Assembly: GCF_021650975.2 (NCBI RefSeq)
Contig: NZ_CP091285.1
Span: 3,720,001 to 3,784,000, forward strand
DNA length: 64,000 nucleotides
Direction: 5' to 3'
DNA from: Flavobacterium jumunjinense
GTDB taxonomy: Bacteria > Bacteroidota > Bacteroidia > Flavobacteriales > Flavobacteriaceae
Both the position numbers and the translations under genes were made by a program. This document shows, piece after piece, positions 1 to 64,000 of this stretch. Under the pieces are notes generated by a model. That model was not told the origin of the DNA. It did not search any database and worked only from the letters and a program-made list of their open reading frames with translations. Each line of letters begins with the position of its first letter. Position 1 is the first letter of the stretch.

Positions 1-978
1 TTTTTCTTTCTTTAATACAAAGTGTTGATACACAATTGAATTAGTTTTAAAATAATTATTTTTATTAATTTTTGTTCTTTTCTTTAAATGCTTTCTAAGT
101 CCTATATAAAAGGAATAGTGTGCCTTTAAAACGGCTATTATATGCTTAAACTTACCTTGTGTCAAAAAACGAATGCTTGCAATTCCATCTAATAGTAATC
201 GAATAAATAGAATGCTTAATAAGTTTTTACTAGGTAAATTTTTAGTAAGCATGAATAATGAATTTCTAAAATTCAAAAAAGTCTTTTTTGGACTTCCGGA
301 ATCTAATGTAGCACCGCCTACATGATATACTGTTGATGAACCACAATATTTAGCAATATTTCCATCGTTAAATGATCGCCAACATAAATCTATTTCTTCT
401 TGATGTGCAAAAAAATCATTATCAAAACCGTTTAATTTACTGAAAACGGAATTTCTAATGAAAAAGCAAGCACCAGAAGCCCAGAATATTTCAACTTCAT
501 CATTATATTGTCCATTATCCTTTTCTAATTTTTCAAAAATGCGACCTCTACAATAAGGAAAACCATACTTATCTATAAAGCCACCAGCAGCACCAGCATA
601 TTCGAAATCTGTTTTCTTTTTATAATCTAAGATTTTAGGTTGAATAATAGCAGTATTCAATTCATTATCGAAGATTCGAATAATAGGTTCAAGCCAATTT
701 TTAGTAACTTCAATGTCACTATTAACTAACGCTAAATAGGGCTCTTTTATTGTTCTTAAACCTTCATTATATCCCTTAGCAAAGCCATAATTGTCTTTGT
801 TTATAATAATTTGTATTGAAGGAAACTCTTTTTTTAATAATTTTACTGAATTATCTGTTGATGCATTATCAATTACATAAATTGATGCATCCTGAGAATA
901 TTCAATTACAGAAGGAAGAAATTGCTTAAGTAATGAAGCTCCATTCCAATTTAATATAACAACAGCAATTTTTTTCAA
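1..978 (-). CDS. Glycosyltransferase family 2 protein (3' end beyond window edge)
   Basis: The minus-strand frame is open from 978 to the window edge (326 codons), so the C-terminus is missing. The protein is probably a cytoplasmic GT-A fold enzyme that transfers a sugar from a nucleotide donor in cell-surface polysaccharide synthesis. Motifs seen: VVILNWNG (residues 6-13), DNASTDNS (37-44), the metal/donor motif NSDIE (86-90) and EEIDLCWR (194-201), all typical of rhamnosyltransferase-like (WbbL-type) GT2 proteins. No ATG lies nearby. The frame begins after an in-frame TGA, which is the stop of the upstream gene, so the start is most likely TTG at 978-976, giving the common KKIAVVILN N-terminus. 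Acceptor and sugar cannot be told. Confidence 0.85.
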   Translation of the reverse strand, partial: MKKIAVVILNWNGASLLKQFLPSVIEYSQDASIYVIDNASTDNSVKLLKKEFPSIQIIINKDNYGFAKGYNEGLRTIKEPYLALVNSDIEVTKNWLEPIIRIFDNELNTAIIQPKILDYKKKTDFEYAGAAGGFIDKYGFPYCRGRIFEKLEKDNGQYNDEVEIFWASGACFFIRNSVFSKLNGFDNDFFAHQEEIDLCWRSFNDGNIAKYCGSSTVYHVGGATLDSGSPKKTFLNFRNSLFMLTKNLPSKNLLSILFIRLLLDGIASIRFLTQGKFKHIIAVLKAHYSFYIGLRKHLKKRTKINKNNYFKTNSIVYQHFVLKKEK

Positions 979-984
979 TTTTTT

Positions 985-1431
985 TCAATTTTTAAAATCT
1001 GGTAAAGCACTTAAAAACGAATATTTTTCATTTTCAAAATCCATTTGACAAAAGTAATGATTTAGTCCGTTTGTTACCATTAAATAGGAAGCTTTTAATA
1101 CTAAATTATATTGAGCAATTTGATCAAAAGTTTTTTGCGAAATAGGAACTTCGGGAGCTTTACACTCAATTAATAAAAAGATATTTCCTTTAGAATCAAA
1201 GACAACAATATCATACCTTTTATTTATTCCATTAACTTTAACTAGTTTTTCTACATTGATAAAAGACTTAGAATATTTTTTGTCATCAATTAAATAACGA
1301 ACAACATGTTGTCGAACCCATTCTTCAGGAGTTAGAACCACAAATTTTTTTCTAATTTCATCAAAGATATAGGGTTTATTTTTACTATTTTTGAACCGAA
1401 ACGAATAGGAAGGAAAATTGAGTTGTTGCAT
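985..1431 (-). CDS. HsdR N-terminal-like PD-(D/E)xK domain protein
   Basis: This 148-residue protein consists almost only of a type I restriction HsdR N-terminal (HSDR_N_2-like) nuclease fold. The catalytic residues look intact: D74 in RYDIVVF, E89 and K91 in IECKAPE, followed by Q104-x3-Y108, which matches the QxxxY motif of type I enzymes. No helicase or modification gene is nearby, so it is not part of a restriction system here. It is divergent from holA, with the glycosyltransferase directly downstream. From memory this pairing with holA is common in Bacteroidota, but I know of no established function. DNA cleavage or repair is inference. Confidence 0.8.
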   Translation of the reverse strand: MQQLNFPSYSFRFKNSKNKPYIFDEIRKKFVVLTPEEWVRQHVVRYLIDDKKYSKSFINVEKLVKVNGINKRYDIVVFDSKGNIFLLIECKAPEVPISQKTFDQIAQYNLVLKASYLMVTNGLNHYFCQMDFENEKYSFLSALPDFKN

Positions 1432-1435
1432 TTAG

Positions 1436-1465
1436 CAAAATTAAATAAATATTACAAACAGTCAA
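1436..1465 (-). promoter_or_regulatory. Flavobacterial promoter of the HsdR-like gene
   Basis: On the minus strand, TTG (1465-1463) and TAATTTTG (1443-1436) are separated by 19 nt, matching the Bacteroidota -33/-7 consensus. The ATG at 1431 follows only four bases after the -7 box, so the transcript would have almost no leader. Confidence 0.6.
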
Positions 1466-1492
1466 CTAAATTAAGACTAGAGATAAAAAAGT

Positions 1493-2494
1493 ATGGATGA
1501 AGTTATACATATAATAAAAGATATTAAAGCTGGGATTTTTAAGCCTATATATTTTTTCATGGGTGAAGAACCATATTATATAGATAAACTGACCGAATAT
1601 ATCGAAGATAATGTGCTCACAGATGATGAAAAAGGATTTAATCAAGTTGTTTTGTATGGAAGAGATACATCTATAGAAGACATTGTTTCTAATGCAAAAC
1701 GTTATCCAATGATGGCTGAAAGACAAGTTGTCATCGTTAAAGAAGCACAAGAATTATCTAGAACAATTGATAAGCTAGAGGCTTATGCAGAAAATCCACA
1801 ACCATCTACTGTATTAGTTTTCGCATATAAATACAAATCATTAGATAAAAGAAAAAAAATAACGAAAGTACTTGGTAAAGCAGGAGTAGTTTTTGAGAGT
1901 AAAAAATTATATGAAAACCAAGTAGGAGACTGGATAAAAAGAATTCTTTCAAGTCAGAAATACGCAATTGAACCGAAAGCAGCAGCAATGCTTGTTGAAT
2001 TTTTAGGAACTGATTTATCAAAAATAAGTAATGAACTGGATAAATTAAAGATAATATTACCGAAAGGGCATACTATTACAGCTAAAGACATTGAAGAAAA
2101 TATTGGAATTAGTAAAGATTATAATAATTTTGAACTTAGAAAAGCAATCGGTGAAAAGAACCAATTAAAAGCTTATAAAATCATTAATTATTTTGCACAA
2201 AATCCTAAAGACAATCCTATAGTTGTTACTACAGGACTTGTGTTTGGTTTTTTCTCTCAACTATTACAATATCATGGTTTGAAAGATAAATCGAAGGCAA
2301 ATGTGGCAAAAGTTTTAAAAGTAAATCCGTTTTTTGTATCTGACTATGACGTTGCTGTTCGAAATTATCCAATGAGAAAAGTGAGTGGAATTGTTGCACT
2401 TTTAAGGGAAATCGATGTTAAAAGCAAAGGAGTTGGTTCGACTATTTCTCAACATGATTTATTAAAAGAAATGATGATAGGTATTTTTAAATAA
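1493..2494 (+). CDS. holA: DNA polymerase III subunit delta
   Basis: This 333-residue protein has the usual length of the delta clamp-loader subunit, which opens the beta clamp during replication. The N-terminal domain (about residues 15-135) carries the family pattern: PIYFFMGEEPYYID near the start, then a segment ending in QVVIVKEAQ. The central part contains FLGTDLSKISNELDKL (about 169-184), the typical collar region linking the AAA+ lid to the helical C-terminal domain. It starts at ATG 1493, on the opposite strand from the HsdR-like gene. Walker residues are naturally absent in delta, so their lack here is expected. Confidence 0.93.
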   Translation: MDEVIHIIKDIKAGIFKPIYFFMGEEPYYIDKLTEYIEDNVLTDDEKGFNQVVLYGRDTSIEDIVSNAKRYPMMAERQVVIVKEAQELSRTIDKLEAYAENPQPSTVLVFAYKYKSLDKRKKITKVLGKAGVVFESKKLYENQVGDWIKRILSSQKYAIEPKAAAMLVEFLGTDLSKISNELDKLKIILPKGHTITAKDIEENIGISKDYNNFELRKAIGEKNQLKAYKIINYFAQNPKDNPIVVTTGLVFGFFSQLLQYHGLKDKSKANVAKVLKVNPFFVSDYDVAVRNYPMRKVSGIVALLREIDVKSKGVGSTISQHDLLKEMMIGIFK

Positions 2495-2597
2495 AAAGCT
2501 ATCATAAATTAAAAATTGAGATTGAATTTTAGATTATTATTCAATTTTGTATCTTAGCAGACTGAATTTTCAGTACTCGAATCTTAAAACACTTATT

Positions 2598-2780
2598 ATG
2601 GGCATGAATAAAAATACTGTATTAGCTTGGGCAACATTCATTATGATTATAATGGGATTAATTTTAATTGGATTAGGAATATATAGATATGCAGATGTAG
2701 CTGGTTGGGGTTTTTCAGCTGTAGGTGTCGGTTTTTTTGCTATTGCTTGGGTTTTTAATGCCTTAAAGGGAAGAGTATAA
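2598..2780 (+). CDS. CAL67264-type small membrane protein
   Basis: A 60-residue protein with two hydrophobic helices (about residues 8-28 and 33-54) and a short basic C-terminus. It resembles the flavobacterial family known as CAL67264 membrane proteins, whose function is unknown. I chose ATG 2598 (MGMNKN...). The longer frame starts at a TTG at 2547 that sits in a promoter-like CAATTTTG, so it is unlikely to be translated. The gene is followed directly by a terminator and looks monocistronic. Confidence 0.75.
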   Translation: MGMNKNTVLAWATFIMIIMGLILIGLGIYRYADVAGWGFSAVGVGFFAIAWVFNALKGRV

Positions 2781-2801
2781 TTTTTTAGAAAAACGAATAT
2801 G

Positions 2802-2832
2802 AAGTCGGTTATTTTATAACCGGCTTTTTTAT
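2802..2832 (+). terminator. Rho-independent terminator after the small membrane protein
   Basis: AGTCGGTTAT pairs with ATAACCGGCT (one G-U pair) around a short T loop and is followed by a run of six T. Confidence 0.8.
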
Positions 2833-3009
2833 TTAATAATAGCTAAGAAATGAGCTTTGAAAATGATTATTTGTTTAATTACGTGTGTTTTATCTGTTTT
2901 TATTGGGTAATGAATTTTAGAATCGAACACTTATTAGTAGATCGATCTAAATGGAGTATCCTGAAAAGCCAATTTAAAAATAGAGTAGGGTAAATAAACA
3001 AATAATAAA

Positions 3010-4200
3010 ATGAAAAAATTATCAACATTTTTAATCTTGTTCCTTTTTGCGCAACAAGTAGGTTTCTCACAGTGTGCAAATGGAGATTGTAGCACTGCGA
3101 ATATGGATTTTGATCCTGATCCTTATTTTGTGAGTAATGCCGATTGGCAAGCATCACATGGAACACCATCTGTGAGTCCAAATAATGCATGGATGTGGTC
3201 TGCAAACGGAATTGGAGAAGGTATCAATTATCATTCCTATAATTTTGTTGCTGGTCGTCAGTACTGTATAACAATTGTTGCAACAACAGTTGTTAGAGGA
3301 GGTGGTTTAGCCGATCCTAATGCACATTTTAAAATGATTGCTACTCAAGGTGATGTTATAGGTGGTGGAGGATCTTCTATGCCTGCTTTACCTTCACCAA
3401 ATCAGCTGATAGCGAATGAAAATTGGAACGCAACAGGACCACCAAGTACGAATTCTTATACGTATACTTTTACAGCTGCAAATAATTTCGATAATTTATG
3501 GATTTATCCATATTCAAGCACAATGCCTGTAGTTGAATTAACACTGAAAAGGTTAATTATTTGTGATGTAACTCCAGAACCTTGTGCTGTTAAATTTAGA
3601 ATTGGTTTAAGTGAATATGGAGGTGGAAACACAGCAATAACAGCTCAATCAGATCCAATTCCTTCTGGTGGAGTAGTTACTATGAATATAATCAAAAATG
3701 GTTTAAGTGTATATAATGGATTACCAATAAGCTATATTGGAACACCAGGTAACTATACAATATGTATGACATTAACATTAAAGAGTGGTGTTAAGTGTAC
3801 AAAATGTTTTGATTTCTGTATTGGTAAATGGTATGATAAGAATAAATTCTCAACAAACGAAGTAGAAGACGTAATTTCAACTAAAACAAAAATTAAAGGT
3901 TATAATCCATTCCCAGAAGAGTTGAAAGAGAAAAATATTGAAGAATTATTTAAAAATGATAATGTTCAGTTATTCCCAAACCCAAATACAGGAATATTTA
4001 CGATTCAATCTAATAATGAAGTATTAATTGAAAACGTTGTTATTAATAATTTAACTAACAATAGATTAGTTAAAACAATTAAACCACAAGCAACTTCAGT
4101 TAAAGTGGATTTATCTAAAGAAGATTCTGGGATATATATTGCAGAAATTAAGTTTAGAGATGGAACTATTATTAATAAAAAAATTATTATAAAAAAATAG
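3010..4200 (+). CDS. Secreted T9SS type A sorting-domain protein, function unknown
   Basis: A 396-residue exported protein. Residues 1-20 form a signal peptide (KK, hydrophobic core, ending GFSQ). The C-terminal 80 residues, beginning NVQLFPNPNTGIF (about 318), are a typical type A T9SS sorting domain, ending in the basic IIIKK tail. So it should cross the outer membrane by the type IX secretion system. The middle region is rich in Gly, Asn and aromatic residues with several Cys (CANGDC near residue 22, CTKC near 260) and looks like a beta-sandwich, possibly carbohydrate binding. I recognise no catalytic domain. It is flanked by terminators on both sides, so it is a single-gene unit. Confidence 0.85.
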   Translation: MKKLSTFLILFLFAQQVGFSQCANGDCSTANMDFDPDPYFVSNADWQASHGTPSVSPNNAWMWSANGIGEGINYHSYNFVAGRQYCITIVATTVVRGGGLADPNAHFKMIATQGDVIGGGGSSMPALPSPNQLIANENWNATGPPSTNSYTYTFTAANNFDNLWIYPYSSTMPVVELTLKRLIICDVTPEPCAVKFRIGLSEYGGGNTAITAQSDPIPSGGVVTMNIIKNGLSVYNGLPISYIGTPGNYTICMTLTLKSGVKCTKCFDFCIGKWYDKNKFSTNEVEDVISTKTKIKGYNPFPEELKEKNIEELFKNDNVQLFPNPNTGIFTIQSNNEVLIENVVINNLTNNRLVKTIKPQATSVKVDLSKEDSGIYIAEIKFRDGTIINKKIIIKK

Positions 4201-4286
4201 AAATGGTTTTAGATTAGATTGATTTTATGAAGTGATTCTAAATTCAATTATTTAAAAACGAATAATAACGTTTACTATTTAAAAAG

Positions 4287-4316
4287 AAGATGTCTGTTTA
4301 TTTCAGGCATCTTTTT
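4287..4316 (+). terminator. Terminator after the T9SS protein
   Basis: GATGTCTG (4289-4296) pairs with CAGGCATC (4304-4311), one G-U pair, followed by five T. Confidence 0.75.
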
Positions 4317-4348
4317 CGTTTTGTGCTAAATTTTACCCTTCAGAGACA

Positions 4349-4379
4349 TTGACTTTTTTAAATTTTAAGCCTATATTTG
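4349..4379 (+). promoter_or_regulatory. Promoter of ettA
   Basis: TTG (4349-4351) and TATATTTG (4372-4379) separated by 20 nt, a full match to the Bacteroidota -33/-7 consensus. It leaves a leader of about 100 nt before the ettA ATG. Confidence 0.75.
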
Positions 4380-4484
4380 TACACGTATTAAGTGTTTTTT
4401 AAATAGTTGAAGATGATTCTGACTTTTATTAAATATCTTATTAAAAAGAATACTCATACTAATATTTTAAATTAATAAAAAACA

Positions 4485-6179
4485 ATGTCAGACGATAAAA
4501 AAGTGATTTTTTCAATGTCTAAAGTGAATAAGATTTACTCTAGTACAAACAAACAAGTTCTTAAAGATATCTATTTAAGTTTTTTCTATGGTGCAAAAAT
4601 TGGTATTCTTGGTCTTAATGGTTCTGGAAAGTCATCATTATTAAAAATCATTGCTGGTTTAGATAAAAATTTTCAAGGTGATTTAGTTTTTGCTCCTGGT
4701 TATACCGTTGGATATTTAGAACAAGAACCACAATTAGACGAAACTAAAACGGTTATAGAAATTGTTAGAGAAGGTGCTGCTGAAATCTATGGCTTGTTGG
4801 ATGAATTTAATAAAATAAACGATAGTTTTGGTCTTCCTGAAGTATATGAAGATGCAGATAAGATGCAGAAGCTAATGGATCGTCAGGCAGAACTACAAGA
4901 TAAAATTGATGCTGCTGGAGCGTGGGAAATAGATACTAAACTTGAAATTGCAATGGACGCACTTCGTACTCCAGATGCAGATACTCCAATTAATGTACTT
5001 TCTGGAGGAGAGAAACGTAGAGTTGCTTTATGTCGTTTATTATTACAACAACCAGATGTACTTTTATTAGATGAGCCTACCAATCACTTAGACGCTGAAT
5101 CGGTGCTTTGGTTAGAACAACATTTACAACAATATGCAGGAACAGTAATTGCTGTAACGCATGACCGTTATTTCTTAGATAATGTTGCAGGTTGGATTTT
5201 AGAATTAGATAGAGGTCAAGGTATACCATGGAAAGGGAACTATTCTTCTTGGTTAGATCAAAAATCAAAACGTATGGAGCAAGAAGAAAAATCAGCTTCA
5301 AAACATAGAAAAACACTTGAGCGTGAGTTAGACTGGGTTCGTCAAGGAGCAAAAGGTAGACAAACAAAACAAAAAGCACGTCTTCAAAACTATGATAAAC
5401 TTTTAAATGAAGACCAAAAAGTTTTAGAAGAGAAATTAGAGATTTATATTCCTAACGGTCCACGTTTAGGAACGAATGTAATTGAAGCTAAAAAAGTAGG
5501 TAAAGCCTTTGGAGAGAAATTGTTATATGATGATTTAAATTTCACATTACCACAAGCTGGAATCGTTGGAATTATTGGTCCGAATGGTGCTGGTAAATCA
5601 ACAATTTTTAGAATGATAATGGGTGAAGAAAATCCAGATGGTGGAGAATTTTCTATTGGTGATACAGTAAAAATAGCTTATGTAGATCAATCACATTCGA
5701 ATATTGATGCCGAAAAATCAATTTATGAAAACTTCTGTGACGGACAAGAATTAATGATGATGGGTGGAAGACAAGTTAACTCTCGTGCCTATTTATCTCG
5801 ATTCAATTTTGGAGGAAGTGATCAAAACAAAAAAGTAGCAACACTTTCTGGAGGAGAACGTAACAGACTTCATTTAGCGATGACTTTAAAAGAAGAAGGA
5901 AATGTATTGTTACTTGATGAACCTACAAATGACTTGGATATTAATACACTAAGAGCATTGGAAGAAGGTCTAGAGAACTTTGCAGGTTGTGCTGTTATTA
6001 TTTCGCATGATAGATGGTTTTTAGACCGTGTTTGTACACACATATTAGCTTTTGAAGGTGATTCTCAAGTATATTATTTTGAAGGTAGTTTCTCTGAATA
6101 TGAAGAAAATAAGAGAAAACGACTAGGTAAGGACATTACTCCAACACGTATTAAATATAAAAAACTAATTAGAAACTAA
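4485..6179 (+). CDS. ettA: Energy-dependent translational throttle protein EttA (ABC-F ATPase)
   Basis: A 564-residue soluble protein with two ABC ATPase domains and no membrane segments, the layout of the ABC-F family. The first Walker A is GLNGSGKS (43-50), followed by LSGGE and LLLDEPTNHLD. The second half has GPNGAGKS, LSGGERN and LLLDEPTNDLD. The linker (about 255-325) is charged and helical, as in the P-site tRNA interaction motif. Length and motif spacing fit EttA (about 555 residues in E. coli), which gates the first elongation steps according to ATP/ADP state. It is monocistronic, with its own promoter upstream and a strong terminator downstream. Confidence 0.92.
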   Translation: MSDDKKVIFSMSKVNKIYSSTNKQVLKDIYLSFFYGAKIGILGLNGSGKSSLLKIIAGLDKNFQGDLVFAPGYTVGYLEQEPQLDETKTVIEIVREGAAEIYGLLDEFNKINDSFGLPEVYEDADKMQKLMDRQAELQDKIDAAGAWEIDTKLEIAMDALRTPDADTPINVLSGGEKRRVALCRLLLQQPDVLLLDEPTNHLDAESVLWLEQHLQQYAGTVIAVTHDRYFLDNVAGWILELDRGQGIPWKGNYSSWLDQKSKRMEQEEKSASKHRKTLERELDWVRQGAKGRQTKQKARLQNYDKLLNEDQKVLEEKLEIYIPNGPRLGTNVIEAKKVGKAFGEKLLYDDLNFTLPQAGIVGIIGPNGAGKSTIFRMIMGEENPDGGEFSIGDTVKIAYVDQSHSNIDAEKSIYENFCDGQELMMMGGRQVNSRAYLSRFNFGGSDQNKKVATLSGGERNRLHLAMTLKEEGNVLLLDEPTNDLDINTLRALEEGLENFAGCAVIISHDRWFLDRVCTHILAFEGDSQVYYFEGSFSEYEENKRKRLGKDITPTRIKYKKLIRN

Positions 6180-6202
6180 TTCTAAATTAGTTGAAATTAA
6201 AT

Positions 6203-6246
6203 AAATCCTCATTTTTTAGCTGAACTAGTTAAAAATGAGGATTTTT
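6203..6246 (+). terminator. Terminator after ettA
   Basis: Perfect 14-bp stem: 6203-6216 pairs with 6231-6244, loop of 14 nt, ending in T residues. Confidence 0.8.
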
Positions 6247-6381
6247 CGTTAAATAAAAGATTACTTATCTATTTTTATTGATAATTATTCTATTTTTATT
6301 CTGTTTTTAGTAGTCTAATTAGTATATTTATATTCTATTGTAACTTTAGAATTAATTCAATTCTCACTAAAAGCCCTTAAA

Positions 6382-8589
6382 ATGAAAAAAATCTTAAAAA
6401 CTACACTGCTATTACTCTGTTTAGTTTTTACGATAACTACGTATCCTCAAGATAGTTTAAGATCAAATAAAGAAATTAAAGTACTACTATTAAAAGCGAG
6501 TAAGTATCTTAATGAGTTTGAAACCGAACTTTCCATTGAAAATGCAAAAAAAGCTTTATCACTTTCATTAAAATTAAAAAATAATGATGCTATTGCAAGA
6601 TCATATAATTTTATTGGTTTAAACCTTGTAGAGCATAATGAATATGAAAAGGCAATTGGATATTATAAAAAAAGTCTTACTTATGCTGATAAAGCTAAAA
6701 ATGACACAATAAAGAGTTGGGTTTATAATAATTTAGGTAATCTATATTCTTATAATTTAAAAAACCATAAAAAAGCAATTGAGTATTATTTAATTTCTCT
6801 AAATCACGCAAAAAAAGTAGGAGAAATAGAGCTAAATTATAATAAATTAAATGTTATTAGTACTTATTTTGACAGTAATCAATTTGATAAAGGAGAAAAT
6901 TATTTAAATGACGTAGAAGAAAGTTTAGTTTTTTTAAATAAAGAATTTGAAGCACAATTTTTATACTTTTCCTTAAAAGGTGATTATTATACTAATAAAA
7001 AAAAGTTTGATAATGCGGAAGAAAACTATTTAAAAGCATTAGAAATTTGTCAATCCAAACCTAAAAACTTTTATTATTATCATGAGATTACAATAAATGA
7101 GAGTCTTTCTACTTTTTATAATAGTCAAAATGATTATAAAAAAGCTTACCAATTCCTTTATGTTGCAGATTCTTTAAAGGAAAAATACAATAGAAAAAAT
7201 AATATTAGAAAGGTTAAACTCCTAGGAGAGCAAATTGCCCATGAAGAAATAGAACGAGAACTGATTAAGATTGAAACAGAAAAGAAAGATCAAGACCAAG
7301 AGTTAATGAATTTTAAGGTTTTTCTAATTCTGATTGGTTTAATTTTCTTGATTACATTACTAATTTTATATTCACAATTTAGAATAAACAAGATTAGAGT
7401 AAAATCAAACAATGAGCTAAGAGTTGCCAACGAAGAACTATTGATTGCAAAGGAAAATGCAGAAGAAGCGTCAAAGCTAAAATCTCAATTTGTTTCTACA
7501 GTTAGTCATGAATTAAGAACACCATTATATGGTGTTATTGGAATGACAGATATAATAGAAGTAGAGCATAACGAATTAATTAATAGTCCTCATTTAAAAG
7601 CACTTAAATTTTCTGCAAAATACCTTCTTGCATTAGTAAATGACATTTTAAAAGTTTACAAATTTGAAGAAAATCAAGTTGTTTTAGAAAATAATTTATT
7701 CAATTTAGAGGATAAATTAGAAACAATTAAAAACTCGATGGAAAATATTGCATCAAAACATAATAATAGTATTATTGTTATTGTTGACGAAAAAATTCCA
7801 CAATTTATAATTGGCGACAGTATTCGTTTGTCTCAAATTATTATGAATTTAATGAGTAATTCATTAAAGTTTACACGAAATGGTGAAATTGAAATAACTG
7901 CAATTTTGAAAGAAGTAAAAGATGATTCAATTTATATAGAATTTAAAGTTCGTGATACTGGAATTGGAATTCCAAAGAAATTTCAAGATAAAGTATTTGA
8001 AAAATTTGTTCAGATTGACAGAAAAGAGGATGATTATCAGGGAACAGGTTTAGGACTAACGATTGTAAAAAAATTAATTGATCTTTTTGGAGGTGAAATA
8101 AGCTTAGAAAGTGAAGAGAATGAAGGAACAACATTTACATTTACAATTCCTTTCGAATCTGGTGAAGATAAAGTTACAGAGTTTGTTAATAACATTGAAG
8201 TAGATTTATCTAAACCGAAAACATATAGAATACTGATTGTAGAAGATAACAAGATTAATCAAATTGTAACCAAAAGGTTATTAGAAAACTATAAGTTTAT
8301 ATGTGAAATAGCAGATGATGGTTATCAGGCTATTGAATTGTTAGAAAAATACGAATTTGATGCCATTTTAATGGATATTAATATGCCCAAAATTAACGGT
8401 TTTGAAACTACAAAATTAATAAGGCAAAGAAATTATTCTTTGCCTATTATTGCTGTAACTGCCTTTGAAAAAGAAGAAGTTGAAGAAAAAGCTAAAATTT
8501 CTGGTATCGATGACATAATAGCTAAGCCATTCGATGCAAAACAATTATTTAAAATGATTCATCAACATGTTAGTGTTAAACAAGTTTAA
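6382..8589 (+). CDS. TPR-containing hybrid sensor histidine kinase/response regulator
   Basis: A 735-residue membrane sensor. Residues 1-23 form a signal peptide. Residues 35-270 contain tetratricopeptide-like repeats placed in the periplasm. Residues 312-333 are the single transmembrane helix, followed by a coiled coil. The kinase core has SHELRTPL with phospho-acceptor H376, an N box around LMSNSLKFT and G boxes (DTGIGIP, GTGLGLTIVK). A C-terminal receiver domain carries D665 in LMDINMP. No DNA-binding output is fused, so a further partner is expected. It converges on the DEAD-box gene and the two stop codons overlap (TTTAA at 8585-8589). The signal sensed is unknown. Confidence 0.9.
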   Translation: MKKILKTTLLLLCLVFTITTYPQDSLRSNKEIKVLLLKASKYLNEFETELSIENAKKALSLSLKLKNNDAIARSYNFIGLNLVEHNEYEKAIGYYKKSLTYADKAKNDTIKSWVYNNLGNLYSYNLKNHKKAIEYYLISLNHAKKVGEIELNYNKLNVISTYFDSNQFDKGENYLNDVEESLVFLNKEFEAQFLYFSLKGDYYTNKKKFDNAEENYLKALEICQSKPKNFYYYHEITINESLSTFYNSQNDYKKAYQFLYVADSLKEKYNRKNNIRKVKLLGEQIAHEEIERELIKIETEKKDQDQELMNFKVFLILIGLIFLITLLILYSQFRINKIRVKSNNELRVANEELLIAKENAEEASKLKSQFVSTVSHELRTPLYGVIGMTDIIEVEHNELINSPHLKALKFSAKYLLALVNDILKVYKFEENQVVLENNLFNLEDKLETIKNSMENIASKHNNSIIVIVDEKIPQFIIGDSIRLSQIIMNLMSNSLKFTRNGEIEITAILKEVKDDSIYIEFKVRDTGIGIPKKFQDKVFEKFVQIDRKEDDYQGTGLGLTIVKKLIDLFGGEISLESEENEGTTFTFTIPFESGEDKVTEFVNNIEVDLSKPKTYRILIVEDNKINQIVTKRLLENYKFICEIADDGYQAIELLEKYEFDAILMDINMPKINGFETTKLIRQRNYSLPIIAVTAFEKEEVEEKAKISGIDDIIAKPFDAKQLFKMIHQHVSVKQV

Positions 8590-9848
8590 TACCAACGCTT
8601 TTTATTCTTTTTTGAGCTATCTGATTTTCTAGATTTATTTTCATTTTTTTGAGAATTTGTTTTGTTCTTATTTCTCAAATCTGGTTTTTGTCCTTCCTTT
8701 TTCTCTTCTTGACCATATGGAAAAGGATGATCTTCAACCACTTTAATTTTCATTCGAATAAGCTTTTCAATATCTTGCCAATATGCTTTTTCATCTTTTG
8801 CACAAAAAGAAATAGCTAATCCCGAATTTCCAGCTCTTCCAGTACGTCCAATTCTATGAACATAAGTTTCAGATATATTTGGAATATCAAAATTTATAAC
8901 AAATGGTAAACTATCAATATCAATTCCTCTTGCCGCAATATCTGTAGCAACTAAAACAGGAATTTCCTTGTTTTTAAAGCTCTCTAAGACTCTTTGTCTA
9001 GAGTTTTGTGATTTGTCACCATGAATTGCTCCCGACTCAACACCTTGCTTTTTTAATGCCTTTACGATGTTGTCTGCGCCATGTTTTGTTCTTGTAAAAA
9101 CTAAAACGTTTTCAATATTATCATTTTTAATTAAATGATAAAGTAAATTTCTTTTTTCCGATTTGTCTACAAAATATACTTTTTGAGAAACTTTTTCTGC
9201 TGTACTAGAAACAGGTGCAACAGTAACATATTTTGGATCTCTTAAGAAACTGTCTGCTAGTTCTCTAATTGCAATTGGCATTGTTGCAGAAAAAAGCAAT
9301 GTTTGTCTATTATCTGGCGTAAGTTTTATAATTTTCTTTACATCATTAATAAATCCCATGTCTAACATTTGGTCTGCTTCATCAAGCACTAATTGATGCA
9401 TGTGATTCAAATCTATATAACCTTGTTTGTATAAGTCTAAAAGTCGCCCTGGTGTTGCAATCAAAACATCGATACCTCTCTTTAATTGATCAACTTGTGG
9501 AACTTGATTTACACCACCAAAAATTACTAATGTCTTGATATTAGTATATTTCGCATAAGTATTAAAGTTTTCACCAATTTGTATCGCTAATTCACGAGTA
9601 GGGGTTATAACCAATGTTCTAATTTTCTTTACTTTTTTCGCAGAACCAACAATTTGATGTATTAATTGAATTATAGGTATTGCAAATGCTGCTGTTTTTC
9701 CTGTACCTGTTTGCGCACAAGCAACTAAATCTCTTTCTGCAAGTACTTCTGGGATTGCTTGCTCTTGAATTGGAGTAGGTTTTTCATATCCTAATTCTAA
9801 AAGTGATTCTTGAATGTTATTTATTAATTTAAGATCTTTAAATGTCAT
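8586..9848 (-). CDS. DEAD/DEAH box RNA helicase (RhlE-like)
   Basis: A 420-residue ATP-dependent RNA helicase. Motifs in order: Q motif with PTPIQEQAI (25-33), Walker A AQTGTGKT (45-52), PTREL, TPGR, DEAD in LVLDEADQMLDMGF, SAT, then ARGIDI and HRIGRTGR in the second RecA domain. The tail after about residue 370 is rich in Lys, Asn and Ser and disordered, ending KKRWY, as in RhlE-type helicases used for cold adaptation, ribosome assembly or RNA decay. The stop overlaps the convergent kinase stop. It lies 24 nt downstream of the arginase-family gene and may share its transcript. Confidence 0.92.
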   Translation of the reverse strand: MTFKDLKLINNIQESLLELGYEKPTPIQEQAIPEVLAERDLVACAQTGTGKTAAFAIPIIQLIHQIVGSAKKVKKIRTLVITPTRELAIQIGENFNTYAKYTNIKTLVIFGGVNQVPQVDQLKRGIDVLIATPGRLLDLYKQGYIDLNHMHQLVLDEADQMLDMGFINDVKKIIKLTPDNRQTLLFSATMPIAIRELADSFLRDPKYVTVAPVSSTAEKVSQKVYFVDKSEKRNLLYHLIKNDNIENVLVFTRTKHGADNIVKALKKQGVESGAIHGDKSQNSRQRVLESFKNKEIPVLVATDIAARGIDIDSLPFVINFDIPNISETYVHRIGRTGRAGNSGLAISFCAKDEKAYWQDIEKLIRMKIKVVEDHPFPYGQEEKKEGQKPDLRNKNKTNSQKNENKSRKSDSSKKNKKRWY

Positions 9849-9872
9849 ATTATTTTTATTCTGTAGATTAAT

Positions 9873-10904
9873 TTAGAGTGTTTTACTCTTCATAAAATCT
9901 GTTATTAAATAAGCAATTAATTTGCCTGTTAAGTGATTGTTATTTGTTTCGTCCAATTCTGGAGCTCCTTCACAAATATGGAGATAAGATGCGTTTTTGT
10001 GTTTGCCAAAAAAATGAATATATTCTCTGGCTTGATTTACGCTAAAACCACTCAAAGTCATTGCGCTAGAATAGATATTGGGTATTGCATCTAAATCTAA
10101 TTCAATTCCAAATGGCTCTTGTTTTATAAATTGAAGTGCACTTTCTAATTGTGTATCAAAAGTTTTATTTTTTCGAACTTCAATATCCTCATAAGATACA
10201 TATTTAACTCTATTATCTAGCTCCTTTATTGTGTTAAATACACTTTTTGAAATGAAGCTTTCATGTAATCCAAAAATAAAATACTTTTTTAAGAAACCTT
10301 CTTCGAAAGCATAACTAAAACCATTTCCAGAGTGTCTTCCTTCTAATATTCTAAAATCGGTGTGAGCATCAAAATTTATGGCATTCACTGGTTTTCCCTT
10401 TGCTAAAGCTAGACCTTTAATATTTCCGTAGGCATTATTATGTCCACCACCTATAATAATCGGAATTTTACCTACTTTAATTATTTGATGAATTATATGT
10501 GATACTTCTTTATCAATTTTTTCAACAATTTGGAATAGTCTTTTTTTATCTTCTTTTAAATGAATTTTCAACTCTTTAGCTTCTTTCATTTCCTTTTCGA
10601 CGTTAAGTTCTCCTAGGATTAAAAGGTTACTGCCTTTGCAAAATTTATTGTGTTGGATGTTAACTAGGCTTTTTAATGCATTTTCATAGGCTGAAGCTGT
10701 TCCTGGTCGCCCATGATTTGCTTTTACTCCTATATCTTCAGGGATTCCAAAAACAACAAAATTGGCGTCGCACTTAGCTAAAAATTCCCAACCATTATCA
10801 CTCGATGGAATTGTTATTATTTTTTCACCAAATTTAACTTCACCACTTCTATGATTTGTTATTTTAGCAAGGTCTTTAACCGTTAAAAGTTTTATATTTT
10901 CCAT
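9873..10904 (-). CDS. Arginase/agmatinase-family hydrolase, probable formimidoylglutamase
   Basis: A 343-residue ureohydrolase-fold enzyme. The binuclear Mn ligands are visible: H155 in IGGGHNNAYG, D179, H181 and D183 in NFDAHTDFR, and D270 and D272 in IELDLDAIP. The last motif lacks the usual D-P ending of arginases. The family includes arginase, agmatinase and formimidoylglutamase (HutG). In Flavobacteriaceae this version is usually called formimidoylglutamase, the last step of histidine degradation. No hut genes are adjacent, so the substrate is an inference. A -7-like box (TATTTTTG on the minus strand, 10932-10925) precedes it, without a clear -33. Confidence 0.75.
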   Translation of the reverse strand: MENIKLLTVKDLAKITNHRSGEVKFGEKIITIPSSDNGWEFLAKCDANFVVFGIPEDIGVKANHGRPGTASAYENALKSLVNIQHNKFCKGSNLLILGELNVEKEMKEAKELKIHLKEDKKRLFQIVEKIDKEVSHIIHQIIKVGKIPIIIGGGHNNAYGNIKGLALAKGKPVNAINFDAHTDFRILEGRHSGNGFSYAFEEGFLKKYFIFGLHESFISKSVFNTIKELDNRVKYVSYEDIEVRKNKTFDTQLESALQFIKQEPFGIELDLDAIPNIYSSAMTLSGFSVNQAREYIHFFGKHKNASYLHICEGAPELDETNNNHLTGKLIAYLITDFMKSKTL

Positions 10905-10961
10905 TTATAAAAAAAATTCATCGTCAAAAATACTATTTTAAAATAACTTTCGTTGTTACTA

Positions 10962-10991
10962 TTGTTAAATACTTTAGAAATTGTACATTTG
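10962..10991 (+). promoter_or_regulatory. Promoter of the coiled-coil protein gene
   Basis: TTG (10962-10964) and TACATTTG (10984-10991) with 19 nt between, a full consensus match. It lies 38 nt before the ATG at 11030. Confidence 0.75.
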
Positions 10992-11029
10992 TTAAAAAGG
11001 ATTGAAAAAAAACAACCAAACAAAACTTT

Positions 11030-11914
11030 ATGGAAAATAAGAAAAATAATTCAGGTTTAAAAGCAGCGATCGTAGTATTGACTTTGTTATTATTAGGAAG
11101 TGTAGGATATATTTATAAACTTACAGCTGACAATAAGGAACAAATCTCATTACTAACAGCAGATAAAGCGTCATTAGAAGATGATATTAAAGCAAGAATT
11201 GCTGAGTTAGAGATTATGTCGAGTGAGAATACTGCTTTAAAAAGTGATATTGATGCTCAAAAAGAAGAAATGGAAAAACTTTTAGAAGAATTAGAAAAAT
11301 CTAAAGGTGATGTTGCAGCAATGAATAGATACAAAGGCGAATATTTTCGTTTGAAAAAAGTTATGGATAATCTTGTTGCAGAAAACAAACTATTAAAAGA
11401 GCAAAACGTTTCTTTAACAACAAGTTTAGATAGTACTAATGTAGCTTTGGATGAAAATAAAAAATTCACTGATACATTATTAGTTCAAAATAATAATTTG
11501 ACTAAAACTATTGAAAAAGCTTCTAAGTTAGCAGTTTTAAATTTGAGTGTTTTAGCTTTAAAAGAAAGAAGTTCTGGAAAACAAATTGAAACAACTAAGG
11601 CAAGAAAAGCTAATAAATTAAAAGTTAGTTTTTTAATTGCTGAAAATCAAATTGCAAAATCTGGAGATAGAAAATACTATGTTCAAATAATTGATAGTAA
11701 AAACAATATATTAGGTGAAAAAGCTACGATTGCTATGGGAGAAAGCGATCAGTCTTTAACTTATAGTTTTATTACTACAGTAAAATACGAAAACAAATCA
11801 GTACAAGTTAATGAAGATCTTTCGGGAGAAGATTTTGAAGCTGGAACTTATTTTGTAAACATTTTTAGTCCAAATGGAGAAAATGTATCAAAAACTAGCT
11901 TCGTATTGAAATAA
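11030..11914 (+). CDS. Membrane-anchored coiled-coil protein, function unknown
   Basis: A 294-residue protein with one N-terminal hydrophobic helix (about residues 10-30), then a long heptad-rich coiled coil (about 33-175; many E, K, L) and a C-terminal beta-rich domain (about 185-294) with a conserved-looking end (EDFEAGTYFVNIFSPNGENVSKTSFVLK region). The layout suggests an inner-membrane-anchored periplasmic rod. Flavobacterial homologues are generally annotated as hypothetical or vaguely as chromosome-partitioning proteins because of the coiled coil; I see no support for that role. It is monocistronic, with promoter and terminator both clear. Confidence 0.8.
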   Translation: MENKKNNSGLKAAIVVLTLLLLGSVGYIYKLTADNKEQISLLTADKASLEDDIKARIAELEIMSSENTALKSDIDAQKEEMEKLLEELEKSKGDVAAMNRYKGEYFRLKKVMDNLVAENKLLKEQNVSLTTSLDSTNVALDENKKFTDTLLVQNNNLTKTIEKASKLAVLNLSVLALKERSSGKQIETTKARKANKLKVSFLIAENQIAKSGDRKYYVQIIDSKNNILGEKATIAMGESDQSLTYSFITTVKYENKSVQVNEDLSGEDFEAGTYFVNIFSPNGENVSKTSFVLK

Positions 11915-11940
11915 CAAATATTTAATAAATGTATAATTTA

Positions 11941-11975
11941 AGAGAGGTGTGCTTTAAAGTACACCTCTCTTTTTT
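11941..11975. terminator. Bidirectional terminator between convergent genes
   Basis: AGAGAGGTGT (11941-11950) pairs perfectly with ACACCTCTCT (11961-11970), loop GCTTTAAAGT, then five T. It serves the plus-strand coiled-coil gene; on the minus strand only a short A/T flank is present. Confidence 0.8.
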
Positions 11976-11977
11976 GT

Positions 11978-12580
11978 TTATATCTTAAGTTTTCTTTTTA
12001 ATAGTAGAAAAATTTGAGCCATAATATAACTATCGCCTGCAGCAGTATGTCTGCCAGTCTTTTTAATTTTATAGGTATCACACAAGTGATCTAAAGTAAT
12101 GATCTCATCATCAGGCAAATTTTTTAACTTTTGATACATTATAGCAATATCCATAAAATCATTTTTTAATTTACCTGCATTTAGTTTTTCTAGAATTACG
12201 TTTATTATTTCAATATCGCTTTCTATATTATAGCTCACTAAAGTTGCATTTTTAATGAAGTTTATAAATTCAATAATAGCTTCATTCTCGCTTAGTTTTT
12301 CATGATTCTTATTTTTTATTAAGTCATGAAAAATTATTTCTTCAGGGTTATTTATTGATTGTTCTATAAAAATCTCTATAAAATCATCAATATAAATTGC
12401 TTCATTTTCAATTCCAATCGCGCTCAAAACAAGCAATTTATTCTTTTCATTCTTTGAGCTCGTTTTTAAATCAAAAATAACATAGCGATTTGTACTATTT
12501 TTATCATTAAAGTGTTGAAGATATTCTTCCCAAAATTTTGGATAATCTCGAAGAATATTTTTTAAAAAAGAAATGTCCAT
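11978..12580 (-). CDS. DEDDh-type 3'-5' exonuclease-like protein with altered active site
   Basis: A 200-residue RNase T/DnaQ-fold protein. Visible elements are the first motif VIFDLKTSS (D37, K39), a second-motif Asp (D122 in YNIESD), D144, and the third motif H178-x4-D183 in GRHTAAGDS. In active DEDDh enzymes motif I is DxE; here Glu is replaced by Lys (K39), so catalysis is doubtful unless another acid compensates. It lies 5 nt downstream of the DUF294 gene, a pairing frequent in bacteria, which suggests the two proteins work together. It could be a degenerate regulatory subunit rather than a nuclease. Confidence 0.75.
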   Translation of the reverse strand: MDISFLKNILRDYPKFWEEYLQHFNDKNSTNRYVIFDLKTSSKNEKNKLLVLSAIGIENEAIYIDDFIEIFIEQSINNPEEIIFHDLIKNKNHEKLSENEAIIEFINFIKNATLVSYNIESDIEIINVILEKLNAGKLKNDFMDIAIMYQKLKNLPDDEIITLDHLCDTYKIKKTGRHTAAGDSYIMAQIFLLLKRKLKI

Positions 12581-12585
12581 AATTA

Positions 12586-14505
12586 TTAGGTGAAATAAGT
12601 AAGTTTAAATTTATTTTTTATGAGCTCTTGAACATCATTTATTGGCTGAAAAGTATTTTTTAATTTTACTTTATCTAATTTTGATAACTCTTTTAAATTT
12701 AAATAATTACCATCTGTATTATGCATAAGACCTTCTTCTGTTCTAAATTTAACTAATTCTAGAAAAGCTTCTTCACAAGCTTCATAAATTGTAGCATTTA
12801 AAGGTTCAATTTCTGCTAATTTTGCAAAACGAGACGCTGTATTATTAATATTTTTAACACCGTGATCTAAAATTAAAATTCTTGCAGCATCAATAAGCTG
12901 TAATAACGCTCTCCTTTTAATATCAAAAGTATCTTTATGTTCTCCGTCACTTTCTACTAAAAACTGTCTAAAAAAGCCTAATGGAGGCGGATTCTTTAAT
13001 GCTTCGGATCCTAAGTAAGCTAAAAATAGCTGATTATCTTTAGAATGTTCAAAAATTGTGTCTGTAATTTCTTTAACTAACTTATCATTACCATAAACAA
13101 AATCATAGTCAAAAAATAATGTGCTAATTACATCTTGTTTTTCTCTAGGATTTAAAATCCATGTTTTAAATTGATTTTTCCAATCACTTATTGACTTACA
13201 CCATAAAGGATTACTTGCCATCATGTTATCTTCACAAAAAGAATAGCCAATTTTATTTAATTTTTTTGTAACAATACCTCCTAAGTTTAAAAAATACTCT
13301 TTTACTTCATCGTATCTTTCATCACTAACATCTTCAAAAATGATTGCATTGTCTTGATCGGAAAGTAATAGTTGCTCTTTTCTACCTTGACTTCCGATAT
13401 TTATCCAGGAAAACGAGCAGGGAGGAGGTGTTCCTAACTTTTCAATTGTTTGATCGATCGCTTTTCGAGTAATTGCAGTATTAATTTCACTAACAATAGA
13501 ACAAATATGTTTTATGGGAATATTTTTATCAATTGAATGTTGGATTAAATCAGATACTTTTTCTCTAATATTCTTTAAATCTCCTGTATTTTGTGCTCTT
13601 TTAGCTTGTTTTAATAATACACCTGGATTATTAGCCTGAGCCACAACAATATCATGTTCTGAAATTATTCCACTAATTTGCGAATGTGAAGTTCCATCTT
13701 TCGTTACACATAAATGACCAACATTATGTTTTAACATCATTATTTGTGCTTCAACAATTGAAAGGTTTTCTGTTACTGTAATTACAGGTGATGACATTAC
13801 TTTATCTATCGTTGTTTCGATAGAGTAGCGGCCTGTTGCAATTTTTGATCTTAAATCTTTATCGGTTACAATACCTATAGGTAATCCTTCATTATGAATA
13901 ATTATACTTCCAATCTTTTTATTAGTCATAATCAATGCAATATTTTTAACAATTTCTGTTGAAGAAGCTGTTACTGCATTTTTTGTATAACGAATGGGTT
14001 GATAGTATTGAATTTCATTAGTACTATCATTATAAATTACATTCTCTGACAATAATTTCCCTTTATGATTTTTGTCTAAAGGATTTCGTGTATTTGAAGC
14101 AAAACTTTGCAATAAGAAATTTAAAACATTACTGTTTTGCATAACAATTGGTTTAAAAACTTCAATAGGAATTGCGTAGACAATACTTTCTTCACGTGCT
14201 TTAGCATTCATGAGGTAATTATCTTTTGCAAAAAAAGGTCGAAGCCCAATAATATCACCCTCATCGCATTTATCAATTAAGATATCATCAGAATCTGAAG
14301 TAATAGTTAAACCTATCGCACCAGAAGCAACCATGTAAAATGTTTTATGTGTTTGATCGTTTACTTTAAATAAATAATCATTTTTTTCAAGATAAATTAC
14401 ATTAATACTTTGAGCTATTTCTAATAAATTGGGGCTGTTAATACTGGTAAAAGGATGGTAACGTTTTAAAAAGTCTGCAATACTTTCAGCAATTGGGTTT
14501 TTCAT
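12586..14505 (-). CDS. DUF294 nucleotidyltransferase-like protein with cyclic-nucleotide and CBS domains
   Basis: A 639-residue cytoplasmic protein. The N-terminus (about 10-130) is a cyclic nucleotide-binding (CNMP) fold. It is followed by two CBS domains (about 175-295, including GIVTDKDLR and GIISEHDIV). Next comes a nucleotidyltransferase-like domain with the signature GSQGRKEQ followed by SDQDNAIIF, as in GlnD/DUF294 proteins, and finally a helical DUF294 C-terminal domain. The domain set implies allosteric control by a nucleotide and a transferase or regulatory reaction on an unknown target. It is cotranscribed with the exonuclease-like gene. Confidence 0.88.
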   Translation of the reverse strand: MKNPIAESIADFLKRYHPFTSINSPNLLEIAQSINVIYLEKNDYLFKVNDQTHKTFYMVASGAIGLTITSDSDDILIDKCDEGDIIGLRPFFAKDNYLMNAKAREESIVYAIPIEVFKPIVMQNSNVLNFLLQSFASNTRNPLDKNHKGKLLSENVIYNDSTNEIQYYQPIRYTKNAVTASSTEIVKNIALIMTNKKIGSIIIHNEGLPIGIVTDKDLRSKIATGRYSIETTIDKVMSSPVITVTENLSIVEAQIMMLKHNVGHLCVTKDGTSHSQISGIISEHDIVVAQANNPGVLLKQAKRAQNTGDLKNIREKVSDLIQHSIDKNIPIKHICSIVSEINTAITRKAIDQTIEKLGTPPPCSFSWINIGSQGRKEQLLLSDQDNAIIFEDVSDERYDEVKEYFLNLGGIVTKKLNKIGYSFCEDNMMASNPLWCKSISDWKNQFKTWILNPREKQDVISTLFFDYDFVYGNDKLVKEITDTIFEHSKDNQLFLAYLGSEALKNPPPLGFFRQFLVESDGEHKDTFDIKRRALLQLIDAARILILDHGVKNINNTASRFAKLAEIEPLNATIYEACEEAFLELVKFRTEEGLMHNTDGNYLNLKELSKLDKVKLKNTFQPINDVQELIKNKFKLTYFT

Positions 14506-14594
14506 TTCTATGGGAATTAGAACTAATTTACAAATAAATTCTAAAGCAAAATAAAGAAATAATTACATTATAATAAGGCTATTTTGTAAATAAT

Positions 14595-15335
14595 TTAGAA
14601 TTGGGCTACAAAACTCATTCCTAATTGATTACCATTATAGAAAGGAGCAATCAATGCAGTAGAATTACTTTCCTGATTATTGAAAAAAAGTTTTTTAATA
14701 TGTGGATGAAGCCAATAGGCCGTTTTTGTGCAAAGTATTCCAATTCCAGCTCCGGCAGCAACATCGGTTAACCAATGTCTGTCATTATACATTCTAAAGT
14801 ATCCTGTTCCGGCAGCAACGAGAAAACCTGAAATACCATACAAAACTGAAACATCTTTATATTCTTGCCAGAGTAATTCTGCACCTGCAAAAGCTGTTGC
14901 AGTATGTCCCGAAGGAAAAGAATTAAAAGAGGACCCGTCTGGTCTTTGTACTTTTGTTACACTTTTTATACTCATTACCGATCCAGAAACTAATAAATAA
15001 GAAGTTGCTGCAATAATTGTTCGGTCATTAAAATTATTCTTTCCTTTAATTCCAAATGCATTTAAAGCATAAACACTAGCTAATGGTAAATATTGACTAA
15101 AATCATCTATTGTAATTTTTTCATCAATATTTTCATTTAGTTCATTTTTAATTTCAGCATTAAAACCTTTAATTTGATCACTTTCAATTCCTATAAAACC
15201 ATAACCTATAAGCAATGATGGAATAATTAAGGCTTTATAATTTAGTTTGTGATTTACCGAAAGCGTGTCTTTTTTAATTTCTTGTGCTTTACTTGAAAAT
15301 ACAATTAATAATAAACAAAATAACTTATTTTTCAT
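14595..15335 (-). CDS. PAP2-family phosphatase
   Basis: A 246-residue exported or membrane-bound acid phosphatase. Residues 1-17 look like a signal peptide. The three PAP2 motifs are present: K124-x6-RP (131-132), PSGH (141-144) and R181-x5-H187-x3-D191. Such enzymes remove phosphate from phosphatidic acid, undecaprenyl pyrophosphate or similar lipids on the outer face of the inner membrane. It lies 5 nt downstream of the diacylglycerol-kinase-family gene and in line with the LTA-synthase-like gene, suggesting a shared lipid-phosphate cycle. Confidence 0.85.
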   Translation of the reverse strand: MKNKLFCLLLIVFSSKAQEIKKDTLSVNHKLNYKALIIPSLLIGYGFIGIESDQIKGFNAEIKNELNENIDEKITIDDFSQYLPLASVYALNAFGIKGKNNFNDRTIIAATSYLLVSGSVMSIKSVTKVQRPDGSSFNSFPSGHTATAFAGAELLWQEYKDVSVLYGISGFLVAAGTGYFRMYNDRHWLTDVAAGAGIGILCTKTAYWLHPHIKKLFFNNQESNSTALIAPFYNGNQLGMSFVAQF

Positions 15336-15340
15336 GCTTT

Positions 15341-16222
15341 TTAAGGAATAATAATGTTCAAACTTCTTTCTAGAATAGAAATTGATATTCTATTGGTGTT
15401 TAGAATATGATATTCACCATCTATTTGCGCAACACAATTTGAAGTATTTTCAATGTCTACATTCATTTCTTTAATCAAATGATGTTTTGCTTTCTTAAAA
15501 GTATGAATCTTATTAATAATAACTGCAATTCCAAAGTATAATTTATTAAAAAAATTTAATTTAGGAACTGTTAATAGGTCTAAATAGCCATCAGATAAAG
15601 ATGCATTTGGTGTTAATGATATATTATAACCCATTTCATTAGAATTAGATATAAAAAGGAATAATAATGACTCTTTAAGTTTATGATTTCCAATGGAATA
15701 ATTAAATACTTTGGGTTCATACCATAAGCTTCTATTTATTGATGCTTTTACATAGGACATTAAGTTTCTTTTACCTGAATTTTGATATCTTTCAATAATT
15801 TCAGCATCAATACCTAAGCCCATATTGCTAAAGAAATAGGTGTCATTAATTTTTCCAACGTCTATTGTTGTTGTTCTATTATTTTCAATAATTTGAAGTG
15901 CTTCTAAACTATTTTTTGGAATGTTTAAATTAGATGCTAAGCCATTCCCAGAACCAATAGGTATAATTCCAAGTTTTATAGACGTATTTACAAGCCTATT
16001 TGCTACTTCATTTATTGTTCCGTCTCCACCACAAGCAATAATTACATCAGGATTCAACTTTATAGCTTCTTCTGTTAATAAAATAGCATGTTTTGGGTAT
16101 TTAGAATAACTTACGTTTATCTTATATTTTTTGGTATCGAAATAGGTTTTAATCGTTTCTTCATTAATAGAGTGGTTTCCTTTTCCTGAGCTTGGATTTA
16201 TAATAAAAAATAGGTGTAACAT
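15341..16222 (-). CDS. Diacylglycerol kinase-family lipid kinase (YegS/DgkB-like)
   Basis: A 293-residue cytoplasmic lipid kinase. It has the family motifs INPSSGKG (8-15), ACGGDGTINEV (about 63-73, nucleotide-binding GGDG) and GSGNGLA, and a C-terminal beta-rich half typical of DAGK_cat proteins. It phosphorylates a diacylglycerol-like or sphingoid lipid. The open frame extends to a TTG at 16270, but ATG 16222 overlaps the stop of the upstream gene by one base (TAATG), which indicates translational coupling and starts exactly at the conserved N-terminus. Substrate choice is inferred from context: the upstream transferase would release diacylglycerol. Confidence 0.87.
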   Translation of the reverse strand: MLHLFFIINPSSGKGNHSINEETIKTYFDTKKYKINVSYSKYPKHAILLTEEAIKLNPDVIIACGGDGTINEVANRLVNTSIKLGIIPIGSGNGLASNLNIPKNSLEALQIIENNRTTTIDVGKINDTYFFSNMGLGIDAEIIERYQNSGKRNLMSYVKASINRSLWYEPKVFNYSIGNHKLKESLLFLFISNSNEMGYNISLTPNASLSDGYLDLLTVPKLNFFNKLYFGIAVIINKIHTFKKAKHHLIKEMNVDIENTSNCVAQIDGEYHILNTNRISISILERSLNIIIP

Positions 16223-18183
16223 TATTTTAGCAATTTGTGTGTAAACAAATAATCCGCAGTCTGATACCAAGCAATTGTTTCCTCTAAAAAAGTTTTATCC
16301 ATCGGAATTGTACTTAAATTATTTGTTTTTTTGTCCCATTTATTAAACGTTTGTTTCTTTTGATCAGATAAAATCATAGCCTTATCATTCTTCATTAAAG
16401 TAAGTTTTCTATAAGTTCCTAAAAGTGCTCTTTCTTCAAAAGAAGGATCAAAAACATTTTTCCCAAATAAATTGGACTCATATTTCCAATTAAAAATTGA
16501 AAAAAGAGTAGGGAATAGGTCAATTTGAGAACATTGCTTTCCAATAATTTGACTTTCAATTTCAGAAGAATTTATAATGAAAGCTGGAATGTGATAATTT
16601 GCAATGTCTATTTCATTTTTTCCAGCACTACTCGCACAATGGTCTGCAATTATTACAAAAATTGTGTTTTTATACCATTCTTTTGTTTTCGCTTTTTCAA
16701 AAAGTTGTTTTAAAGCGTAATCGGTATATTTAACGGCTCCCGATCTTCCAGTTCCAGAAGGAATATCAATTTTATTTTCAGGATAAGTATAAGGTCTATG
16801 ATTTGAAGTAGTCATTACAAAATTGAAAAATAATTTGTTATCCTTATACTGTTTGTCTGCAATAGTAATTACTTTATCGTATAAATTTTCATCACAAATT
16901 CCCCAAGCATTTTCGAAAGTAACTTCATTATCATCAATATTATATCGCTTCGTTTTAATATCATCATTTAAAATACTTCCTCTTCCTCTATCATAAATAT
17001 CGAAACCATTACCTCCAAAAAAGGAGTTCATATTATCAAAATAACCATCGCCTCCATAAAAGAAATTAGTTGTATAATTTTTAGATTTAAAAACAGTAGC
17101 AATCGTAAATAAATTATGATTTTCAGGTCTTTTAACAATACTTTGCCCAGGAGTAGGAGGAATCGATAAGGTGATTGCTTCCATACCTCTAACGGTTCTT
17201 GTTCCTGTTGCATAAAGATTATCAAAAAAGATACTTTTTGTTACTAAACTGTCTAAAAATGGTGTTATTTTTTCTGTATTTCCATTTTTTTCCATAAAAC
17301 TAGCACTTAAGCTTTCAACCATAATAAAAATTACATTCTTTTTAACTTCATTATTAGTAGCAGTATCATTAATTGTTCTATGAATAGAAAGCTTATCCGA
17401 TGAAAAAGTTGTTTTGTCATCACTAAGATTCTTTTTAATCATTCCAAAAGCTTTTTCATTATCTACAGTGGTATAAAAACGCTCATATTTCATTTGATTA
17501 TTTCTAAAGGCAGCAAAAAAAGAATAAATTCCGGCTTTTGAAATTTCAGAATTATAACGATTACTAGACCATTCAGCCATAGAATTGGGTATAAATTTTA
17601 AAAAGAGGAATACTATAAAAAGGCTAATAGATAAAGAAGTTAACCTAGTTTTTAAATTGACTTTATTTTTAAATACATTCTCATAAATAGATTTCTTTTT
17701 GAATAACCAAAAAAAGAATACAGTTATTGCAATAACAATACTTACTAATAGATATATATTATATGATTCTTGAATATTTGAAAGTACTTCATATGTGTAT
17801 ATTAGATAATCTACAGCTATAAAATTAAATCTATTTTTAAATTCTTCCCAAAAGGTAATTTCAGCTAAAAATGTAAAAACTAAAATAAATAAGGTTAAAA
17901 AAGAAAAGAAATAAACAATGCATTTATCTAAAAAGCTACCAATTAATTTATTAGGTAGTATAGTAATATATAAAATAGATGGAAATAGAATAAATGATAC
18001 AACTCCAAAATCAAAGAAAGAACCGATAAAAATTGTCTTAATTAAGTCTAAAAAACGCCAAGATGCTTCGTCAAAATGCCAAAATAGAAATACAAACCTT
18101 AAAACAAAAGAAAAGGTTAGAAACCAAAGAGAAAATGCAATTACTAAACTATAACGTGAATCAAAATTGACAGTTTTTTTCAT
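16222..18183 (-). CDS. LTA synthase-family / sulfatase-fold phosphotransferase
   Basis: A 653-residue inner-membrane protein. About five hydrophobic helices lie in residues 10-200, followed by a periplasmic alkaline-phosphatase-superfamily domain. Catalytic landmarks are NVIFIMVES (E290, metal), GTRTVRG (327-333, nucleophilic Thr likely T330) and IIADHC (metal D/H) near 510-515. This family includes lipoteichoic acid synthase, OpgB and phosphoethanolamine transferases. A Gram-negative flavobacterium lacks teichoic acid, so it more likely adds phosphoglycerol or phosphoethanolamine to a lipid or glycan. It heads the operon with the lipid kinase and PAP2 phosphatase and is divergent from a two-component system that may control it. 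Confidence 0.87.
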   Translation of the reverse strand: MKKTVNFDSRYSLVIAFSLWFLTFSFVLRFVFLFWHFDEASWRFLDLIKTIFIGSFFDFGVVSFILFPSILYITILPNKLIGSFLDKCIVYFFSFLTLFILVFTFLAEITFWEEFKNRFNFIAVDYLIYTYEVLSNIQESYNIYLLVSIVIAITVFFFWLFKKKSIYENVFKNKVNLKTRLTSLSISLFIVFLFLKFIPNSMAEWSSNRYNSEISKAGIYSFFAAFRNNQMKYERFYTTVDNEKAFGMIKKNLSDDKTTFSSDKLSIHRTINDTATNNEVKKNVIFIMVESLSASFMEKNGNTEKITPFLDSLVTKSIFFDNLYATGTRTVRGMEAITLSIPPTPGQSIVKRPENHNLFTIATVFKSKNYTTNFFYGGDGYFDNMNSFFGGNGFDIYDRGRGSILNDDIKTKRYNIDDNEVTFENAWGICDENLYDKVITIADKQYKDNKLFFNFVMTTSNHRPYTYPENKIDIPSGTGRSGAVKYTDYALKQLFEKAKTKEWYKNTIFVIIADHCASSAGKNEIDIANYHIPAFIINSSEIESQIIGKQCSQIDLFPTLFSIFNWKYESNLFGKNVFDPSFEERALLGTYRKLTLMKNDKAMILSDQKKQTFNKWDKKTNNLSTIPMDKTFLEETIAWYQTADYLFTHKLLK

Positions 18184-18319
18184 AGAATTGGGATTATATT
18201 TTTAAAACACAACAAATATCAAACTGAATTCTGTAGTAAATCTGTATTTTTGATTCGAATAGATTTAAAATAGAATTCTATCCTATTTTTGTTGATTAAT
18301 AACACAATATTTATCGGTC

Positions 18320-19000
18320 ATGAAAATTCTTTTAATTGAAGATGAAATAGAAATGCAAAAAAGTATACAACAATATTTATCAGTTGATAAAAATATTGTT
18401 GAAATTGCAAATGATTATGATAGTGCCGAAGAGAAAATTAAAATCTATGAATATGATTGTATTTTGCTAGACATTACTTTACCCAAAGGTTCTGGTTTAG
18501 ATTTGATAAAATCAATTAAAAAAAAGCGACCAAAAACAGGAATCATTATTATTTCAGCAAAAAACTCATTTGATGATAAAATTCATGGTTTAGACCTTGG
18601 AGCTGACGATTATTTACCAAAACCATTCTATTTACCAGAATTAAATGCGCGTATAAAAGCTTTATTAAGAAGAAATAATTTTGATGGAGACAATTCTATT
18701 AGATTCAATGAAATTGAAATTTTTCCAGAAGAAAGAAAAGTTTTAGTGCATAACAAACCTATAAAATTAACTAGTAAGGAGTTTGATTTATTAGTTTACT
18801 TCATAACAAACAAAGATAGAGTTATTCAAAAAAACGCATTAATTGAGCATTTATGGGGCGATAATTCTGATCAATTTGATAATTTTGACTTTATTTACAA
18901 CCACGTAAAGAATTTACGCAAAAAATTAGTAGAATCGAAATGTGAAGATTATATTCAATCACTTTATGGAATTGGCTATACATTTAAAACCGAATCATGA
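18320..19000 (+). CDS. OmpR-family response regulator
   Basis: A 226-residue transcription factor. The receiver domain has the acidic pair E7-D8, phospho-acceptor D51 in LLDITLP and the conserved Lys in LPKPF. The winged-helix DNA-binding domain (about 125-224) ends in QSLYGIGYTF, typical of the family. It overlaps the sensor kinase gene by ATGA (18997-19000), so the pair is translationally coupled. It is divergent from the LTA-synthase operon, 136 bp away, so regulation of that operon, as in PmrA/EptA systems, is plausible but inferred. A TATTTTTG box (18284-18291) precedes it without a well-spaced -33. Confidence 0.92.
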   Translation: MKILLIEDEIEMQKSIQQYLSVDKNIVEIANDYDSAEEKIKIYEYDCILLDITLPKGSGLDLIKSIKKKRPKTGIIIISAKNSFDDKIHGLDLGADDYLPKPFYLPELNARIKALLRRNNFDGDNSIRFNEIEIFPEERKVLVHNKPIKLTSKEFDLLVYFITNKDRVIQKNALIEHLWGDNSDQFDNFDFIYNHVKNLRKKLVESKCEDYIQSLYGIGYTFKTES

Positions 19001-20277
19001 AATTATTAACAAAGACTAGTATTTATTATACACTTTTTCTAATTCCTATACTTTTAATTTCGGCTACTTTTTTCTATTTTTTTACACTGCATGAAGTTGG
19101 TGAGAGTAGTGAAAATTTATTATCTGATAGAGTAGACGTTATAAAAGAATATTTGAAAGAAAATGATACAATTTCTGTATACACTTTACAAGAAAATAAA
19201 GAGTTAAATATTAAAGAAATAAGTATCGGAAAAACTATTCCAAATACTTTTTCTGATACATTAATTTATTCCACTTCTAAAAAAGTATATATAGCAAATA
19301 AAGTATTAAAAACTAGCTTTGTCTTAAATGATAAAAACTACTCTATAACAGTTTGGAAAAGTACCATAGAAATTTATGAATTAATTGAAGTTATTTTTTA
19401 TACTTTTCTAATATTAATTATACTTTCACTTTTAATTTCAATCTACATTAATAGTAGAATTTCCAAGAGAATTTGGCAACCGTTTTGGCTTACTTTAGAG
19501 CAACTTAAAAGATTTAGAGTAACAAATAATAATGTTGGTGAGTTTGAAAAAACAGAAATAATAGAATTTAATGAATTAAATCAAAGTGTTTCACAAATGA
19601 TGAATAAAATGATTGTTGATTTCAATAATCAGAAGAAATTTTCAGAAAATGCATCACACGAATTACAAACACCATTAGCAATAATAAAATCTAAAGTTGA
19701 ATTATTATTACAATCTGAAAACTTGAAGGAAAATGATGTCCATACATTATTATCAATCGACGATTCCTTGGTACGTTTAAATAGAATAAATAAAGCATTA
19801 TTATTATTGAGCAAGATAGAAAACCGACAATTCATAGCATCAAGTATAGTTCCTGTAAATGAAATTATAAAAAATAAAATCAGTTTAAATGAAGAATTTT
19901 TAAACAATAAAAAAATTAATTTAGTATTTCATTCAAACAGTGAACTAAGTTTCCAAATGAATCCAGAACTTAGTTATGTATTAGTAAACAATTTACTTCA
20001 AAATGCAATTAGACATAATTATGAAGGCGGAATTATCAATATAGAAATAAAAGATAAATCATTACTCATTTCGAATTCAGGCAGTAAAAAATCTTTAGAT
20101 ATAAACAAAATTTTCAATAGATTTGAAAAAGAATCTATTCATACCAATTCCATAGGTTTAGGATTATCTATTTGCAAGGAAATTGCTGAAGTAAGCAACT
20201 TAAAACTTGCATATACTTTTGAAAACGATTTACACATATTTTCTATAAAACAGAGTAGTATTGATTCACTAAAATAA
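18997..20277 (+). CDS. Sensor histidine kinase
   Basis: A 426-residue membrane kinase with two transmembrane helices (about 8-30 and 131-151) bracketing a roughly 100-residue periplasmic sensor. The H box is ASHELQTPL with H221. The N box is VNNLLQNAIRHN and the G2-type box is SIGLGLSICK. The G1 box (DxGxG) is degenerate: the segment reads LLISNSGSKKS, common in the flavobacterial subgroup of this family. Partner of the response regulator encoded just upstream. The signal is unknown; membrane or lipid stress would fit the neighbouring envelope operon. Confidence 0.9.
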   Translation: MKLLTKTSIYYTLFLIPILLISATFFYFFTLHEVGESSENLLSDRVDVIKEYLKENDTISVYTLQENKELNIKEISIGKTIPNTFSDTLIYSTSKKVYIANKVLKTSFVLNDKNYSITVWKSTIEIYELIEVIFYTFLILIILSLLISIYINSRISKRIWQPFWLTLEQLKRFRVTNNNVGEFEKTEIIEFNELNQSVSQMMNKMIVDFNNQKKFSENASHELQTPLAIIKSKVELLLQSENLKENDVHTLLSIDDSLVRLNRINKALLLLSKIENRQFIASSIVPVNEIIKNKISLNEEFLNNKKINLVFHSNSELSFQMNPELSYVLVNNLLQNAIRHNYEGGIINIEIKDKSLLISNSGSKKSLDINKIFNRFEKESIHTNSIGLGLSICKEIAEVSNLKLAYTFENDLHIFSIKQSSIDSLK

Positions 20278-20458
20278 ACAATGCTTAACACGCTAGTTAT
20301 AAAGATAACAATCTTCTTAAATTTTCTATTTTACATAATATATATTATAGTTCAAAATGATTATCTTATAAAAAGAGCCTTTTTAAACAATTTATTGCTT
20401 ATTATAGATTCTATTGAATTATAATTCTAAATAAGTAGGTATTTATCTATTTAAATTA

Positions 20459-20489
20459 TTGTTTTAAACTTAATAAAGTTTTAAATTTG
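20459..20489 (+). promoter_or_regulatory. Promoter of the 123-residue protein gene
   Basis: TTG (20459-20461) and TAAATTTG (20482-20489) with 20 nt between. The longer reading frame starts at the TTG inside this -7 box, which argues that ATG 20514 is the true start. Confidence 0.75.
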
Positions 20490-20513
20490 CAAACCTTAAT
20501 TATACACGTACAG

Positions 20514-20885
20514 ATGGAAAACAAATATGCACAGAAATTAATTGAAAAAATTCAAAAAGAAGTTTTACAGGATAAATTCGATTTAGAATCTATTGTTACA
20601 AATTTAAAGAAGATTAGAGAGTATTCTTTAGAAGAACAAAATCCTGTAGTTACAAAAGCTTTGAGATTAGCCTATGAACATTTAGAAAGCAATAAAGCAT
20701 TTTTAATTGGAATTCCAGAAGATGAACCATTAGAGTCTGAAGAAGAACAAGCTCAAAACGTATCAGAAGTTAATGATATTGAAAGTTTTGAATATTTCAT
20801 GTCTCTTTTGTATGATTTAACTATTAAAAATAACCTTTTAGATTTAAGGGAATATAACAAAGCCTTTGTTGCGTTTAACAACTAA
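20514..20885 (+). CDS. Conserved small acidic protein, function unknown
   Basis: A 123-residue soluble, helix-rich protein with a strongly acidic middle (EDEPLESEEEQ region, about 76-86) and no signal peptide or membrane segment. I do not recognise a domain; homologues appear to be flavobacterial hypothetical proteins. ATG 20514 is chosen because the upstream in-frame TTG lies within the promoter. It has its own promoter and a perfect terminator, so it is monocistronic and probably well expressed. Confidence 0.75.
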   Translation: MENKYAQKLIEKIQKEVLQDKFDLESIVTNLKKIREYSLEEQNPVVTKALRLAYEHLESNKAFLIGIPEDEPLESEEEQAQNVSEVNDIESFEYFMSLLYDLTIKNNLLDLREYNKAFVAFNN

Positions 20886-20912
20886 TTCTTATTTCTATTT
20901 TACATAATATTG

Positions 20913-20940
20913 AAATCGGTAATTCGTTACCGATTTTTTT
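20913..20940 (+). terminator. Strong terminator with TTCG tetraloop
   Basis: Perfect 10-bp stem: AAATCGGTAA (20913-20922), loop TTCG, TTACCGATTT (20927-20936), then T residues. Confidence 0.9.
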
Positions 20941-21005
20941 ATATATACTTTAACATAAGAATATACATTATTCTCACTAAATTTGCACTCCTAAATCTAC
21001 TATTA

Positions 21006-21614
21006 ATGCAAAAGCAAAAGAAATCAAGATTAAAGTTAATGCATCAGTATTATAAGTATACTGGTTTTTATTCTTTTATTTGGCAGAATACAAAAAAAGC
21101 GTTAATTCCATTAGCTGTTATTGTAGGTATTCTACTTTATGTAAACTATAAAGTAATGAATATCAATGATATGCTTTTACATGTAACTAAAAATTTTAGC
21201 GATTTTTCAATTTTTACATTATTTTTTATTTCTGAAAGTATTTTAGGGCTTTTGCCACCAGATATATTTATTGCTTGGACAAAAAGTACAGAATCACCAC
21301 TACTCTATTTATCTATTTTGGCAGTACTATCCTATTTAGGTGGTGTATTTTCATATTATAAAGGAAGAACATTACTATTAATTCCGAAAATAAATAATTA
21401 TTTAGAAGGAAGAATGACAAAGCACATTAAGAACATGCAAAAATGGGGAGGATTTCTTATAGCTGTTGGTGCATTATTACCATTACCTTTCGCAATTGCT
21501 TGTTTAGCTGCTGGAATGATTAAATTTCCACAAAAACAATTTTTTATCTTTGCATCGTTGCGTGTGTTTCGTTTCGTTATCTACGGATATTTAATTTATA
21601 CTGCTTTATCATGA
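21006..21614 (+). CDS. VTT/DedA-like small inner-membrane protein
   Basis: A 202-residue polytopic membrane protein with an N-terminal helix at about 32-50 and further helices at about 65-85, 95-115 and 150-200. The GALLPLPFAIACLAAGM segment and the charged loop before it resemble the SNARE-associated/VTT (DedA, YqaA) group, which contains lipid scramblases and flippases. The frame extends back to a TTG at 20910, but that lies inside the preceding terminator; ATG 21006 follows a TAAATTTG box (20978-20985). The end overlaps the next gene (TCATGATAA), so the two are coupled. Transport activity is inference. Confidence 0.75.
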   Translation: MQKQKKSRLKLMHQYYKYTGFYSFIWQNTKKALIPLAVIVGILLYVNYKVMNINDMLLHVTKNFSDFSIFTLFFISESILGLLPPDIFIAWTKSTESPLLYLSILAVLSYLGGVFSYYKGRTLLLIPKINNYLEGRMTKHIKNMQKWGGFLIAVGALLPLPFAIACLAAGMIKFPQKQFFIFASLRVFRFVIYGYLIYTALS

Positions 21615-21880
21615 TAAAAATTTTCAAAAAAATCGCTCTTTTAGAAGGTATTTCACTATTGGTATTATTATTTTTTGCAATGCCTATGAAATACATTTTT
21701 AATGAACCAATCTATGTTAAGCAAGTAGGAATGGCTCATGGAATTTTATTTTTATTATATATTGCATTTGCAGTAGTTTTAAAATTTGAACAAAAATGGG
21801 ATTTAAAAAAATTCTTTACAATATCTATTGCTTCAGTAATTCCTTTTGGAACATTCTACATCGAAAAAAAATATTTATAA
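21611..21880 (+). CDS. DUF3817 membrane protein
   Basis: An 89-residue protein with three hydrophobic helices and the pattern of DUF3817 (LLEGISLLVL near residue 10, then VGMAHGILF, and a basic EKKYL end). Function is unknown; homologues occur across Bacteroidota and Actinobacteria. Its ATG overlaps the stop of the preceding VTT-like gene by four bases (ATGA), which implies translational coupling, and the mechanosensitive channel gene follows 15 bp downstream, suggesting a three-gene membrane-protein operon. Confidence 0.85.
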   Translation: MIKIFKKIALLEGISLLVLLFFAMPMKYIFNEPIYVKQVGMAHGILFLLYIAFAVVLKFEQKWDLKKFFTISIASVIPFGTFYIEKKYL

Positions 21881-21895
21881 AGCATAAAATAATTA

Positions 21896-23137
21896 ATGAA
21901 ACTATTCAATTGGGTATATCGCATCTTAAAAGACTTTGATTTTAACGAGAATTTTGCTCAATATGCAAATTTGTTTGCTAACATAATAATACTAATTATT
22001 TTAGCCTATTTATTAGACTATATTTTTAAAAAATTACTAATTGTTATTTTAGCAATAGTAGCTGCAAGAACAAGATCTACTTTTGATGATTTTTTAATAG
22101 CTAATAAAACAGCCAAGTATATTGCTCACTTAGTTCCTTTAGTTTTTGTTTTCCGAACAGTTCCAGTAATTTTAAAAGATTTTACATCTTGGGAAAAATT
22201 CTTTGAAAAAGGAATAAAAATATATATCATAATTTTATCTCTTTGGATAATTAGAAGTGTTTTTAATTCTTTAAGAGATTACCTAAAGGACAAACCACGA
22301 TATAGTGATAAGCCTATCGATAGTTACATCCAAGTAATTATGATTCTTTTATGGGGCTTTGGTTTTTTCTCTTTTGTTTCTATTTTATTTGAAATAACTA
22401 GACCTGTATTTATTACTGCATTAGGATCGATTTCTGCAATTGTTATTTTGATTTTTAGAGATACAATACTTGGTTTTGTAGCAAGTATATCTGTATCTGT
22501 AAACGATATGGTACGTATTGGTGATTGGATTACAATGGAGAAATTTGGTGCTGATGGAGATGTTATCGAAATCAATTTAGCAACTGTAAAAGTTCAAAAC
22601 TTTGATAATACAACAACAACAATTCCAACTTATAGTCTAATTTCTGATAGTTTTAAGAATTGGAGAGGAATGCAAAATTCTGAAGGAAGAAGGATTAAAA
22701 GATTTGTTTTAATTAAAACTAAATCGGTTCGTTTTATTACAGATGAAGAAGCAAATGATTTTAAAAAGATTCATTTTTTAGAAAATTATATAGATCATCG
22801 TCAAAAGGATATTAAAAAATACAATACAAACAATACTATTGATAAATCTCTAATTATTAATGGTCGTAATTTAACAAATTTAGGTTTATTTAGAAAATAT
22901 ATTGAAACCTATATCCAAAATCATTCTGGCATTAATAAAGAGATGTTATTAATGGTTAGGCATTTACAACCTACAGAAAAAGGGATTCCTTTAGAAGTTT
23001 ATTGCTTTTCTAAAGATAAAACATGGGAAAATTATGAATATATAATGGCCGATATTTTTGACCATGTAATTTCTTCAGTTAAATATTTTGATTTAGAATT
23101 ATTTGAATTAGAACTTGTTGTCTCAAATGATAAATAA
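21896..23137 (+). CDS. ybdG: MscS-family mechanosensitive channel, YbdG-like
   Basis: A 413-residue channel protein close in length to E. coli YbdG (415). Several transmembrane helices lie in about 20-190. The pore-lining and beta-domain region includes the recognisable stretch GDWITMEKFGADGDVIEINL, then TTIPTYSLISDSFKNW and EGRRIKR, which are hallmarks of the YbdG/YnaI branch. It protects the cell during hypoosmotic shock by releasing solutes, and sits in the inner membrane. It is the last gene of the VTT-DUF3817-channel run. Its final codons form one half of a palindrome shared with the convergent thioesterase gene. Confidence 0.88.
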   Translation: MKLFNWVYRILKDFDFNENFAQYANLFANIIILIILAYLLDYIFKKLLIVILAIVAARTRSTFDDFLIANKTAKYIAHLVPLVFVFRTVPVILKDFTSWEKFFEKGIKIYIIILSLWIIRSVFNSLRDYLKDKPRYSDKPIDSYIQVIMILLWGFGFFSFVSILFEITRPVFITALGSISAIVILIFRDTILGFVASISVSVNDMVRIGDWITMEKFGADGDVIEINLATVKVQNFDNTTTTIPTYSLISDSFKNWRGMQNSEGRRIKRFVLIKTKSVRFITDEEANDFKKIHFLENYIDHRQKDIKKYNTNNTIDKSLIINGRNLTNLGLFRKYIETYIQNHSGINKEMLLMVRHLQPTEKGIPLEVYCFSKDKTWENYEYIMADIFDHVISSVKYFDLELFELELVVSNDK

Positions 23138-23151
23138 AATTATTTATCATT
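23126..23151. terminator. Palindrome spanning both stop codons of convergent genes
   Basis: AATGATAAATAA (23126-23137) and TTATTTATCATT (23140-23151) are perfect inverted repeats with a 2-nt centre. The palindrome holds the last codons and stops of both convergent genes. It has no T run, so terminator activity is inferred only. Confidence 0.5.
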
Positions 23152-23532
23152 GAAACGATCTTTTACATATTCAATTTTTGTTTTTCCATGAAGTTTTGGT
23201 TTTCCATTTTCATCTAAATTAACCATTGTAATAGAATCTACAGTAAGTATTATTTCTCTTGTCATTTTATTTCTTGCTTCACATTTTAAAACTAAAGAAG
23301 TTTTACCAAATTTAACAACTTCAATTCCAAGCTCTATGATGTCTCCTTGTTTCGCAGAACTCATAAAGTTAATCTCAGTCATGTGCTTTGTAACCACTCT
23401 AGGGTTTTCAAGTTGAATTATTGTATATAATGCAGCTTCTTCATCTATCCAAGCTAATAGTTTCCCTCCAAATAACGAGTCATTTGGATTCAAATCTTCA
23501 GGTTTTACCCATTTTCTAGTATTAAAATTCAT
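23140..23532 (-). CDS. Acyl-CoA thioesterase (hotdog fold, YciA-like)
   Basis: A 130-residue single hotdog-domain protein. The segment ALYTIIQLENPRVVTKHMTEINF contains the usual central helix followed by the beta strand, and GGKLLAWIDEEAAL provides the catalytic Asp/Glu region (DE near 31-32) of the acyl-CoA thioesterase family. GDIIELGIEVVKFGKTSL fits the later strands. It probably hydrolyses medium- or long-chain acyl-CoA in the cytoplasm as a multimer. A TATTTTTG box on the minus strand (23565-23558) precedes it. Convergent with the channel gene, with only 2 bp between stops. Confidence 0.85.
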   Translation of the reverse strand: MNFNTRKWVKPEDLNPNDSLFGGKLLAWIDEEAALYTIIQLENPRVVTKHMTEINFMSSAKQGDIIELGIEVVKFGKTSLVLKCEARNKMTREIILTVDSITMVNLDENGKPKLHGKTKIEYVKDRFNDK

Positions 23533-23697
23533 TCTCTTTAATTTTTATAATATGATACAAAAATAATTAAAATAGTCCGATTTTTAGAACTTAAGCGAGT
23601 ATATAATGTACAAATATTATTAATAAATTAACATTCGTCAATCTTAATTTAAAGCCAATTTTAGTAAATTTATAAATAACAAACTACTACTTAAAAG

Positions 23698-24090
23698 ATG
23701 AAAACAAAAGAAGAATTGATATTAGAAGCAAGAGGTGGATCGTTAGGCGTTATTACCCAAAATTCAAGTACTGAAGAAGTTTTCCAAAATAAAACATTAC
23801 GCCCAATTCTTAAACTTCAAAATGATTTGATTATTGAAGTATTTAGAAACTATGCCATAAAACAAAAGAATGTTTTATTTAGTCTTTCTCCTGAGAAAAA
23901 AATAAATTATGTTGAAAATGCGATTCAACGTGATATTAAATTTAGAAATTTACTGAAAGGAATCGTTATTGGAATGTTTACTATTTCTGAATATAAAGAA
24001 TACATTCAGAATTCATCAAACTTGAATAAACGAATAATGGGCTTATTGATTGAGCGAATTAAAAGTCAGATTCAAATATTTGAACAATAA
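23698..24090 (+). CDS. Conserved hypothetical protein
   Basis: A 130-residue, helix-rich soluble protein with no signal peptide. Homologous flavobacterial proteins are sometimes labelled glyoxalase, but I see none of the metal-binding His/Glu pattern of that family and do not accept the name. A pattern worth noting is FQNKTLRPILKLQNDLI (about 30-46), which looks highly conserved. It is flanked by genes on the other strand on both sides, so it stands alone. Confidence 0.65.
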   Translation: MKTKEELILEARGGSLGVITQNSSTEEVFQNKTLRPILKLQNDLIIEVFRNYAIKQKNVLFSLSPEKKINYVENAIQRDIKFRNLLKGIVIGMFTISEYKEYIQNSSNLNKRIMGLLIERIKSQIQIFEQ

Positions 24091-24114
24091 TTATTTATAG
24101 CTCAAAGCAAGATG

Positions 24115-24780
24115 TTAAATAATACTTTCTCCATTTAAATCTGTTGTTAATACGTCTGTCATATAATTGAAGAACGGTCGCATTGCATCAAAAGTTTTTA
24201 ATATTTCTTCATTAAAATTGGAAGATAAAACTTCTTTATTTGTAAAACTTCGTGTTACTAAATACTGTTTTTTACGTATAAGATCAATATCTGGATGATT
24301 TTTATCAAAATCTCTAGGTGAAGTCTTTAGTTCATCTCCTTGAAGTGAACCAAAGAATTTTTTAAAATTACTCTCTTGAATTATTGCTCTCATATCTGAT
24401 GCATCAAGCTCAAGTTCCTTTCTAATGCGTAATAAATCTTCTGAATTTGGCTCCCAAAAACCACCGCCAACAAAACTTGCATTATTTTCTATATGAAGAT
24501 AATAACCACCTCTTAAAGTAGGCTTATTTCTAACAAAACCAGCACTAAAGTTTATTTTATAAGGTAATTTATTTTTAGAGAAACGAACATCTCTATAAAT
24601 TCTGAAAATTTGAACTTTTTCAATACCATCAACTTTAGCTAAGTCCTCTCCTATCTTATTAAAAAAGTTTTTAGCCTCTTTCTGTAATTTATCAAACTGT
24701 TTTTTATTTTCTGCAAACCAATCTCTATCATTATTCTCTTTTAGTTGATTAAGAAAATCAAAAGTTTTTTGTGTAATCAT
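24115..24780 (-). CDS. DUF2461 domain-containing protein (TIGR02453 family)
   Basis: A 221-residue soluble protein with the family signature LKENNDRDWFAENKKQF (13-29), IYRDVRFSKNKLPYK (about 61-75) and GGYYLHIE followed by GGGFWEP. Members are widespread and uncharacterised; the fold is unknown to me. It lies 10 nt downstream of a small lipoprotein gene on the same strand, so they may be cotranscribed. Confidence 0.88.
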   Translation of the reverse strand: MITQKTFDFLNQLKENNDRDWFAENKKQFDKLQKEAKNFFNKIGEDLAKVDGIEKVQIFRIYRDVRFSKNKLPYKINFSAGFVRNKPTLRGGYYLHIENNASFVGGGFWEPNSEDLLRIRKELELDASDMRAIIQESNFKKFFGSLQGDELKTSPRDFDKNHPDIDLIRKKQYLVTRSFTNKEVLSSNFNEEILKTFDAMRPFFNYMTDVLTTDLNGESII

Positions 24781-24790
24781 TTTATTAAAA

Positions 24791-25174
24791 TTAATAATTC
24801 ATTTTGGTTAATCTATCATCAGAATCACGCTTTTCATAAACATAATGTGTAATACTATCTAAATAAACATTATTTAGTACTTCTTTTGTTTCAGAATTAC
24901 TATTGATTATCTGATACTTAAATAGATAAGTCGTGTTTTTCTTTTCTGTATCAATTTGATTATAACTTACATTATTATATTTCTTGAAAATAACATATTT
25001 ATACATAACTTTTTCTTTCCATGTAACTTTACTATTAACAGTAAGAGAATCGTTAATTTTTATAGTTAATGTATCTAAAACTCTATCTAATTCTGTTTCA
25101 TTAAAAGTATCAAACTTCTCTTCTTTTCTACCACAACTTAATAAAATAATAAAGAGTACTAATAAATATCTCAT
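24791..25174 (-). CDS. Small lipoprotein, function unknown
   Basis: A 127-residue predicted lipoprotein with a short hydrophobic N-terminus and the lipobox LLSC (Cys at residue 14 from ATG 25174), so it would be anchored in the outer or inner membrane facing the periplasm. The body is rich in Thr, Asn, Lys and Tyr and probably beta-sheet. The open frame begins three codons earlier at a TTG; the ATG gives a normal MRYLL signal start. No domain recognised. DUF2461 gene follows 10 nt downstream. Confidence 0.7.
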   Translation of the reverse strand: MRYLLVLFIILLSCGRKEEKFDTFNETELDRVLDTLTIKINDSLTVNSKVTWKEKVMYKYVIFKKYNNVSYNQIDTEKKNTTYLFKYQIINSNSETKEVLNNVYLDSITHYVYEKRDSDDRLTKMNY

Positions 25175-25259
25175 AATGAGCAAAATGTATTTTTTTATGT
25201 TAAAAATGTATTTTTTTTAAAGATACAAAGTTTAAAATTAATTATGTTTACAAAAAAAA

Positions 25260-25820
25260 ATGAAAATTGAAAAAATTATTTGCTTAACCTTTATACTATC
25301 TCTAATTTTTAAATTATTACATTGGCCAGGAGGAAGTGTTTTAATGATTCTATCCGTATTATTTTTAGTATTATTATATTTCCCATTGGGGTTTTACATT
25401 TTTAATGAAGACAAAAAAAGGCTTAAGGAGAATATAGGAATATCATTCATTTTTGGTTGGTTTTTATCCGTTTCCTTAGTTGGAATTCTATTTAAACTAA
25501 TGTTTTGGCCTGGCTCAAAATCTATGCTAATAATTGGGTTTGTATCTAGTTTAATATTATTTATTGTAGCTTTATTACTTAAGAATAAAAGAAATGAAAC
25601 GGATAAATTCTATTTTAAAAATTTACTAATCAGAACAGGAACAATTTTTGTCATTACTTTACTTTTATTGCTTGTCTCTAATCGAAGTTTAATACGTTTT
25701 CAATATCACGATGATCCGAAATATGCAGAATTAATGATTGAGAAAAATGAAAATCCTAATTCTATTGAAATTGATAAGAAAATAGATGATTATCTAATTG
25801 AGAAAAATCAAGATAAATAA
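25260..25820 (+). CDS. GldL-like multi-helix membrane protein
   Basis: A 186-residue protein with about five hydrophobic helices in the first 140 residues and a charged C-terminal tail. It contains two copies of a short motif, FKLLHWPGG (residues 17-25) and FKLMFWPGS (about 79-87), each followed by a long hydrophobic helix. So it looks like an internal duplication of a two-helix unit. The FK-L-WPG motif is also found at the N-terminus of the gliding/T9SS motor protein GldL, hence the name; involvement in gliding is not shown. It is monocistronic, ending at a strong bidirectional terminator. Confidence 0.7.
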   Translation: MKIEKIICLTFILSLIFKLLHWPGGSVLMILSVLFLVLLYFPLGFYIFNEDKKRLKENIGISFIFGWFLSVSLVGILFKLMFWPGSKSMLIIGFVSSLILFIVALLLKNKRNETDKFYFKNLLIRTGTIFVITLLLLLVSNRSLIRFQYHDDPKYAELMIEKNENPNSIEIDKKIDDYLIEKNQDK

Positions 25821-25824
25821 ATTT

Positions 25825-25863
25825 AAAAAACGCTCTACTTTTAATAAAAATAGAGCGTTTTTT
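25825..25863. terminator. Bidirectional terminator
   Basis: Arms 25825-25837 and 25851-25863 (core CGCTCTA / TAGAGCG flanked by A and T runs) form a long stem, usable for both convergent genes. Confidence 0.85.
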
Positions 25864-25881
25864 AATTATCTTAAAATTCAA

Positions 25882-27081
25882 TTAGTGTTTTATGAATTTT
25901 TGATGTTTGTTTCCTATTGATAAAATATAGGTTCCTTTATTCAAATTACTAATATCGATACTATTATTTGTTTGATTAATAGTAGTTTGTTTTACTTGAA
26001 TTCCTAAAATTGAATAAATAGTTACTTTTTCTGATTGTGTTATACCTTTAACGATTATATTATCTATTGCTGGATTTGGATAGATTGTTAATTTTAAATT
26101 TTCCGTTAAAAATTCTTCCGCTCCTAAAGTACTACTGTCAACAACTTTCAGCACAACTGAAGTAGCATTATAAATAACCACAAACTCTTTATCATATCCT
26201 AAATCAGGAAAATTTAAAGTAGTAAACGTATCAGTAATATTACTTGCTGTTAAAACAGTAAATTCTGAACCAATTATTGGATCAAAGCCATCCAAAAGCG
26301 TTACATTTAATTGACCATTCAATGTTGCTGCATCAGAAACAGTTACTAAATCATTTTCGGTACTATTTATATCAATATTTAATTTTGCGTTATTTTCAAA
26401 AAATAAATCAGCATCAAAAACGTAAGTACCTATTTTTAAATTATGACTCACAGCTGGACTTAAATTAGCCGTTAAATTAAAATTATTGCTATGTGACGTA
26501 TTATTTCCTGAAAGAATCGAGCTATTTATAATAGTTCCATCATTATATAGAATTGCATTATTAAAAAAGTTAGAATATATTGTAAAAATACCTGTATTAT
26601 TTAGTGTTCCTTCATTTGTTGCAAAAGAAATACTTGTAAAATTTGCTTCATTATTAAATGTCGCATAATTATTAAAAAAAGAGTAACTATTAAATATATT
26701 TTGATTTGAAAAAAGACTATAATTTCTAAAAAAAGATCTACTTAAAAATGTACCTGTATTAGTGACTGTTCCATTATTTGTAAATGTAGAATTACTCTCG
26801 ATTTCTCCTTCATTACTAAGTTCTCCATTAATTACTACTAAAAAACTATTGATTAATTTACCTCTATTGATTAACTTTCCATTTATAGTATATTCAGAGA
26901 CCTTTACCTCTGAACCAACAGTAATAATGATCTCATCTGTTGCTCCTAAAGTTGTTCCAGGGTAACTAGGGCTCCAATTAGCTTGATCTGTCCAATTACC
27001 TATTCCTGTATAAGTGAATGTGGTTTGTGCATTTAAGGAGAATGCAATAATTGTTAATGCAAAAAGTAATGTTTTTTTCAT
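25882..27081 (-). CDS. Secreted T9SS type A sorting-domain protein with Asn-rich repeats
   Basis: A 399-residue exported protein. Signal peptide 1-18 (ending SLNAQ). Residues about 60-210 are a low-complexity array of short strands rich in N, F, S and T (patterns such as FFNNYATFNN), like a beta-helix or autotransporter-type passenger. Residues about 210-315 form a second beta domain (DLVTVSDAATLNGQLNV, typical of such secreted proteins). The C-terminal domain from about 327 (LTIYPNPAIDNIIV, ending HQKFIKH) is a type A T9SS sorting signal. Probably a surface adhesin or structural protein; no enzyme motif seen. Confidence 0.85.
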   Translation of the reverse strand: MKKTLLFALTIIAFSLNAQTTFTYTGIGNWTDQANWSPSYPGTTLGATDEIIITVGSEVKVSEYTINGKLINRGKLINSFLVVINGELSNEGEIESNSTFTNNGTVTNTGTFLSRSFFRNYSLFSNQNIFNSYSFFNNYATFNNEANFTSISFATNEGTLNNTGIFTIYSNFFNNAILYNDGTIINSSILSGNNTSHSNNFNLTANLSPAVSHNLKIGTYVFDADLFFENNAKLNIDINSTENDLVTVSDAATLNGQLNVTLLDGFDPIIGSEFTVLTASNITDTFTTLNFPDLGYDKEFVVIYNATSVVLKVVDSSTLGAEEFLTENLKLTIYPNPAIDNIIVKGITQSEKVTIYSILGIQVKQTTINQTNNSIDISNLNKGTYILSIGNKHQKFIKH

Positions 27082-27156
27082 GGCTTGTTATTTATGTATT
27101 TTAAAAATGCAAAAATAACATATTTTATTTTATGTCATTAATTTCTTTCAATTATT

Positions 27157-27756
27157 TTATTTCTCCCTACTTTTTAAAACATTTACTACATCATTCAATT
27201 GATAGCCTTTTGCTTGTAATAAAATCAAATAATGGAACAATAAGTCGGCACTTTCAGACAAAAATAAATAATCATTAGTATCTTTAGCCTCTATAACAAC
27301 TTCTACAGCTTCTTCTCCTACTTTTTGAGCTATTTTATTCATTCCTTTAGCAAACAAACTGGCTACATAACTTGTCTCAGAATCTGCATTTTCTTTGCGT
27401 TCTTTTATTGTGTTTTCTAGTTTTGAAATGAATCCGAAATCTTGTTTATTTACTTCTTGCCAACAAGTATCGGAACCCGTGTGACATGTTGGTCCAACAG
27501 GTTTTACTTGTAATAAAAGAGTATCATTATCGCAATCATTTTTAATGGAGACTAATTCTAAAAAATTACCACTTTCTTCTCCTTTTGTCCATAATCGATT
27601 CTTAGATCGACTGAAAAATGTTACTTTATTAATTTCTAAAGTTTTATCAATCGCTTCTTGATTCATATAGCCAAGCATTAATACATTTTTGGTTTGATTG
27701 TCTTGTATAATGGCTGGAATTAATCCGTTTTCGTTTTTTGTAAAGTCTATTTTCAT
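27157..27756 (-). CDS. hisIE: Bifunctional phosphoribosyl-AMP cyclohydrolase / phosphoribosyl-ATP pyrophosphatase
   Basis: A 199-residue fusion catalysing steps 2 and 3 of histidine synthesis. The HisI half has GYMNQEA, a zinc/magnesium segment with NDCDNDTLL, and CHTGSDTCW. The HisE half has KVGEEAVEVVIEAK and LSESADLLFHYLILL. The frame runs back to a TTG at 27819 inside hisF, but ATG 27756 lies just before the conserved IDFTKNENGLIPAI start and gives the usual length. It is the last gene of the his operon. Confidence 0.95.
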   Translation of the reverse strand: MKIDFTKNENGLIPAIIQDNQTKNVLMLGYMNQEAIDKTLEINKVTFFSRSKNRLWTKGEESGNFLELVSIKNDCDNDTLLLQVKPVGPTCHTGSDTCWQEVNKQDFGFISKLENTIKERKENADSETSYVASLFAKGMNKIAQKVGEEAVEVVIEAKDTNDYLFLSESADLLFHYLILLQAKGYQLNDVVNVLKSREK

Positions 27757-27790
27757 TTGTTCTTGTTTAATTGTTGAATCGTTGAAATGT

Positions 27791-28546
27791 TTAAATTCTA
27801 ATTGAAATTCCCTTTTCAACTAAATAAGTCTTTAAATCTGGTATTTTAATTTCTTGAAAGTGAAAAACACTAGCTGCAAGTGCTGCATCTGCTTTTCCGT
27901 TTATAAATGCATCTGCAAAATGTTGTTTATTCCCTGCTCCGCCAGAAGCAATAATTGGAATATTAACTAATTTTGATAATTGAGCTAACGCTTCATTAGC
28001 AAATCCGTTTTTTGTACCGTCATTATCCATTGAAGTAAATAAAATTTCTCCAGCACCACGTTGCGCTACTTCTTTTGCCCATTCAAATAAATTTAATTGA
28101 GTTGCAACTTTTCCTCCAACTAAGTGAACCATCCAATTACCATCAATTAGTTTGGCATCAATTGCCACTACAATGCATTGACTACCAAATTTTGAACTCA
28201 GCTGATTAATTAAATCTGGATTTTGAACTGCCGATGAATTGATTGAAACTTTATCAGCTCCATTTTTTAATAAAATAGCGACATCTTCTACAGAAGAAAT
28301 TCCGCCACCAACTGTAAACGGAATATTGATGGTTTGTGCTACTTTTCGAACTAATTCGACTAAAGTTTTTCTACGTTCTTCTGTGGCTGAAATATCTAAG
28401 AAAACAAGCTCGTCTGCTCCTGTTTCAGAATATTTTTTTGCCAACTCTACAGGGTCACCAGCATCTTTTAAATCAATAAAATTGACACCTTTAACGGTGC
28501 GTCCGTTTTTTATATCTAAACAAGGTATTATTCGTTTTGTAAGCAT
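27791..28546 (-). CDS. hisF: Imidazole glycerol phosphate synthase subunit HisF
   Basis: A 251-residue TIM barrel, the cyclase half of IGP synthase, which uses ammonia from HisH. Catalytic D11 lies in [12 protein letters not shown], and the second Asp is in VVAIDAK (about 130). Phosphate-binding loops GGGISS and ASGGAG are present. Separated from hisA by 99 bp containing short repeated words. Confidence 0.97.
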
Positions 28547-28645
28547 CTTTTAATTATTACACAGAGATTCACAAAGTTTTCTCAGAGAATACACAAAATT
28601 CTTAAAGAATCTTTGTGATTATTTTACGTGACTTTGCGAAATGAT
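28547..28645. repeat. Spacer of short CACAAAG/CTTTGTG repeats within the his operon
   Basis: The hisA-hisF gap holds several variants of a short word: CACAGAG, CACAAAG, CTCAGAG, CACAAAA, then inverted CTTTGTGA and GTGACTTTG. TCACAAAG (28569-28576) and CTTTGTGA (28611-28618) are a perfect inverted pair. It looks like a decayed dispersed element rather than coding sequence. Confidence 0.5.
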
Positions 28646-29371
28646 CTATTTATTTAAAATATATTCTTCTAATTGTTTTAATGTAATTCTACCTTCATAA
28701 ATGGCTTTTCCGATAATGGTTCCTTCACAGCCTAATTCGGCTAATTTAGGTAATTCATCAAAAGTAGAAATGCCACCTGAAGCGATTAGTTTTACATTGG
28801 GACATTGATTTAAAATATCTTGATATAATTCAAAACTCGGCCCTTCAAGCATACCGTCTTTAGCAATATCGGTACAAATAACATACGATATCCCTTCATT
28901 TTGATAGTTTTGTATGAATGGAATCACTTCTTCTTTACTCTCTTCTAACCAACCTGAAATAGCTATTTTTCTATTGTTTGCATCTGCTCCAAGTATGATT
29001 TTTTCTGTTCCAAATTGAGTAATCCAATTTTTAAATAATTCAGGATTTTTTACGGCAATACTTCCTCCAGTTATTTGATTTGCACCACATTCAAAAGCGA
29101 TTCTTAAATCATCGTTGGACTTTAAACCACCACCAAAATCAATTTTTAAACTAGTTTTTGTAGCAATTTGTTCTAAAATTTTATGGTTTATTATTTTACT
29201 CGATTTTGCTCCGTCTAAGTCTACTAAATGTAGGTATTGAATACCATGTGCTTCAAAGGATTTTGCTACTTCAAGCGGATTTTCATTGTATATTTTCTTT
29301 GTATCGTAATCACCTTTAGATAAACGGACACATTTACCATCGATGATGTCTATTGCGGGTATTATTCTCAT
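28646..29371 (-). CDS. hisA: Phosphoribosylformimino-AICAR ribotide isomerase
   Basis: A 241-residue TIM-barrel isomerase for step 4 of histidine synthesis. D8 in [19 protein letters not shown] and the second catalytic Asp in [12 protein letters not shown] are present, with phosphate loops DFGGGL and ASGGIST. It sits between hisH (12 bp upstream) and hisF in the usual order. Confidence 0.97.
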
Positions 29372-29383
29372 TTTTTTGAGTAA

Positions 29384-29977
29384 TTAGCTATTAGTTGGTA
29401 GTTCTAAAAAGTTCTTTAAAATTTGTTCTCCGTGAATTCCACTTTTTTCCGGATGAAATTGTACACCGTAAAAATTATCTTTTTGTAATGCTGAAGCATA
29501 CTTTAAATCATAATTAGTATAAGCAATTGCGTTTTTGCATCTTGGAGCATAATAACTATGTACCAAGTACATATATTCATTTTCCTTTATTCCATTAAAA
29601 AGATTGGATTCTAAGTTATAAATTGTATTCCATCCCATTTGTGGCACTTTAACATTCGTTGTGAATTTGATAATATCTACATCAAAAATACCTAAACCTT
29701 TGGTGTTGCCTTCTTCAGATGAATTACACATTAACTGCATTCCTAAACAAATTCCTAAAACAGGTTGTTTTAAGGTTGGTATTAATACATCGATACCTGA
29801 TTCAATCAATTTTTCCATAGCACTACTCGCTTCTCCAACTCCTGGAAATATAACTTTATCTGCAGATTTAATGGTGTTCCAATCGTTTGTCACTATTGCT
29901 TCAAAACCAATTCTTTTTATAGCAAAGAGTATGCTTTGTATGTTTCCTGCACCGTAATCTATTATGGCTATTTTCAT
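29384..29977 (-). CDS. hisH: Imidazole glycerol phosphate synthase glutaminase subunit HisH
   Basis: A 197-residue class I glutamine amidotransferase that feeds ammonia to HisF. The catalytic Cys is C77 in LGICLGMQLM and the His/Glu pair is in VQFHPEKSG near 177. DYGAGNIQS near the N-terminus is typical. Separated from hisB by 89 bp of repetitive spacer. Confidence 0.97.
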   Translation of the reverse strand: MKIAIIDYGAGNIQSILFAIKRIGFEAIVTNDWNTIKSADKVIFPGVGEASSAMEKLIESGIDVLIPTLKQPVLGICLGMQLMCNSSEEGNTKGLGIFDVDIIKFTTNVKVPQMGWNTIYNLESNLFNGIKENEYMYLVHSYYAPRCKNAIAYTNYDLKYASALQKDNFYGVQFHPEKSGIHGEQILKNFLELPTNS

Positions 29978-30066
29978 ATATATAGTCTTAAAGTTTAAAG
30001 TCGAATGTCTTAAAGTCTATTTTCGTAAAGTTATTCTCCTTTTGACTTTATGACTTTCAAACTTAT
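29978..30066. repeat. AAAGT/ACTTT word-repeat spacer between hisB and hisH
   Basis: The gap contains CTTAAAGT twice, TTTAAAGTCG, and, inverted, GACTTTATGACTTTC and AAACTT. These drifting direct and inverted words resemble the other two intra-operon spacers of this window in style but not in sequence. Confidence 0.45.
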
Positions 30067-31203
30067 TTAAAGCATTCCTTTTGTTGAAGGTAAAATCATC
30101 TTCTCTGTATCACGTTTTACTGCTACTTTAATTGCTTTTGCAAAAGCTTTGAAAATAGCTTCAATTTTGTGGTGTTCGTTTGTTCCTTCTGCTTTTACAT
30201 TTAAATTGGCTTTAGCACCATCGGTAAAAGATTTAAAAAAGTGGAAAAACATTTCGGTAGGCATCTCTCCTATTTTTTCACGTTTAAATTCAGCTTCCCA
30301 AACCATCCAATTTCTTCCTCCAAAATCAATAGCTACTTGCGCTAAACAATCGTCCATTGGTAAGCAAAAACCATAGCGCTCAATTCCTAATTTATTACCC
30401 AGAGCTTTAGCAAAAACTTCACCCAATGCAATTGCAGTGTCTTCAATAGTATGGTGTTCATCAACTTCTAAATCACCTTTCATTTGAATATCCAAATCCA
30501 TTTGACCATGACGTGCAATTTGATCTAACATATGATCAAAAAAGGCTAGACCTGTGCTAATATTACTTTTTCCAGTTCCATCAAGATTTAGTGTAATTGC
30601 AATATCAGTTTCATTCGTTTTACGAATAATTGAAGCAGTTCTTTCTTCTAACTTTAAATATTCGTAAATTTTTTGCCAATCATTACTTTCTAAGACTATA
30701 ACCGAATCTAATTCTTCTCTTTTAACTGAAATTTCACTTGTTCCTAGATTTGTATTATCATTAATAAAAATAGCTTTTGAGCCTAAGTTTTTTGCTAATT
30801 CTACATCCGTTAATCGGTCACCAATTACAAATGAATTTGCTAAATCATATTCTTCAGAGAAATAGTGTGTTAATAATCCTGTTCCTGGTTTTCTCGTGTT
30901 TGCATTTTCATGTGGAAAAGTTCTGTCTAAAAACACATTATCAAAAATAACACCTTCATTTTCATAGGTTTTCATGATAAAATTATGAACAGGCCAAAAT
31001 GTTTCTTCTGGAAAAACAGCAGTTCCAAGACCATCTTGATTGGTAATCATTACTAATTCAAAATCTAATTCTTTAGCAATTTTACTTAAATAAGGAATGC
31101 ATTTTGGGTAGAATATCATTTTTTCAAACGCGTCAATTTGTTCATCAACGGTTTCTTTAATCATAGTTCCATCTCTATCGATAAATAATACTTTTTTAGA
31201 CAT
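30067..31203 (-). CDS. hisB: Bifunctional histidinol-phosphatase / imidazoleglycerol-phosphate dehydratase
   Basis: A 378-residue fusion. Residues 1-165 form a HAD phosphatase (D9 and D11 in [11 protein letters not shown]), step 8. Residues about 190-378 form the IGP dehydratase, step 6, with the Mn-binding pairs [23 protein letters not shown] and [11 protein letters not shown]. This fusion is also known in E. coli. The start overlaps the end of hisC by 8 bp, indicating coupling. Confidence 0.97.
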
Positions 31204-32236
31204 TTTTTAAATTTTTAAGCAATTCAATTACTTTTTCGTTTTCTTCTTTTGTTCCAATTGTAATTCTTAAACAACTTCTACATAAAGAATCATTAGAACG
31301 ATTTCTAACTACTATTCCATTCTCTAGAAATTGTTTGTATTGAAAAGCTGCATTGTCTACTCTAAAAAGAATAAAATTAGTTTCAGAAGGGAAAATTTCT
31401 GTTACAACTTTACAACAAACTAAAGCAGTCATTACTTTTTCTCTTTCAATTTTCAAGTACTCAATGTCTTTTGTATATTCATTAGTTTCTAATTTTTCTA
31501 TTGCTAAATTTTGAGAAACAACATTGACATTATAAGGTGGTTTTATTTTTTCTAAGATGCTTATAATTTTCTTAGACGCATATAATAATCCTAATCGTAA
31601 TCCTGCCATTCCATAAGCTTTAGATAGTGTTTGCACAATAACTAAATTAGGAAATTCTTCCAATCTTTTTAACCAACTTTCTTTTTCTGAGAAATCAATA
31701 TAGGCTTCATCAATAACAACTAATCCACTAAAGTTAGTGAGAATTTCTAAAATACTCTCACTTGAAAATGAATTTCCAGTTGGATTATTGGGTGAACAAA
31801 GAAAAATTATTTTGGTATTTTCATTCGCTCTATTTAAAATCGAACTAACATTAGGCTGAAAATCATCGTTTAAAATTATTTTTTTATTTTCGATAGCATT
31901 CAAATTGGCTAAAACACCATACATTCCATAGGTTGGTGGTAAAGTAATTACATTATCGATATTAGGTTCGCAGAAAGCTCTAAACAATAAATCTAAAACT
32001 TCATCACTACCGTTTCCTACTAAGATATTATTTGTTGCTATGTTTTTCATTTTAGATAGAACCAATTTCAAATCTCTTTGATGTGGATCTGGATAACGAT
32101 TTAAACCTGTATTATAAGGATTTTCGTTAGCGTCTAAAAAAATCATGTCACCAGTAAGTTCTTTAAATTCATCTCTAGCCGAAGAATAAGGACTCATTTT
32201 CTTAACATTTTCGCGTATTAAATTATCTAAATTCAT
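31196..32236 (-). CDS. hisC: Histidinol-phosphate aminotransferase
   Basis: A 346-residue PLP-dependent class I/II aminotransferase, step 7 of histidine synthesis. The PLP lysine is K206 in [14 protein letters not shown]. Other residues: DANENPY near 35, NGSDEV for the phosphate, CSPNNPTGN and DEAYIDFS. It abuts hisD directly (stop/start within one base) and overlaps hisB by 8 bp. Confidence 0.96.
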
Positions 32237-33526
32237 TTATGCTTTATTTAATTCATTTAATCGCAATGTTACTGCATTTTTATGTGCTTGTAAACCTTCT
32301 GCTTCTGCCATTATTTCGATACTTTTACCTATGTTTTGAATTCCTTTTTTAGAAATTTTTTGGAAAGTCATTGCTTTTTGAAAACTATCTAAATTTACAC
32401 CGCTATAACTTTTAGAATAACCATTAGTTGGTAAAGTATGATTGGTTCCAGAAGCGTAATCTCCAGCACTTTCAGGTGTATAATTCCCTATAAATACAGA
32501 ACCCGCATTTTCTATTTTTTCTACAAAATAGTTCTCGTTTTTAGCACAAATAATGAAGTGTTCTGGCCCATATTCGTTAATTAAATCTAGCGCTAAAGTA
32601 TCGTTATCAACAAAAATTAAATTAGAATTTGAAATCGCAACTTGTGCAATCTCTTTACGAGGAAGCTTTTCTAATTGCTTATAAATTTCTGTTTCAACAT
32701 CATTCAATATGTTTTTTGAAGTTGTAACTAAAATAACTTGGCTGTCTTTTCCATGTTCAGCTTGACTCAATAAATCGGAAGCCACAAAGCTTGGATTAGC
32801 TGTTTCGTCTGCAAAAACAAGTAATTCACTTGGTCCAGCTGGCATATCGATTGCAACTCCTTGTTGAGACGCAAATTGTTTTGCAACTGTTACAAATTGA
32901 TTACCCGGTCCGAATATTTTATAGACTTTATCAATCGATGCTGTACCATAAGTCATAGCTCCAATGGCTTGAATACCTCCAGTTTTATAAATTTTAGTCA
33001 CACCACACAATTGTGCAGCATATAAAATAGCAGGATTAATTTTACCTTCTTTATTTGGAGGTGTGCATAAAATAATATCATTACAACCTGCTATTTTTGC
33101 TGGAATAGCTAACATTAAAACCGTTGAAAATAATGGTGCAGAACCACCAGGTATGTATAAACCTACCTTAGAAATAGGTCTTTTTTCTTGCCAACATTGT
33201 ACTCCTTCTGTAGTTTCTATTTCAATCTTAGAAGTCTGTTGTGCGTTGTGAAACTTAAAAATATTGTCTTTAGCAATTGCAATAGCTTCTTTTAATTCAT
33301 CCGAAACTAAAGTAGTTGCAGTTTGAATTTCTTCATTAGTCACAGTGAAATTATCTAATGTAATTCCGTCAAATAATGAAGTGTATTTTATTACAGCTTG
33401 ATCTCCTTTTTGTTGAATTTCTTTAAAAATTCCTTTCACAGTTTCTTCAATATCATTGAAACTTTGTGTTGGTCGTTTTAAAATTTCGGACCAGTTTTCG
33501 GGTTGTGGATTATATATTTTATTCAT
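32237..33526 (-). CDS. hisD: Histidinol dehydrogenase
   Basis: A 429-residue zinc- and NAD-dependent enzyme that oxidises histidinol to histidine, the last two steps. Family segments are YIPGGSAPLFSTVLMLAIPA, GGIQAIGAMTYGT, GPGNQFV, MPAGPSELLV, LLSQAEHGKDSQ and NEYGPEH, including the zinc/base residues. Second gene of the operon, 39 bp after hisG. Confidence 0.97.
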   Translation of the reverse strand: MNKIYNPQPENWSEILKRPTQSFNDIEETVKGIFKEIQQKGDQAVIKYTSLFDGITLDNFTVTNEEIQTATTLVSDELKEAIAIAKDNIFKFHNAQQTSKIEIETTEGVQCWQEKRPISKVGLYIPGGSAPLFSTVLMLAIPAKIAGCNDIILCTPPNKEGKINPAILYAAQLCGVTKIYKTGGIQAIGAMTYGTASIDKVYKIFGPGNQFVTVAKQFASQQGVAIDMPAGPSELLVFADETANPSFVASDLLSQAEHGKDSQVILVTTSKNILNDVETEIYKQLEKLPRKEIAQVAISNSNLIFVDNDTLALDLINEYGPEHFIICAKNENYFVEKIENAGSVFIGNYTPESAGDYASGTNHTLPTNGYSKSYSGVNLDSFQKAMTFQKISKKGIQNIGKSIEIMAEAEGLQAHKNAVTLRLNELNKA

Positions 33527-33565
33527 ATTGTTGACTTTATTCTGTTCTCTATGTTCTCTTTTCCT

Positions 33566-34426
33566 CTATAAAACCATTTTTTCAATTGGGCAAACCAGAA
33601 TTCCTTCTGCTCCAGCTTCTTTTAATTGATCGATGACCTCCCAAAAAGTATCTTCTTCAATTACAGAATGAACACTACTCCATCCTTCTTCACTTAAAGG
33701 CATAACTGTTGGACTTTTTAATACAGGTAAAATGGCACTAATCTCATCAATCTTATCGTTTGGTACATTCATTAAGATATATTTTGATTTTCTAGAACGC
33801 AAAACTGCTTGCATTCTAAACTGAAGTTTGTTTAATAAAGTTTTTGCTTCTTCTGAAATTTCTGGTGAAACTCCAAGTACTGCTTCACTTTTTAGAATTA
33901 CTTCTACTTCTTTTAATCCATTTTTAAATAAAGTACTTCCACTAGAAACAATATCCACAATAGCATCTGAAAGTCCGATGTTTGGAGCAATTTCTACTGA
34001 GCCAGAAATTTGGTGAATATCGACTTCAATTCCCTTCGAACCAAAGTAGTTATTAACAGTGTTAGGATAGGAAGTTGCAATTCTTAATCCGTTTAAATCT
34101 TGAAGTGATGTAAAATTAAATGTTTTTGGAACAGCTACAGAAACTTTACATTTTGAAAAACCCAAACGCTCAGCAACAGTAATATTTTTACCTTTTTCGT
34201 AAAGTAAATTATCACCTAAAATAGCAACATCTACTACTCCATCAATAAGATACTGTGGAATATCTGAATTTCTAAGGAAATAAACTTCTAGAGGAAAATT
34301 AGAAGCTGTTACTTTTAATTGGTCATTTCCATTGTAAATAGAAATACCTGAATCTTTTAATAGTTGGATACTTTCTTCGTAAAGTCTTCCTGATTTTTGA
34401 ATTGCAATTTTTAAGATACTACTCAT
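33566..34426 (-). CDS. hisG: ATP phosphoribosyltransferase (long form)
   Basis: A 286-residue enzyme for the first, feedback-controlled step. It is the long form, self-sufficient without HisZ: the C-terminal part (about 212-286, ending AEGILVCPIEKMVL) is the regulatory HisG_C domain that binds histidine. IAIQKSGRL starts the catalytic domain and DIVSSGSTL is the PRPP-binding loop. The frame reaches a TTG at 34456, but ATG 34426 gives the conserved N-terminus. First structural gene after the attenuator. Confidence 0.96.
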   Translation of the reverse strand: MSSILKIAIQKSGRLYEESIQLLKDSGISIYNGNDQLKVTASNFPLEVYFLRNSDIPQYLIDGVVDVAILGDNLLYEKGKNITVAERLGFSKCKVSVAVPKTFNFTSLQDLNGLRIATSYPNTVNNYFGSKGIEVDIHQISGSVEIAPNIGLSDAIVDIVSSGSTLFKNGLKEVEVILKSEAVLGVSPEISEEAKTLLNKLQFRMQAVLRSRKSKYILMNVPNDKIDEISAILPVLKSPTVMPLSEEGWSSVHSVIEEDTFWEVIDQLKEAGAEGILVCPIEKMVL

Positions 34427-34470
34427 TGGTTGTTTAAATAAGTTTGAGTATAACAATTACAGATTTCTAA

Positions 34471-34507
34471 GAAAGAAAAAACCCGTTTGATATACTCAAA
34501 CGGGTTT
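34471..34507 (-). terminator. Attenuator terminator of the his operon
   Basis: On the minus strand a perfect 12-bp stem, AAACCCGTTTGA (34507-34496) with TCAAACGGGTTT (34490-34479), loop GTATA, is followed by TTTCTTTC. It lies between the leader peptide and hisG, 53 bp before the hisG start. Confidence 0.9.
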
Positions 34508-34553
34508 ATAATTATTTTGGTGTATTACAAAATCATCATTGCCTAGCTTGAGC
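34508..34553 (-). promoter_or_regulatory. Antiterminator and competing hairpin segments of the his leader
   Basis: GCTCAAGC (34553-34546), just after the His codons, can pair over 8 bp (two G-U) with GTTTGAGT in the 5' arm and loop of the terminator. This would disrupt the terminator. The sequence AATGATGATT (34540-34531), overlapping the leader stop codon, is complementary to the CAT repeats (ATCATCAT), giving the earlier, competing hairpin. Both are inferred by eye and no folding was run. Confidence 0.6.
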
Positions 34554-34595
34554 TTGGTTTAAATGATGATGATGATGTAATTGATTTGTAAACAT
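34536..34595 (-). CDS. hisL: Histidine operon leader peptide
   Basis: A 19-codon frame, ATG to TGA, encodes MFTNQLHHHHHLNQAQARQ with five consecutive CAT histidine codons. It lies between a consensus promoter and an intrinsic terminator directly ahead of hisG. This is the classical arrangement for ribosome-mediated attenuation: when charged tRNA-His is scarce the ribosome stalls on the CAT run and read-through into hisG follows. The gene is too short for ordinary ORF calling. Functional role is inferred from layout and codon content. Confidence 0.88.
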   Translation of the reverse strand: MFTNQLHHHHHLNQAQARQ

Positions 34596-34621
34596 TTTTT
34601 CTTTTTGTTTTAATAACACTG

Positions 34622-34653
34622 CAAATATAATAACATTAATTTGTTAAAAACAA
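34622..34653 (-). promoter_or_regulatory. Promoter of the his operon
   Basis: On the minus strand TTG (34653-34651), 21 nt, then TATATTTG (34629-34622). It is the only full consensus site between the VIT1/CCC1 gene and the leader peptide, which begins 27 nt downstream. Confidence 0.85.
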
Positions 34654-34678
34654 GTCTTTTATAAAATTTATATTTTGT

Positions 34679-35386
34679 TTAAGCTAATTGAACTCCGAAA
34701 AAGTGTCCTACTAGAGCAGTTAAAACCATTGCAATTGTTCCCCAAAAAGTGACTCTTAAAATTGCTTTAAAAATACTTGAACCACCTGTTTTTGCAGCCA
34801 ATGCACCTAAAATTGCTAAAAATAAAATTGCTGAACCATAGAGCCAAAATTCCATAGTTTTAATTGGTAAAAATAAAGTTACTAAAAAAGGTAATGCTCC
34901 ACCAACGGTAAACGCAGCACCCGAAGCTAAAGCAGCTTGTAAGGGATTAGCTTGACTTATTTCGTTGATTCCTAATTCGTCTCTGACATGAGCTCCTAAA
35001 GCATCATGAGCTGTTAATTCTTTGGCAACTTGCAACGCCGTTTCTTTTTTCAAGCCTCTTTGTTCGTATATTTCAGTTAAACGTTGTAACTCCATTTCTG
35101 GCATTTCAACTAATTCAATTTTTTCTCTTTCAATATCTGCTTTTTCTACGTCTGTTTGTGAACTCACCGAAACATATTCACCAGCGGCCATAGATAAAGC
35201 TCCTGCTACTAATCCTGCTAGTGTTGCTAAAATTATTGGTTCTCTCAAATCGCTAGCTGCTGCAATACCAATTGCTAAACTAGAAGTAGATAATATTCCA
35301 TCATTTGCACCTAAAACAGCAGCTCTCAACCAATTGCTTTTGTGGATAAAATGATTATCTAAATAGTTATCTAATTCGTTTTCCAT
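34679..35386 (-). CDS. VIT1/CCC1-family iron/manganese transporter
   Basis: A 235-residue inner-membrane protein with about five helices: two near 25-70 and three after about 150. The signature GANDGILSTSSLAIGIAAA (27-45) and GALSMAAGEYVSVSSQTD (62-79) are typical of the vacuolar iron transporter (VIT1/CCC1) family. The cytoplasmic Glu-rich segment (about 80-120: EREKIELVEMPEMEL) is the metal-binding region in this family. It exports or stores Fe2+ or Mn2+. It lies 12 bp downstream of the small membrane protein, at the end of the metal-efflux run. Confidence 0.9.
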   Translation of the reverse strand: MENELDNYLDNHFIHKSNWLRAAVLGANDGILSTSSLAIGIAAASDLREPIILATLAGLVAGALSMAAGEYVSVSSQTDVEKADIEREKIELVEMPEMELQRLTEIYEQRGLKKETALQVAKELTAHDALGAHVRDELGINEISQANPLQAALASGAAFTVGGALPFLVTLFLPIKTMEFWLYGSAILFLAILGALAAKTGGSSIFKAILRVTFWGTIAMVLTALVGHFFGVQLA

Positions 35387-35398
35387 AATTGTACAAAT

Positions 35399-35881
35399 TT
35401 AATGATCCTCATCAGAATTCAATTCCTCTATTGGTGAACTACTATCTCTAATTTCTGTATGACGAATTTCTCCACCTGTTGTGCCTGTTTGTTGTCCTAA
35501 AAATACTGCGATTAAAGCAACAATAAGTACAAGGTAAGAAACTAGATTTGCTTTGGCATGTTTCTTAAAATTCAAATAGAAGCCTACTAGCGAGAATGCT
35601 CCTAAAATATATAAAACTATTGCCAACTTTTCAGCCATTTCTTCATGTTCGTGAATAATTTTATGACCAACAGTTGGAAGATCTTCTACTATCTCTTCTG
35701 CTCCTTCACCTGTGTACATACTTGCTGCAGCAAACAGAGAGGTGATTACAAAAAGTATATAGGACACATTCTTTATTGTATCATTTTTTAAGACTATTCC
35801 TGTAATTAAAATTCCTAATCCAAAAATCACTCCGATAATTGGAAAATGGTTTACTACCATGTGTAAATGTGCGTCGTTCAT
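35399..35881 (-). CDS. Small four-helix membrane protein (DUF2231-like)
   Basis: A 160-residue protein with four hydrophobic helices (about 10-30, 37-55, 85-102, 110-130). It has HLHMVVNHFPIIG (5-17), TGEGAEE and HEHEEMAE, which place conserved His and acidic residues near the membrane face, suggesting metal or haem binding. It resembles DUF2231-type proteins found with cation-efflux genes. It is encoded 12 bp after the adaptor gene and just before the VIT1/CCC1 gene. The acidic His-ending tail (SDEDH) is exposed. Exact role unknown. Confidence 0.7.
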   Translation of the reverse strand: MNDAHLHMVVNHFPIIGVIFGLGILITGIVLKNDTIKNVSYILFVITSLFAAASMYTGEGAEEIVEDLPTVGHKIIHEHEEMAEKLAIVLYILGAFSLVGFYLNFKKHAKANLVSYLVLIVALIAVFLGQQTGTTGGEIRHTEIRDSSSPIEELNSDEDH

Positions 35882-35893
35882 AATTTTATTTGT

Positions 35894-37009
35894 TTAGTAT
35901 ATGTCAAAAACCCCTTTAGTTAAGATTTTAGATTCTTTAGTTATTCTTTTATTAACAATTATTTCTACTTCTGATATTGATTTTTCTCCAATTATAACAG
36001 CTACTTTTTCAAAAATATAATTCTCTTTAGTAGTAGATTTCAATAAAAGTACGTAATTTTTATCAACTTCTGTAATTAAAGCATCACTAGGAATTGCAAA
36101 ACCTTTTTTAGAATCTGTTAAAATAGTTGCTTCTACAAACATTCCAGTTAGCAATCTTTGTTTTATCGATTTATCTAAATGCCCGTGAATCATTATGGTT
36201 CTGTCATTTCCTTCAATAGATTTACCAACTAATACAACTTCTGCTTTAAAAACTTCTTTAGAAGCTTGAGGAACAGTAAAATCAATATTTTGTCCAATTT
36301 TGACAGCTAAAATATCTTTTTCAAAAACAGCTAATTCTATATGTAAATGTTCTGTATCAACAATCTCTAAAATGACATCTGAAGGAGACATGAACACCCC
36401 AACATTAGCATTCATAACTGTAATATCACCAGCAATAGGTGCAAAAAGTGTAATCGTTGATGTTAGATTTCCTTTTAAAACTTGAGCAAGAGAAATGTTT
36501 AATAATTCTAATTTCTTTTTTAAACTCTGATACATTGCGTTAGCTCTTTTGTACTCACTTTCAGCTTTTAGATAGTTTTTTTGAGAAGTAATTTTTTCAT
36601 CATACAAGGTTTTTTGTCTATCGTATTCTGATTTTAAATAACTAATTTGTTCAGCTACTTCTAAATAATCTTTCTGAATATCAATAAATTCAGTGTTCTC
36701 AAGCGTAACTAAAGCTTGCCCTTTTTTTACTTTATCACCAATTAACAAGTGCGTTGTTTTTACATAACCTCCAACGAATGATGTTATTTTCGCTCTGTTT
36801 TCTGGTGGAACATCGATTTTTCCTGTAGCTTTAATTCCTACATTAAAATCTTGCTCTTTTGGTGTTCCAATTTCTAATTTTAAAGATTGAAATTGTTCTT
36901 TAGTTACAGTGATTAAACCCTCATCTACGGTTTCAATAACTTCCTCAGTATTGTTTTTACAAGAAGTTAAAATCAAAGTTAAAGCTATAATATAAGTTAA
37001 TTTTCTCAT
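35894..37009 (-). CDS. RND efflux periplasmic adaptor (membrane-fusion) lipoprotein
   Basis: A 371-residue membrane-fusion protein that bridges the inner-membrane pump and outer-membrane channel. Lipobox LTSC with C17. The HlyD-like order is visible: beta-strand/lipoyl part (about 60-100, IDVPPENRAKITSFVGGYVKT), coiled-coil hairpin (about 115-170), second lipoyl half with TLFAPIAGDI, then beta-barrel. It belongs to the CusB/CzcB type given its partner, which starts two bases upstream (37011). No His-rich metal-binding N-terminus is seen. Confidence 0.92.
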   Translation of the reverse strand: MRKLTYIIALTLILTSCKNNTEEVIETVDEGLITVTKEQFQSLKLEIGTPKEQDFNVGIKATGKIDVPPENRAKITSFVGGYVKTTHLLIGDKVKKGQALVTLENTEFIDIQKDYLEVAEQISYLKSEYDRQKTLYDEKITSQKNYLKAESEYKRANAMYQSLKKKLELLNISLAQVLKGNLTSTITLFAPIAGDITVMNANVGVFMSPSDVILEIVDTEHLHIELAVFEKDILAVKIGQNIDFTVPQASKEVFKAEVVLVGKSIEGNDRTIMIHGHLDKSIKQRLLTGMFVEATILTDSKKGFAIPSDALITEVDKNYVLLLKSTTKENYIFEKVAVIIGEKSISEVEIIVNKRITKESKILTKGVFDIY

Positions 37010-37010
37010 C

Positions 37011-40000
37011 TTATTGTATTGTTATATATTGTAATTGCAATTGTGTTAAATTGTATTGTAATAAAGCATCCAAATAATCAATTTGGATTGATGTAGCATT
37101 ATCTAGACTTAAAATGTATTGAAAAAAGTCAATTTCTCCATGTTTATAACTCATGTTGGCTACTTTTAGAATTTCTTCTGAAAGCTTTTTACCATATTGA
37201 TCATAATAATTGATGCATTCTTTATACTGGTCTAACTCCTGGTTTTTTTGTTTTAAATGAGCTTCGATTTTCAGCATTTCACTTTCTTTTTGAGTTTCCC
37301 AACTTTGTAATTCTAATTTTGCTACTTTATTTTTTGAACTATTGTAGAATAACGGAATGCCAATTCCAACTTGAAAACCATATAATGAAGAAGATAATCC
37401 TGTGTTCTTTCCTTGAAAATATTGCAAATGAATATCAGGTAAAGCTTGTTGTTTTTGAAAACTAATTTGTTTTTTATAAATATCTGTAATATTCTGATAA
37501 TATGAATTATAAAGTTCTTTATTGTTAGTATAACTTAAACTATTTTTTTGTTCTAATTCAGTTGAACTTATACTGATTTTTTCCTCTGATTGAACCAAAA
37601 CTTGCAACATTTCATATAATCCAGTCTTTTCTTTTTCTAACTGAATTAATTGGGTATTTATTTGACGAAATTTAGCTTGAGCTGTGATTTTTTCTAGATA
37701 ATTACTTTCTCCTAATTCAAATCTTCTATCACTTGCTTTTGAGAAATTTTGATATAAACTATCTAAGTACTGATACAATTTTTGTTTGTGCTGCACATAA
37801 ACAATTTGGTTGTATTTTACAGAAATTTCATTGGCTAACTGATTTTTTTGAAGTGCTAATCTTGATTTTTCTTTTTCAAATTCAGCGGTCAAAACTTTTT
37901 TATGAGCACCATAAACGGTTGGAAAAGCAAATGTTTGTTGAATTCCAAACACTTTTAAAGGTTCGTTATTTATAGCTAAATTATTTTGGTCATAACTGTA
38001 ATAAACCATTGTTTTATCAAAAGAATAGGCTGACTTAATAGAAATTTCAGCTTTATCTACTTGCAATTGTAAAGCTTTAATGTTTTTATTGTTTGCAATA
38101 CCTTTTGCAATTAAACTATCTAGTTCAGCAGTATTATTCTGTGCAAATCCAAAACTTGTAAAAAAGAAAAAAGCAATAATATAAGTTCCTGTATGGTGTT
38201 TTTTAAATTTTGGTTTTTTAAATTCTTTGGTATCTAAAATTTTATAAAGAATTGGTAAAACTAACATCGTTAATAATGTTGCTGTGAATAATCCACCAAT
38301 TACAACGGTTGCTAATGGTCTTTGCACTTCTGCTCCAGCTGAAGAAGAAATTGCCATTGGTAAGAACCCTAATGCAGCTGCACTTGCTGTTAGTAAAACA
38401 GGTCTTAATCTATCAGTTGTTCCTTTCAAAATTAATTCGTTGATATCTTTCATACCTTGGTGTTTTAGTTCTTTAAAATGTTCGATTAATACAATTCCAT
38501 TTAAAACGGCTATTCCGAAAAGAGCAATAAATCCTACACCAGCTGAAATACTGAATGGTAAATCACGAATCCATAAGAATAAAATTCCTCCAACAGCAGA
38601 TAATGGAATCGCTGAATACACCATCAACGCTTCTTTAATTGATCCAAAAGCAAAGTATAATAAGATAAAAATCAAAGCTAAAGCAATAGGAACAGCAATC
38701 ATTAATCGGTCTTTTGCACTTTGTAAGTTTTCAAATTGTCCACCATAAGTTACTCTATAACCTGTTGGTAATTTAATTTTTGTATTCACAATTTTCTGAA
38801 TATCATCTACAACACTTTGTAAATCTCTATTTCTAACGTTAATTCCAACTACAATTCTTCTGTTAGTATTATCTCTTGAAATTTTTGCTGGTCCAGTTGT
38901 GTATTCAATTGTAGCTAATTCTTGCATTGGAATTTGATTTCCATTTGGAGTAGAAACATATAAATTTTGAATATCTTGAATATCAGTACGATTGCTTTTG
39001 TCCGAACGAATGACCATATCGAAACGTTTTTCACCTTCAAATACAGTTCCCACTATTTTTCCTGAGAAAGCTAGTGATAAAACATCATTTAAATCGGCAA
39101 TGTTCATTCCGTATTGGGCTATTTTTGAGCGGTTGTATTTGACAGCCATTTGAGGTAAACCTTCTGTTTTTTCGATTATAATATCTGAAGCTCCTTCTAC
39201 ATTTTTAATCGCTTTGGCAATTTCATCCGCTTTTCGAGCTAAAATATCTAAATCGTCTCCAAAAACTTTTACAGCAACATCTGAACGTGTTCCTGAAATT
39301 AATTCGTTAAAACGCATCTCAATAGGTTGTGTGAATTCGATTTCCATGTTTGGAATCTTTTTTTCTATCGCTTCTTTAATTTTATCCGCTAATCCATCTT
39401 TGGTATCCGCTGAAACCCATTCTGATTTTGGGTTTAATTTGACAATTACGTCACTTTCTTCCATACTCATTGGATCGGTTGGCACTTCAGCTGCTCCTAT
39501 CCTACTAACTACTTGTTCTACTTCGGGAAAGTTTTTCAGAATAATTTGTTCGATTTTTGTAGTAGTTTCAATAGTCTTAGTTAGAGACGTTCCTGTTTTT
39601 AAAACGGGTTGAATTACAAAATCTCCTTCATCTAAAGTTGGAATAAATTCTCCACCCATGGTTGTAAATAAAAGTACTGCCATGACCAAAAGTCCTAATG
39701 CTCCGTACAAAACTTTTTTAGTGTTATTTAAAGCCCAATTTATGGAAGGTAAATACCAAGAATTCAATTTGTTAATCAATCTATTGGAAAGTGAGTTTGG
39801 GTTCTCTTCTTTTGGTTTTAAAAATAAAGATGAAATTACTGGAACATAAGTAAAACAGAATAACATAGCTCCAACTAAAGCAAAACTAAACGTCATTGCC
39901 ATAGGTTTAAACATTTTTCCTTCCACTCCAGAAAGTGATAAAATAGGAATGAATACAATTAAGATGATTAGTTGACCAAAAACTGCTGAATTCATCATTT

Positions 40001-41342
40001 TTGAAGCACTTTTATAAGTGATTTCATCAATTTGAATTTGTCTGTCTTCTTTTGACAATCCAACTAAATGCTTGGATTTATGAGCAATTTGGAAGGCAAT
40101 AAACTCGACTATAATGACGGCTCCATCGATTATTATTCCAAAATCAATAGCCCCTAAACTCATTAAATTGGCATCAATTCCGAAAATATTCATAAAGGAA
40201 ATGGCAAATAATAAACATAAGGGAATCACAGAAGCTACTACTAAACCTGAACGCCAATTTCCTAATAATAAAACCACTACAAAAATTACAATCAAACAAC
40301 CTAAAATAAGGTTCTCTGCTACCGTAAAAGTGGTTTTTCCTACTAGTTCACTTCGTTCTAAAAATCCGTTTATGTAAACTCCTTTTGGTAATGTTTTTTC
40401 TATTTCTAAAACTCTTGCTTTAACATCATCAATGACTTGTTTGGAGTTTCCTCCTTTTAGCATCATGACTTGCCCTAAAACTTTTTCACCTTCACCGTTT
40501 CCTGTTATAGCTCCAAAACGATTGGCTGCACCATATTTTACATTAGCGACATTTTTAACTAAAATTGGATTTCCATTTGAAGTTTTAATCACAATGTTAT
40601 TAATGTCTTCAATGGATTTTACTTTTCCTTCTCCACGAATGAAATAACTTTGATTGGTTTTTTCGATGTAAGCACCACCTGCTATACTGTTGTTTTTTTC
40701 TAAAGCTGTTAAAACATCACTTATTGTAATGTTCATGGACTTTAAAGCAGATGGAACAACAGCTATTTCATATTGTTTTAAATAGCCCCCCCAAGTATTG
40801 ATTTCTACAACACCTTTTATTCCAGATAATTGACGTTTAACAACCCAATCTTGCAAGGTTCTTAAATCAGTAACAGAATATTCATCTTTATATTCGGGTT
40901 TTACCTCTAAAGTGTATTGATAAATTTCACCTAAACCTGTTGTGATTGGCCCCATTTGTGGAGTTCCAAAACCAGCAGGAATTTTTTCAGAAGCTGATTT
41001 TATTTTTTCAGCAATTAATTGTCTTGGTAAATACGTTCCTATTTCGTCATTAAAGACAATAGTTACAACGGATAATCCGAATTTTGAAATAGAGCGAATT
41101 TCTTCTACTCCTGGTAAGTTTGCCATTTCTAATTCAACAGGATACGTAATATATTGTTCTATATCTTGAGTTGAAAGATTTTGTGAAGTTGTGATAACTT
41201 GCACTTGGTTATTGGTTACATCTGGCACAGCACCAATAGAGATTTGGGTAAGCGAATACAATCCAAATCCAAGAATGCCTAATGTAAATAAAATAACAAT
41301 GAATTTATTTTTAAGACTGAAAGCAATTATTTTTTCTAACAT
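37011..41342 (-). CDS. CusA/CzcA-family heavy-metal RND pump fused to a TolC-like outer-membrane protein
   Basis: A 1443-residue protein. Residues 1-about 1045 are a complete heavy-metal RND pump: TM1 at 10-30, porter domains, the proton-relay segment GAIDFGIIIDGAVIIVEF near 400 and a second TM bundle ending near 1040. Residues about 1050-1068 form a hydrophobic, signal-peptide-like segment ending SFGFAQ. Residues 1069-1443 are a TolC/CusC-like helical outer-membrane factor, with coiled-coil repeats. The fusion is common in Bacteroidota. It probably exports Cu/Ag or Co/Zn/Cd; the metal cannot be told from sequence. The tail must be cleaved or cross the periplasm. Confidence 0.93.
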   Translation of the reverse strand: MLEKIIAFSLKNKFIVILFTLGILGFGLYSLTQISIGAVPDVTNNQVQVITTSQNLSTQDIEQYITYPVELEMANLPGVEEIRSISKFGLSVVTIVFNDEIGTYLPRQLIAEKIKSASEKIPAGFGTPQMGPITTGLGEIYQYTLEVKPEYKDEYSVTDLRTLQDWVVKRQLSGIKGVVEINTWGGYLKQYEIAVVPSALKSMNITISDVLTALEKNNSIAGGAYIEKTNQSYFIRGEGKVKSIEDINNIVIKTSNGNPILVKNVANVKYGAANRFGAITGNGEGEKVLGQVMMLKGGNSKQVIDDVKARVLEIEKTLPKGVYINGFLERSELVGKTTFTVAENLILGCLIVIFVVVLLLGNWRSGLVVASVIPLCLLFAISFMNIFGIDANLMSLGAIDFGIIIDGAVIIVEFIAFQIAHKSKHLVGLSKEDRQIQIDEITYKSASKMMNSAVFGQLIILIVFIPILSLSGVEGKMFKPMAMTFSFALVGAMLFCFTYVPVISSLFLKPKEENPNSLSNRLINKLNSWYLPSINWALNNTKKVLYGALGLLVMAVLLFTTMGGEFIPTLDEGDFVIQPVLKTGTSLTKTIETTTKIEQIILKNFPEVEQVVSRIGAAEVPTDPMSMEESDVIVKLNPKSEWVSADTKDGLADKIKEAIEKKIPNMEIEFTQPIEMRFNELISGTRSDVAVKVFGDDLDILARKADEIAKAIKNVEGASDIIIEKTEGLPQMAVKYNRSKIAQYGMNIADLNDVLSLAFSGKIVGTVFEGEKRFDMVIRSDKSNRTDIQDIQNLYVSTPNGNQIPMQELATIEYTTGPAKISRDNTNRRIVVGINVRNRDLQSVVDDIQKIVNTKIKLPTGYRVTYGGQFENLQSAKDRLMIAVPIALALIFILLYFAFGSIKEALMVYSAIPLSAVGGILFLWIRDLPFSISAGVGFIALFGIAVLNGIVLIEHFKELKHQGMKDINELILKGTTDRLRPVLLTASAAALGFLPMAISSSAGAEVQRPLATVVIGGLFTATLLTMLVLPILYKILDTKEFKKPKFKKHHTGTYIIAFFFFTSFGFAQNNTAELDSLIAKGIANNKNIKALQLQVDKAEISIKSAYSFDKTMVYYSYDQNNLAINNEPLKVFGIQQTFAFPTVYGAHKKVLTAEFEKEKSRLALQKNQLANEISVKYNQIVYVQHKQKLYQYLDSLYQNFSKASDRRFELGESNYLEKITAQAKFRQINTQLIQLEKEKTGLYEMLQVLVQSEEKISISSTELEQKNSLSYTNNKELYNSYYQNITDIYKKQISFQKQQALPDIHLQYFQGKNTGLSSSLYGFQVGIGIPLFYNSSKNKVAKLELQSWETQKESEMLKIEAHLKQKNQELDQYKECINYYDQYGKKLSEEILKVANMSYKHGEIDFFQYILSLDNATSIQIDYLDALLQYNLTQLQLQYITIQ

Positions 41343-41370
41343 TTTATTAAAATTGAAAAATTAATAAATA

Positions 41371-41397
41371 GTATTCATCTGTAAATAAGATGAATAC
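41371..41397. promoter_or_regulatory. Perfect inverted repeat upstream of the efflux pump gene
   Basis: GTATTCATCT (41371-41380) and AGATGAATAC (41388-41397) are perfect 10-nt inverted repeats with a 7-nt spacer, 28 bp before the pump start codon. No T run follows on the minus strand. It could be an operator for the nearby OmpR-type regulator or an RNA hairpin. Confidence 0.4.
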
Positions 41398-41441
41398 AAA
41401 ATAATTATAGAAATTAGTTTAAATTTCTATAGAGTATTATG

Positions 41442-41819
41442 TTAGCCTATTTTAGGAGGAAGCCAAATAGAAGCAAATAAATTTGACTTGAATGAATTTT
41501 TGTAAAAGAAGATTTTATTTACATCAAAAAAAATTATTTCCATTAAAAGCTGAAAACTTAAAATTGGAAATGTAAACAATGTATTAACTGAATTTTCAAA
41601 GGTTTTAAATGGTAAATCTTGATGTTCTTTTTTATTATTTTCAGTTTTTTTTAAATAATGATCTTTAATGAAGTCGGTGAAAGAAACAGATTGGTTTGCT
41701 ACTTTGCTTTTATGTTCATTATAATGGTCAATTAAGTTAGGAACTTTCAATAATTGCCCTATTGATGTGTTGGCACACATAAATACTATTATTAAAAAAA
41801 AGGCAACTGCTTTATTCAT
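41442..41819 (-). CDS. Small exported protein of metal-efflux loci, function unknown
   Basis: A 125-residue protein with a signal peptide or anchor (residues 1-22). The body contains His, Lys and Glu rich stretches (HYNEHKSKV, KKEHQDLPFKTFE) and the end reads SIWLPPKIG. Small proteins with a C-terminal IWxPPKI motif upstream of CusA-type genes occur in many Bacteroidota; I recognise the pattern but know no function. Periplasmic metal handling is a guess from the location between the sensor kinase and the pump. Confidence 0.7.
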   Translation of the reverse strand: MNKAVAFFLIIVFMCANTSIGQLLKVPNLIDHYNEHKSKVANQSVSFTDFIKDHYLKKTENNKKEHQDLPFKTFENSVNTLFTFPILSFQLLMEIIFFDVNKIFFYKNSFKSNLFASIWLPPKIG

Positions 41820-41889
41820 TTTGTAAAATTAGTAACTTAATTAATTCTATTACAAATTTACAGTTTAAAAATAGAATGAAACTTAAGTT

Positions 41890-43290
41890 CTACTTAGGAT
41901 TTCCTAAAGGGAAAATTAATTTTACTTCTGTTCCAATATTTAAAGTACTATTTAATATAATTTCAATTTTTAGTAAATCACATAATCTTTTCACAATGGA
42001 CAATCCTAAACCTGTTCCTTTTATTTCTGGATGATTAGAAACATCTGAACGATAAAAAGAGCCAAATATTTTATTCAAATCCTCGTTTGAAATACCCACA
42101 CCATTGTCTTTTATATAAAAATCAATAGCATTATTCTTGGTAACTAATGAAATAGAAACTTCTCCATTGCAATTTGTATACTTAATAGCGTTAGAAATTA
42201 AATTACTAATGATGATATATACTAAATAGTTATCTGACATCAAATAATAATCTTCACTAAAGTTAGTTTTGATACTAAGTTTTTTGCTTTCAATTTTATC
42301 AGAAAATCGAGTTAAACCATCTAAAATAATAGCGTTTAAATAAATAGATTCCTTTTTTATATTTTGTTTTTGATTTTCAAAACGAGCTAAAAGGAGCAAT
42401 TGATCGACCATATGATTCAAGCGATCAACTTCGGCAATACAAAAGCTTATTTTAGACTGATATTCTTCTTGTGTTCTTGGTTTGCGAATTAAAACCTCCA
42501 TTGTTCCTTTCATAACAGCTAAAGGTGTCCTTAATTCATGAGATGCATCAGAAGTAAATTGTTTTTCTCTTTCAATCGTATTTTCAATTCTATCCAACAG
42601 GTGATTAATATTTTCAGAAAGTATATACAATTCATCCTGATTATTTGGTAAAGGAATTCTGGTTTGCAGATTGTCCTTAGTAATCTTACTTGAAGTTTCT
42701 ATAATTGTTTGAACGGGTTTGATACTTCTTCCTGCAAAAAATCGAGCAATGAGAAACAATATAATTAAAATTATAGGAAAAGATATAAGTAAAGTATTTG
42801 TTAGAATAGCTACTATTTCAAAATCTTCTAAAGACATGGCAACCACAACATAGCCAACAATTTTTCCTTTATTTATAATTGTTGTTTGAATCTGTCGAAG
42901 TGGTACATCATTTAATGAAGCATTGACAAATTTGTTATTACAAGTATTTGGAAATAATTCAAGATTAGAATCATTAAGATTTGGTGATTTATCAATCAGT
43001 TGTTTATTATCGTCATAGAATTCTACAAAAACAGGATTTACTTTTATTGAATTATGTTCTCTAGCTCTCCATTGATCTACCTGAATTAAATAGGTATCAT
43101 TTTCATCTGTTGAAACATCATCTAAATGCTTATTTAATTCTTCTTGAATACCAGCATTAATATGTTGGTTCACACTAAATTTAACAATAAAATGGATGCA
43201 TACAAAAACAAGAGCAATAAGAATTGAACTACTAATAATATAATTAAATGCAATTCTATTTTTGAACGAAAATGAGAAAAAATTAGTCAT
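41890..43290 (-). CDS. HAMP-containing sensor histidine kinase
   Basis: A 466-residue membrane kinase. Two transmembrane helices (about 18-38 and 161-184) flank a periplasmic sensor of about 120 residues. HAMP domain (about 185-240), then H box SDASHELRTPLAVMKGTMEVL with H251, N box LISNAIKYT, and boxes DNGVGI and GTGLGLSIVKRL. The frame begins at a TTG two codons earlier; ATG 43290 overlaps the regulator stop by 8 bp. The layout matches CusS/CzcS-type metal sensors, fitting the adjacent efflux genes, but the sensor domain itself is not recognised. Confidence 0.92.
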   Translation of the reverse strand: MTNFFSFSFKNRIAFNYIISSSILIALVFVCIHFIVKFSVNQHINAGIQEELNKHLDDVSTDENDTYLIQVDQWRAREHNSIKVNPVFVEFYDDNKQLIDKSPNLNDSNLELFPNTCNNKFVNASLNDVPLRQIQTTIINKGKIVGYVVVAMSLEDFEIVAILTNTLLISFPIILIILFLIARFFAGRSIKPVQTIIETSSKITKDNLQTRIPLPNNQDELYILSENINHLLDRIENTIEREKQFTSDASHELRTPLAVMKGTMEVLIRKPRTQEEYQSKISFCIAEVDRLNHMVDQLLLLARFENQKQNIKKESIYLNAIILDGLTRFSDKIESKKLSIKTNFSEDYYLMSDNYLVYIIISNLISNAIKYTNCNGEVSISLVTKNNAIDFYIKDNGVGISNEDLNKIFGSFYRSDVSNHPEIKGTGLGLSIVKRLCDLLKIEIILNSTLNIGTEVKLIFPLGNPK

Positions 43291-43945
43291 TTGCAATATA
43301 GCCTACTCCTCTAATAGTTTTTATTAATTCTTGTTCTTTAGTTAAGTTTAATTTCTTTCGAATAGCATTAATAAATACGTCAATTACACCTGTATCATAT
43401 TCAAAATGAATGTCCCAAACGTCTTCAATAATTTTATTTCTAGTACAAACAGTACCTTTATTTTTAATTAAATATTGCAAAAGTTCAAACTCTCTTTGTG
43501 TTAATATAATTTCATTTTGATCAATAAACACCTGATAAGTACTAAGGTTTAAACTTATATTTCCTAATGTAAGAATGGTAGCTTCATTTTTTGTTCTAAA
43601 ATGTATCTTAATTCGTTCTAAAAGTTCCTCAAAACTAAATGGCTTTTTTATATAATCATTTGCACCTGCTTTTAAACCCTCAATAGTTTCTTGAAGAGTG
43701 TCTTTTGCAGTTAAGAATAATATTGGAATTGTTTTATTTTCTACTCGAATGGCTTTGCAAACGTCTAATCCGCTCATTTTTGGTATCATCCAATCTAAAA
43801 GAATTAAATCTACAGGTGTTTTCAATGCTTTTTCTAACCCTTCTTCTCCATTTGTCGCATAAGAAATCACGTAACCTTCTTCCTCTAAACCTTGTTTTAG
43901 AAAATTAATAATCCCTTTTTCATCTTCTATGATTAAAATATGCAT
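43283..43945 (-). CDS. OmpR-family response regulator of the metal/redox locus
   Basis: A 220-residue regulator with receiver domain (E7-D8, phospho-acceptor D51 in LLDWMIP, Lys in YIKKPF) and a winged-helix output domain ending TIRGVGYIA. It resembles CusR/CopR-type regulators. It starts only 8 bp downstream of the DUF3570 gene and overlaps the kinase gene, so DUF3570, regulator and kinase are likely one transcript. Probable targets are the efflux pump and the ApbE-containing genes (inference). Confidence 0.93.
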   Translation of the reverse strand: MHILIIEDEKGIINFLKQGLEEEGYVISYATNGEEGLEKALKTPVDLILLDWMIPKMSGLDVCKAIRVENKTIPILFLTAKDTLQETIEGLKAGANDYIKKPFSFEELLERIKIHFRTKNEATILTLGNISLNLSTYQVFIDQNEIILTQREFELLQYLIKNKGTVCTRNKIIEDVWDIHFEYDTGVIDVFINAIRKKLNLTKEQELIKTIRGVGYIAND

Positions 43946-43953
43946 TGCTATAT

Positions 43954-45264
43954 TTATTGTTGAACAAATTTAATTCCAAAAGACACAATATTAGCGAATA
44001 AACCATCGCTCCTTTTATAATGATTGTACCTAAAATCGATATTTTTTAATCCAAATTTCCAAATTTTTCTATCCATAAAAATATCGGTGTATCCAATACC
44101 AACACCATATTGATTAGCATTAAAAGTAGATAAATCATAATCGGAAGTATAATATTTTTCAGTAGAAAGATGTTGCTCGTATGGTGCAAAATATTTAGAT
44201 TTCTGTTGTGTATAATAACGATACATTGGAAAAACAGTAAACTTATCAGACAATTTAATGGGTAATTCAATATTCATTGTATGAGAAGAAATATCCCAGT
44301 TATCCCAATAATAACGATAATAAGAACGAATTACTAGACGTTCATTAACATAATAATTCAATCTAGCACCTACAGGTACTTTAAAACGACTATCTGGTAA
44401 GCGTTCAATATCATCTGCTAATTGAAATTCGTTAATAAACGAATCGGCAACATCTGCAAAATAAATTCTTTGATAAGGAGTTGATAATAATCCTTGTTGT
44501 TGTAGTACATCTAAAAACAAAGAAAATTGCATCTTTTTTGTTGCTACCTGAGAAAAACTTAAAGAAACTGCGTAAGAATTTCTGTTTTTATTCTCATGAA
44601 AAGAAAACTTATTTGGATTATAAGCTGTGTTTCCAGTTATAGTGAAATTATTAAATATACCTCCATTTGTATTACCATAAGAAGCGAAATCTTGCAATTC
44701 TTTAGGGTAAATTGGACTCCAAGTGTCTAAATATACGTTTGCAGATAAATTAATTTCAGAGTTCTTATCATTGAATAATTTAGTTATTCCACCACCAAAG
44801 CCAATAGATGAATAATCATACTCTACTGAACCAGATAAATGTGCGTTCCAAACGGTATTCCTATCATCTGAACTATGACTGTAATTTGTTACTAAACTTG
44901 TTAAAGCATCTGAAGCTGAAGCACCAGAAGAAGCTTGCCAAGGACTAGGTGTATTACTATCGAAAGGATTAATATTTCCTGATGAAGCAGAAGAATAAGC
45001 AGAAATACCGGCATCAATGGTTAAAACTGCATCATCATTTAAAGGTACTGCAACAACGATTGTTGGAGTAATATCTGTTAAATCTTCCATTCCTTTTCCT
45101 CCAGAAACAGCAGAATGAATACCATCTTGTTTATAGTAACTCGCTAAAAAATCAACTTCTATATTTTCTAATACTCGCTTTTTATATGTCACATTTGTAG
45201 AGTCTTTTTCTTGACTATAGGAGAACAAACCGAATCCGAGTAATAATACTGTTATATATTTCAT
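43954..45264 (-). CDS. DUF3570 outer-membrane protein
   Basis: A 436-residue exported protein. Signal peptide 1-17 (ending FSYSQ). The remainder alternates aromatic and polar residues in strands, as in an outer-membrane beta-barrel, and has the DUF3570 pattern: VDFLASYYKQDGIHSAVSGG near 35, TIDAGISAYSSASSGNINPFD and WQASSGASASDAL near 110. The last stretch resembles, but does not fully match, the S/T-G-A-T/S-x-S/T core of ApbE flavinylation sites, with no Asp at the usual place. It follows DUF4266 by 23 bp in the same operon. Confidence 0.88.
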   Translation of the reverse strand: MKYITVLLLGFGLFSYSQEKDSTNVTYKKRVLENIEVDFLASYYKQDGIHSAVSGGKGMEDLTDITPTIVVAVPLNDDAVLTIDAGISAYSSASSGNINPFDSNTPSPWQASSGASASDALTSLVTNYSHSSDDRNTVWNAHLSGSVEYDYSSIGFGGGITKLFNDKNSEINLSANVYLDTWSPIYPKELQDFASYGNTNGGIFNNFTITGNTAYNPNKFSFHENKNRNSYAVSLSFSQVATKKMQFSLFLDVLQQQGLLSTPYQRIYFADVADSFINEFQLADDIERLPDSRFKVPVGARLNYYVNERLVIRSYYRYYWDNWDISSHTMNIELPIKLSDKFTVFPMYRYYTQQKSKYFAPYEQHLSTEKYYTSDYDLSTFNANQYGVGIGYTDIFMDRKIWKFGLKNIDFRYNHYKRSDGLFANIVSFGIKFVQQ

Positions 45265-45287
45265 TTAATACAATTTAGACTTGAAAA

Positions 45288-45497
45288 TTAGTTACAACCA
45301 CAACCACCACCTGTTTTTCCACCATTCGCTCCTGCAGCAGCCTCACGATATACTTGAAAATTGGTTTCAAACCTTTCAGACGATTTTGCCGTTAGTTTCA
45401 TATCAGGATCATTAATATACTGTTTGTCATATTCTTTGACACTATTGCATGAATATCCTAAAGAAAGGATTGCTATTACTAAAATTATTTTTCTCAT
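45288..45497 (-). CDS. DUF4266 small lipoprotein with Gly/Cys-rich tail
   Basis: A 69-residue lipoprotein. Lipobox GYSC with C17. Middle segment DPDMKLTAKSSERFETNFQVYREAAAG is typical of DUF4266, and the end is GGKTGGGCGCN, with two Cys separated by one Gly. The tail looks like a metal or cofactor site or a modified peptide end. It lies 1 bp after ApbE and 23 bp before DUF3570. The fixed neighbours (ApbE, DUF3570, thioredoxin-like) suggest these proteins work together; function unknown. Confidence 0.85.
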   Translation of the reverse strand: MRKIILVIAILSLGYSCNSVKEYDKQYINDPDMKLTAKSSERFETNFQVYREAAAGANGGKTGGGCGCN

Positions 45498-45498
45498 T

Positions 45499-46482
45499 TT
45501 ATTCTGATTTAAGGTCTATGTTTTTTGAATGATGAATTGTTCCTTCATCATCAATAATAATACATTCAATTCCATTTATCTGATTCACAAGGTCTAAACC
45601 AACCTCTACTCCTAATACAAAAACACCTGTAGCTATAGCATCTGCAATCTCAGTTTGTTTTGCAAAAACAGAAATACTAATAATACCAGAGGCTGGATAA
45701 CCAGTTCTAGGATCTATAATATGTGAATATCGCTTCCCGTTGAAAGTGACATACTTCTCATAATTTCCTGAGGTCTCCACTGCACTATCTATAAGCGGAA
45801 ATGTAGCAAATACTTTATTCTTATTCAAAGGATTAACAATTGCTACTGTCCAAGGTTTTCCATCTATTTGATGTCCCCAAGTATTAATATCTCCCGATAC
45901 ATTTACTATTCCAGCTGTACAACCTTTACTTTTAAGTAATTCTTTTATTCTATCTGCAATATAACCTTGACCTATGCCTCCTAATCCCAATTTCATCCCT
46001 TTCTCTTTAAGGAAAATTGTTTTCAATTTAGCGTCTAGAATTATTTTTTGATAACCTACTCTTACTACAGATTTTTTAATAGCCTCTTGAGTTGGCATTT
46101 CTTTCATGCTTCCATCAAATTTCCAAATTTTATCCATAGATGCATAACTAATATCAAAAGCACCCTTAGTTAATTGCGAAATCTTAATTGCTCTTTCTAC
46201 TAAATCAAAAACTTCCACTTCCACTTTTATTGGTTGAATACCTGCATTTTGATTTACCTTTGATATTTGAGAAGTAGGAATCCAATCCGATATTTGGTTT
46301 TCAATTCTTTTTACTTCATCTATAGCTATATCACAAAACTGTTTCCCTTCAATGGAATCTTTTGCAATTACAGTAATTTCAAAAGGACTACCTAATAAAG
46401 ATGCTTTACTTTTGTGTATAACTTGTCCGAAAGAAATAGTAGTTACTACCCAAAATAAAACAAAAAAGCTTAGTTTTTTCAT
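45499..46482 (-). CDS. apbE: FAD:protein FMN transferase (ApbE)
   Basis: A 327-residue exported ApbE-family enzyme with an N-terminal signal peptide (1-19). It covalently attaches FMN to Thr or Ser of target proteins in the periplasm, using FAD and Mg2+. Family features include GLGGIGQGYIADRIKELLKSKG, NVSGDINTWG, SAVETSGNYEKYV, HIIDPRTGYPASGIISISV and ADAIATGVFVLG. The usual targets (Nqr/Rnf subunits, FMN-binding domains) are not encoded here, so the local target may be one of the neighbouring exported proteins. The start overlaps the thioredoxin gene stop by one base. Confidence 0.92.
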   Translation of the reverse strand: MKKLSFFVLFWVVTTISFGQVIHKSKASLLGSPFEITVIAKDSIEGKQFCDIAIDEVKRIENQISDWIPTSQISKVNQNAGIQPIKVEVEVFDLVERAIKISQLTKGAFDISYASMDKIWKFDGSMKEMPTQEAIKKSVVRVGYQKIILDAKLKTIFLKEKGMKLGLGGIGQGYIADRIKELLKSKGCTAGIVNVSGDINTWGHQIDGKPWTVAIVNPLNKNKVFATFPLIDSAVETSGNYEKYVTFNGKRYSHIIDPRTGYPASGIISISVFAKQTEIADAIATGVFVLGVEVGLDLVNQINGIECIIIDDEGTIHHSKNIDLKSE

Positions 46483-46913
46483 TATTTTAAAGCATAAATC
46501 ATCTTAATATACTCATCTGGAGAAACATTTTTAAATCCCATTTTTCCAAAAATAGTTCCTTCTGAATTTAATAAAACAACTAAAGGAAAACTTCCTTCAT
46601 TATTATACTTTTCTGCTAAGGCTCTATTGTGAGCTGTTTGATTATCTGATAATTGATTAGATTTTTTTCTTGGAAAGTTTACTTTGACTAAAATCCATTT
46701 TTCAGATGATTCTTTAATGAATGCTTCCGACTGCCAAATATTTTTATCTAAACGAATGCAAGGAGCACACCAATCGGATCCTGAAAAAACCATTAGTATA
46801 TCCTTTCCTTCTGCAACAGCTACTTTTTTAGCTTGTTCAAAATCATATTTCCAATCTTGTGAGAAGCTTATATTGGCAAATAAAATAAACAGAATGATGA
46901 GAATCTTTTTCAT
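46482..46913 (-). CDS. Periplasmic thioredoxin-like protein (WCAPC)
   Basis: A 143-residue protein with a signal peptide (1-18) and a thioredoxin fold with the redox motif in SGSDWCAPCIRL and the cis-Pro segment EGSFPLVVLL. It resembles the DUF899/Thioredoxin_7 group. It is the first gene of the ApbE-DUF4266-DUF3570 run and would act in the periplasm as a disulfide reductase or haem/metal-protein thiol chaperone. It ends TAATG overlapping apbE, so the two are coupled. A good candidate for reducing the two Cys of the DUF4266 protein (inference). Confidence 0.88.
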   Translation of the reverse strand: MKKILIILFILFANISFSQDWKYDFEQAKKVAVAEGKDILMVFSGSDWCAPCIRLDKNIWQSEAFIKESSEKWILVKVNFPRKKSNQLSDNQTAHNRALAEKYNNEGSFPLVVLLNSEGTIFGKMGFKNVSPDEYIKMIYALK

Positions 46914-47050
46914 AACAATTAATTTTAATACAAATTAAAGATTTTTTTGTAGTAATAAATACAATACTATTTTAAATTAAGTAAAACTTAAGAAAGCACA
47001 ACTAATTTAATAATAATTTAAGACTTAAAAACAAAAACGTTGCTAAAAGA

Positions 47051-49078
47051 TTATAACATTCCGTTATATTTCCTTGTAAACCATTCAATTGAGAGTAATA
47101 AACAGATTAAAATGAGTAACCAATTCCAATCTATTAAAGGGGATTTTTTGATAACTTCTTTTTGTACTGGAAGGTATTTTGTATTTTGATTTAAAGATGT
47201 GATTAATGCTTCTAATTGATCTAAATAGTATACTTTTCCTGAGGTATTTGCAGCTAACTGCTCTAATCTAGTTTTATCAGGATTAACAAATTGCTTTTCA
47301 AAATCAAATTCAAGAACTTCAAAACTACCCGAAAAAGAGGTTTTTGACTCTTTTTCTTTAACAGTAAATTGATAATTACCTTTATCTAAATCATCAAATT
47401 GAACTTTATAATCCAAACTTGATTTTAAGAAATTATACAGTTTTGTTTTTTTAGTACCCGAATTAGTCAATTGTATTGTTAACTGCGCATTTTCATCCAA
47501 TTCATAATTTTTATTGAAGTATTGGGCGGTAATTTCAATAGTTTCACCAGCATTATAAAAGCTTTGATAATCGACTGTTAATGATTTCTTGGATGAATTT
47601 GAAGCCAAGTATTGAATTGTCTTATCCATAAATAAATCAAAATCATTAAAAGATTTTTTCTTTAGATGTGTTTCCATTCTCCATTTCCAAATGTTTTCTC
47701 CAAATAAATATGCTTTCCTTTGCTTTCCAGTTTCAGAAAAACTCAATAAAGGATTACCCGTTTGTATATTTCTAATAGTAGCATCTAATAAATTCACTGA
47801 TGCTGTTTTAGAAGTAATTGTTCCAAATGAATTTTCTAATGGCGAAAAATTATCAAAACCAATATTATCTTGAGAAAATAAATTAAATCCAGAATCATAT
47901 TTTGCAAAATAACTTTCTTTTTGACTCGACATTCTAAAAGTGAAATCGGACTGATTTCTATTCAGAAAAAGAAAATCTGTATTTGTTCCAGTAATAATAA
48001 AAGTGTTTAATTGTGCAATTTTATTTAATTCAAAAACTGATTTAAAAGAGGTGTTTGGTTGATAAAATATTAGAAAACTATACTCTTTTAAATCTTTAAT
48101 TTCTAAAGGTTTAATAATAGTTACTTTACGTTGTTCATTAATTTCAATACTTCTTTTAATTGCTCCTAAATCGGGATGATTAATATCTGAAATTAATGCG
48201 ATTTCAGTTCTTTGATCAATAACTTCAACTGCAAAGTTTTTATAATTATTTATTTTATTTTTTTCAGGTTTTGATGAAATAATAGAAGCTTTGTATTTTT
48301 GAATTCCAATACTTGACGCGTCTAATAGTACCTGAATTGATTTTACTTTTTCCTTTGATGAAAATGTAATATTTTGCTTATGAACAATTTGATTTCCATT
48401 CTGAATTGAAAAAGTTGAAGTTACAGCATCATTTCCATTATATTGAAGAAATACTTCCACTGGAAATTTATTCTTTAAAAAAGCATATTTATTAACGTTA
48501 ATTTGATTTATTTTTAAGTCAAAAACGGTGGTTGTATCTCCTAAAACAATAGGATAAAGCGCTGTGTTCTCTTGAAAACTATAGATATAATCACTTCCTT
48601 TAGTTTGATTACCATCTGTAAACAAAACAATTGGGTAGTTTTCATTTCTATAAATCTGTTTGAGGTTTTTAGCTACATTATCAATATGAGTCTGTTTTCC
48701 AGAAAAATCAATGTTTTTTAAACTTATAAAATCATCATCAAAACTATATAATTGTATATCAAATTTTTCGTTTAACTCTTTATTTGAACTAATTTTAGTA
48801 TAAAAATCATTTGATAAATTTGAGTTATTCAACTCTTTTATTGATTCTGAATTATCTACAATAATTGGTAAAGGTGTTTTCTTTATTTCAAAAGTCTTTC
48901 TAGAAAAAACGGGGTTTATTAGTAAGACTAAAACAGAAAATAAGGTTAAAAAACGAATAAAAGCTAAAAACAGATGCAATTTCGATCTATTTTTAGCTTT
49001 ATAATAATATTGAAAGAATGATAAACCAGCAGCTATAAATACTGATAAAATTAGAAGTAAAATAGTGCTTGTTGTCAT
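47051..49078 (-). CDS. VWA-domain membrane protein
   Basis: A 675-residue protein. Two N-terminal helices (5-25, 36-58) are followed by a von Willebrand factor A-like domain (about 70-190) with an intact MIDAS start DNSES and the TDG motif in LFTDGNQ. Then come several beta-sandwich domains and a C-terminal helix (about 645-665, WNWLLILICLLLSIEW). It resembles BatA-like or glutamine-amidotransferase-like membrane proteins of Bacteroidota, whose role is unknown. It sits 66 bp downstream of fabG on the same strand. Confidence 0.8.
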   Translation of the reverse strand: MTTSTILLLILSVFIAAGLSFFQYYYKAKNRSKLHLFLAFIRFLTLFSVLVLLINPVFSRKTFEIKKTPLPIIVDNSESIKELNNSNLSNDFYTKISSNKELNEKFDIQLYSFDDDFISLKNIDFSGKQTHIDNVAKNLKQIYRNENYPIVLFTDGNQTKGSDYIYSFQENTALYPIVLGDTTTVFDLKINQINVNKYAFLKNKFPVEVFLQYNGNDAVTSTFSIQNGNQIVHKQNITFSSKEKVKSIQVLLDASSIGIQKYKASIISSKPEKNKINNYKNFAVEVIDQRTEIALISDINHPDLGAIKRSIEINEQRKVTIIKPLEIKDLKEYSFLIFYQPNTSFKSVFELNKIAQLNTFIITGTNTDFLFLNRNQSDFTFRMSSQKESYFAKYDSGFNLFSQDNIGFDNFSPLENSFGTITSKTASVNLLDATIRNIQTGNPLLSFSETGKQRKAYLFGENIWKWRMETHLKKKSFNDFDLFMDKTIQYLASNSSKKSLTVDYQSFYNAGETIEITAQYFNKNYELDENAQLTIQLTNSGTKKTKLYNFLKSSLDYKVQFDDLDKGNYQFTVKEKESKTSFSGSFEVLEFDFEKQFVNPDKTRLEQLAANTSGKVYYLDQLEALITSLNQNTKYLPVQKEVIKKSPLIDWNWLLILICLLLSIEWFTRKYNGML

Positions 49079-49144
49079 AAAATTATTTTTGTTTCAGTTT
49101 TTGTATTAGTAACTGTAAACTAAGAACCGAGTATCTTTAATGCT

Positions 49145-49891
49145 CTATGTTAACATTCCACCGTCAACATTAATAACTTGTCCAGTAACGTAAGCACTCA
49201 TGTCTGACGCTAAAAACACGCATACATTAGCAACATCTTCAGGAGAACCACCTCTTCTTAAAGGAATTGATTCTCTCCATCCTTTAACAACATCTTCATT
49301 TAATTTTGCAGTCATTTCTGTTTCAATAAAACCAGGAGCAATTGCATTGCAACGAATATTACGAGAACCTAATTCTAAGGCAATCGATTTTGTAAATCCA
49401 ATCATTCCTGCTTTAGAAGCTGCATAATTTGCCTGTCCTGCGTTACCTTTAACACCAACAACGCTACTCATGTTAATAATAGAACCTTTTCTGTTTTTAA
49501 GCATTGTTTTTTGAACTGCTTTTGTCATATTGAAAACAGATTTTAAGTTGATTTCAATTACTTTATCGTAATCTTCTTCACTCATTCTCATCAATAAGTT
49601 ATCTTTTGTAATACCAGCATTGTTGATTAAAATATCTACTGTACCAAAATCGGTAAGTACATCTTCAACTAATTTTTGAGATTCATCAAAATTTGCTGCG
49701 TTAGATTGATATCCTTTAGATTTTACTCCTAAAGCATTTAATTCATTCTCTAATTCTTGTGCAGAAGCAGCAGAAGAGCTATATGTAAAAGCTACATTAG
49801 CCCCATTTTTAGCAAATACTTCAGCTATTCCTTTACCGATACCACGGCTTGCCCCAGTTATTATAACTACTTTTCCTTCTAATAATTTCAT
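49145..49891 (-). CDS. fabG: 3-oxoacyl-ACP reductase
   Basis: A 248-residue short-chain dehydrogenase catalysing the NADPH-dependent reduction of 3-oxoacyl-ACP in fatty acid elongation. Nucleotide motif TGASRGIG (12-19), NNAG, catalytic Ser in INMSSVVGVKGNAGQ, and YAASKAG carrying the Tyr-x3-Lys pair. It ends with the conserved YVTGQVINVDGGM. A TATATTTG box on the minus strand (49922-49915) lies 24 bp upstream with no clear -33. No other fab genes adjoin; the VWA gene follows downstream. Confidence 0.94.
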   Translation of the reverse strand: MKLLEGKVVIITGASRGIGKGIAEVFAKNGANVAFTYSSSAASAQELENELNALGVKSKGYQSNAANFDESQKLVEDVLTDFGTVDILINNAGITKDNLLMRMSEEDYDKVIEINLKSVFNMTKAVQKTMLKNRKGSIINMSSVVGVKGNAGQANYAASKAGMIGFTKSIALELGSRNIRCNAIAPGFIETEMTAKLNEDVVKGWRESIPLRRGGSPEDVANVCVFLASDMSAYVTGQVINVDGGMLT

Positions 49892-50386
49892 TTTAGTTTG
49901 TCTTTATTGTGACCCAAATATATTAATAATTTAAAGTTTATAAAACAGAATATCAAAATAGTTAATTATAAATTATTTTAACCATTATTGAATATTTTTC
50001 ATAAAGTTATCCAACTATAACGTTTAAACTACGAATAACGCATTATATAAATTAAAAAAAAGTAATAAATATTGTTTTTTAAGCATAATTTTATAAAAAA
50101 ACATTAAACAAAATATCACATAAAACATTTTATTATTCTATTTAAGCATCTTCTCGTCTTTTTACTGACCTTTAAATATTTAAAAAATGTAGCGTTTTCA
50201 AAGACTTTAAGAAACAAAGAATTACTTTTTAATATAAAATTTTCATATCCTAAAGAAAATAATTAAAGAAGAGTATAAAATATACATAGTCTAAATAGGA
50301 ATAAATACACTTAATTAAAAATTAATTTTAAACCTTTCAAGTGTTTTAATGTCTAAAAAATAGCAAATCATATTAATTATAAAATT
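49892..50386. other. AT-rich intergenic region without recognised genes
   Basis: About 495 bp between divergent fabG and the peroxidase gene. I find a minus-strand -7-like box for fabG at 49915-49922, but no ORF with coding character, no terminator and no RNA gene. It is very AT-rich with no strong repeat. Confidence 0.6.
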
Positions 50387-51574
50387 ATGCCTATGAAAAC
50401 TAATCGAGTACTATTATTTTTATTTGTTTTTTCAATTATATCTTGTAATAATGATTCTGACGATGGTTATGAAAATATTGTAAGTTATCCTAGTATCCTG
50501 GCTACATTTGGAAATACAATTGATACCGATAATTTAGATAATTACGCAAATCAAACAATTCCTAATTACATAACTAAAGACAATGGTTTAATAAACCCTA
50601 TAACGGATAAAGGTGCAACATTAGGACGAGTGTTGTTTTATGATAAAAAATTATCCTCCAGTAACTCAATTGCTTGCGCAAGTTGTCATAAACAATCTAA
50701 TGCGTTTGGAGATAATGTAATAGCAAGTACAGGAGTAAATGGAACAACAGGTAGACATTCAATGCGTTTAATTAATGCTAGATTTTCTAATGAAACAAAA
50801 TTCTTTTGGGACGAAAGAGCTACAACTTTAGAGATTCAAACCACTATGCCTATTAAAGATCATGGAGAAATGGGATTTAGTGGAACTAATGGGGATTTAT
50901 CTTTTAATGATTTAATTATAAAATTAAATGAAGTAGCGTATTATAAAGAGTTGTTCAGTTTCGTTTATGGCTCTGAAGAGATTACAGAAATTAAAATTCA
51001 AAATGCTTTAGCACAATTTATAAGAAGTATTCAATCTTTTGACTCAAAATATGATGCTGGAAGAGCTCTAGTAGCAAATGATAATCAAGCATTTTCAAAT
51101 TTTACGCAACAAGAAAATTTAGGTAAAAATTTATTTTTATCACCACCTCAGTTTGATGGATCTGGTTCACGTATTGGTGGTGGAGTTGGTTGTGCTGGCT
51201 GTCATAGGGCACCAGAATTTGACATAGACCCAAACACATTAAATAATGGAATAATTGGAACTATAAATGGGACAGGAATAGATTTAACCAATACACGAGC
51301 ACCTTCATTAAGAGATTTAGTAAATCCTAACGGTATATTGAACACAACATTAATGCATACTGGAAATATTCCAAATCTTCAGGCTGCTATAGGTCATTAT
51401 AATACAATTAATTTAGCTCCTGGCAATACAAATCTTGATGCAAGATTACAACCCGGAGGAAATGGACAACAACTCAATATGACTGGAGCAGAAATGAGTG
51501 CATTACAAGCATTTCTAATTACTTTATCAGGTTCTGATGTTTACACAAATTCTAAATGGAGCTCTCCATTTTAA
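50387..51574 (+). CDS. Di-haem cytochrome c peroxidase (MauG/CcpA-like)
   Basis: A 395-residue predicted lipoprotein (lipobox IISC near residue 20). It has two c-type haem motifs: CASCH (about residue 98) and CAGCH (about residue 269). DHGEMGFSG and RAPSLRD are typical of the bacterial di-haem peroxidase/MauG family, which reduces hydrogen peroxide or oxidises protein or metal substrates in the periplasm. ATG 50387 and ATG 50393 both fit. The gene stands alone and ends at a perfect hairpin. Function as peroxidase is a family inference. Confidence 0.88.
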   Translation: MPMKTNRVLLFLFVFSIISCNNDSDDGYENIVSYPSILATFGNTIDTDNLDNYANQTIPNYITKDNGLINPITDKGATLGRVLFYDKKLSSSNSIACASCHKQSNAFGDNVIASTGVNGTTGRHSMRLINARFSNETKFFWDERATTLEIQTTMPIKDHGEMGFSGTNGDLSFNDLIIKLNEVAYYKELFSFVYGSEEITEIKIQNALAQFIRSIQSFDSKYDAGRALVANDNQAFSNFTQQENLGKNLFLSPPQFDGSGSRIGGGVGCAGCHRAPEFDIDPNTLNNGIIGTINGTGIDLTNTRAPSLRDLVNPNGILNTTLMHTGNIPNLQAAIGHYNTINLAPGNTNLDARLQPGGNGQQLNMTGAEMSALQAFLITLSGSDVYTNSKWSSPF

Positions 51575-51591
51575 TAAATTATATAAAACAA

Positions 51592-51617
51592 AAAAGTCCC
51601 AAAAATTTGGGACTTTT
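51592..51617. terminator. Bidirectional terminator between peroxidase and sucD
   Basis: AAAAGTCCCAA and TTGGGACTTTT, a perfect 11-bp stem with a four-base loop (AAAT), usable on both strands. It separates the convergent ends of the two genes. Confidence 0.85.
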
Positions 51618-51639
51618 ATATTACTATTTTAAGAAAATA

Positions 51640-52512
51640 TTATCCTAAAACTTCTTTTACTTTTTTACCGATTTCTGCAGGAGAATCAACAACGTGAATT
51701 CCGTTTTCTCTCATGATACGTTTTTTAGCTTCTGCTGTATCATCAGCTCCACCAACAATTGCACCAGCATGACCCATAGTTCTACCTTTAGGAGCAGTTT
51801 CACCAGCGATAAAACCAACAACTGGTTTGCGGTTACCATCAGCTTTTACCCAACGAGCAGCATCTGCTTCTAATTGTCCACCAATTTCACCAATCATAAT
51901 GATGATTTCAGTTTCTGGATCGTTCATTAATAATTCTACTGCTTCTTTAGTAGTAGTTCCAATAATTGGATCTCCACCAATTCCAATAGCAGTTGTTATT
52001 CCTAAACCTTGTTTAACAACTTGATCAGCTGCTTCATAAGTTAATGTTCCTGATTTAGAAACAATACCTACTTTACCTTTTTTGAATACAAAACCTGGCA
52101 TAATTCCAACTTTTGCTTCTCCTGGAGTAATTACACCTGGACAGTTAGGTCCAACTAAACGACAATCTCTAGATTGAATATAGTCATATGCTTTAATCAT
52201 ATCTGCAACAGGAATTCCTTCCGTAATACAAATAATTACTTTAATTCCAGCATCAGCTGCTTCCATAATAGCATCGGCAGCAAATGCAGGTGGTACAAAT
52301 ATAATTGAAGTATCAGCACCAGCTTTATCTACAGCTTCTTGAACTGTATTAAAAACAGGTCTATCTAAATGTGAAGTTCCCCCTTTTCCTGGAGTTACAC
52401 CACCAACAACATTTGTTCCGTATTCAATCATTTGAGAAGCGTGGAAAGTTCCTTCGCTACCTGTAAAACCTTGAACTATTATTTTTGAATCTTTATTTAC
52501 TAAAACACTCAT
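51640..52512 (-). CDS. sucD: Succinate-CoA ligase subunit alpha
   Basis: A 290-residue CoA-binding subunit that, with SucC, interconverts succinyl-CoA and succinate with nucleotide phosphorylation in the TCA cycle. The N-terminal CoA fold has [11 protein letters not shown], then [19 protein letters not shown] and [13 protein letters not shown] follow. The phosphorylated His is in [11 protein letters not shown] (about 246). sucC is not adjacent, which is usual in Flavobacteriia. A TACTTTTG box on the minus strand (52555-52548) precedes it. Confidence 0.96.
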
Positions 52513-52599
52513 GATATGATTATTATATTAGTTTTTAAATTGTCTTGCAAAAGTAAGTTTTTTGTAAAAAAAACTAGGCTTTTTTTTGTTATTTTTTCT

Positions 52600-52962
52600 T
52601 TAAAGAGGTTGACTTATTTGATAGCCTTTTATTATTTTACCATTTTCGAACTCCCAAATCACTATAAATTTAGCAATTAACATTATTTCATCGGGATTTT
52701 CAATAGTAGCAACCTTATGATTATACCTTATTACTACTTGATTATCTTGTTCAATTAAATGAGTAATATCTATATATGATGCACTATAATTTGAAAATAA
52801 TTCCTTAGAAATTTTAATTATATCGTTTTTATGCAACACTAAATCTCCATCAGAACTTGTCCATTCTAAAACAATATCCTGATGAAAATATTTTTCTAGA
52901 GTTTCAGAATCTCTAATACCATCTTCTAGGTATATTTTTTGAATAAGCTCTTTATTTGTCAT
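52600..52962 (-). CDS. NTF2/SnoaL-like small protein
   Basis: A 120-residue protein with the cone-shaped NTF2-like alpha+beta pattern: N-terminal helices, then strands ([32 protein letters not shown]). These domains can be enzymes or ligand-binding; catalytic residues cannot be told. Its start overlaps the end of the lpxD-like gene by 11 bp, so it is translated with it. Function unknown; a link to lipid A or the envelope is suggested only by context. Confidence 0.75.
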
Positions 52963-53893
52963 CTTTTTTTAATTGATCTAAAATTTGAGGAATTTTTTTA
53001 ATATTGGCCAATTGCTTCAATTTCTCTCTAGATTCTTCAATTGGTGTTCCAAAATAGGTTTTTCCTCCATCTATAGACTTTGTTACACCTGTTTGTCCCA
53101 TAACAACGGCTTTAGTACCTATTGTTATTCCGCTTGTTGTTCCAACTTGTCCCCAAAGTGTTACTTCATCTTCAACAATTACACAACCCGCAATTCCAGT
53201 TTGAGCAGCAATTAAACATTTTTTTCCAATAACTGTATCATGTCCAACATGAACTTGATTGTCAATTTTTGTTCCTTCACCGATGGTTGTATCACCTGTA
53301 ACACCTTTATCTATTGTACAAAGTGCACCAATACCTACATTATCTTCAACCACTACTCTTCCTGAAGAAAGTAATTGATCAAATCCATCCGGTCTTTTTT
53401 TGTAATAAAAAGCATCTGCTCCTAAAATAGTTCCTGCACTAATAATTACATTATTTCCTATAACTGTGTTATCATAGATTGAAACATTAGAATGTATTAT
53501 ACAATTATCTCCAATTGTAACATTATTACCTACAAAACAATTAGGTTGAATGAGAGTGTTTTTTCCTATTGCAGCTGAATCTGAAATGGAAACATTTGCA
53601 TATTGAAATGGTCTAAAATGTTTCGTTAATGTATTGAAATCTCTAAAAGGATCATCAGAGATTAATAATGCTTTTCCTTGTGGACAATCGACTTCTTTAT
53701 TGATTAAAATAATTGTAGCTGCTGATTCTAAAGCTTTATCATAGTATTTCGGATGATCTACAAAAACGATATCACCAGATGAGACAACATGAATCTCATT
53801 CATACCAAGAACAGGAAAATCTTCATCACCAACAAATTCAGAATTTATTAATGTTGCTATTTCTTTTAGACTATGTTTTCTATTGAATTTCAT
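52952..53893 (-). CDS. Second LpxD-like UDP-3-O-acylglucosamine N-acyltransferase
   Basis: A 313-residue left-handed beta-helix protein with an N-terminal LpxD-type domain (1-100, [12 protein letters not shown] and IILINKEVD) and hexapeptide repeats (about 105-270; I-G-x-x-x-x units). The catalytic His expected in LpxD is present in [11 protein letters not shown] second, canonical lpxD is encoded 3 kb upstream, so this is a paralogue, likely with another acceptor or acyl specificity, such as a surface sugar. Overlaps the NTF2-like gene by 11 bp. In the same orientation as efp. Confidence 0.85.
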
Positions 53894-53963
53894 AAAATAG
53901 TAATTAGTGATTAGTAAAAAGTGATTAGTTTACCTTTTCTAATCACTATTCACTATTACTTTA
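53894..53963. repeat. AGTGATTAGT / CTAATCAC repeat spacer
   Basis: The efp-lpxD2 gap contains direct copies of TTAGTGATTAGT and AGTGATTAGT followed by inverted CTAATCACTATTCACT. GTGATTAG (53921-53928) and CTAATCAC (53939-53946) make a perfect 8-bp stem. It is likely a decayed palindromic element, and possibly a hairpin. Confidence 0.5.
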
Positions 53964-54524
53964 TTATACGCGCTCCATGTATTTACCAGAAGCTGTATCA
54001 ATTTTAATTTTGTCTCCTTCGTTAATAAATAAAGGTACATTTACTGAAGCTCCAGTTTCAACTGTTGCAGGCTTTGTAGCATTTGTTGCTGTATTACCTT
54101 TAACTCCTGGTTCTGTATAGGTTACTTCTAAAATAACTGAAGCTGCCATGTCTACAGATAATGGTAAATCTGTTTCAGTATTTACCTGAATCATTACATT
54201 TTCTCCTTCTTTTAATAAATCTGGAGCATCTAAAACATCTTTATTTAAAAAGATTTGTTCAAATGACTCTGTATTCATGAAGTGATAATCTTGACCTTCT
54301 GCATATAAAAATTGAAAAGTATGTGTTTCAACCCTTACAACATCAATTTTATGACCTGCTGAAAAAGTATTATCTAAAACTTTTCCGTTTGTTAACGATT
54401 TTAATTTAGTTCTTACGAATGCAGGACCTTTTCCTGGTTTAACGTGAAGAAATTCAATAATTTTATAAATATCGTGATTGTATTTAATACAAAGTCCGTT
54501 TCTAATATCTGAAGTACTTGCCAT
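53964..54524 (-). CDS. efp: Elongation factor P
   Basis: A 186-residue three-domain protein that prevents ribosome stalling at polyproline stretches. The tip of domain I has the typical loop VKPGKGPAFVRTK with K32 as the likely site of modification (KPGKG variant). The C-terminal domain ends in VNVPLFINEGDKIKIDT, characteristic of EF-P. No efp modification genes are in this window. It lies between lpxA and the second lpxD-like gene. Confidence 0.95.
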   Translation of the reverse strand: MASTSDIRNGLCIKYNHDIYKIIEFLHVKPGKGPAFVRTKLKSLTNGKVLDNTFSAGHKIDVVRVETHTFQFLYAEGQDYHFMNTESFEQIFLNKDVLDAPDLLKEGENVMIQVNTETDLPLSVDMAASVILEVTYTEPGVKGNTATNATKPATVETGASVNVPLFINEGDKIKIDTASGKYMERV

Positions 54525-54557
54525 TTTATATGTTATTTTATTTTTCGCTTATTATAT

Positions 54558-54575
54558 TTACCTTTCTAAAGGTAA
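54558..54575. promoter_or_regulatory. Perfect palindrome upstream of efp
   Basis: TTACCTTT-CT-AAAGGTAA, 8-nt arms with a 2-nt centre, lies 34 bp before the efp ATG. No T run. It might be an operator or the base of a hairpin; no known binding protein is inferred. Confidence 0.4.
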
Positions 54576-54679
54576 CAGTTTCAATTAATTTTGATTGTGT
54601 AATACAATACCTCGATATTCTTCTCATAAATGAAGTTCCTACAAACTATAGATAAGGAATTCAAATATATTTCGAATTA

Positions 54680-55465
54680 TTATATTGTACCTGTATAACC
54701 TTTCATTACACCTCGAGAAGAATTTCTAATAAATTGAATAATATCATCTCTTTCTGGAGTTGCTTCCATTTCTGCTTCAATAATACTTAAAGCCTGTGTT
54801 GTATTATAATTTTTTTGATATAAAATTCTATAAATATCTTGAATTTCTCTAATTTTTTCAGTTGAAAAACCTCTTCTTCTTAATCCTACAGAGTTAATTC
54901 CAACATAAGATAGTGGCTCTTTAGCTGCCTTAGTAAATGGTGGAACATCTTTTCTTACCAATGAACCTCCAGAAACCATCGCATGTTCACCAACAGAAAT
55001 GAATTGATGTATTGCAGCCAAACCTCCAATAATTGCAAAATCTCCAATAGTAACGTGTCCTGCTAAAGCAACACCGTTAACAATAATTGCATTATTACCA
55101 ATTTGACAATCGTGTGCAATATGTGCCGTTGCCATAATTAAACAATTATCACCAATTTTAGTTTGTCCAGAAGCAATTGTACCTCTGTTTATAGTAACAC
55201 ACTCTCTAATAGTAGTATTATCACCAATAATAGCTAATGAATCTTCTCCTCCAAATTTTAAATCTTGAGGAACAGCAGAAATTACAGCTCCCGGAAAAAT
55301 ATTACAATTTTTACCGATTCTTGCACCTTCCATTATGGTTACATTTGAACCTATCCAAGTTCCTTCTCCAACAATTACATTATTATGTATGGTTGTAAAC
55401 GGATCAATTACTACATTTCTTGCAATTTTAGCTCCAGGATGAACGTATGCTAGTGGTTGATTCAT
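54680..55465 (-). CDS. lpxA: UDP-N-acetylglucosamine acyltransferase
   Basis: A 261-residue beta-helix trimer subunit that starts lipid A synthesis by adding an acyl chain from ACP to UDP-GlcNAc. Hexapeptide repeats occupy about 10-190. The catalytic His is in ATAHIAHDCQIG (about 120-125), and GDFAIIGGLAAIHQF and a helical C-terminus follow. It begins 7 bp downstream of lpxC-fabZ. Confidence 0.96.
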   Translation of the reverse strand: MNQPLAYVHPGAKIARNVVIDPFTTIHNNVIVGEGTWIGSNVTIMEGARIGKNCNIFPGAVISAVPQDLKFGGEDSLAIIGDNTTIRECVTINRGTIASGQTKIGDNCLIMATAHIAHDCQIGNNAIIVNGVALAGHVTIGDFAIIGGLAAIHQFISVGEHAMVSGGSLVRKDVPPFTKAAKEPLSYVGINSVGLRRRGFSTEKIREIQDIYRILYQKNYNTTQALSIIEAEMEATPERDDIIQFIRNSSRGVMKGYTGTI

Positions 55466-55472
55466 AATATTA

Positions 55473-56861
55473 TTATTGTTTTTTAACTATTTGTGCCATT
55501 AATTCTGCTTCAGCAACCAATTTTCCGTTTGCATAGGCATTTGCTTGCATATGACAAATCCCTCTTCTAATTGGAGTAATTAAATCACATTTAAAAATTA
55601 AAGTATCTCCAGGTAACACTTTTTGTTTGAATTTAACATTATCAATCTTCATGAAATATGTTAAATAATTTTCTGGATCTGGAACAGTACTTAATACTAA
55701 AATACCTCCTGTTTGTGCCATTGCTTCTACAATTAAAACTCCTGGCATAACTGGTGCGTCTGGAAAATGTCCTACAAAGAATGGTTCATTCATTGTAACA
55801 TTCTTTAAACCAACAACTCCACTATCTGATAATTCTAAAATCTTATCAATTAATAAAAACGGAGGTCTATGAGGTAACATTTTCATTATTTGATGAATAT
55901 CCATCAATGGTTCTTTGTTTAAATCATAAACAGGAACTTGATTTCTTTCTTCAATTTTAATAATCTTAGCCAATTTTTTTGCAAATTGTGTATTTACAAA
56001 ATGTCCAGGCTTATTTGCTATTACTTTCCCTTGAATTCTTGTTCCAATTAAGGCTAAATCTCCAATAACATCTAGTAATTTATGTCTAGCTGCTTCATTT
56101 GGATGATGTAACGTTAGATTATCTAAAATTCCATTAGGTTTAACAGTTATAGATTCTTTATTAAATGCTTTCTTTAAATTTTCCATTGTTTCTGTAGAAA
56201 TATCTTTGTCTACATAAACAATTGCATTATTTAAATCTCCACCTTTAATTAATCCATTATTTAAAAGCATTTCCAATTCATGTAGAAAACTAAAAGTTCT
56301 ACTGTCTGAAATTTCGTTTTTAAATTCACTTATATTTTTAATGCTAGCATTTTGAGTCCCTAGTACTTTTGTACCAAAGTCAACCATTGCAGTAACACTA
56401 TATGTATCACTAGGTATAATTGTTATATCACTTCCTGTAACTTCATCTGTATATGAAATTACATCTTTTACAACAAATATTTTTCTTTCTCCTTCTTGTT
56501 CAATTACACCAACTTTTTCAATGGCTTCAACAAAATACTTAGAAGAACCGTCCATAATAGGTGGTTCAGAAGCGTTTAACTCAATAATTACATTATCAAC
56601 ATCACAACCAACAAAAGCTGCAAGAACGTGTTCTGAAGTTTGAATTTTAACTCCTCTTTTCTCTAAATTTGTTCCTCTTTGAGTATTTACAACATAATTT
56701 GCATCAGCCTCTATAATTGGTTGGCCTTCTAAATCGACTCTAACAAATGTAAAGCCATTATTTATTGGTGCAGGTTTAAATGTCATTTTTACTTCTTGAC
56801 CAGTATGTAGACCGACTCCTGTTAATGAAATTTCGCTAGCGATGGTTTTTTGTTTAACCAT
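55473..56861 (-). CDS. lpxC-fabZ: Bifunctional UDP-3-O-acyl-GlcNAc deacetylase / 3-hydroxyacyl-ACP dehydratase
   Basis: A 462-residue fusion. Residues 1-about 305 are the zinc deacetylase LpxC: H78 in TSEHVLAA, and HHPNEAARHKLLDVIGDL with the other zinc ligands. Residues about 315-462 are FabZ, with MLPHRPPFLLIDKI and catalytic residues in GHFPDAPVMPGVLIVEAMAQ. The fusion is typical of Bacteroidota and couples the commitment step of lipid A to fatty acid synthesis. 14 bp after lpxD and 7 bp before lpxA. Confidence 0.97.
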   Translation of the reverse strand: MVKQKTIASEISLTGVGLHTGQEVKMTFKPAPINNGFTFVRVDLEGQPIIEADANYVVNTQRGTNLEKRGVKIQTSEHVLAAFVGCDVDNVIIELNASEPPIMDGSSKYFVEAIEKVGVIEQEGERKIFVVKDVISYTDEVTGSDITIIPSDTYSVTAMVDFGTKVLGTQNASIKNISEFKNEISDSRTFSFLHELEMLLNNGLIKGGDLNNAIVYVDKDISTETMENLKKAFNKESITVKPNGILDNLTLHHPNEAARHKLLDVIGDLALIGTRIQGKVIANKPGHFVNTQFAKKLAKIIKIEERNQVPVYDLNKEPLMDIHQIMKMLPHRPPFLLIDKILELSDSGVVGLKNVTMNEPFFVGHFPDAPVMPGVLIVEAMAQTGGILVLSTVPDPENYLTYFMKIDNVKFKQKVLPGDTLIFKCDLITPIRRGICHMQANAYANGKLVAEAELMAQIVKKQ

Positions 56862-56875
56862 GATAATTGTAAAGT

Positions 56876-57892
56876 TTAGTTGTTTTTTTTAATTTTTTCT
56901 AAATCGGATACTATTTTCGGTAAATTTCTAAAATGTACATAAGACTTTGAGAAATCACCATAATTGAAAGCAGGACTACCTTGAACCACTTCTCCATCGG
57001 ATAAATTTTTTCCGATTCCTGATTGCGCTTGAATTTTTACATTGTCTCCAATCACTAAGTGTCCAGCAAAACCTACTTGACCACCAATCATACAATTTTT
57101 ACCAATTTTTGTTGAACCTGCAATCCCTGTTTGGGCTGCAATTACGGTGTTTTCACCAATTTCAACATTGTGAGCAATTTGTATTTGATTATCTAGTTTT
57201 ACTCCTTTTTTTATAACTGTAGCTCCTAATGTTGCTCTATCTATAGTAGTACAAGATCCAATTTCTACGTTATCTTCTATGATAACATTACCAATTTGCG
57301 GAACTTTTGTATAGGACCCATCTTCCTGTGGTGCAAATCCGAAACCGTCTGAACCAATAATTACTCCGGAATGTACAGTACAATTATTACCAATAACCGT
57401 TTCTGAATAAATACGTACACCTGCAAAGAAAACACAATCATCACCAATTACTACATTGTCTCCTATAAAGCTATTTGGATATATTTTTGCGTTTTTTCCT
57501 ATTATTACATTTTTTCCAATACAACAAAAACTACCTAAATATAATCCTTGCCCATAAGTCACATTCTCAGAAATCATAGAGGGTTGTTCAATACCCGATT
57601 TCATTAATTTTACTTGATTATAATATTCTAATAGCTTCGAAAAAGATTTATAAGCATCTTCAACTTTAATTAAAGTTGTTGCTATTTCTTGTTCTGGATG
57701 AAACGTTTTATTAACAATTGTAATAGTAGCTTTTGTTGTATAAATATAGCTTCCGTATTTTGGATTTGCTAAAAAAGTTAAAGATCCATCTGTACCTTCT
57801 TCTATCTTAGCTAACTTATAAACCTCTGCATTTGGGTTACCTACAACCTCCCCTTCTAAAATACCTGCTATTTGCTCTGCTGTAAATTTCAT
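56876..57892 (-). CDS. lpxD: UDP-3-O-(3-hydroxyacyl)glucosamine N-acyltransferase
   Basis: A 338-residue protein with the N-terminal uridine-binding domain ([20 protein letters not shown]) and a hexapeptide-repeat helix. The catalytic His is in QIAHNVEIG (about 235-243) with GIAGSTKIG following. It is the canonical third enzyme of lipid A synthesis. The first gene of the lpxD-lpxC/fabZ-lpxA run. A TATTTTTG box (57984-57977, minus) lies 85 bp upstream, without a properly spaced TTG. Confidence 0.95.
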
Positions 57893-58002
57893 TTACTTTA
57901 TTTAAATTATCGACTAAAAATGGGATTTTACTCCTTTTGTTTGTCTAAAAAATAGAGTGACTCTAATTTATTCTGACAAAAATATAAAATTAAATCAAAT
58001 AG

Positions 58003-59238
58003 TTATACTTCTAAGACTACTTTTGGAAAACATATAAAATATTTTGTTACAGTCTTAGATAGTGCTTTTAAGTGTAATTGGTCTGACGCTTCAACAACGT
58101 CTTCAATAGTTTTGTCTTTTTTTAATATCCTAATTGGCTCACTTTCTTTATCATAGGCTTGGTTTTTAACCTTTCCTTTAAAAATAAAATAGTCTAATTC
58201 TTTATCGGTTAATGATTTAATTTTTAAAAAATCTTCTTTATAATGATTAAGAATTTCCTTACTTGGTTTTTCATCTTGCATTTTAATTTTCAACAAATCT
58301 CGATTTATAATCATTCTACAAAGCGTAGATAAAACATAATCTTCATGAAACTGCCAAGCTTTAATGGCTCCAAGAACATCATAATCGTCTAATTGAGAAA
58401 AAGTATTCAAAATTGTTTCATCAAAATCTAATAAAGAAACTTTATTTTTCATGAAATACTGTAACGGCTTACTTGCTTCTAATTCAACACCCTTTTGTGT
58501 TAATTCTTTAGCTCTTTTTAAAATACGAGTCAAAGTTAGCTCAGCAACAAGGCTTGTTTTGTGCAAATAAGCTTGCCAATACATTAATCGCCTAGCAACT
58601 AAAAATTTTTCAACTGAGTAAATACCTTTTTCTTCAATAACCAGTACATCATCCTGAACATTCATCATTTGGATTAAACGCTCACTATTAATGTTACCTT
58701 CTGCTACTCCACTGTAAAAACTATCCCTTCTTAAGTAATCCATTCTATCCATATCCAATTGGCTTGAAATTAATTGAAGCATGAATTTTCTGTGATACTC
58801 TCCTCTAAAAACTTGAATTGCAAGTGAAAGTTTTCCATCAAATTCTTTATTCAATTGCTCCATAAATAATAAAGACAATTCTTCATGATGAATTTCTTCA
58901 ACAATACTATGTTCCATAGCATGACTAAAAGGGCCATGACCTATATCGTGTAGTAAAATTGCAATAAATAGTGCGTTTTGTTCCTCATCTGAAATTTCTA
59001 CACCTTTAAATCGTAATGTTTGTACTGCTTTTTGCATAATATGCAAACAACCCAAAGCATGATGAAAACGAGTATGATGTGCACCTGGATAAACTAGGTA
59101 TGACATACCCATTTGTGAAATCCTTCTTAATCTTTGAAAATAAGGATGCTGTATTAAATCATAGATGAGTGTATTGGGTATGGAAATAAAACCATATATT
59201 GGATCGTTAAAAATTTTTAATTTATTGGTTTGAATCAC
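58003..59238 (-). CDS. HD-domain phosphohydrolase (dNTPase-like)
   Basis: A 411-residue protein of the HD superfamily. The metal-binding residues are seen in HHTRFHHALG (54-63), LLHDIGHGPFSH (HD pair about 93) and MDRMDYLRRDSFYSG (later Asp). The arrangement matches SAMHD1/dGTPase-like proteins, which cleave dNTPs to nucleosides and triphosphate. The start is a GTG at 59238. It opposes porX across a 219-bp region. Substrate not known; involvement in nucleotide pools or signalling is an inference. Confidence 0.9.
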   Translation of the reverse strand: MIQTNKLKIFNDPIYGFISIPNTLIYDLIQHPYFQRLRRISQMGMSYLVYPGAHHTRFHHALGCLHIMQKAVQTLRFKGVEISDEEQNALFIAILLHDIGHGPFSHAMEHSIVEEIHHEELSLLFMEQLNKEFDGKLSLAIQVFRGEYHRKFMLQLISSQLDMDRMDYLRRDSFYSGVAEGNINSERLIQMMNVQDDVLVIEEKGIYSVEKFLVARRLMYWQAYLHKTSLVAELTLTRILKRAKELTQKGVELEASKPLQYFMKNKVSLLDFDETILNTFSQLDDYDVLGAIKAWQFHEDYVLSTLCRMIINRDLLKIKMQDEKPSKEILNHYKEDFLKIKSLTDKELDYFIFKGKVKNQAYDKESEPIRILKKDKTIEDVVEASDQLHLKALSKTVTKYFICFPKVVLEV

Positions 59239-59257
59239 AAGTATAAATTTAGGACAA

Positions 59258-59285
59258 CAAATGTAATGAATTAAATATTACTCAA
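59258..59285 (-). promoter_or_regulatory. Promoter of the HD-domain gene
   Basis: On the minus strand TTG (59285-59283), 17 nt, TACATTTG (59265-59258), 19 bp before the GTG start, giving a very short leader. Confidence 0.65.
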
Positions 59286-59457
59286 AGAAATAGAAATAAT
59301 TTAAGTTGTTTTATACCTTTTAATGACTATTAAAAATTTATTTTTAGATAATATTAAAACATTTCATAAAACTTTATACTATTTTTAATACATCCTCGTT
59401 GAAGTTATACTTAACTTGCATTGAAATTACAATAATAAATAAACGGAATAACACAAT

Positions 59458-61011
59458 ATGAACAAAATAAAAATTCTTTGGGTAGATGATGAAATTGATT
59501 TATTAAAGCCACATATATTGTTCTTAGAAAAGAAAAATTATGAGGTAACCACTTGTAATAATGGCCAGGATGCTATTGATTTATTTGCAGAAACAAAATT
59601 CGATATTGTTTTTCTAGATGAGAATATGCCTGGATTGAGTGGTCTTGAAACACTTTCAGAAATTAAAGAAAAAAAATCTTCAATTCCAGTAATAATGATT
59701 ACGAAGAGTGAGGAAGAATATATAATGGAAGAAGCAATTGGTTCTAAAATAGCCGATTACCTAATAAAACCAGTAAATCCTAATCAAATTCTATTAAGTT
59801 TAAAGAAAAACCTAGATCATTCTCGATTGGTTTCTGAAAAAACAACCTTAGATTATCAAAAGGAATTTAGAAAAATAGCTATGGATATGGCTATGGTAAA
59901 TTCTTATGAAGAATGGGTAGACTTATACAAAAGACTTGTATATTGGGAAATGGAACTTGAAAATATTGAAGACCAAAGTATGGTTGAAATATTAGAAAGT
60001 CAAAAAGCTGAAGCAAACAATCAATTTGGGAAATTCATTGAACGTAATTATGAAGATTGGTTCAGTAAAACGGATGATAAACCAATATTATCACATAAAA
60101 TATTTGGAGAATTAGTTGCACCAGAAATTAGAAAAAAAGACAAACCAATTCTATTCATTGTTATTGATAATTTACGATACGATCAATGGAAAGCCTTTGA
60201 AGGAATTGTTAGCAATCATTATAAATTAGAAAAAGAAGTGAGCTACTTCTCTATTTTACCAACAGCAACACAATATGCTAGAAATGCTATTTTTTCAGGT
60301 TTAACACCTTTAGAAATGGAAAAAAAGTTTCCTCAATATTGGAAAAACGACATTGATGAAGGAGGAAAAAACCTTTATGAAGGAGAATTTTTAACAGAAC
60401 AATTAAAGAGTTTAGGATTAAATATTAAGCAAGAATATTATAAAATTACCAACTTTAAAGATGGTAAAAAATTAGCTGAAAATTTCAAAGGACTTAAAGG
60501 AAATGATTTAACAACAATAGTCTATAATTTTGTAGATATGCTTTCACATTCTAAAACAGAAATGGAAGTAGTAAAAGAACTAGCTTCAGATGATAAAGCA
60601 TATCGTTCATTAACAGTTAGTTGGTTTAAAAACTCTCCATTATTAGACATTATACAACAAGCTCAAAAACAAGGCTTTAAATTAATTATAACAACTGATC
60701 ATGGTACAATAAATTGTAAAAATCCTTCAAAAGTTATTGGAGATAAAAATACAAGTTTAAATTTGCGTTATAAAACGGGAAGAAGTTTAACTTTTGAAGA
60801 CAAAGATGTTTACTCAATTAAAGATCCTAAAAAGATTGGACTTCCTGCATTAAACATGAGTAGTTCATTTATTTTTGCAAAGAACGATCTGTTTTTAGCC
60901 TATGTAAACAATTTCAATCATTATGTAAGTTATTATAGAAATACCTATCAGCATGGAGGAATTTCACTAGAAGAAATGATAATTCCTTTTATGGTATTGG
61001 AACCAAAATAA
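59458..61011 (+). CDS. porX: T9SS response regulator PorX with PglZ phosphatase domain
   Basis: A 517-residue bifunctional regulator. Receiver domain 1-120 with D10-D11 and phospho-acceptor D54 in VFLDENMPG, then a helical linker and a C-terminal alkaline-phosphatase-superfamily (PglZ) domain: IVIDNLRYDQW (metal Asp), T in LPTATQYARNA, and IITTDHGT (Asp/His). In Porphyromonas and Flavobacterium PorX partners the sensor PorY and controls T9SS genes, and its phosphatase acts on nucleotides. PorY is not here. It is followed by a hairpin and tsaE. Confidence 0.95.
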   Translation: MNKIKILWVDDEIDLLKPHILFLEKKNYEVTTCNNGQDAIDLFAETKFDIVFLDENMPGLSGLETLSEIKEKKSSIPVIMITKSEEEYIMEEAIGSKIADYLIKPVNPNQILLSLKKNLDHSRLVSEKTTLDYQKEFRKIAMDMAMVNSYEEWVDLYKRLVYWEMELENIEDQSMVEILESQKAEANNQFGKFIERNYEDWFSKTDDKPILSHKIFGELVAPEIRKKDKPILFIVIDNLRYDQWKAFEGIVSNHYKLEKEVSYFSILPTATQYARNAIFSGLTPLEMEKKFPQYWKNDIDEGGKNLYEGEFLTEQLKSLGLNIKQEYYKITNFKDGKKLAENFKGLKGNDLTTIVYNFVDMLSHSKTEMEVVKELASDDKAYRSLTVSWFKNSPLLDIIQQAQKQGFKLIITTDHGTINCKNPSKVIGDKNTSLNLRYKTGRSLTFEDKDVYSIKDPKKIGLPALNMSSSFIFAKNDLFLAYVNNFNHYVSYYRNTYQHGGISLEEMIIPFMVLEPK

Positions 61012-61024
61012 AATAGAACATAAA

Positions 61025-61061
61025 TACCACAGTTGGAGTTATTATTAATTTAACTGTGGTA
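61025..61061 (+). terminator. Hairpin between porX and tsaE
   Basis: TACCACAGTT (61025-61034) and AACTGTGGTA (61052-61061) make a perfect 10-bp stem with a 17-nt loop. The downstream T tract is poor (ATATTT), so it could be a weak terminator or an RNA-stability element ahead of tsaE. Confidence 0.5.
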
Positions 61062-61082
61062 ATATTTAGAAACCAATAATAT

Positions 61083-61496
61083 ATGACAATAAACTTTACC
61101 CTAAACGAAATACAGCATATCGCAAAACAAATTTTAGCTACTCCTTCTCTAAAAAAAGTAATTACTTTTCATGCAGAAATGGGAGCTGGAAAAACTACAT
61201 TAATTAAAGCTATTGTTACCGAATTAGGTGTGCAAAGTAATTCTAGTAGTCCTACCTTTTCATTAGTTAATGAATACGAAGCAAAAAATGGAGAAATCAT
61301 CTATCATTTTGATTTATACCGTTTAAATACTGAAACCGAAGCTTATGATATGGGAATAGATGAATATTTCTATTCTGGAAATTGGTGTTTTATAGAATGG
61401 CCAGAAAAAACACCAAATCTAATTCCAATAGACCATGCAACAATACATATTAAGCAGAATTTAGATAATAGTAGAACACTTGTTTTAAATAATTAA
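61083..61496 (+). CDS. tsaE: tRNA threonylcarbamoyladenosine biosynthesis protein TsaE
   Basis: A 137-residue P-loop ATPase needed with TsaB, TsaC and TsaD for the t6A modification of ANN-decoding tRNAs. Walker A EMGAGKTT (32-39), SSSPTFSLVNEYE (typical), and FDLYRL and FIEWPEK near the C-terminal half. Length is normal. It is encoded between porX and the alanine-dehydrogenase-like gene, a flavobacterial arrangement without obvious functional link. Confidence 0.95.
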   Translation: MTINFTLNEIQHIAKQILATPSLKKVITFHAEMGAGKTTLIKAIVTELGVQSNSSSPTFSLVNEYEAKNGEIIYHFDLYRLNTETEAYDMGIDEYFYSGNWCFIEWPEKTPNLIPIDHATIHIKQNLDNSRTLVLNN

Positions 61497-61606
61497 GCAT
61501 ACTCTAAAAGAAGTTATTAATGATAAAATGTTAACTCTTTTATATAAGTTCTATTTTCAAATAATAAAAAATTTCCTAAATTGGCTCAACTTTAGATTAA
61601 CCTATC

Positions 61607-62803
61607 ATGTCAATATACAGTCCGTTTTCAAAAATGCAGTTACTCCCACAGGAAGAAAAGTTGGAAATCATAAATCACAAGAGCGATTTATTCATCGGAA
61701 TACCTAAAGAAACGGCATATCAAGAGAGACGAATTTGTTTAACACCAGATGCAGTTAGCTCTTTAGTTTCACACGGACATCGTGTAATGATAGAAGCTGG
61801 AGCCGGTGAAAGTTCAAGTTATAGTGATAAAGACTATTCTGAAGCAGGTGCAGAAGTAACAAATAATACTAAAAAAGTATTCACTTGTCCAATAATTCTA
61901 AAAGTAGAACCTGCAACACTTCCAGAAATAGAAATGATGAATCCTCAAACCATTATCATTTCTGCAATACAATTAAAAACACAAAGAAAAGCCTATTTTG
62001 AAGCCTTAGCTTTAAAAAGAATTACAGCACTAGCCTTCGAATTCATAAAAGATGAAGATGGCTCCTATCCTGCTGTAAAATCATTATCCGAAATTGCAGG
62101 TATTGCCTCAATACATATTGCTGCCGAATTAATGATTAATCAAAATATAGGCAAAGGATTATTATTTGGAAACATAACAGGTGTTCCTCCCACAGAAGTT
62201 GTTATTTTAGGAGCTGGAACAGTTGCAGAATATGCAGCAAGAACAGCAATTGGACTTGGGGCAAGCGTTAAAGTTTTTGATAATTCAATTACAAAATTAA
62301 GACGCCTACAAAACACACTCAATCAACGTATATTTACATCTACAATTCAAGAAAAAGCATTATTAAAAGCCTTACGAAGATGTGATGTTGCTATTGGAGC
62401 TATGAGAGGAAAAAACAGAACTCCAATTGTAGTAACAGAAACAATGGTAGAACACATGAAAAAAGGAGCCGTTATAGTAGATGTTAGTATCGATACAGGT
62501 GGTTGCTTTGAAACCTCAGAAATAACTACTCATGAAAAGCCAACTTTTATAAAGAATAATATAATTCATTATTGCGTTCCTAATATTCCTTCACGTTATT
62601 CAAAAACAGCCTCATTATCTATAAGTAATATAATTACTCCATTCCTACTCCAAATTGCTGAAGATGGCGGAATTGAAAGTGCCATTCGTTGCAATAGAGG
62701 ATTAAAAAACGGAATTTATTTCTATCATGGTTTATTAACAAATAGATCCATTGCAGATTGGTTCAATTTAGAGTATAGAGATATTAATCTTATTGTTTTT
62801 TAG
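61607..62803 (+). CDS. ald: Alanine dehydrogenase / transhydrogenase-family protein with altered active site
   Basis: A 398-residue NAD-dependent dehydrogenase fold: an N-terminal domain with GIPKETAYQERRICLTP (31-47), K99 in KVEP, then a Rossmann domain with VVILGAGTVAEYAA (198-211) and DVSIDTGGCFETS (292-304) with TTHEKPTF. The family includes alanine dehydrogenase and PntA. The position of the catalytic His of alanine dehydrogenase (LHLA in characterised enzymes) appears here as IQLK, Gln122. So the annotation by similarity is usual but alanine dehydrogenase activity is uncertain. The stop codon runs directly into the downstream repeat. Confidence 0.8.
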   Translation: MSIYSPFSKMQLLPQEEKLEIINHKSDLFIGIPKETAYQERRICLTPDAVSSLVSHGHRVMIEAGAGESSSYSDKDYSEAGAEVTNNTKKVFTCPIILKVEPATLPEIEMMNPQTIIISAIQLKTQRKAYFEALALKRITALAFEFIKDEDGSYPAVKSLSEIAGIASIHIAAELMINQNIGKGLLFGNITGVPPTEVVILGAGTVAEYAARTAIGLGASVKVFDNSITKLRRLQNTLNQRIFTSTIQEKALLKALRRCDVAIGAMRGKNRTPIVVTETMVEHMKKGAVIVDVSIDTGGCFETSEITTHEKPTFIKNNIIHYCVPNIPSRYSKTASLSISNIITPFLLQIAEDGGIESAIRCNRGLKNGIYFYHGLLTNRSIADWFNLEYRDINLIVF

Positions 62804-62888
62804 GGCATTCCCTAAAGGTCGCGCTATCCATTCTATCTTTTATTTGTTCTTTACAAATAAAAGGATGCCATTACTATCGCTAATGCAG
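62803..62888. repeat. Structured intergenic repeat element
   Basis: Begins at the last base of the ald stop codon. Outer inverted pair GCATT / AATGC (near 62805-62809 and 62882-62886) encloses a central hairpin TTTTATTTGT-TCTTT-ACAAATAAAA. The sequence (GGGCATTCCCTAAAGGTC at the left, GATGCCATTACTATCGCTAATGC at the right) closely resembles a GGGCATTCC...CTAACGC repeat family I recall from flavobacterial genomes. It has no coding capacity. Confidence 0.65.
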
Positions 62889-62926
62889 TACCAAAATTGC
62901 TATATTTGCAAAAAAAAATAAATACA

Positions 62927-63313
62927 ATGAAATTAAGATTTCGATTAGCCTTTTATCTATTTGGGTTATTTTTAGGAATATTTGCAGTTGTTCAATTTCT
63001 TGGAGCAAAAGCAGAAGCTAAAGGAGTTATGTTTTGCTATTTACCAAATTGTCGTGTTCTAAAAGATTTAAGAAGTAAATCCCTAAACTATTCACCAGAA
63101 GCAAAAGCAACTTTAGAAGAAAATTGGGTAAATTTAGATGACATTAAAAAAACATTAGAATTTGGAGATGTAGATTTTTCAAAAAGTAATAAAGCCTATA
63201 AAAAAGGTAAAATTTACATTATAGAAGGGCAAAATTCTAGTAATGAAGAAATTACGGTAACTATGATTAACTTCACAGATAAAGTACTTTTAGAAAAGAT
63301 AGAAAAAAAATAA
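62927..63313 (+). CDS. Small membrane-anchored DUF4258-like protein
   Basis: A 128-residue protein with an N-terminal helix (about residues 6-26, LAFYLFGLFLGIFAVVQFLG) that is probably an uncleaved anchor. The rest (MFCYLPNCRVLKDLRS, ..., FSKSNKAYKKGKIYIIEGQ) fits the DUF4258 pattern and ends in a basic KIEKK. The frame extends to a TTG at 62897, but ATG 62927 lies after a TATATTTG box (62901-62908). Function unknown. Confidence 0.75.
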   Translation: MKLRFRLAFYLFGLFLGIFAVVQFLGAKAEAKGVMFCYLPNCRVLKDLRSKSLNYSPEAKATLEENWVNLDDIKKTLEFGDVDFSKSNKAYKKGKIYIIEGQNSSNEEITVTMINFTDKVLLEKIEKK

Positions 63314-63330
63314 TTTTTTTTAAAAAAAGC

Positions 63331-63360
63331 TTGCAGATATAAATATTCCTTGTATATTTG
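63331..63360 (+). promoter_or_regulatory. Promoter of the tRNA-Val gene
   Basis: TTG (63331-63333), 19 nt, TATATTTG (63353-63360), the full consensus, about 36 nt before the tRNA 5' end. Confidence 0.85.
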
Positions 63361-63396
63361 CACTCGCAATACGGGAATAACGGATGCTATTTATTG

Positions 63397-63474
63397 GGGC
63401 GATTAGCTCAGCTGGTTCAGAGCACCTCGTTTACACCGAGGGGGTCGGGGGTTCGAACCCCTCATCGCCCACCA
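63397..63474 (+). tRNA. tRNA-Val (anticodon TAC)
   Basis: A complete cloverleaf: acceptor GGGCGAT/ATCGCCC, D arm with GCTC stem, anticodon stem CCTCG/CGAGG with loop TTTACAC (anticodon TAC, Val), T arm GGGGG-TTCGAAC-CCCTC with one G-U pair, discriminator A and an encoded CCA (63472-63474). It stands alone, with its own promoter and terminator. Confidence 0.97.
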
Positions 63475-63478
63475 ATTT

Positions 63479-63506
63479 AAAATCCTACAGAAATGTAGGA
63501 TTTTTT
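63479..63506 (+). terminator. Terminator after tRNA-Val
   Basis: Perfect 11-bp stem: AAAATCCTACA (63479-63489), loop GAAA, TGTAGGATTTT (63494-63504), then T. Confidence 0.9.
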
Positions 63507-63924
63507 GTTTTATACTACTTCTACTCTACTTTAAAAGTTATTTAATCAAAAAGGGGTTTCGACACATATCTTCTTCTATTACGAAACGTTTTGAAATAAT
63601 TAAAATTAAAAATTGTTTCAAAAAACATTTAGACTTAATCCTTGAAAACATACTAGGCTGTAATAATTTAATCATTCAAATATATTAGCTTAAGTAATTT
63701 TATACGCTTTTAAGTTCAACTACTACAAATTTCAAACGAACAAATGCGTTTTTAAGTTCTATGAAAATAGTGCTTAAATTCTCCTTTAATTTGCAGAACA
63801 AAACATCACAACACTTCAAAAACTAGACTAGCTTTTAATTAAAATGCAACAACAAAGTAATTATTTTTTAATTAAAGCGTAATACCAAAATTGAATTATT
63901 AAGTTAATTTTCAATAGATTAACA
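63507..63924. other. AT-rich intergenic region without recognised genes
   Basis: Between the tRNA terminator and the window end I see no ORF of coding character, no RNA structure and no full promoter. It is AT-rich and featureless by eye, apart from the possible start noted at 63925. Confidence 0.5.
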
Positions 63925-64000
63925 ATGGACTCTATTTGCAAAAAAGAGACACTAAATTATATAGAAACATTAAATAGAATGGGAAACTTTTTAATGAAAT
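63925..64000 (+). CDS. Possible 5' end of a gene running off the window
   Basis: ATG at 63925 opens a frame of 25 codons (starting MDSICKKETLNYIETLN) with no stop before the edge. Too short to recognise; could equally be part of a promoter region (CTCTATTTGC is -7-like). Confidence 0.25.
   Translation, partial: MDSICKKETLNYIETLNRMGNFLMK

Follow-up and report, generated by a model that had tools for sequence, protein, structure and literature searches.

A thioredoxin–ApbE–DUF4266–DUF3570 quartet at the head of a two-component efflux block in Flavobacterium jumunjinense

The gene quartet trx–ApbE–DUF4266–DUF3570 was described in 2021, with its function uncertain (Meheust et al., PMC8238504). 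What does it do in a Flavobacterium genome, where it adjoins regulatory and efflux genes? The window, i.e. the whole analysed stretch of 64,000 nucleotides, contains one such locus. The quartet at the head of a larger two-component/efflux block in Flavobacterium is new here. A literature search on the quartet genes and metal efflux, with most subscription journals outside its range, found only the 2021 paper for DUF3570/DUF4266. Gene content, conserved order, a promoter repeat with its positions and a barrel model were obtained by computation.

The six genes from trx to the kinase all lie on the minus strand (Table 1). An earlier note on this DNA had reported them as tightly spaced, and its coordinates were found again, as were the WCAPC and GGGCGCN motifs. 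The genes trx and apbE overlap by one base; the next gaps are 1 bp (apbE–DUF4266), 23 bp (DUF4266–DUF3570) and 8 bp (DUF3570–regulator), and the regulator and kinase genes overlap by 14 bp. The listed kinase start is TTG, but translation may in fact begin at an ATG two codons further on. The same-strand run extends beyond these six genes to 34679 (block: 34679–46913 of the window). In Flavobacterium, the block has the quartet first, then the regulator, kinase, secreted protein, CzcA-type RND pump, adaptor, DUF2231-like protein and VIT1. The metal pump that the earlier note placed just downstream is present, but it is only one part of the setting: the DUF2231-like protein and VIT1 close the block, which suggests that the metal is iron or another divalent one.

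Table 1. Features of the block and related elements in the window
Feature	Position	Strand	Evidence
trx, secreted thioredoxin-like protein, WCAPC	46482..46913	-	Pfam Thioredoxin_7, E 2.4e-11
ApbE, FAD:protein FMN transferase	45499..46482	-	Pfam ApbE, E 7.7e-83
DUF4266 small lipoprotein, C-terminal GGGCGCN	45288..45497	-	Pfam, E 1.9e-20; lipobox by eye
DUF3570 outer-membrane barrel, candidate FMN sites Ser94 (SSAS) and Ser116 (SGAS)	43954..45264	-	Pfam, E 2.5e-38
OmpR-type response regulator	43283..43945	-	Pfam Response_reg + Trans_reg_C
Sensor histidine kinase with periplasmic domain	41890..43296	-	Pfam HisKA + HATPase_c + HAMP
125-aa secreted protein, conserved histidines, no named family	41442..41819	-	Histidine conservation in relatives
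CusA/CzcA-type RND pump fused to outer-membrane efflux domain	37011..41342	-	TIGR00914; ACR_tran + OEP; DFGIIIDGAVIIVEF
RND periplasmic adaptor	35894..37009	-	HlyD_D23; TIGR01730 above cut-off
DUF2231-like membrane protein, conserved histidines	35399..35881	-	PF09990, E 1.5e-4, below cut-off
VIT1-family transporter (Fe2+/Mn2+ type)	34679..35386	-	PF01988, E 7.7e-67
Repeat 1, CTTAA-N6-CTTAA, proposed response-regulator site	46977..46992	-	Exact match
Repeat 2, CCTAAGTAGAACTTAAG, one mismatch, at kinase stop, before pump genes	41882..41898	-	
Sulfatase-family gene	16222-18183		Best genome match to the regulon's enzyme in relatives

The quartet arrangement is not due to chance, because all 24 loci in the first set examined from other genomes had the identical gene order and all four genes were present in 72 of the 80 named loci. 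ApbE was found in 79 of these 80, and the linkage of DUF4266/DUF3570 to ApbE, which the earlier note proposed to survey, was not refuted. Plasmid matches came from three Vibrio and two Hymenobacter records. The annotation of one Hymenobacter plasmid includes the whole quartet, with DUF3570 in two pieces; the other has the thioredoxin and DUF3570 in an incomplete feature table.

The earlier note saw no known ApbE client in the locus. This was wrong, as the DUF3570 protein of Chlorobium luteolum is flavinylated by ApbE in experiments, either of its two flavin sites being enough (Meheust et al. 2021, PMC8238504). The same result supports the note's idea of an envelope redox device carrying a flavin. 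In the window protein, site 2 is SGAS at residues 113–116 (0.04 occurrences expected from composition), and site 1, SSAS, is without the glycine of the published [ST]GA[ST] motif. Among 120 proteins of a sister clade, both sites could be placed in 115, and none of these has the strict motif there. FMN on the window DUF3570 is predicted with high confidence. The AlphaFold model is a 16-strand outer-membrane barrel, with an even number of long strands, one-sided short turns and a likeness to solved outer-membrane barrels; when the DUF3570 profile was searched against PDB sequences, no match was convincing (best E: 0.15). Ser94 and Ser116 lie within one loop of the model (92–117), which is read as the extracellular side.

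The nearest solved chain to the trx product, which carries a signal peptide by eye, is the DsbH-type 2ju5 (E 6.8e-12). The DUF4266 protein ends in GGCGCN in 25 of 25 aligned sequences, and redox cycling of its CxC was suggested in 2021 (PMC8238504). ApbE, DUF3570, a PF13899 thioredoxin-like protein and the C-terminal CxC of DUF4266 in a tight cluster all match the published DUF3570/DsbD-type flavinylation system (PMC8238504). The differences are the lack of the glycine in one of the two flavin motifs, the junction to a two-component efflux block that has the same promoter repeat, and the absence of DsbD from the window cluster. The only DsbD_TM match in the genome is at C1:3321296, ~0.44 Mb away. 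DsbD in the cluster is not a requirement, since 316 clusters without it were also reported (PMC8238504). The topic of a Shewanella DsbD paper is cytochrome maturation.

That the device and the pump answer to the same regulator, as the earlier note supposed, is supported by a repeat common to the upstream regions of trx and pump in many species. Repeat 1 precedes the start of trx by 63 bp, in the same position class as in relatives; the genome has 17 exact copies in all, this one included. Repeat 2 occupies the same place as CTTAAGTAGTTCTTAAG of relatives. Within the 80 named loci, 37 with two-component genes and 32 without were scanned. The exact repeat preceded trx in 24 of the 37 (absent in 13) vs 1 of the 32 (P 3e-8), the pattern having been discovered on the same loci that were later counted. 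After merging at 80% identity, it was found in 16/21 with and 1/18 without two-component genes. Where the pump followed the kinase, 17 of 22 loci had the repeat behind the kinase; where DUF2231 or VIT1 followed, 0 of 8 did. In 14 chosen genomes, the strict form occurred seven times (two before trx, four behind the kinase and one before an unlinked sulfatase-family gene) and was absent in nine of the genomes.

Shared control of the quartet and the pump is thus well supported, and a shared regulon is highly probable; we infer that the regulator binds CTTAA-N6-CTTAA. The position of the repeat before trx, and its occurrence in step with the two-component genes, led to rejection of the idea that these genes are the pump's alone, with the quartet adjacent by chance. 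Nor do these genes serve the quartet alone: among 20 loci from genomes with VIT1 but without a listed DUF4266, the regulator and kinase were kept in eight, six with the pump and two more with VIT1 but no pump. Membership of dsbD was rejected for now, as the nearby exact repeat lies inside the preceding reading frame, ~0.3 kb before dsbD.

The best NCBIfam matches of the regulator and the kinase were the heavy-metal regulator and sensor families (TIGR01386/TIGR01387), with 211 bits (cut-off: 279) and 216 bits (cut-off: 293), respectively. These families and the adjacency of regulator, kinase and RND pump are common to CzcRS/CopRS-type systems with HME-RND pumps, from which the window differs in its scores below the curated cut-offs and in a regulon that adds a flavin relay and VIT1. 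Judged from sequence, the pair may work like heavy-metal two-component systems, a likeness of function only. The pump itself is a heavy-metal HME-RND pump (TIGR00914: 1172 bits, cut-off 701). We know of no pump of this divalent-metal type that carries iron. The 125-aa secreted protein had no Pfam or NCBIfam match; its histidines are conserved in 19 relatives, and the DUF2231-like protein is conserved across 21.

The best explanation, to which we give a probability of roughly 55%, is an envelope thiol-to-flavin electron relay added on to a two-component regulon for metal efflux. Metal or envelope stress would be sensed by the kinase and regulator next to the quartet, which, via the repeat, would turn on the relay and with it the RND pump, adaptor, DUF2231-like protein and VIT1 exporter. 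Cytosolic thioredoxin would feed electrons to DsbD, whose gene lies elsewhere in the genome, and DsbD would pass them to the secreted WCAPC protein; the next carriers would be the CxC tail of the lipoprotein DUF4266 and then the ApbE-attached FMN on DUF3570. As the candidate FMN serines are in a loop read as extracellular, the exit would be at the cell surface, with an oxidised metal, for instance Fe(III), as the most likely acceptor. The quartet would probably serve as an outlet for electrons via flavin under metal stress. Its apparent joint switching with the pump and a likely iron exporter suggests a role when metal or iron is in excess. Metal efflux or overload is the probable setting; for iron in particular we see even odds, and surface metal reduction is proposed tentatively.

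In relatives, the regulon would also include an LTA-synthase-like enzyme, and some of them would add a CDF exporter. The PmrAB-EptA iron response offers an analogy: there, too, a two-component regulon links metal stress to a sulfatase-family enzyme that modifies lipids. The enzyme here is LTA-synthase-like instead of EptA, the repeat differs, and the window genome's own sulfatase-family copy has no repeat in front at ≤1 mismatch.

VIT1 in flavinylation clusters, including 25 with DUF3570, was interpreted in 2021 as iron assimilation, with the flavin protein reducing Fe(III) and Fe(II) entering via VIT1 (Meheust et al., PMC8238504). We consider this improbable. The window protein belongs to the VIT family (PF01988: 225.7 bits, cut-off 28.1) and is co-directional with the RND efflux pump, as VIT1 of relatives is with CDF exporters, and the regulators resemble heavy-metal systems. 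VIT1 lies ≤20 kb from the quartet in 62 of 98 genomes having both, in several layouts. In 25 of 63 nearby cases its frame exceeds 330 aa, and the single one tested (relative L124) is joined to a ferritin-like stretch, as in the iron exporter MbfA. Linkage, layouts and partial ferritin fusion suggest export. Unlike MbfA, the window VIT1, of 235 aa (domain: residues 20–228), has no ferritin-like N-terminus; export is its predicted direction.

The metal could also be Zn, Co, Ni, Cd or Cu, with the quartet electrons used for thiol repair or a redox change of envelope metal. The pump signature DFGIIIDGAVIIVEF is DFG-DGA-VE of the divalent HME1/HME2 type, with F instead of N as last residue of the consensus DFGX3DGAX3VEN (PMC3637150), and CDF was found in 4 of 30 named Flavobacterium loci. 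In a different setting, an ApbE gene of Desulfovibrio was induced more than any other at high Cu(II) (PMC8836040). The frequent, partly ferritin-fused VIT1 speaks against a metal other than iron, which we regard as somewhat unlikely. Less likely still is a general respiratory or thiol-redox system without a metal task, whose co-regulation answers envelope stress of any cause. In its favour, a CusA, VIT1 or CDF match was found in only 9 of the 50 loci outside the 30 named Flavobacterium, leaving 41 without one in the DNA examined. Moreover, a large gene adjoins the quartet in one family (DsbD in the single case tested), and a Crp/Fnr-like gene (by eye) precedes it in two Psychroserpens loci. 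VIT1 linkage in several layouts argues for a metal task, as does pump linkage in Maribacter, Salegentibacter and Sinomicrobium loci.

The relay on the metal-efflux regulon might go further, although we think this unlikely: the glycine-rich CxC tail of DUF4266 would sit inside the DUF3570 lumen and pass electrons to two surface-loop FMNs and on to external Fe(III) or another metal. Turned on under metal overload with VIT1 and RND export, it would keep exported iron reduced and soluble, and the poly-aspartate runs seen between the flavin sites of some relatives could be a metal-docking patch. Outer-membrane conduits of the Mtr type use haem to move electrons through the outer membrane to acceptors outside the cell. 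The window system would do the same, with thiols and FMN as carriers in a quartet without a haem protein.

The repeat-defined regulon, the exporter co-targets and the one-loop flavin model make the proposal directly testable, through the inducing metal and surface reduction. If the surface outlet is real, the family would provide electrons with a haem-free exit through the outer membrane; its marker, DUF4266, occurs in 54 of 198 sampled Bacteroidota genomes.

The six genes described in the earlier note were confirmed in position and spacing by coordinates and sequence. Pfam assigns the first four to Thioredoxin_7, ApbE, DUF4266 and DUF3570, and makes the last two a response regulator of OmpR type and a kinase of HisKA/HATPase type; in NCBIfam, these two score below the curated heavy-metal cut-offs. 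Past the kinase, the same-strand run continues down to window position 34679 with genes for, in this order, a secreted protein of 125 aa, a CusA/CzcA pump with a fused outer-membrane efflux domain, an RND adaptor, a membrane protein resembling DUF2231 and a transporter of the VIT1 family. Intergenic gaps of the block were mostly −14 to 23 bp; the 125-aa gene is bordered by wider ones (70 and 99 bp) that could hold a second promoter.

Single features in the window, its genome (G000, contig C1) and the loci read (L numbers; L030, L092 and L124 are loci of relatives)
Feature	Position	Strand	Remarks
Sulfatase-family (LTA-synthase-like) gene	window 16222–18183		Genome's best match (46%) to the regulon enzyme of relatives
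Di-haem cytochrome c peroxidase (CCP_MauG)	window 50387–51574	opposite	~3.5 kb upstream of the quartet
Response-regulator receiver joined to PglZ domain	window 59458–61011		Layout of PorX, type IX secretion regulon
Exact repeat inside the reading frame preceding dsbD	G000:C1:3320304 (L053:509–524)		~0.3 kb from dsbD start; probably chance
Second DUF3570 copy	L030:10385–11830		Also in L092; between response regulator and CDF exporter gene; 63% identity to window DUF3570
Multihaem cytochrome c (Cytochrom_c3_2) and unmatched 189-aa membrane protein	L124:14489–15975		Behind VIT1 and DUF2231; genome shared with L035

The quartet (trx, ApbE, DUF4266 and DUF3570) is of an already known kind. Flavinylation of a DUF3570 by ApbE has been demonstrated (Meheust et al. 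2021, PMC8238504), so the earlier statement that no known ApbE client is present was wrong. That paper describes 285 flavinylation clusters with DsbD, most typically also holding DUF3570, DUF4266 and a thioredoxin-like protein, and 316 DsbD-free clusters in which ApbE occurs with the latter three; the function was left open, and iron assimilation was suggested because of VIT1 in 25 clusters. The terms DUF3570 and DUF4266 are absent from the texts of an mSystems 2024 paper and a 2025 ApbE review. The only DsbD match of our genome lies outside the quartet region. Its other ApbE is 3.3 kb from the sole FMN_bind match, so that this enzyme plausibly serves Nqr and the quartet ApbE DUF3570.

The window DUF3570 has two candidate FMN serines, SSAS (Ser94, site 1) and SGAS (Ser116, site 2). 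Compared with the published motif, site 1 is missing the glycine. In a sister clade, both sites were placed in 115 of 120 proteins, none with the strict motif; hence, either the motif is looser than published or the sister-clade sites are not flavinylated. The predicted position of both flavin sites in a single outer loop of the barrel was not found in the literature searched. In loop 2, acidic runs (≥4 Asp/Glu, mostly poly-Asp) lie between the two flavin-site motifs in 8 of 78 loop sequences (loci L094, L097, L099, L103, L113, L124, L163 and L166), with extra SGAS/TGAS motifs alongside.

The linkage of DUF4266 and DUF3570 to ApbE, which the earlier note had left to a survey, recurs elsewhere. 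DUF4266 was present in 25 of 60 genomes, including the window's own, and the order trx-ApbE-DUF4266-DUF3570 was found in all 24 loci of other genomes. Among the best 80 of 576 DUF3570 relatives from named genomes, a sample weighted to Flavobacteriaceae, 72 loci had the whole quartet. Neighbour counts in this sample are lower bounds, as the loci differ in length. Of the 30 Flavobacterium loci, at least 29 had a regulator, 26 a kinase, 22 CusA, 20 an adaptor, 17 VIT1, 17 a DUF2231-like gene, 27 an LTA-synthase-like sulfatase and 4 CDF; of the other 50, at least 11 had a kinase, 8 CusA and 1 VIT1, and 41 showed no CusA, VIT1 or CDF match. In a Bacteroidota sample, DUF4266 was found in 54 of 198 genomes, and gene order and completeness were variable in 32 further loci from these. 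Several loci of one family had DUF4266-DUF3570-ApbE followed by a ~620-aa gene (DsbD in the one tested). A contig titled Klebsiella pneumoniae MAG (L116), probably a mislabelled bin, carried a Flavobacterium-type quartet with regulator and kinase. In two Psychroserpens loci (L125, L137), a Crp/Fnr-like gene (by eye) directly before the quartet, upstream of trx, suggests another regulator.

The repeat CTTAA-N6-CTTAA was first noticed upstream of trx in relatives; in the window, an exact copy precedes the trx start by 63 bp. With one mismatch allowed, the window had 18 matches vs a shuffle mean of 22, so the degenerate repeat is meaningless by itself. The exact form occurred 17 times genome-wide vs 61 for the reversed control. 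Among scanned loci from the 80 best relatives, the trx region (−300 to +60 of the trx start) contained the repeat in 24 of 37 with two-component genes (missing in 13) vs 1 of 32 without (Fisher P 3e-8). This single locus is that of F. algicola, which kept quartet and pump and has no local regulator. After merging at 80% DUF3570 identity, the counts were 16/21 vs 1/18, and at 70%, 5/6 vs 0/3. Of the 76 distinct copies in two-component loci, 67 lay in the promoter regions before trx, behind the kinase and before the sulfatase, which make up 4% of bases, and seven of the remaining nine precede the 125-aa gene, CusA, DUF2231, ApbE or the regulator. Behind the kinase stop, an exact copy was found in 17 of 22 loci with the pump or 125-aa gene next, in 0 of 8 with DUF2231 or VIT1 next and in 5 of 6 others; the window copy has one mismatch and the same position as in relatives. 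The sulfatase promoter count (18 of 30) is not independent, as divergently oriented trx and sulfatase genes share part of their upstream regions. The sulfatase-family gene of the window has no recognisable repeat before it.

As the pattern was discovered on the loci later counted, the whole-genome test is weightier. In 14 genomes chosen by us among quartet carriers, the strict form CTTAAG-N5-CTTAAG had seven sites in total and was absent from nine genomes. Of these, two precede trx and four lie at the end of the kinase, with CusA following in three cases; the last is found 64 bp ahead of a sulfatase-family gene that is ~2.2 Mb away from the quartet. The reversed control, for which sites were counted only, had ten.

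The two-component efflux block also exists without the quartet. Of the genus genomes with VIT1, 43 had no DUF4266 among the matches listed (146 of 154 DUF4266 genomes); 20 loci from these were read, and none had the quartet. Regulator and kinase were present in eight, each of which carried the repeat, as did two of the remaining twelve; six of the eight had pump, adaptor and VIT1, and five of these six a DUF2231-like gene, with the VIT1/DUF2231 order opposite to the window. Where present, the quartet stands ahead of the regulator and has a repeat of its own. The literature searched did not show the quartet as part of a two-component metal-efflux regulon defined by such a repeat. The earlier interpretation is partly supported, in the flavin-bearing device and, through the repeat, in the regulator common with the pump. 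Four results speak against this reading: the missing glycine of site 1, the regulator and kinase scores below the heavy-metal cut-offs, the 41 of 50 loci without a CusA, VIT1 or CDF match and the 13 of 37 two-component loci in which trx is not preceded by an exact repeat.

In relatives, the repeat also lies ahead of the LTA-synthase-like enzyme, and single relatives have an adjacent diacylglycerol kinase. Fe(III)-activated PmrAB likewise controls a lipid-modifying enzyme, one protecting against iron toxicity (PMC6416907); this parallel is a resemblance and not membership.

Of 249 sampled genus genomes, 154 had DUF4266 and 141 VIT1. Among the matches listed (VIT1 distance scored for 146 of 154 DUF4266 genomes), 98 had both, with VIT1 within 20 kb in 62; we estimate ~1 of 98 by chance (40 kb in ~3.8 Mb). 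Of the 63 nearby places listed, 62 were on the DUF4266 strand, at ~1.7–2.2, 4.3 and, once, 17 kb upstream or 2–5 and 9–13 kb downstream; one was 10.5 kb upstream on the opposite strand. At least two (genomes G079, G430) are fragments with an internal stop. In one family of the phylum sample, 0 of 31 DUF4266 genomes had VIT1 on the DUF4266 contig at a distance of 20 kb or less (by eye), with two weak matches at 22 and 27 kb and many short contigs. Frames exceeded 330 aa in 25 of the 63 listed. In the one tested (L124), VIT1 spans residues 153–364, and residues 9–60 resemble encapsulated ferritin (E 0.003). This is the layout described for the iron exporter MbfA, with a ferritin-like stretch ahead of VIT1 (PMC7762939, PMC4902296). 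Given the RND and CDF exporters as neighbours and this ferritin-fused, MbfA-like layout, export fits better than assimilation.
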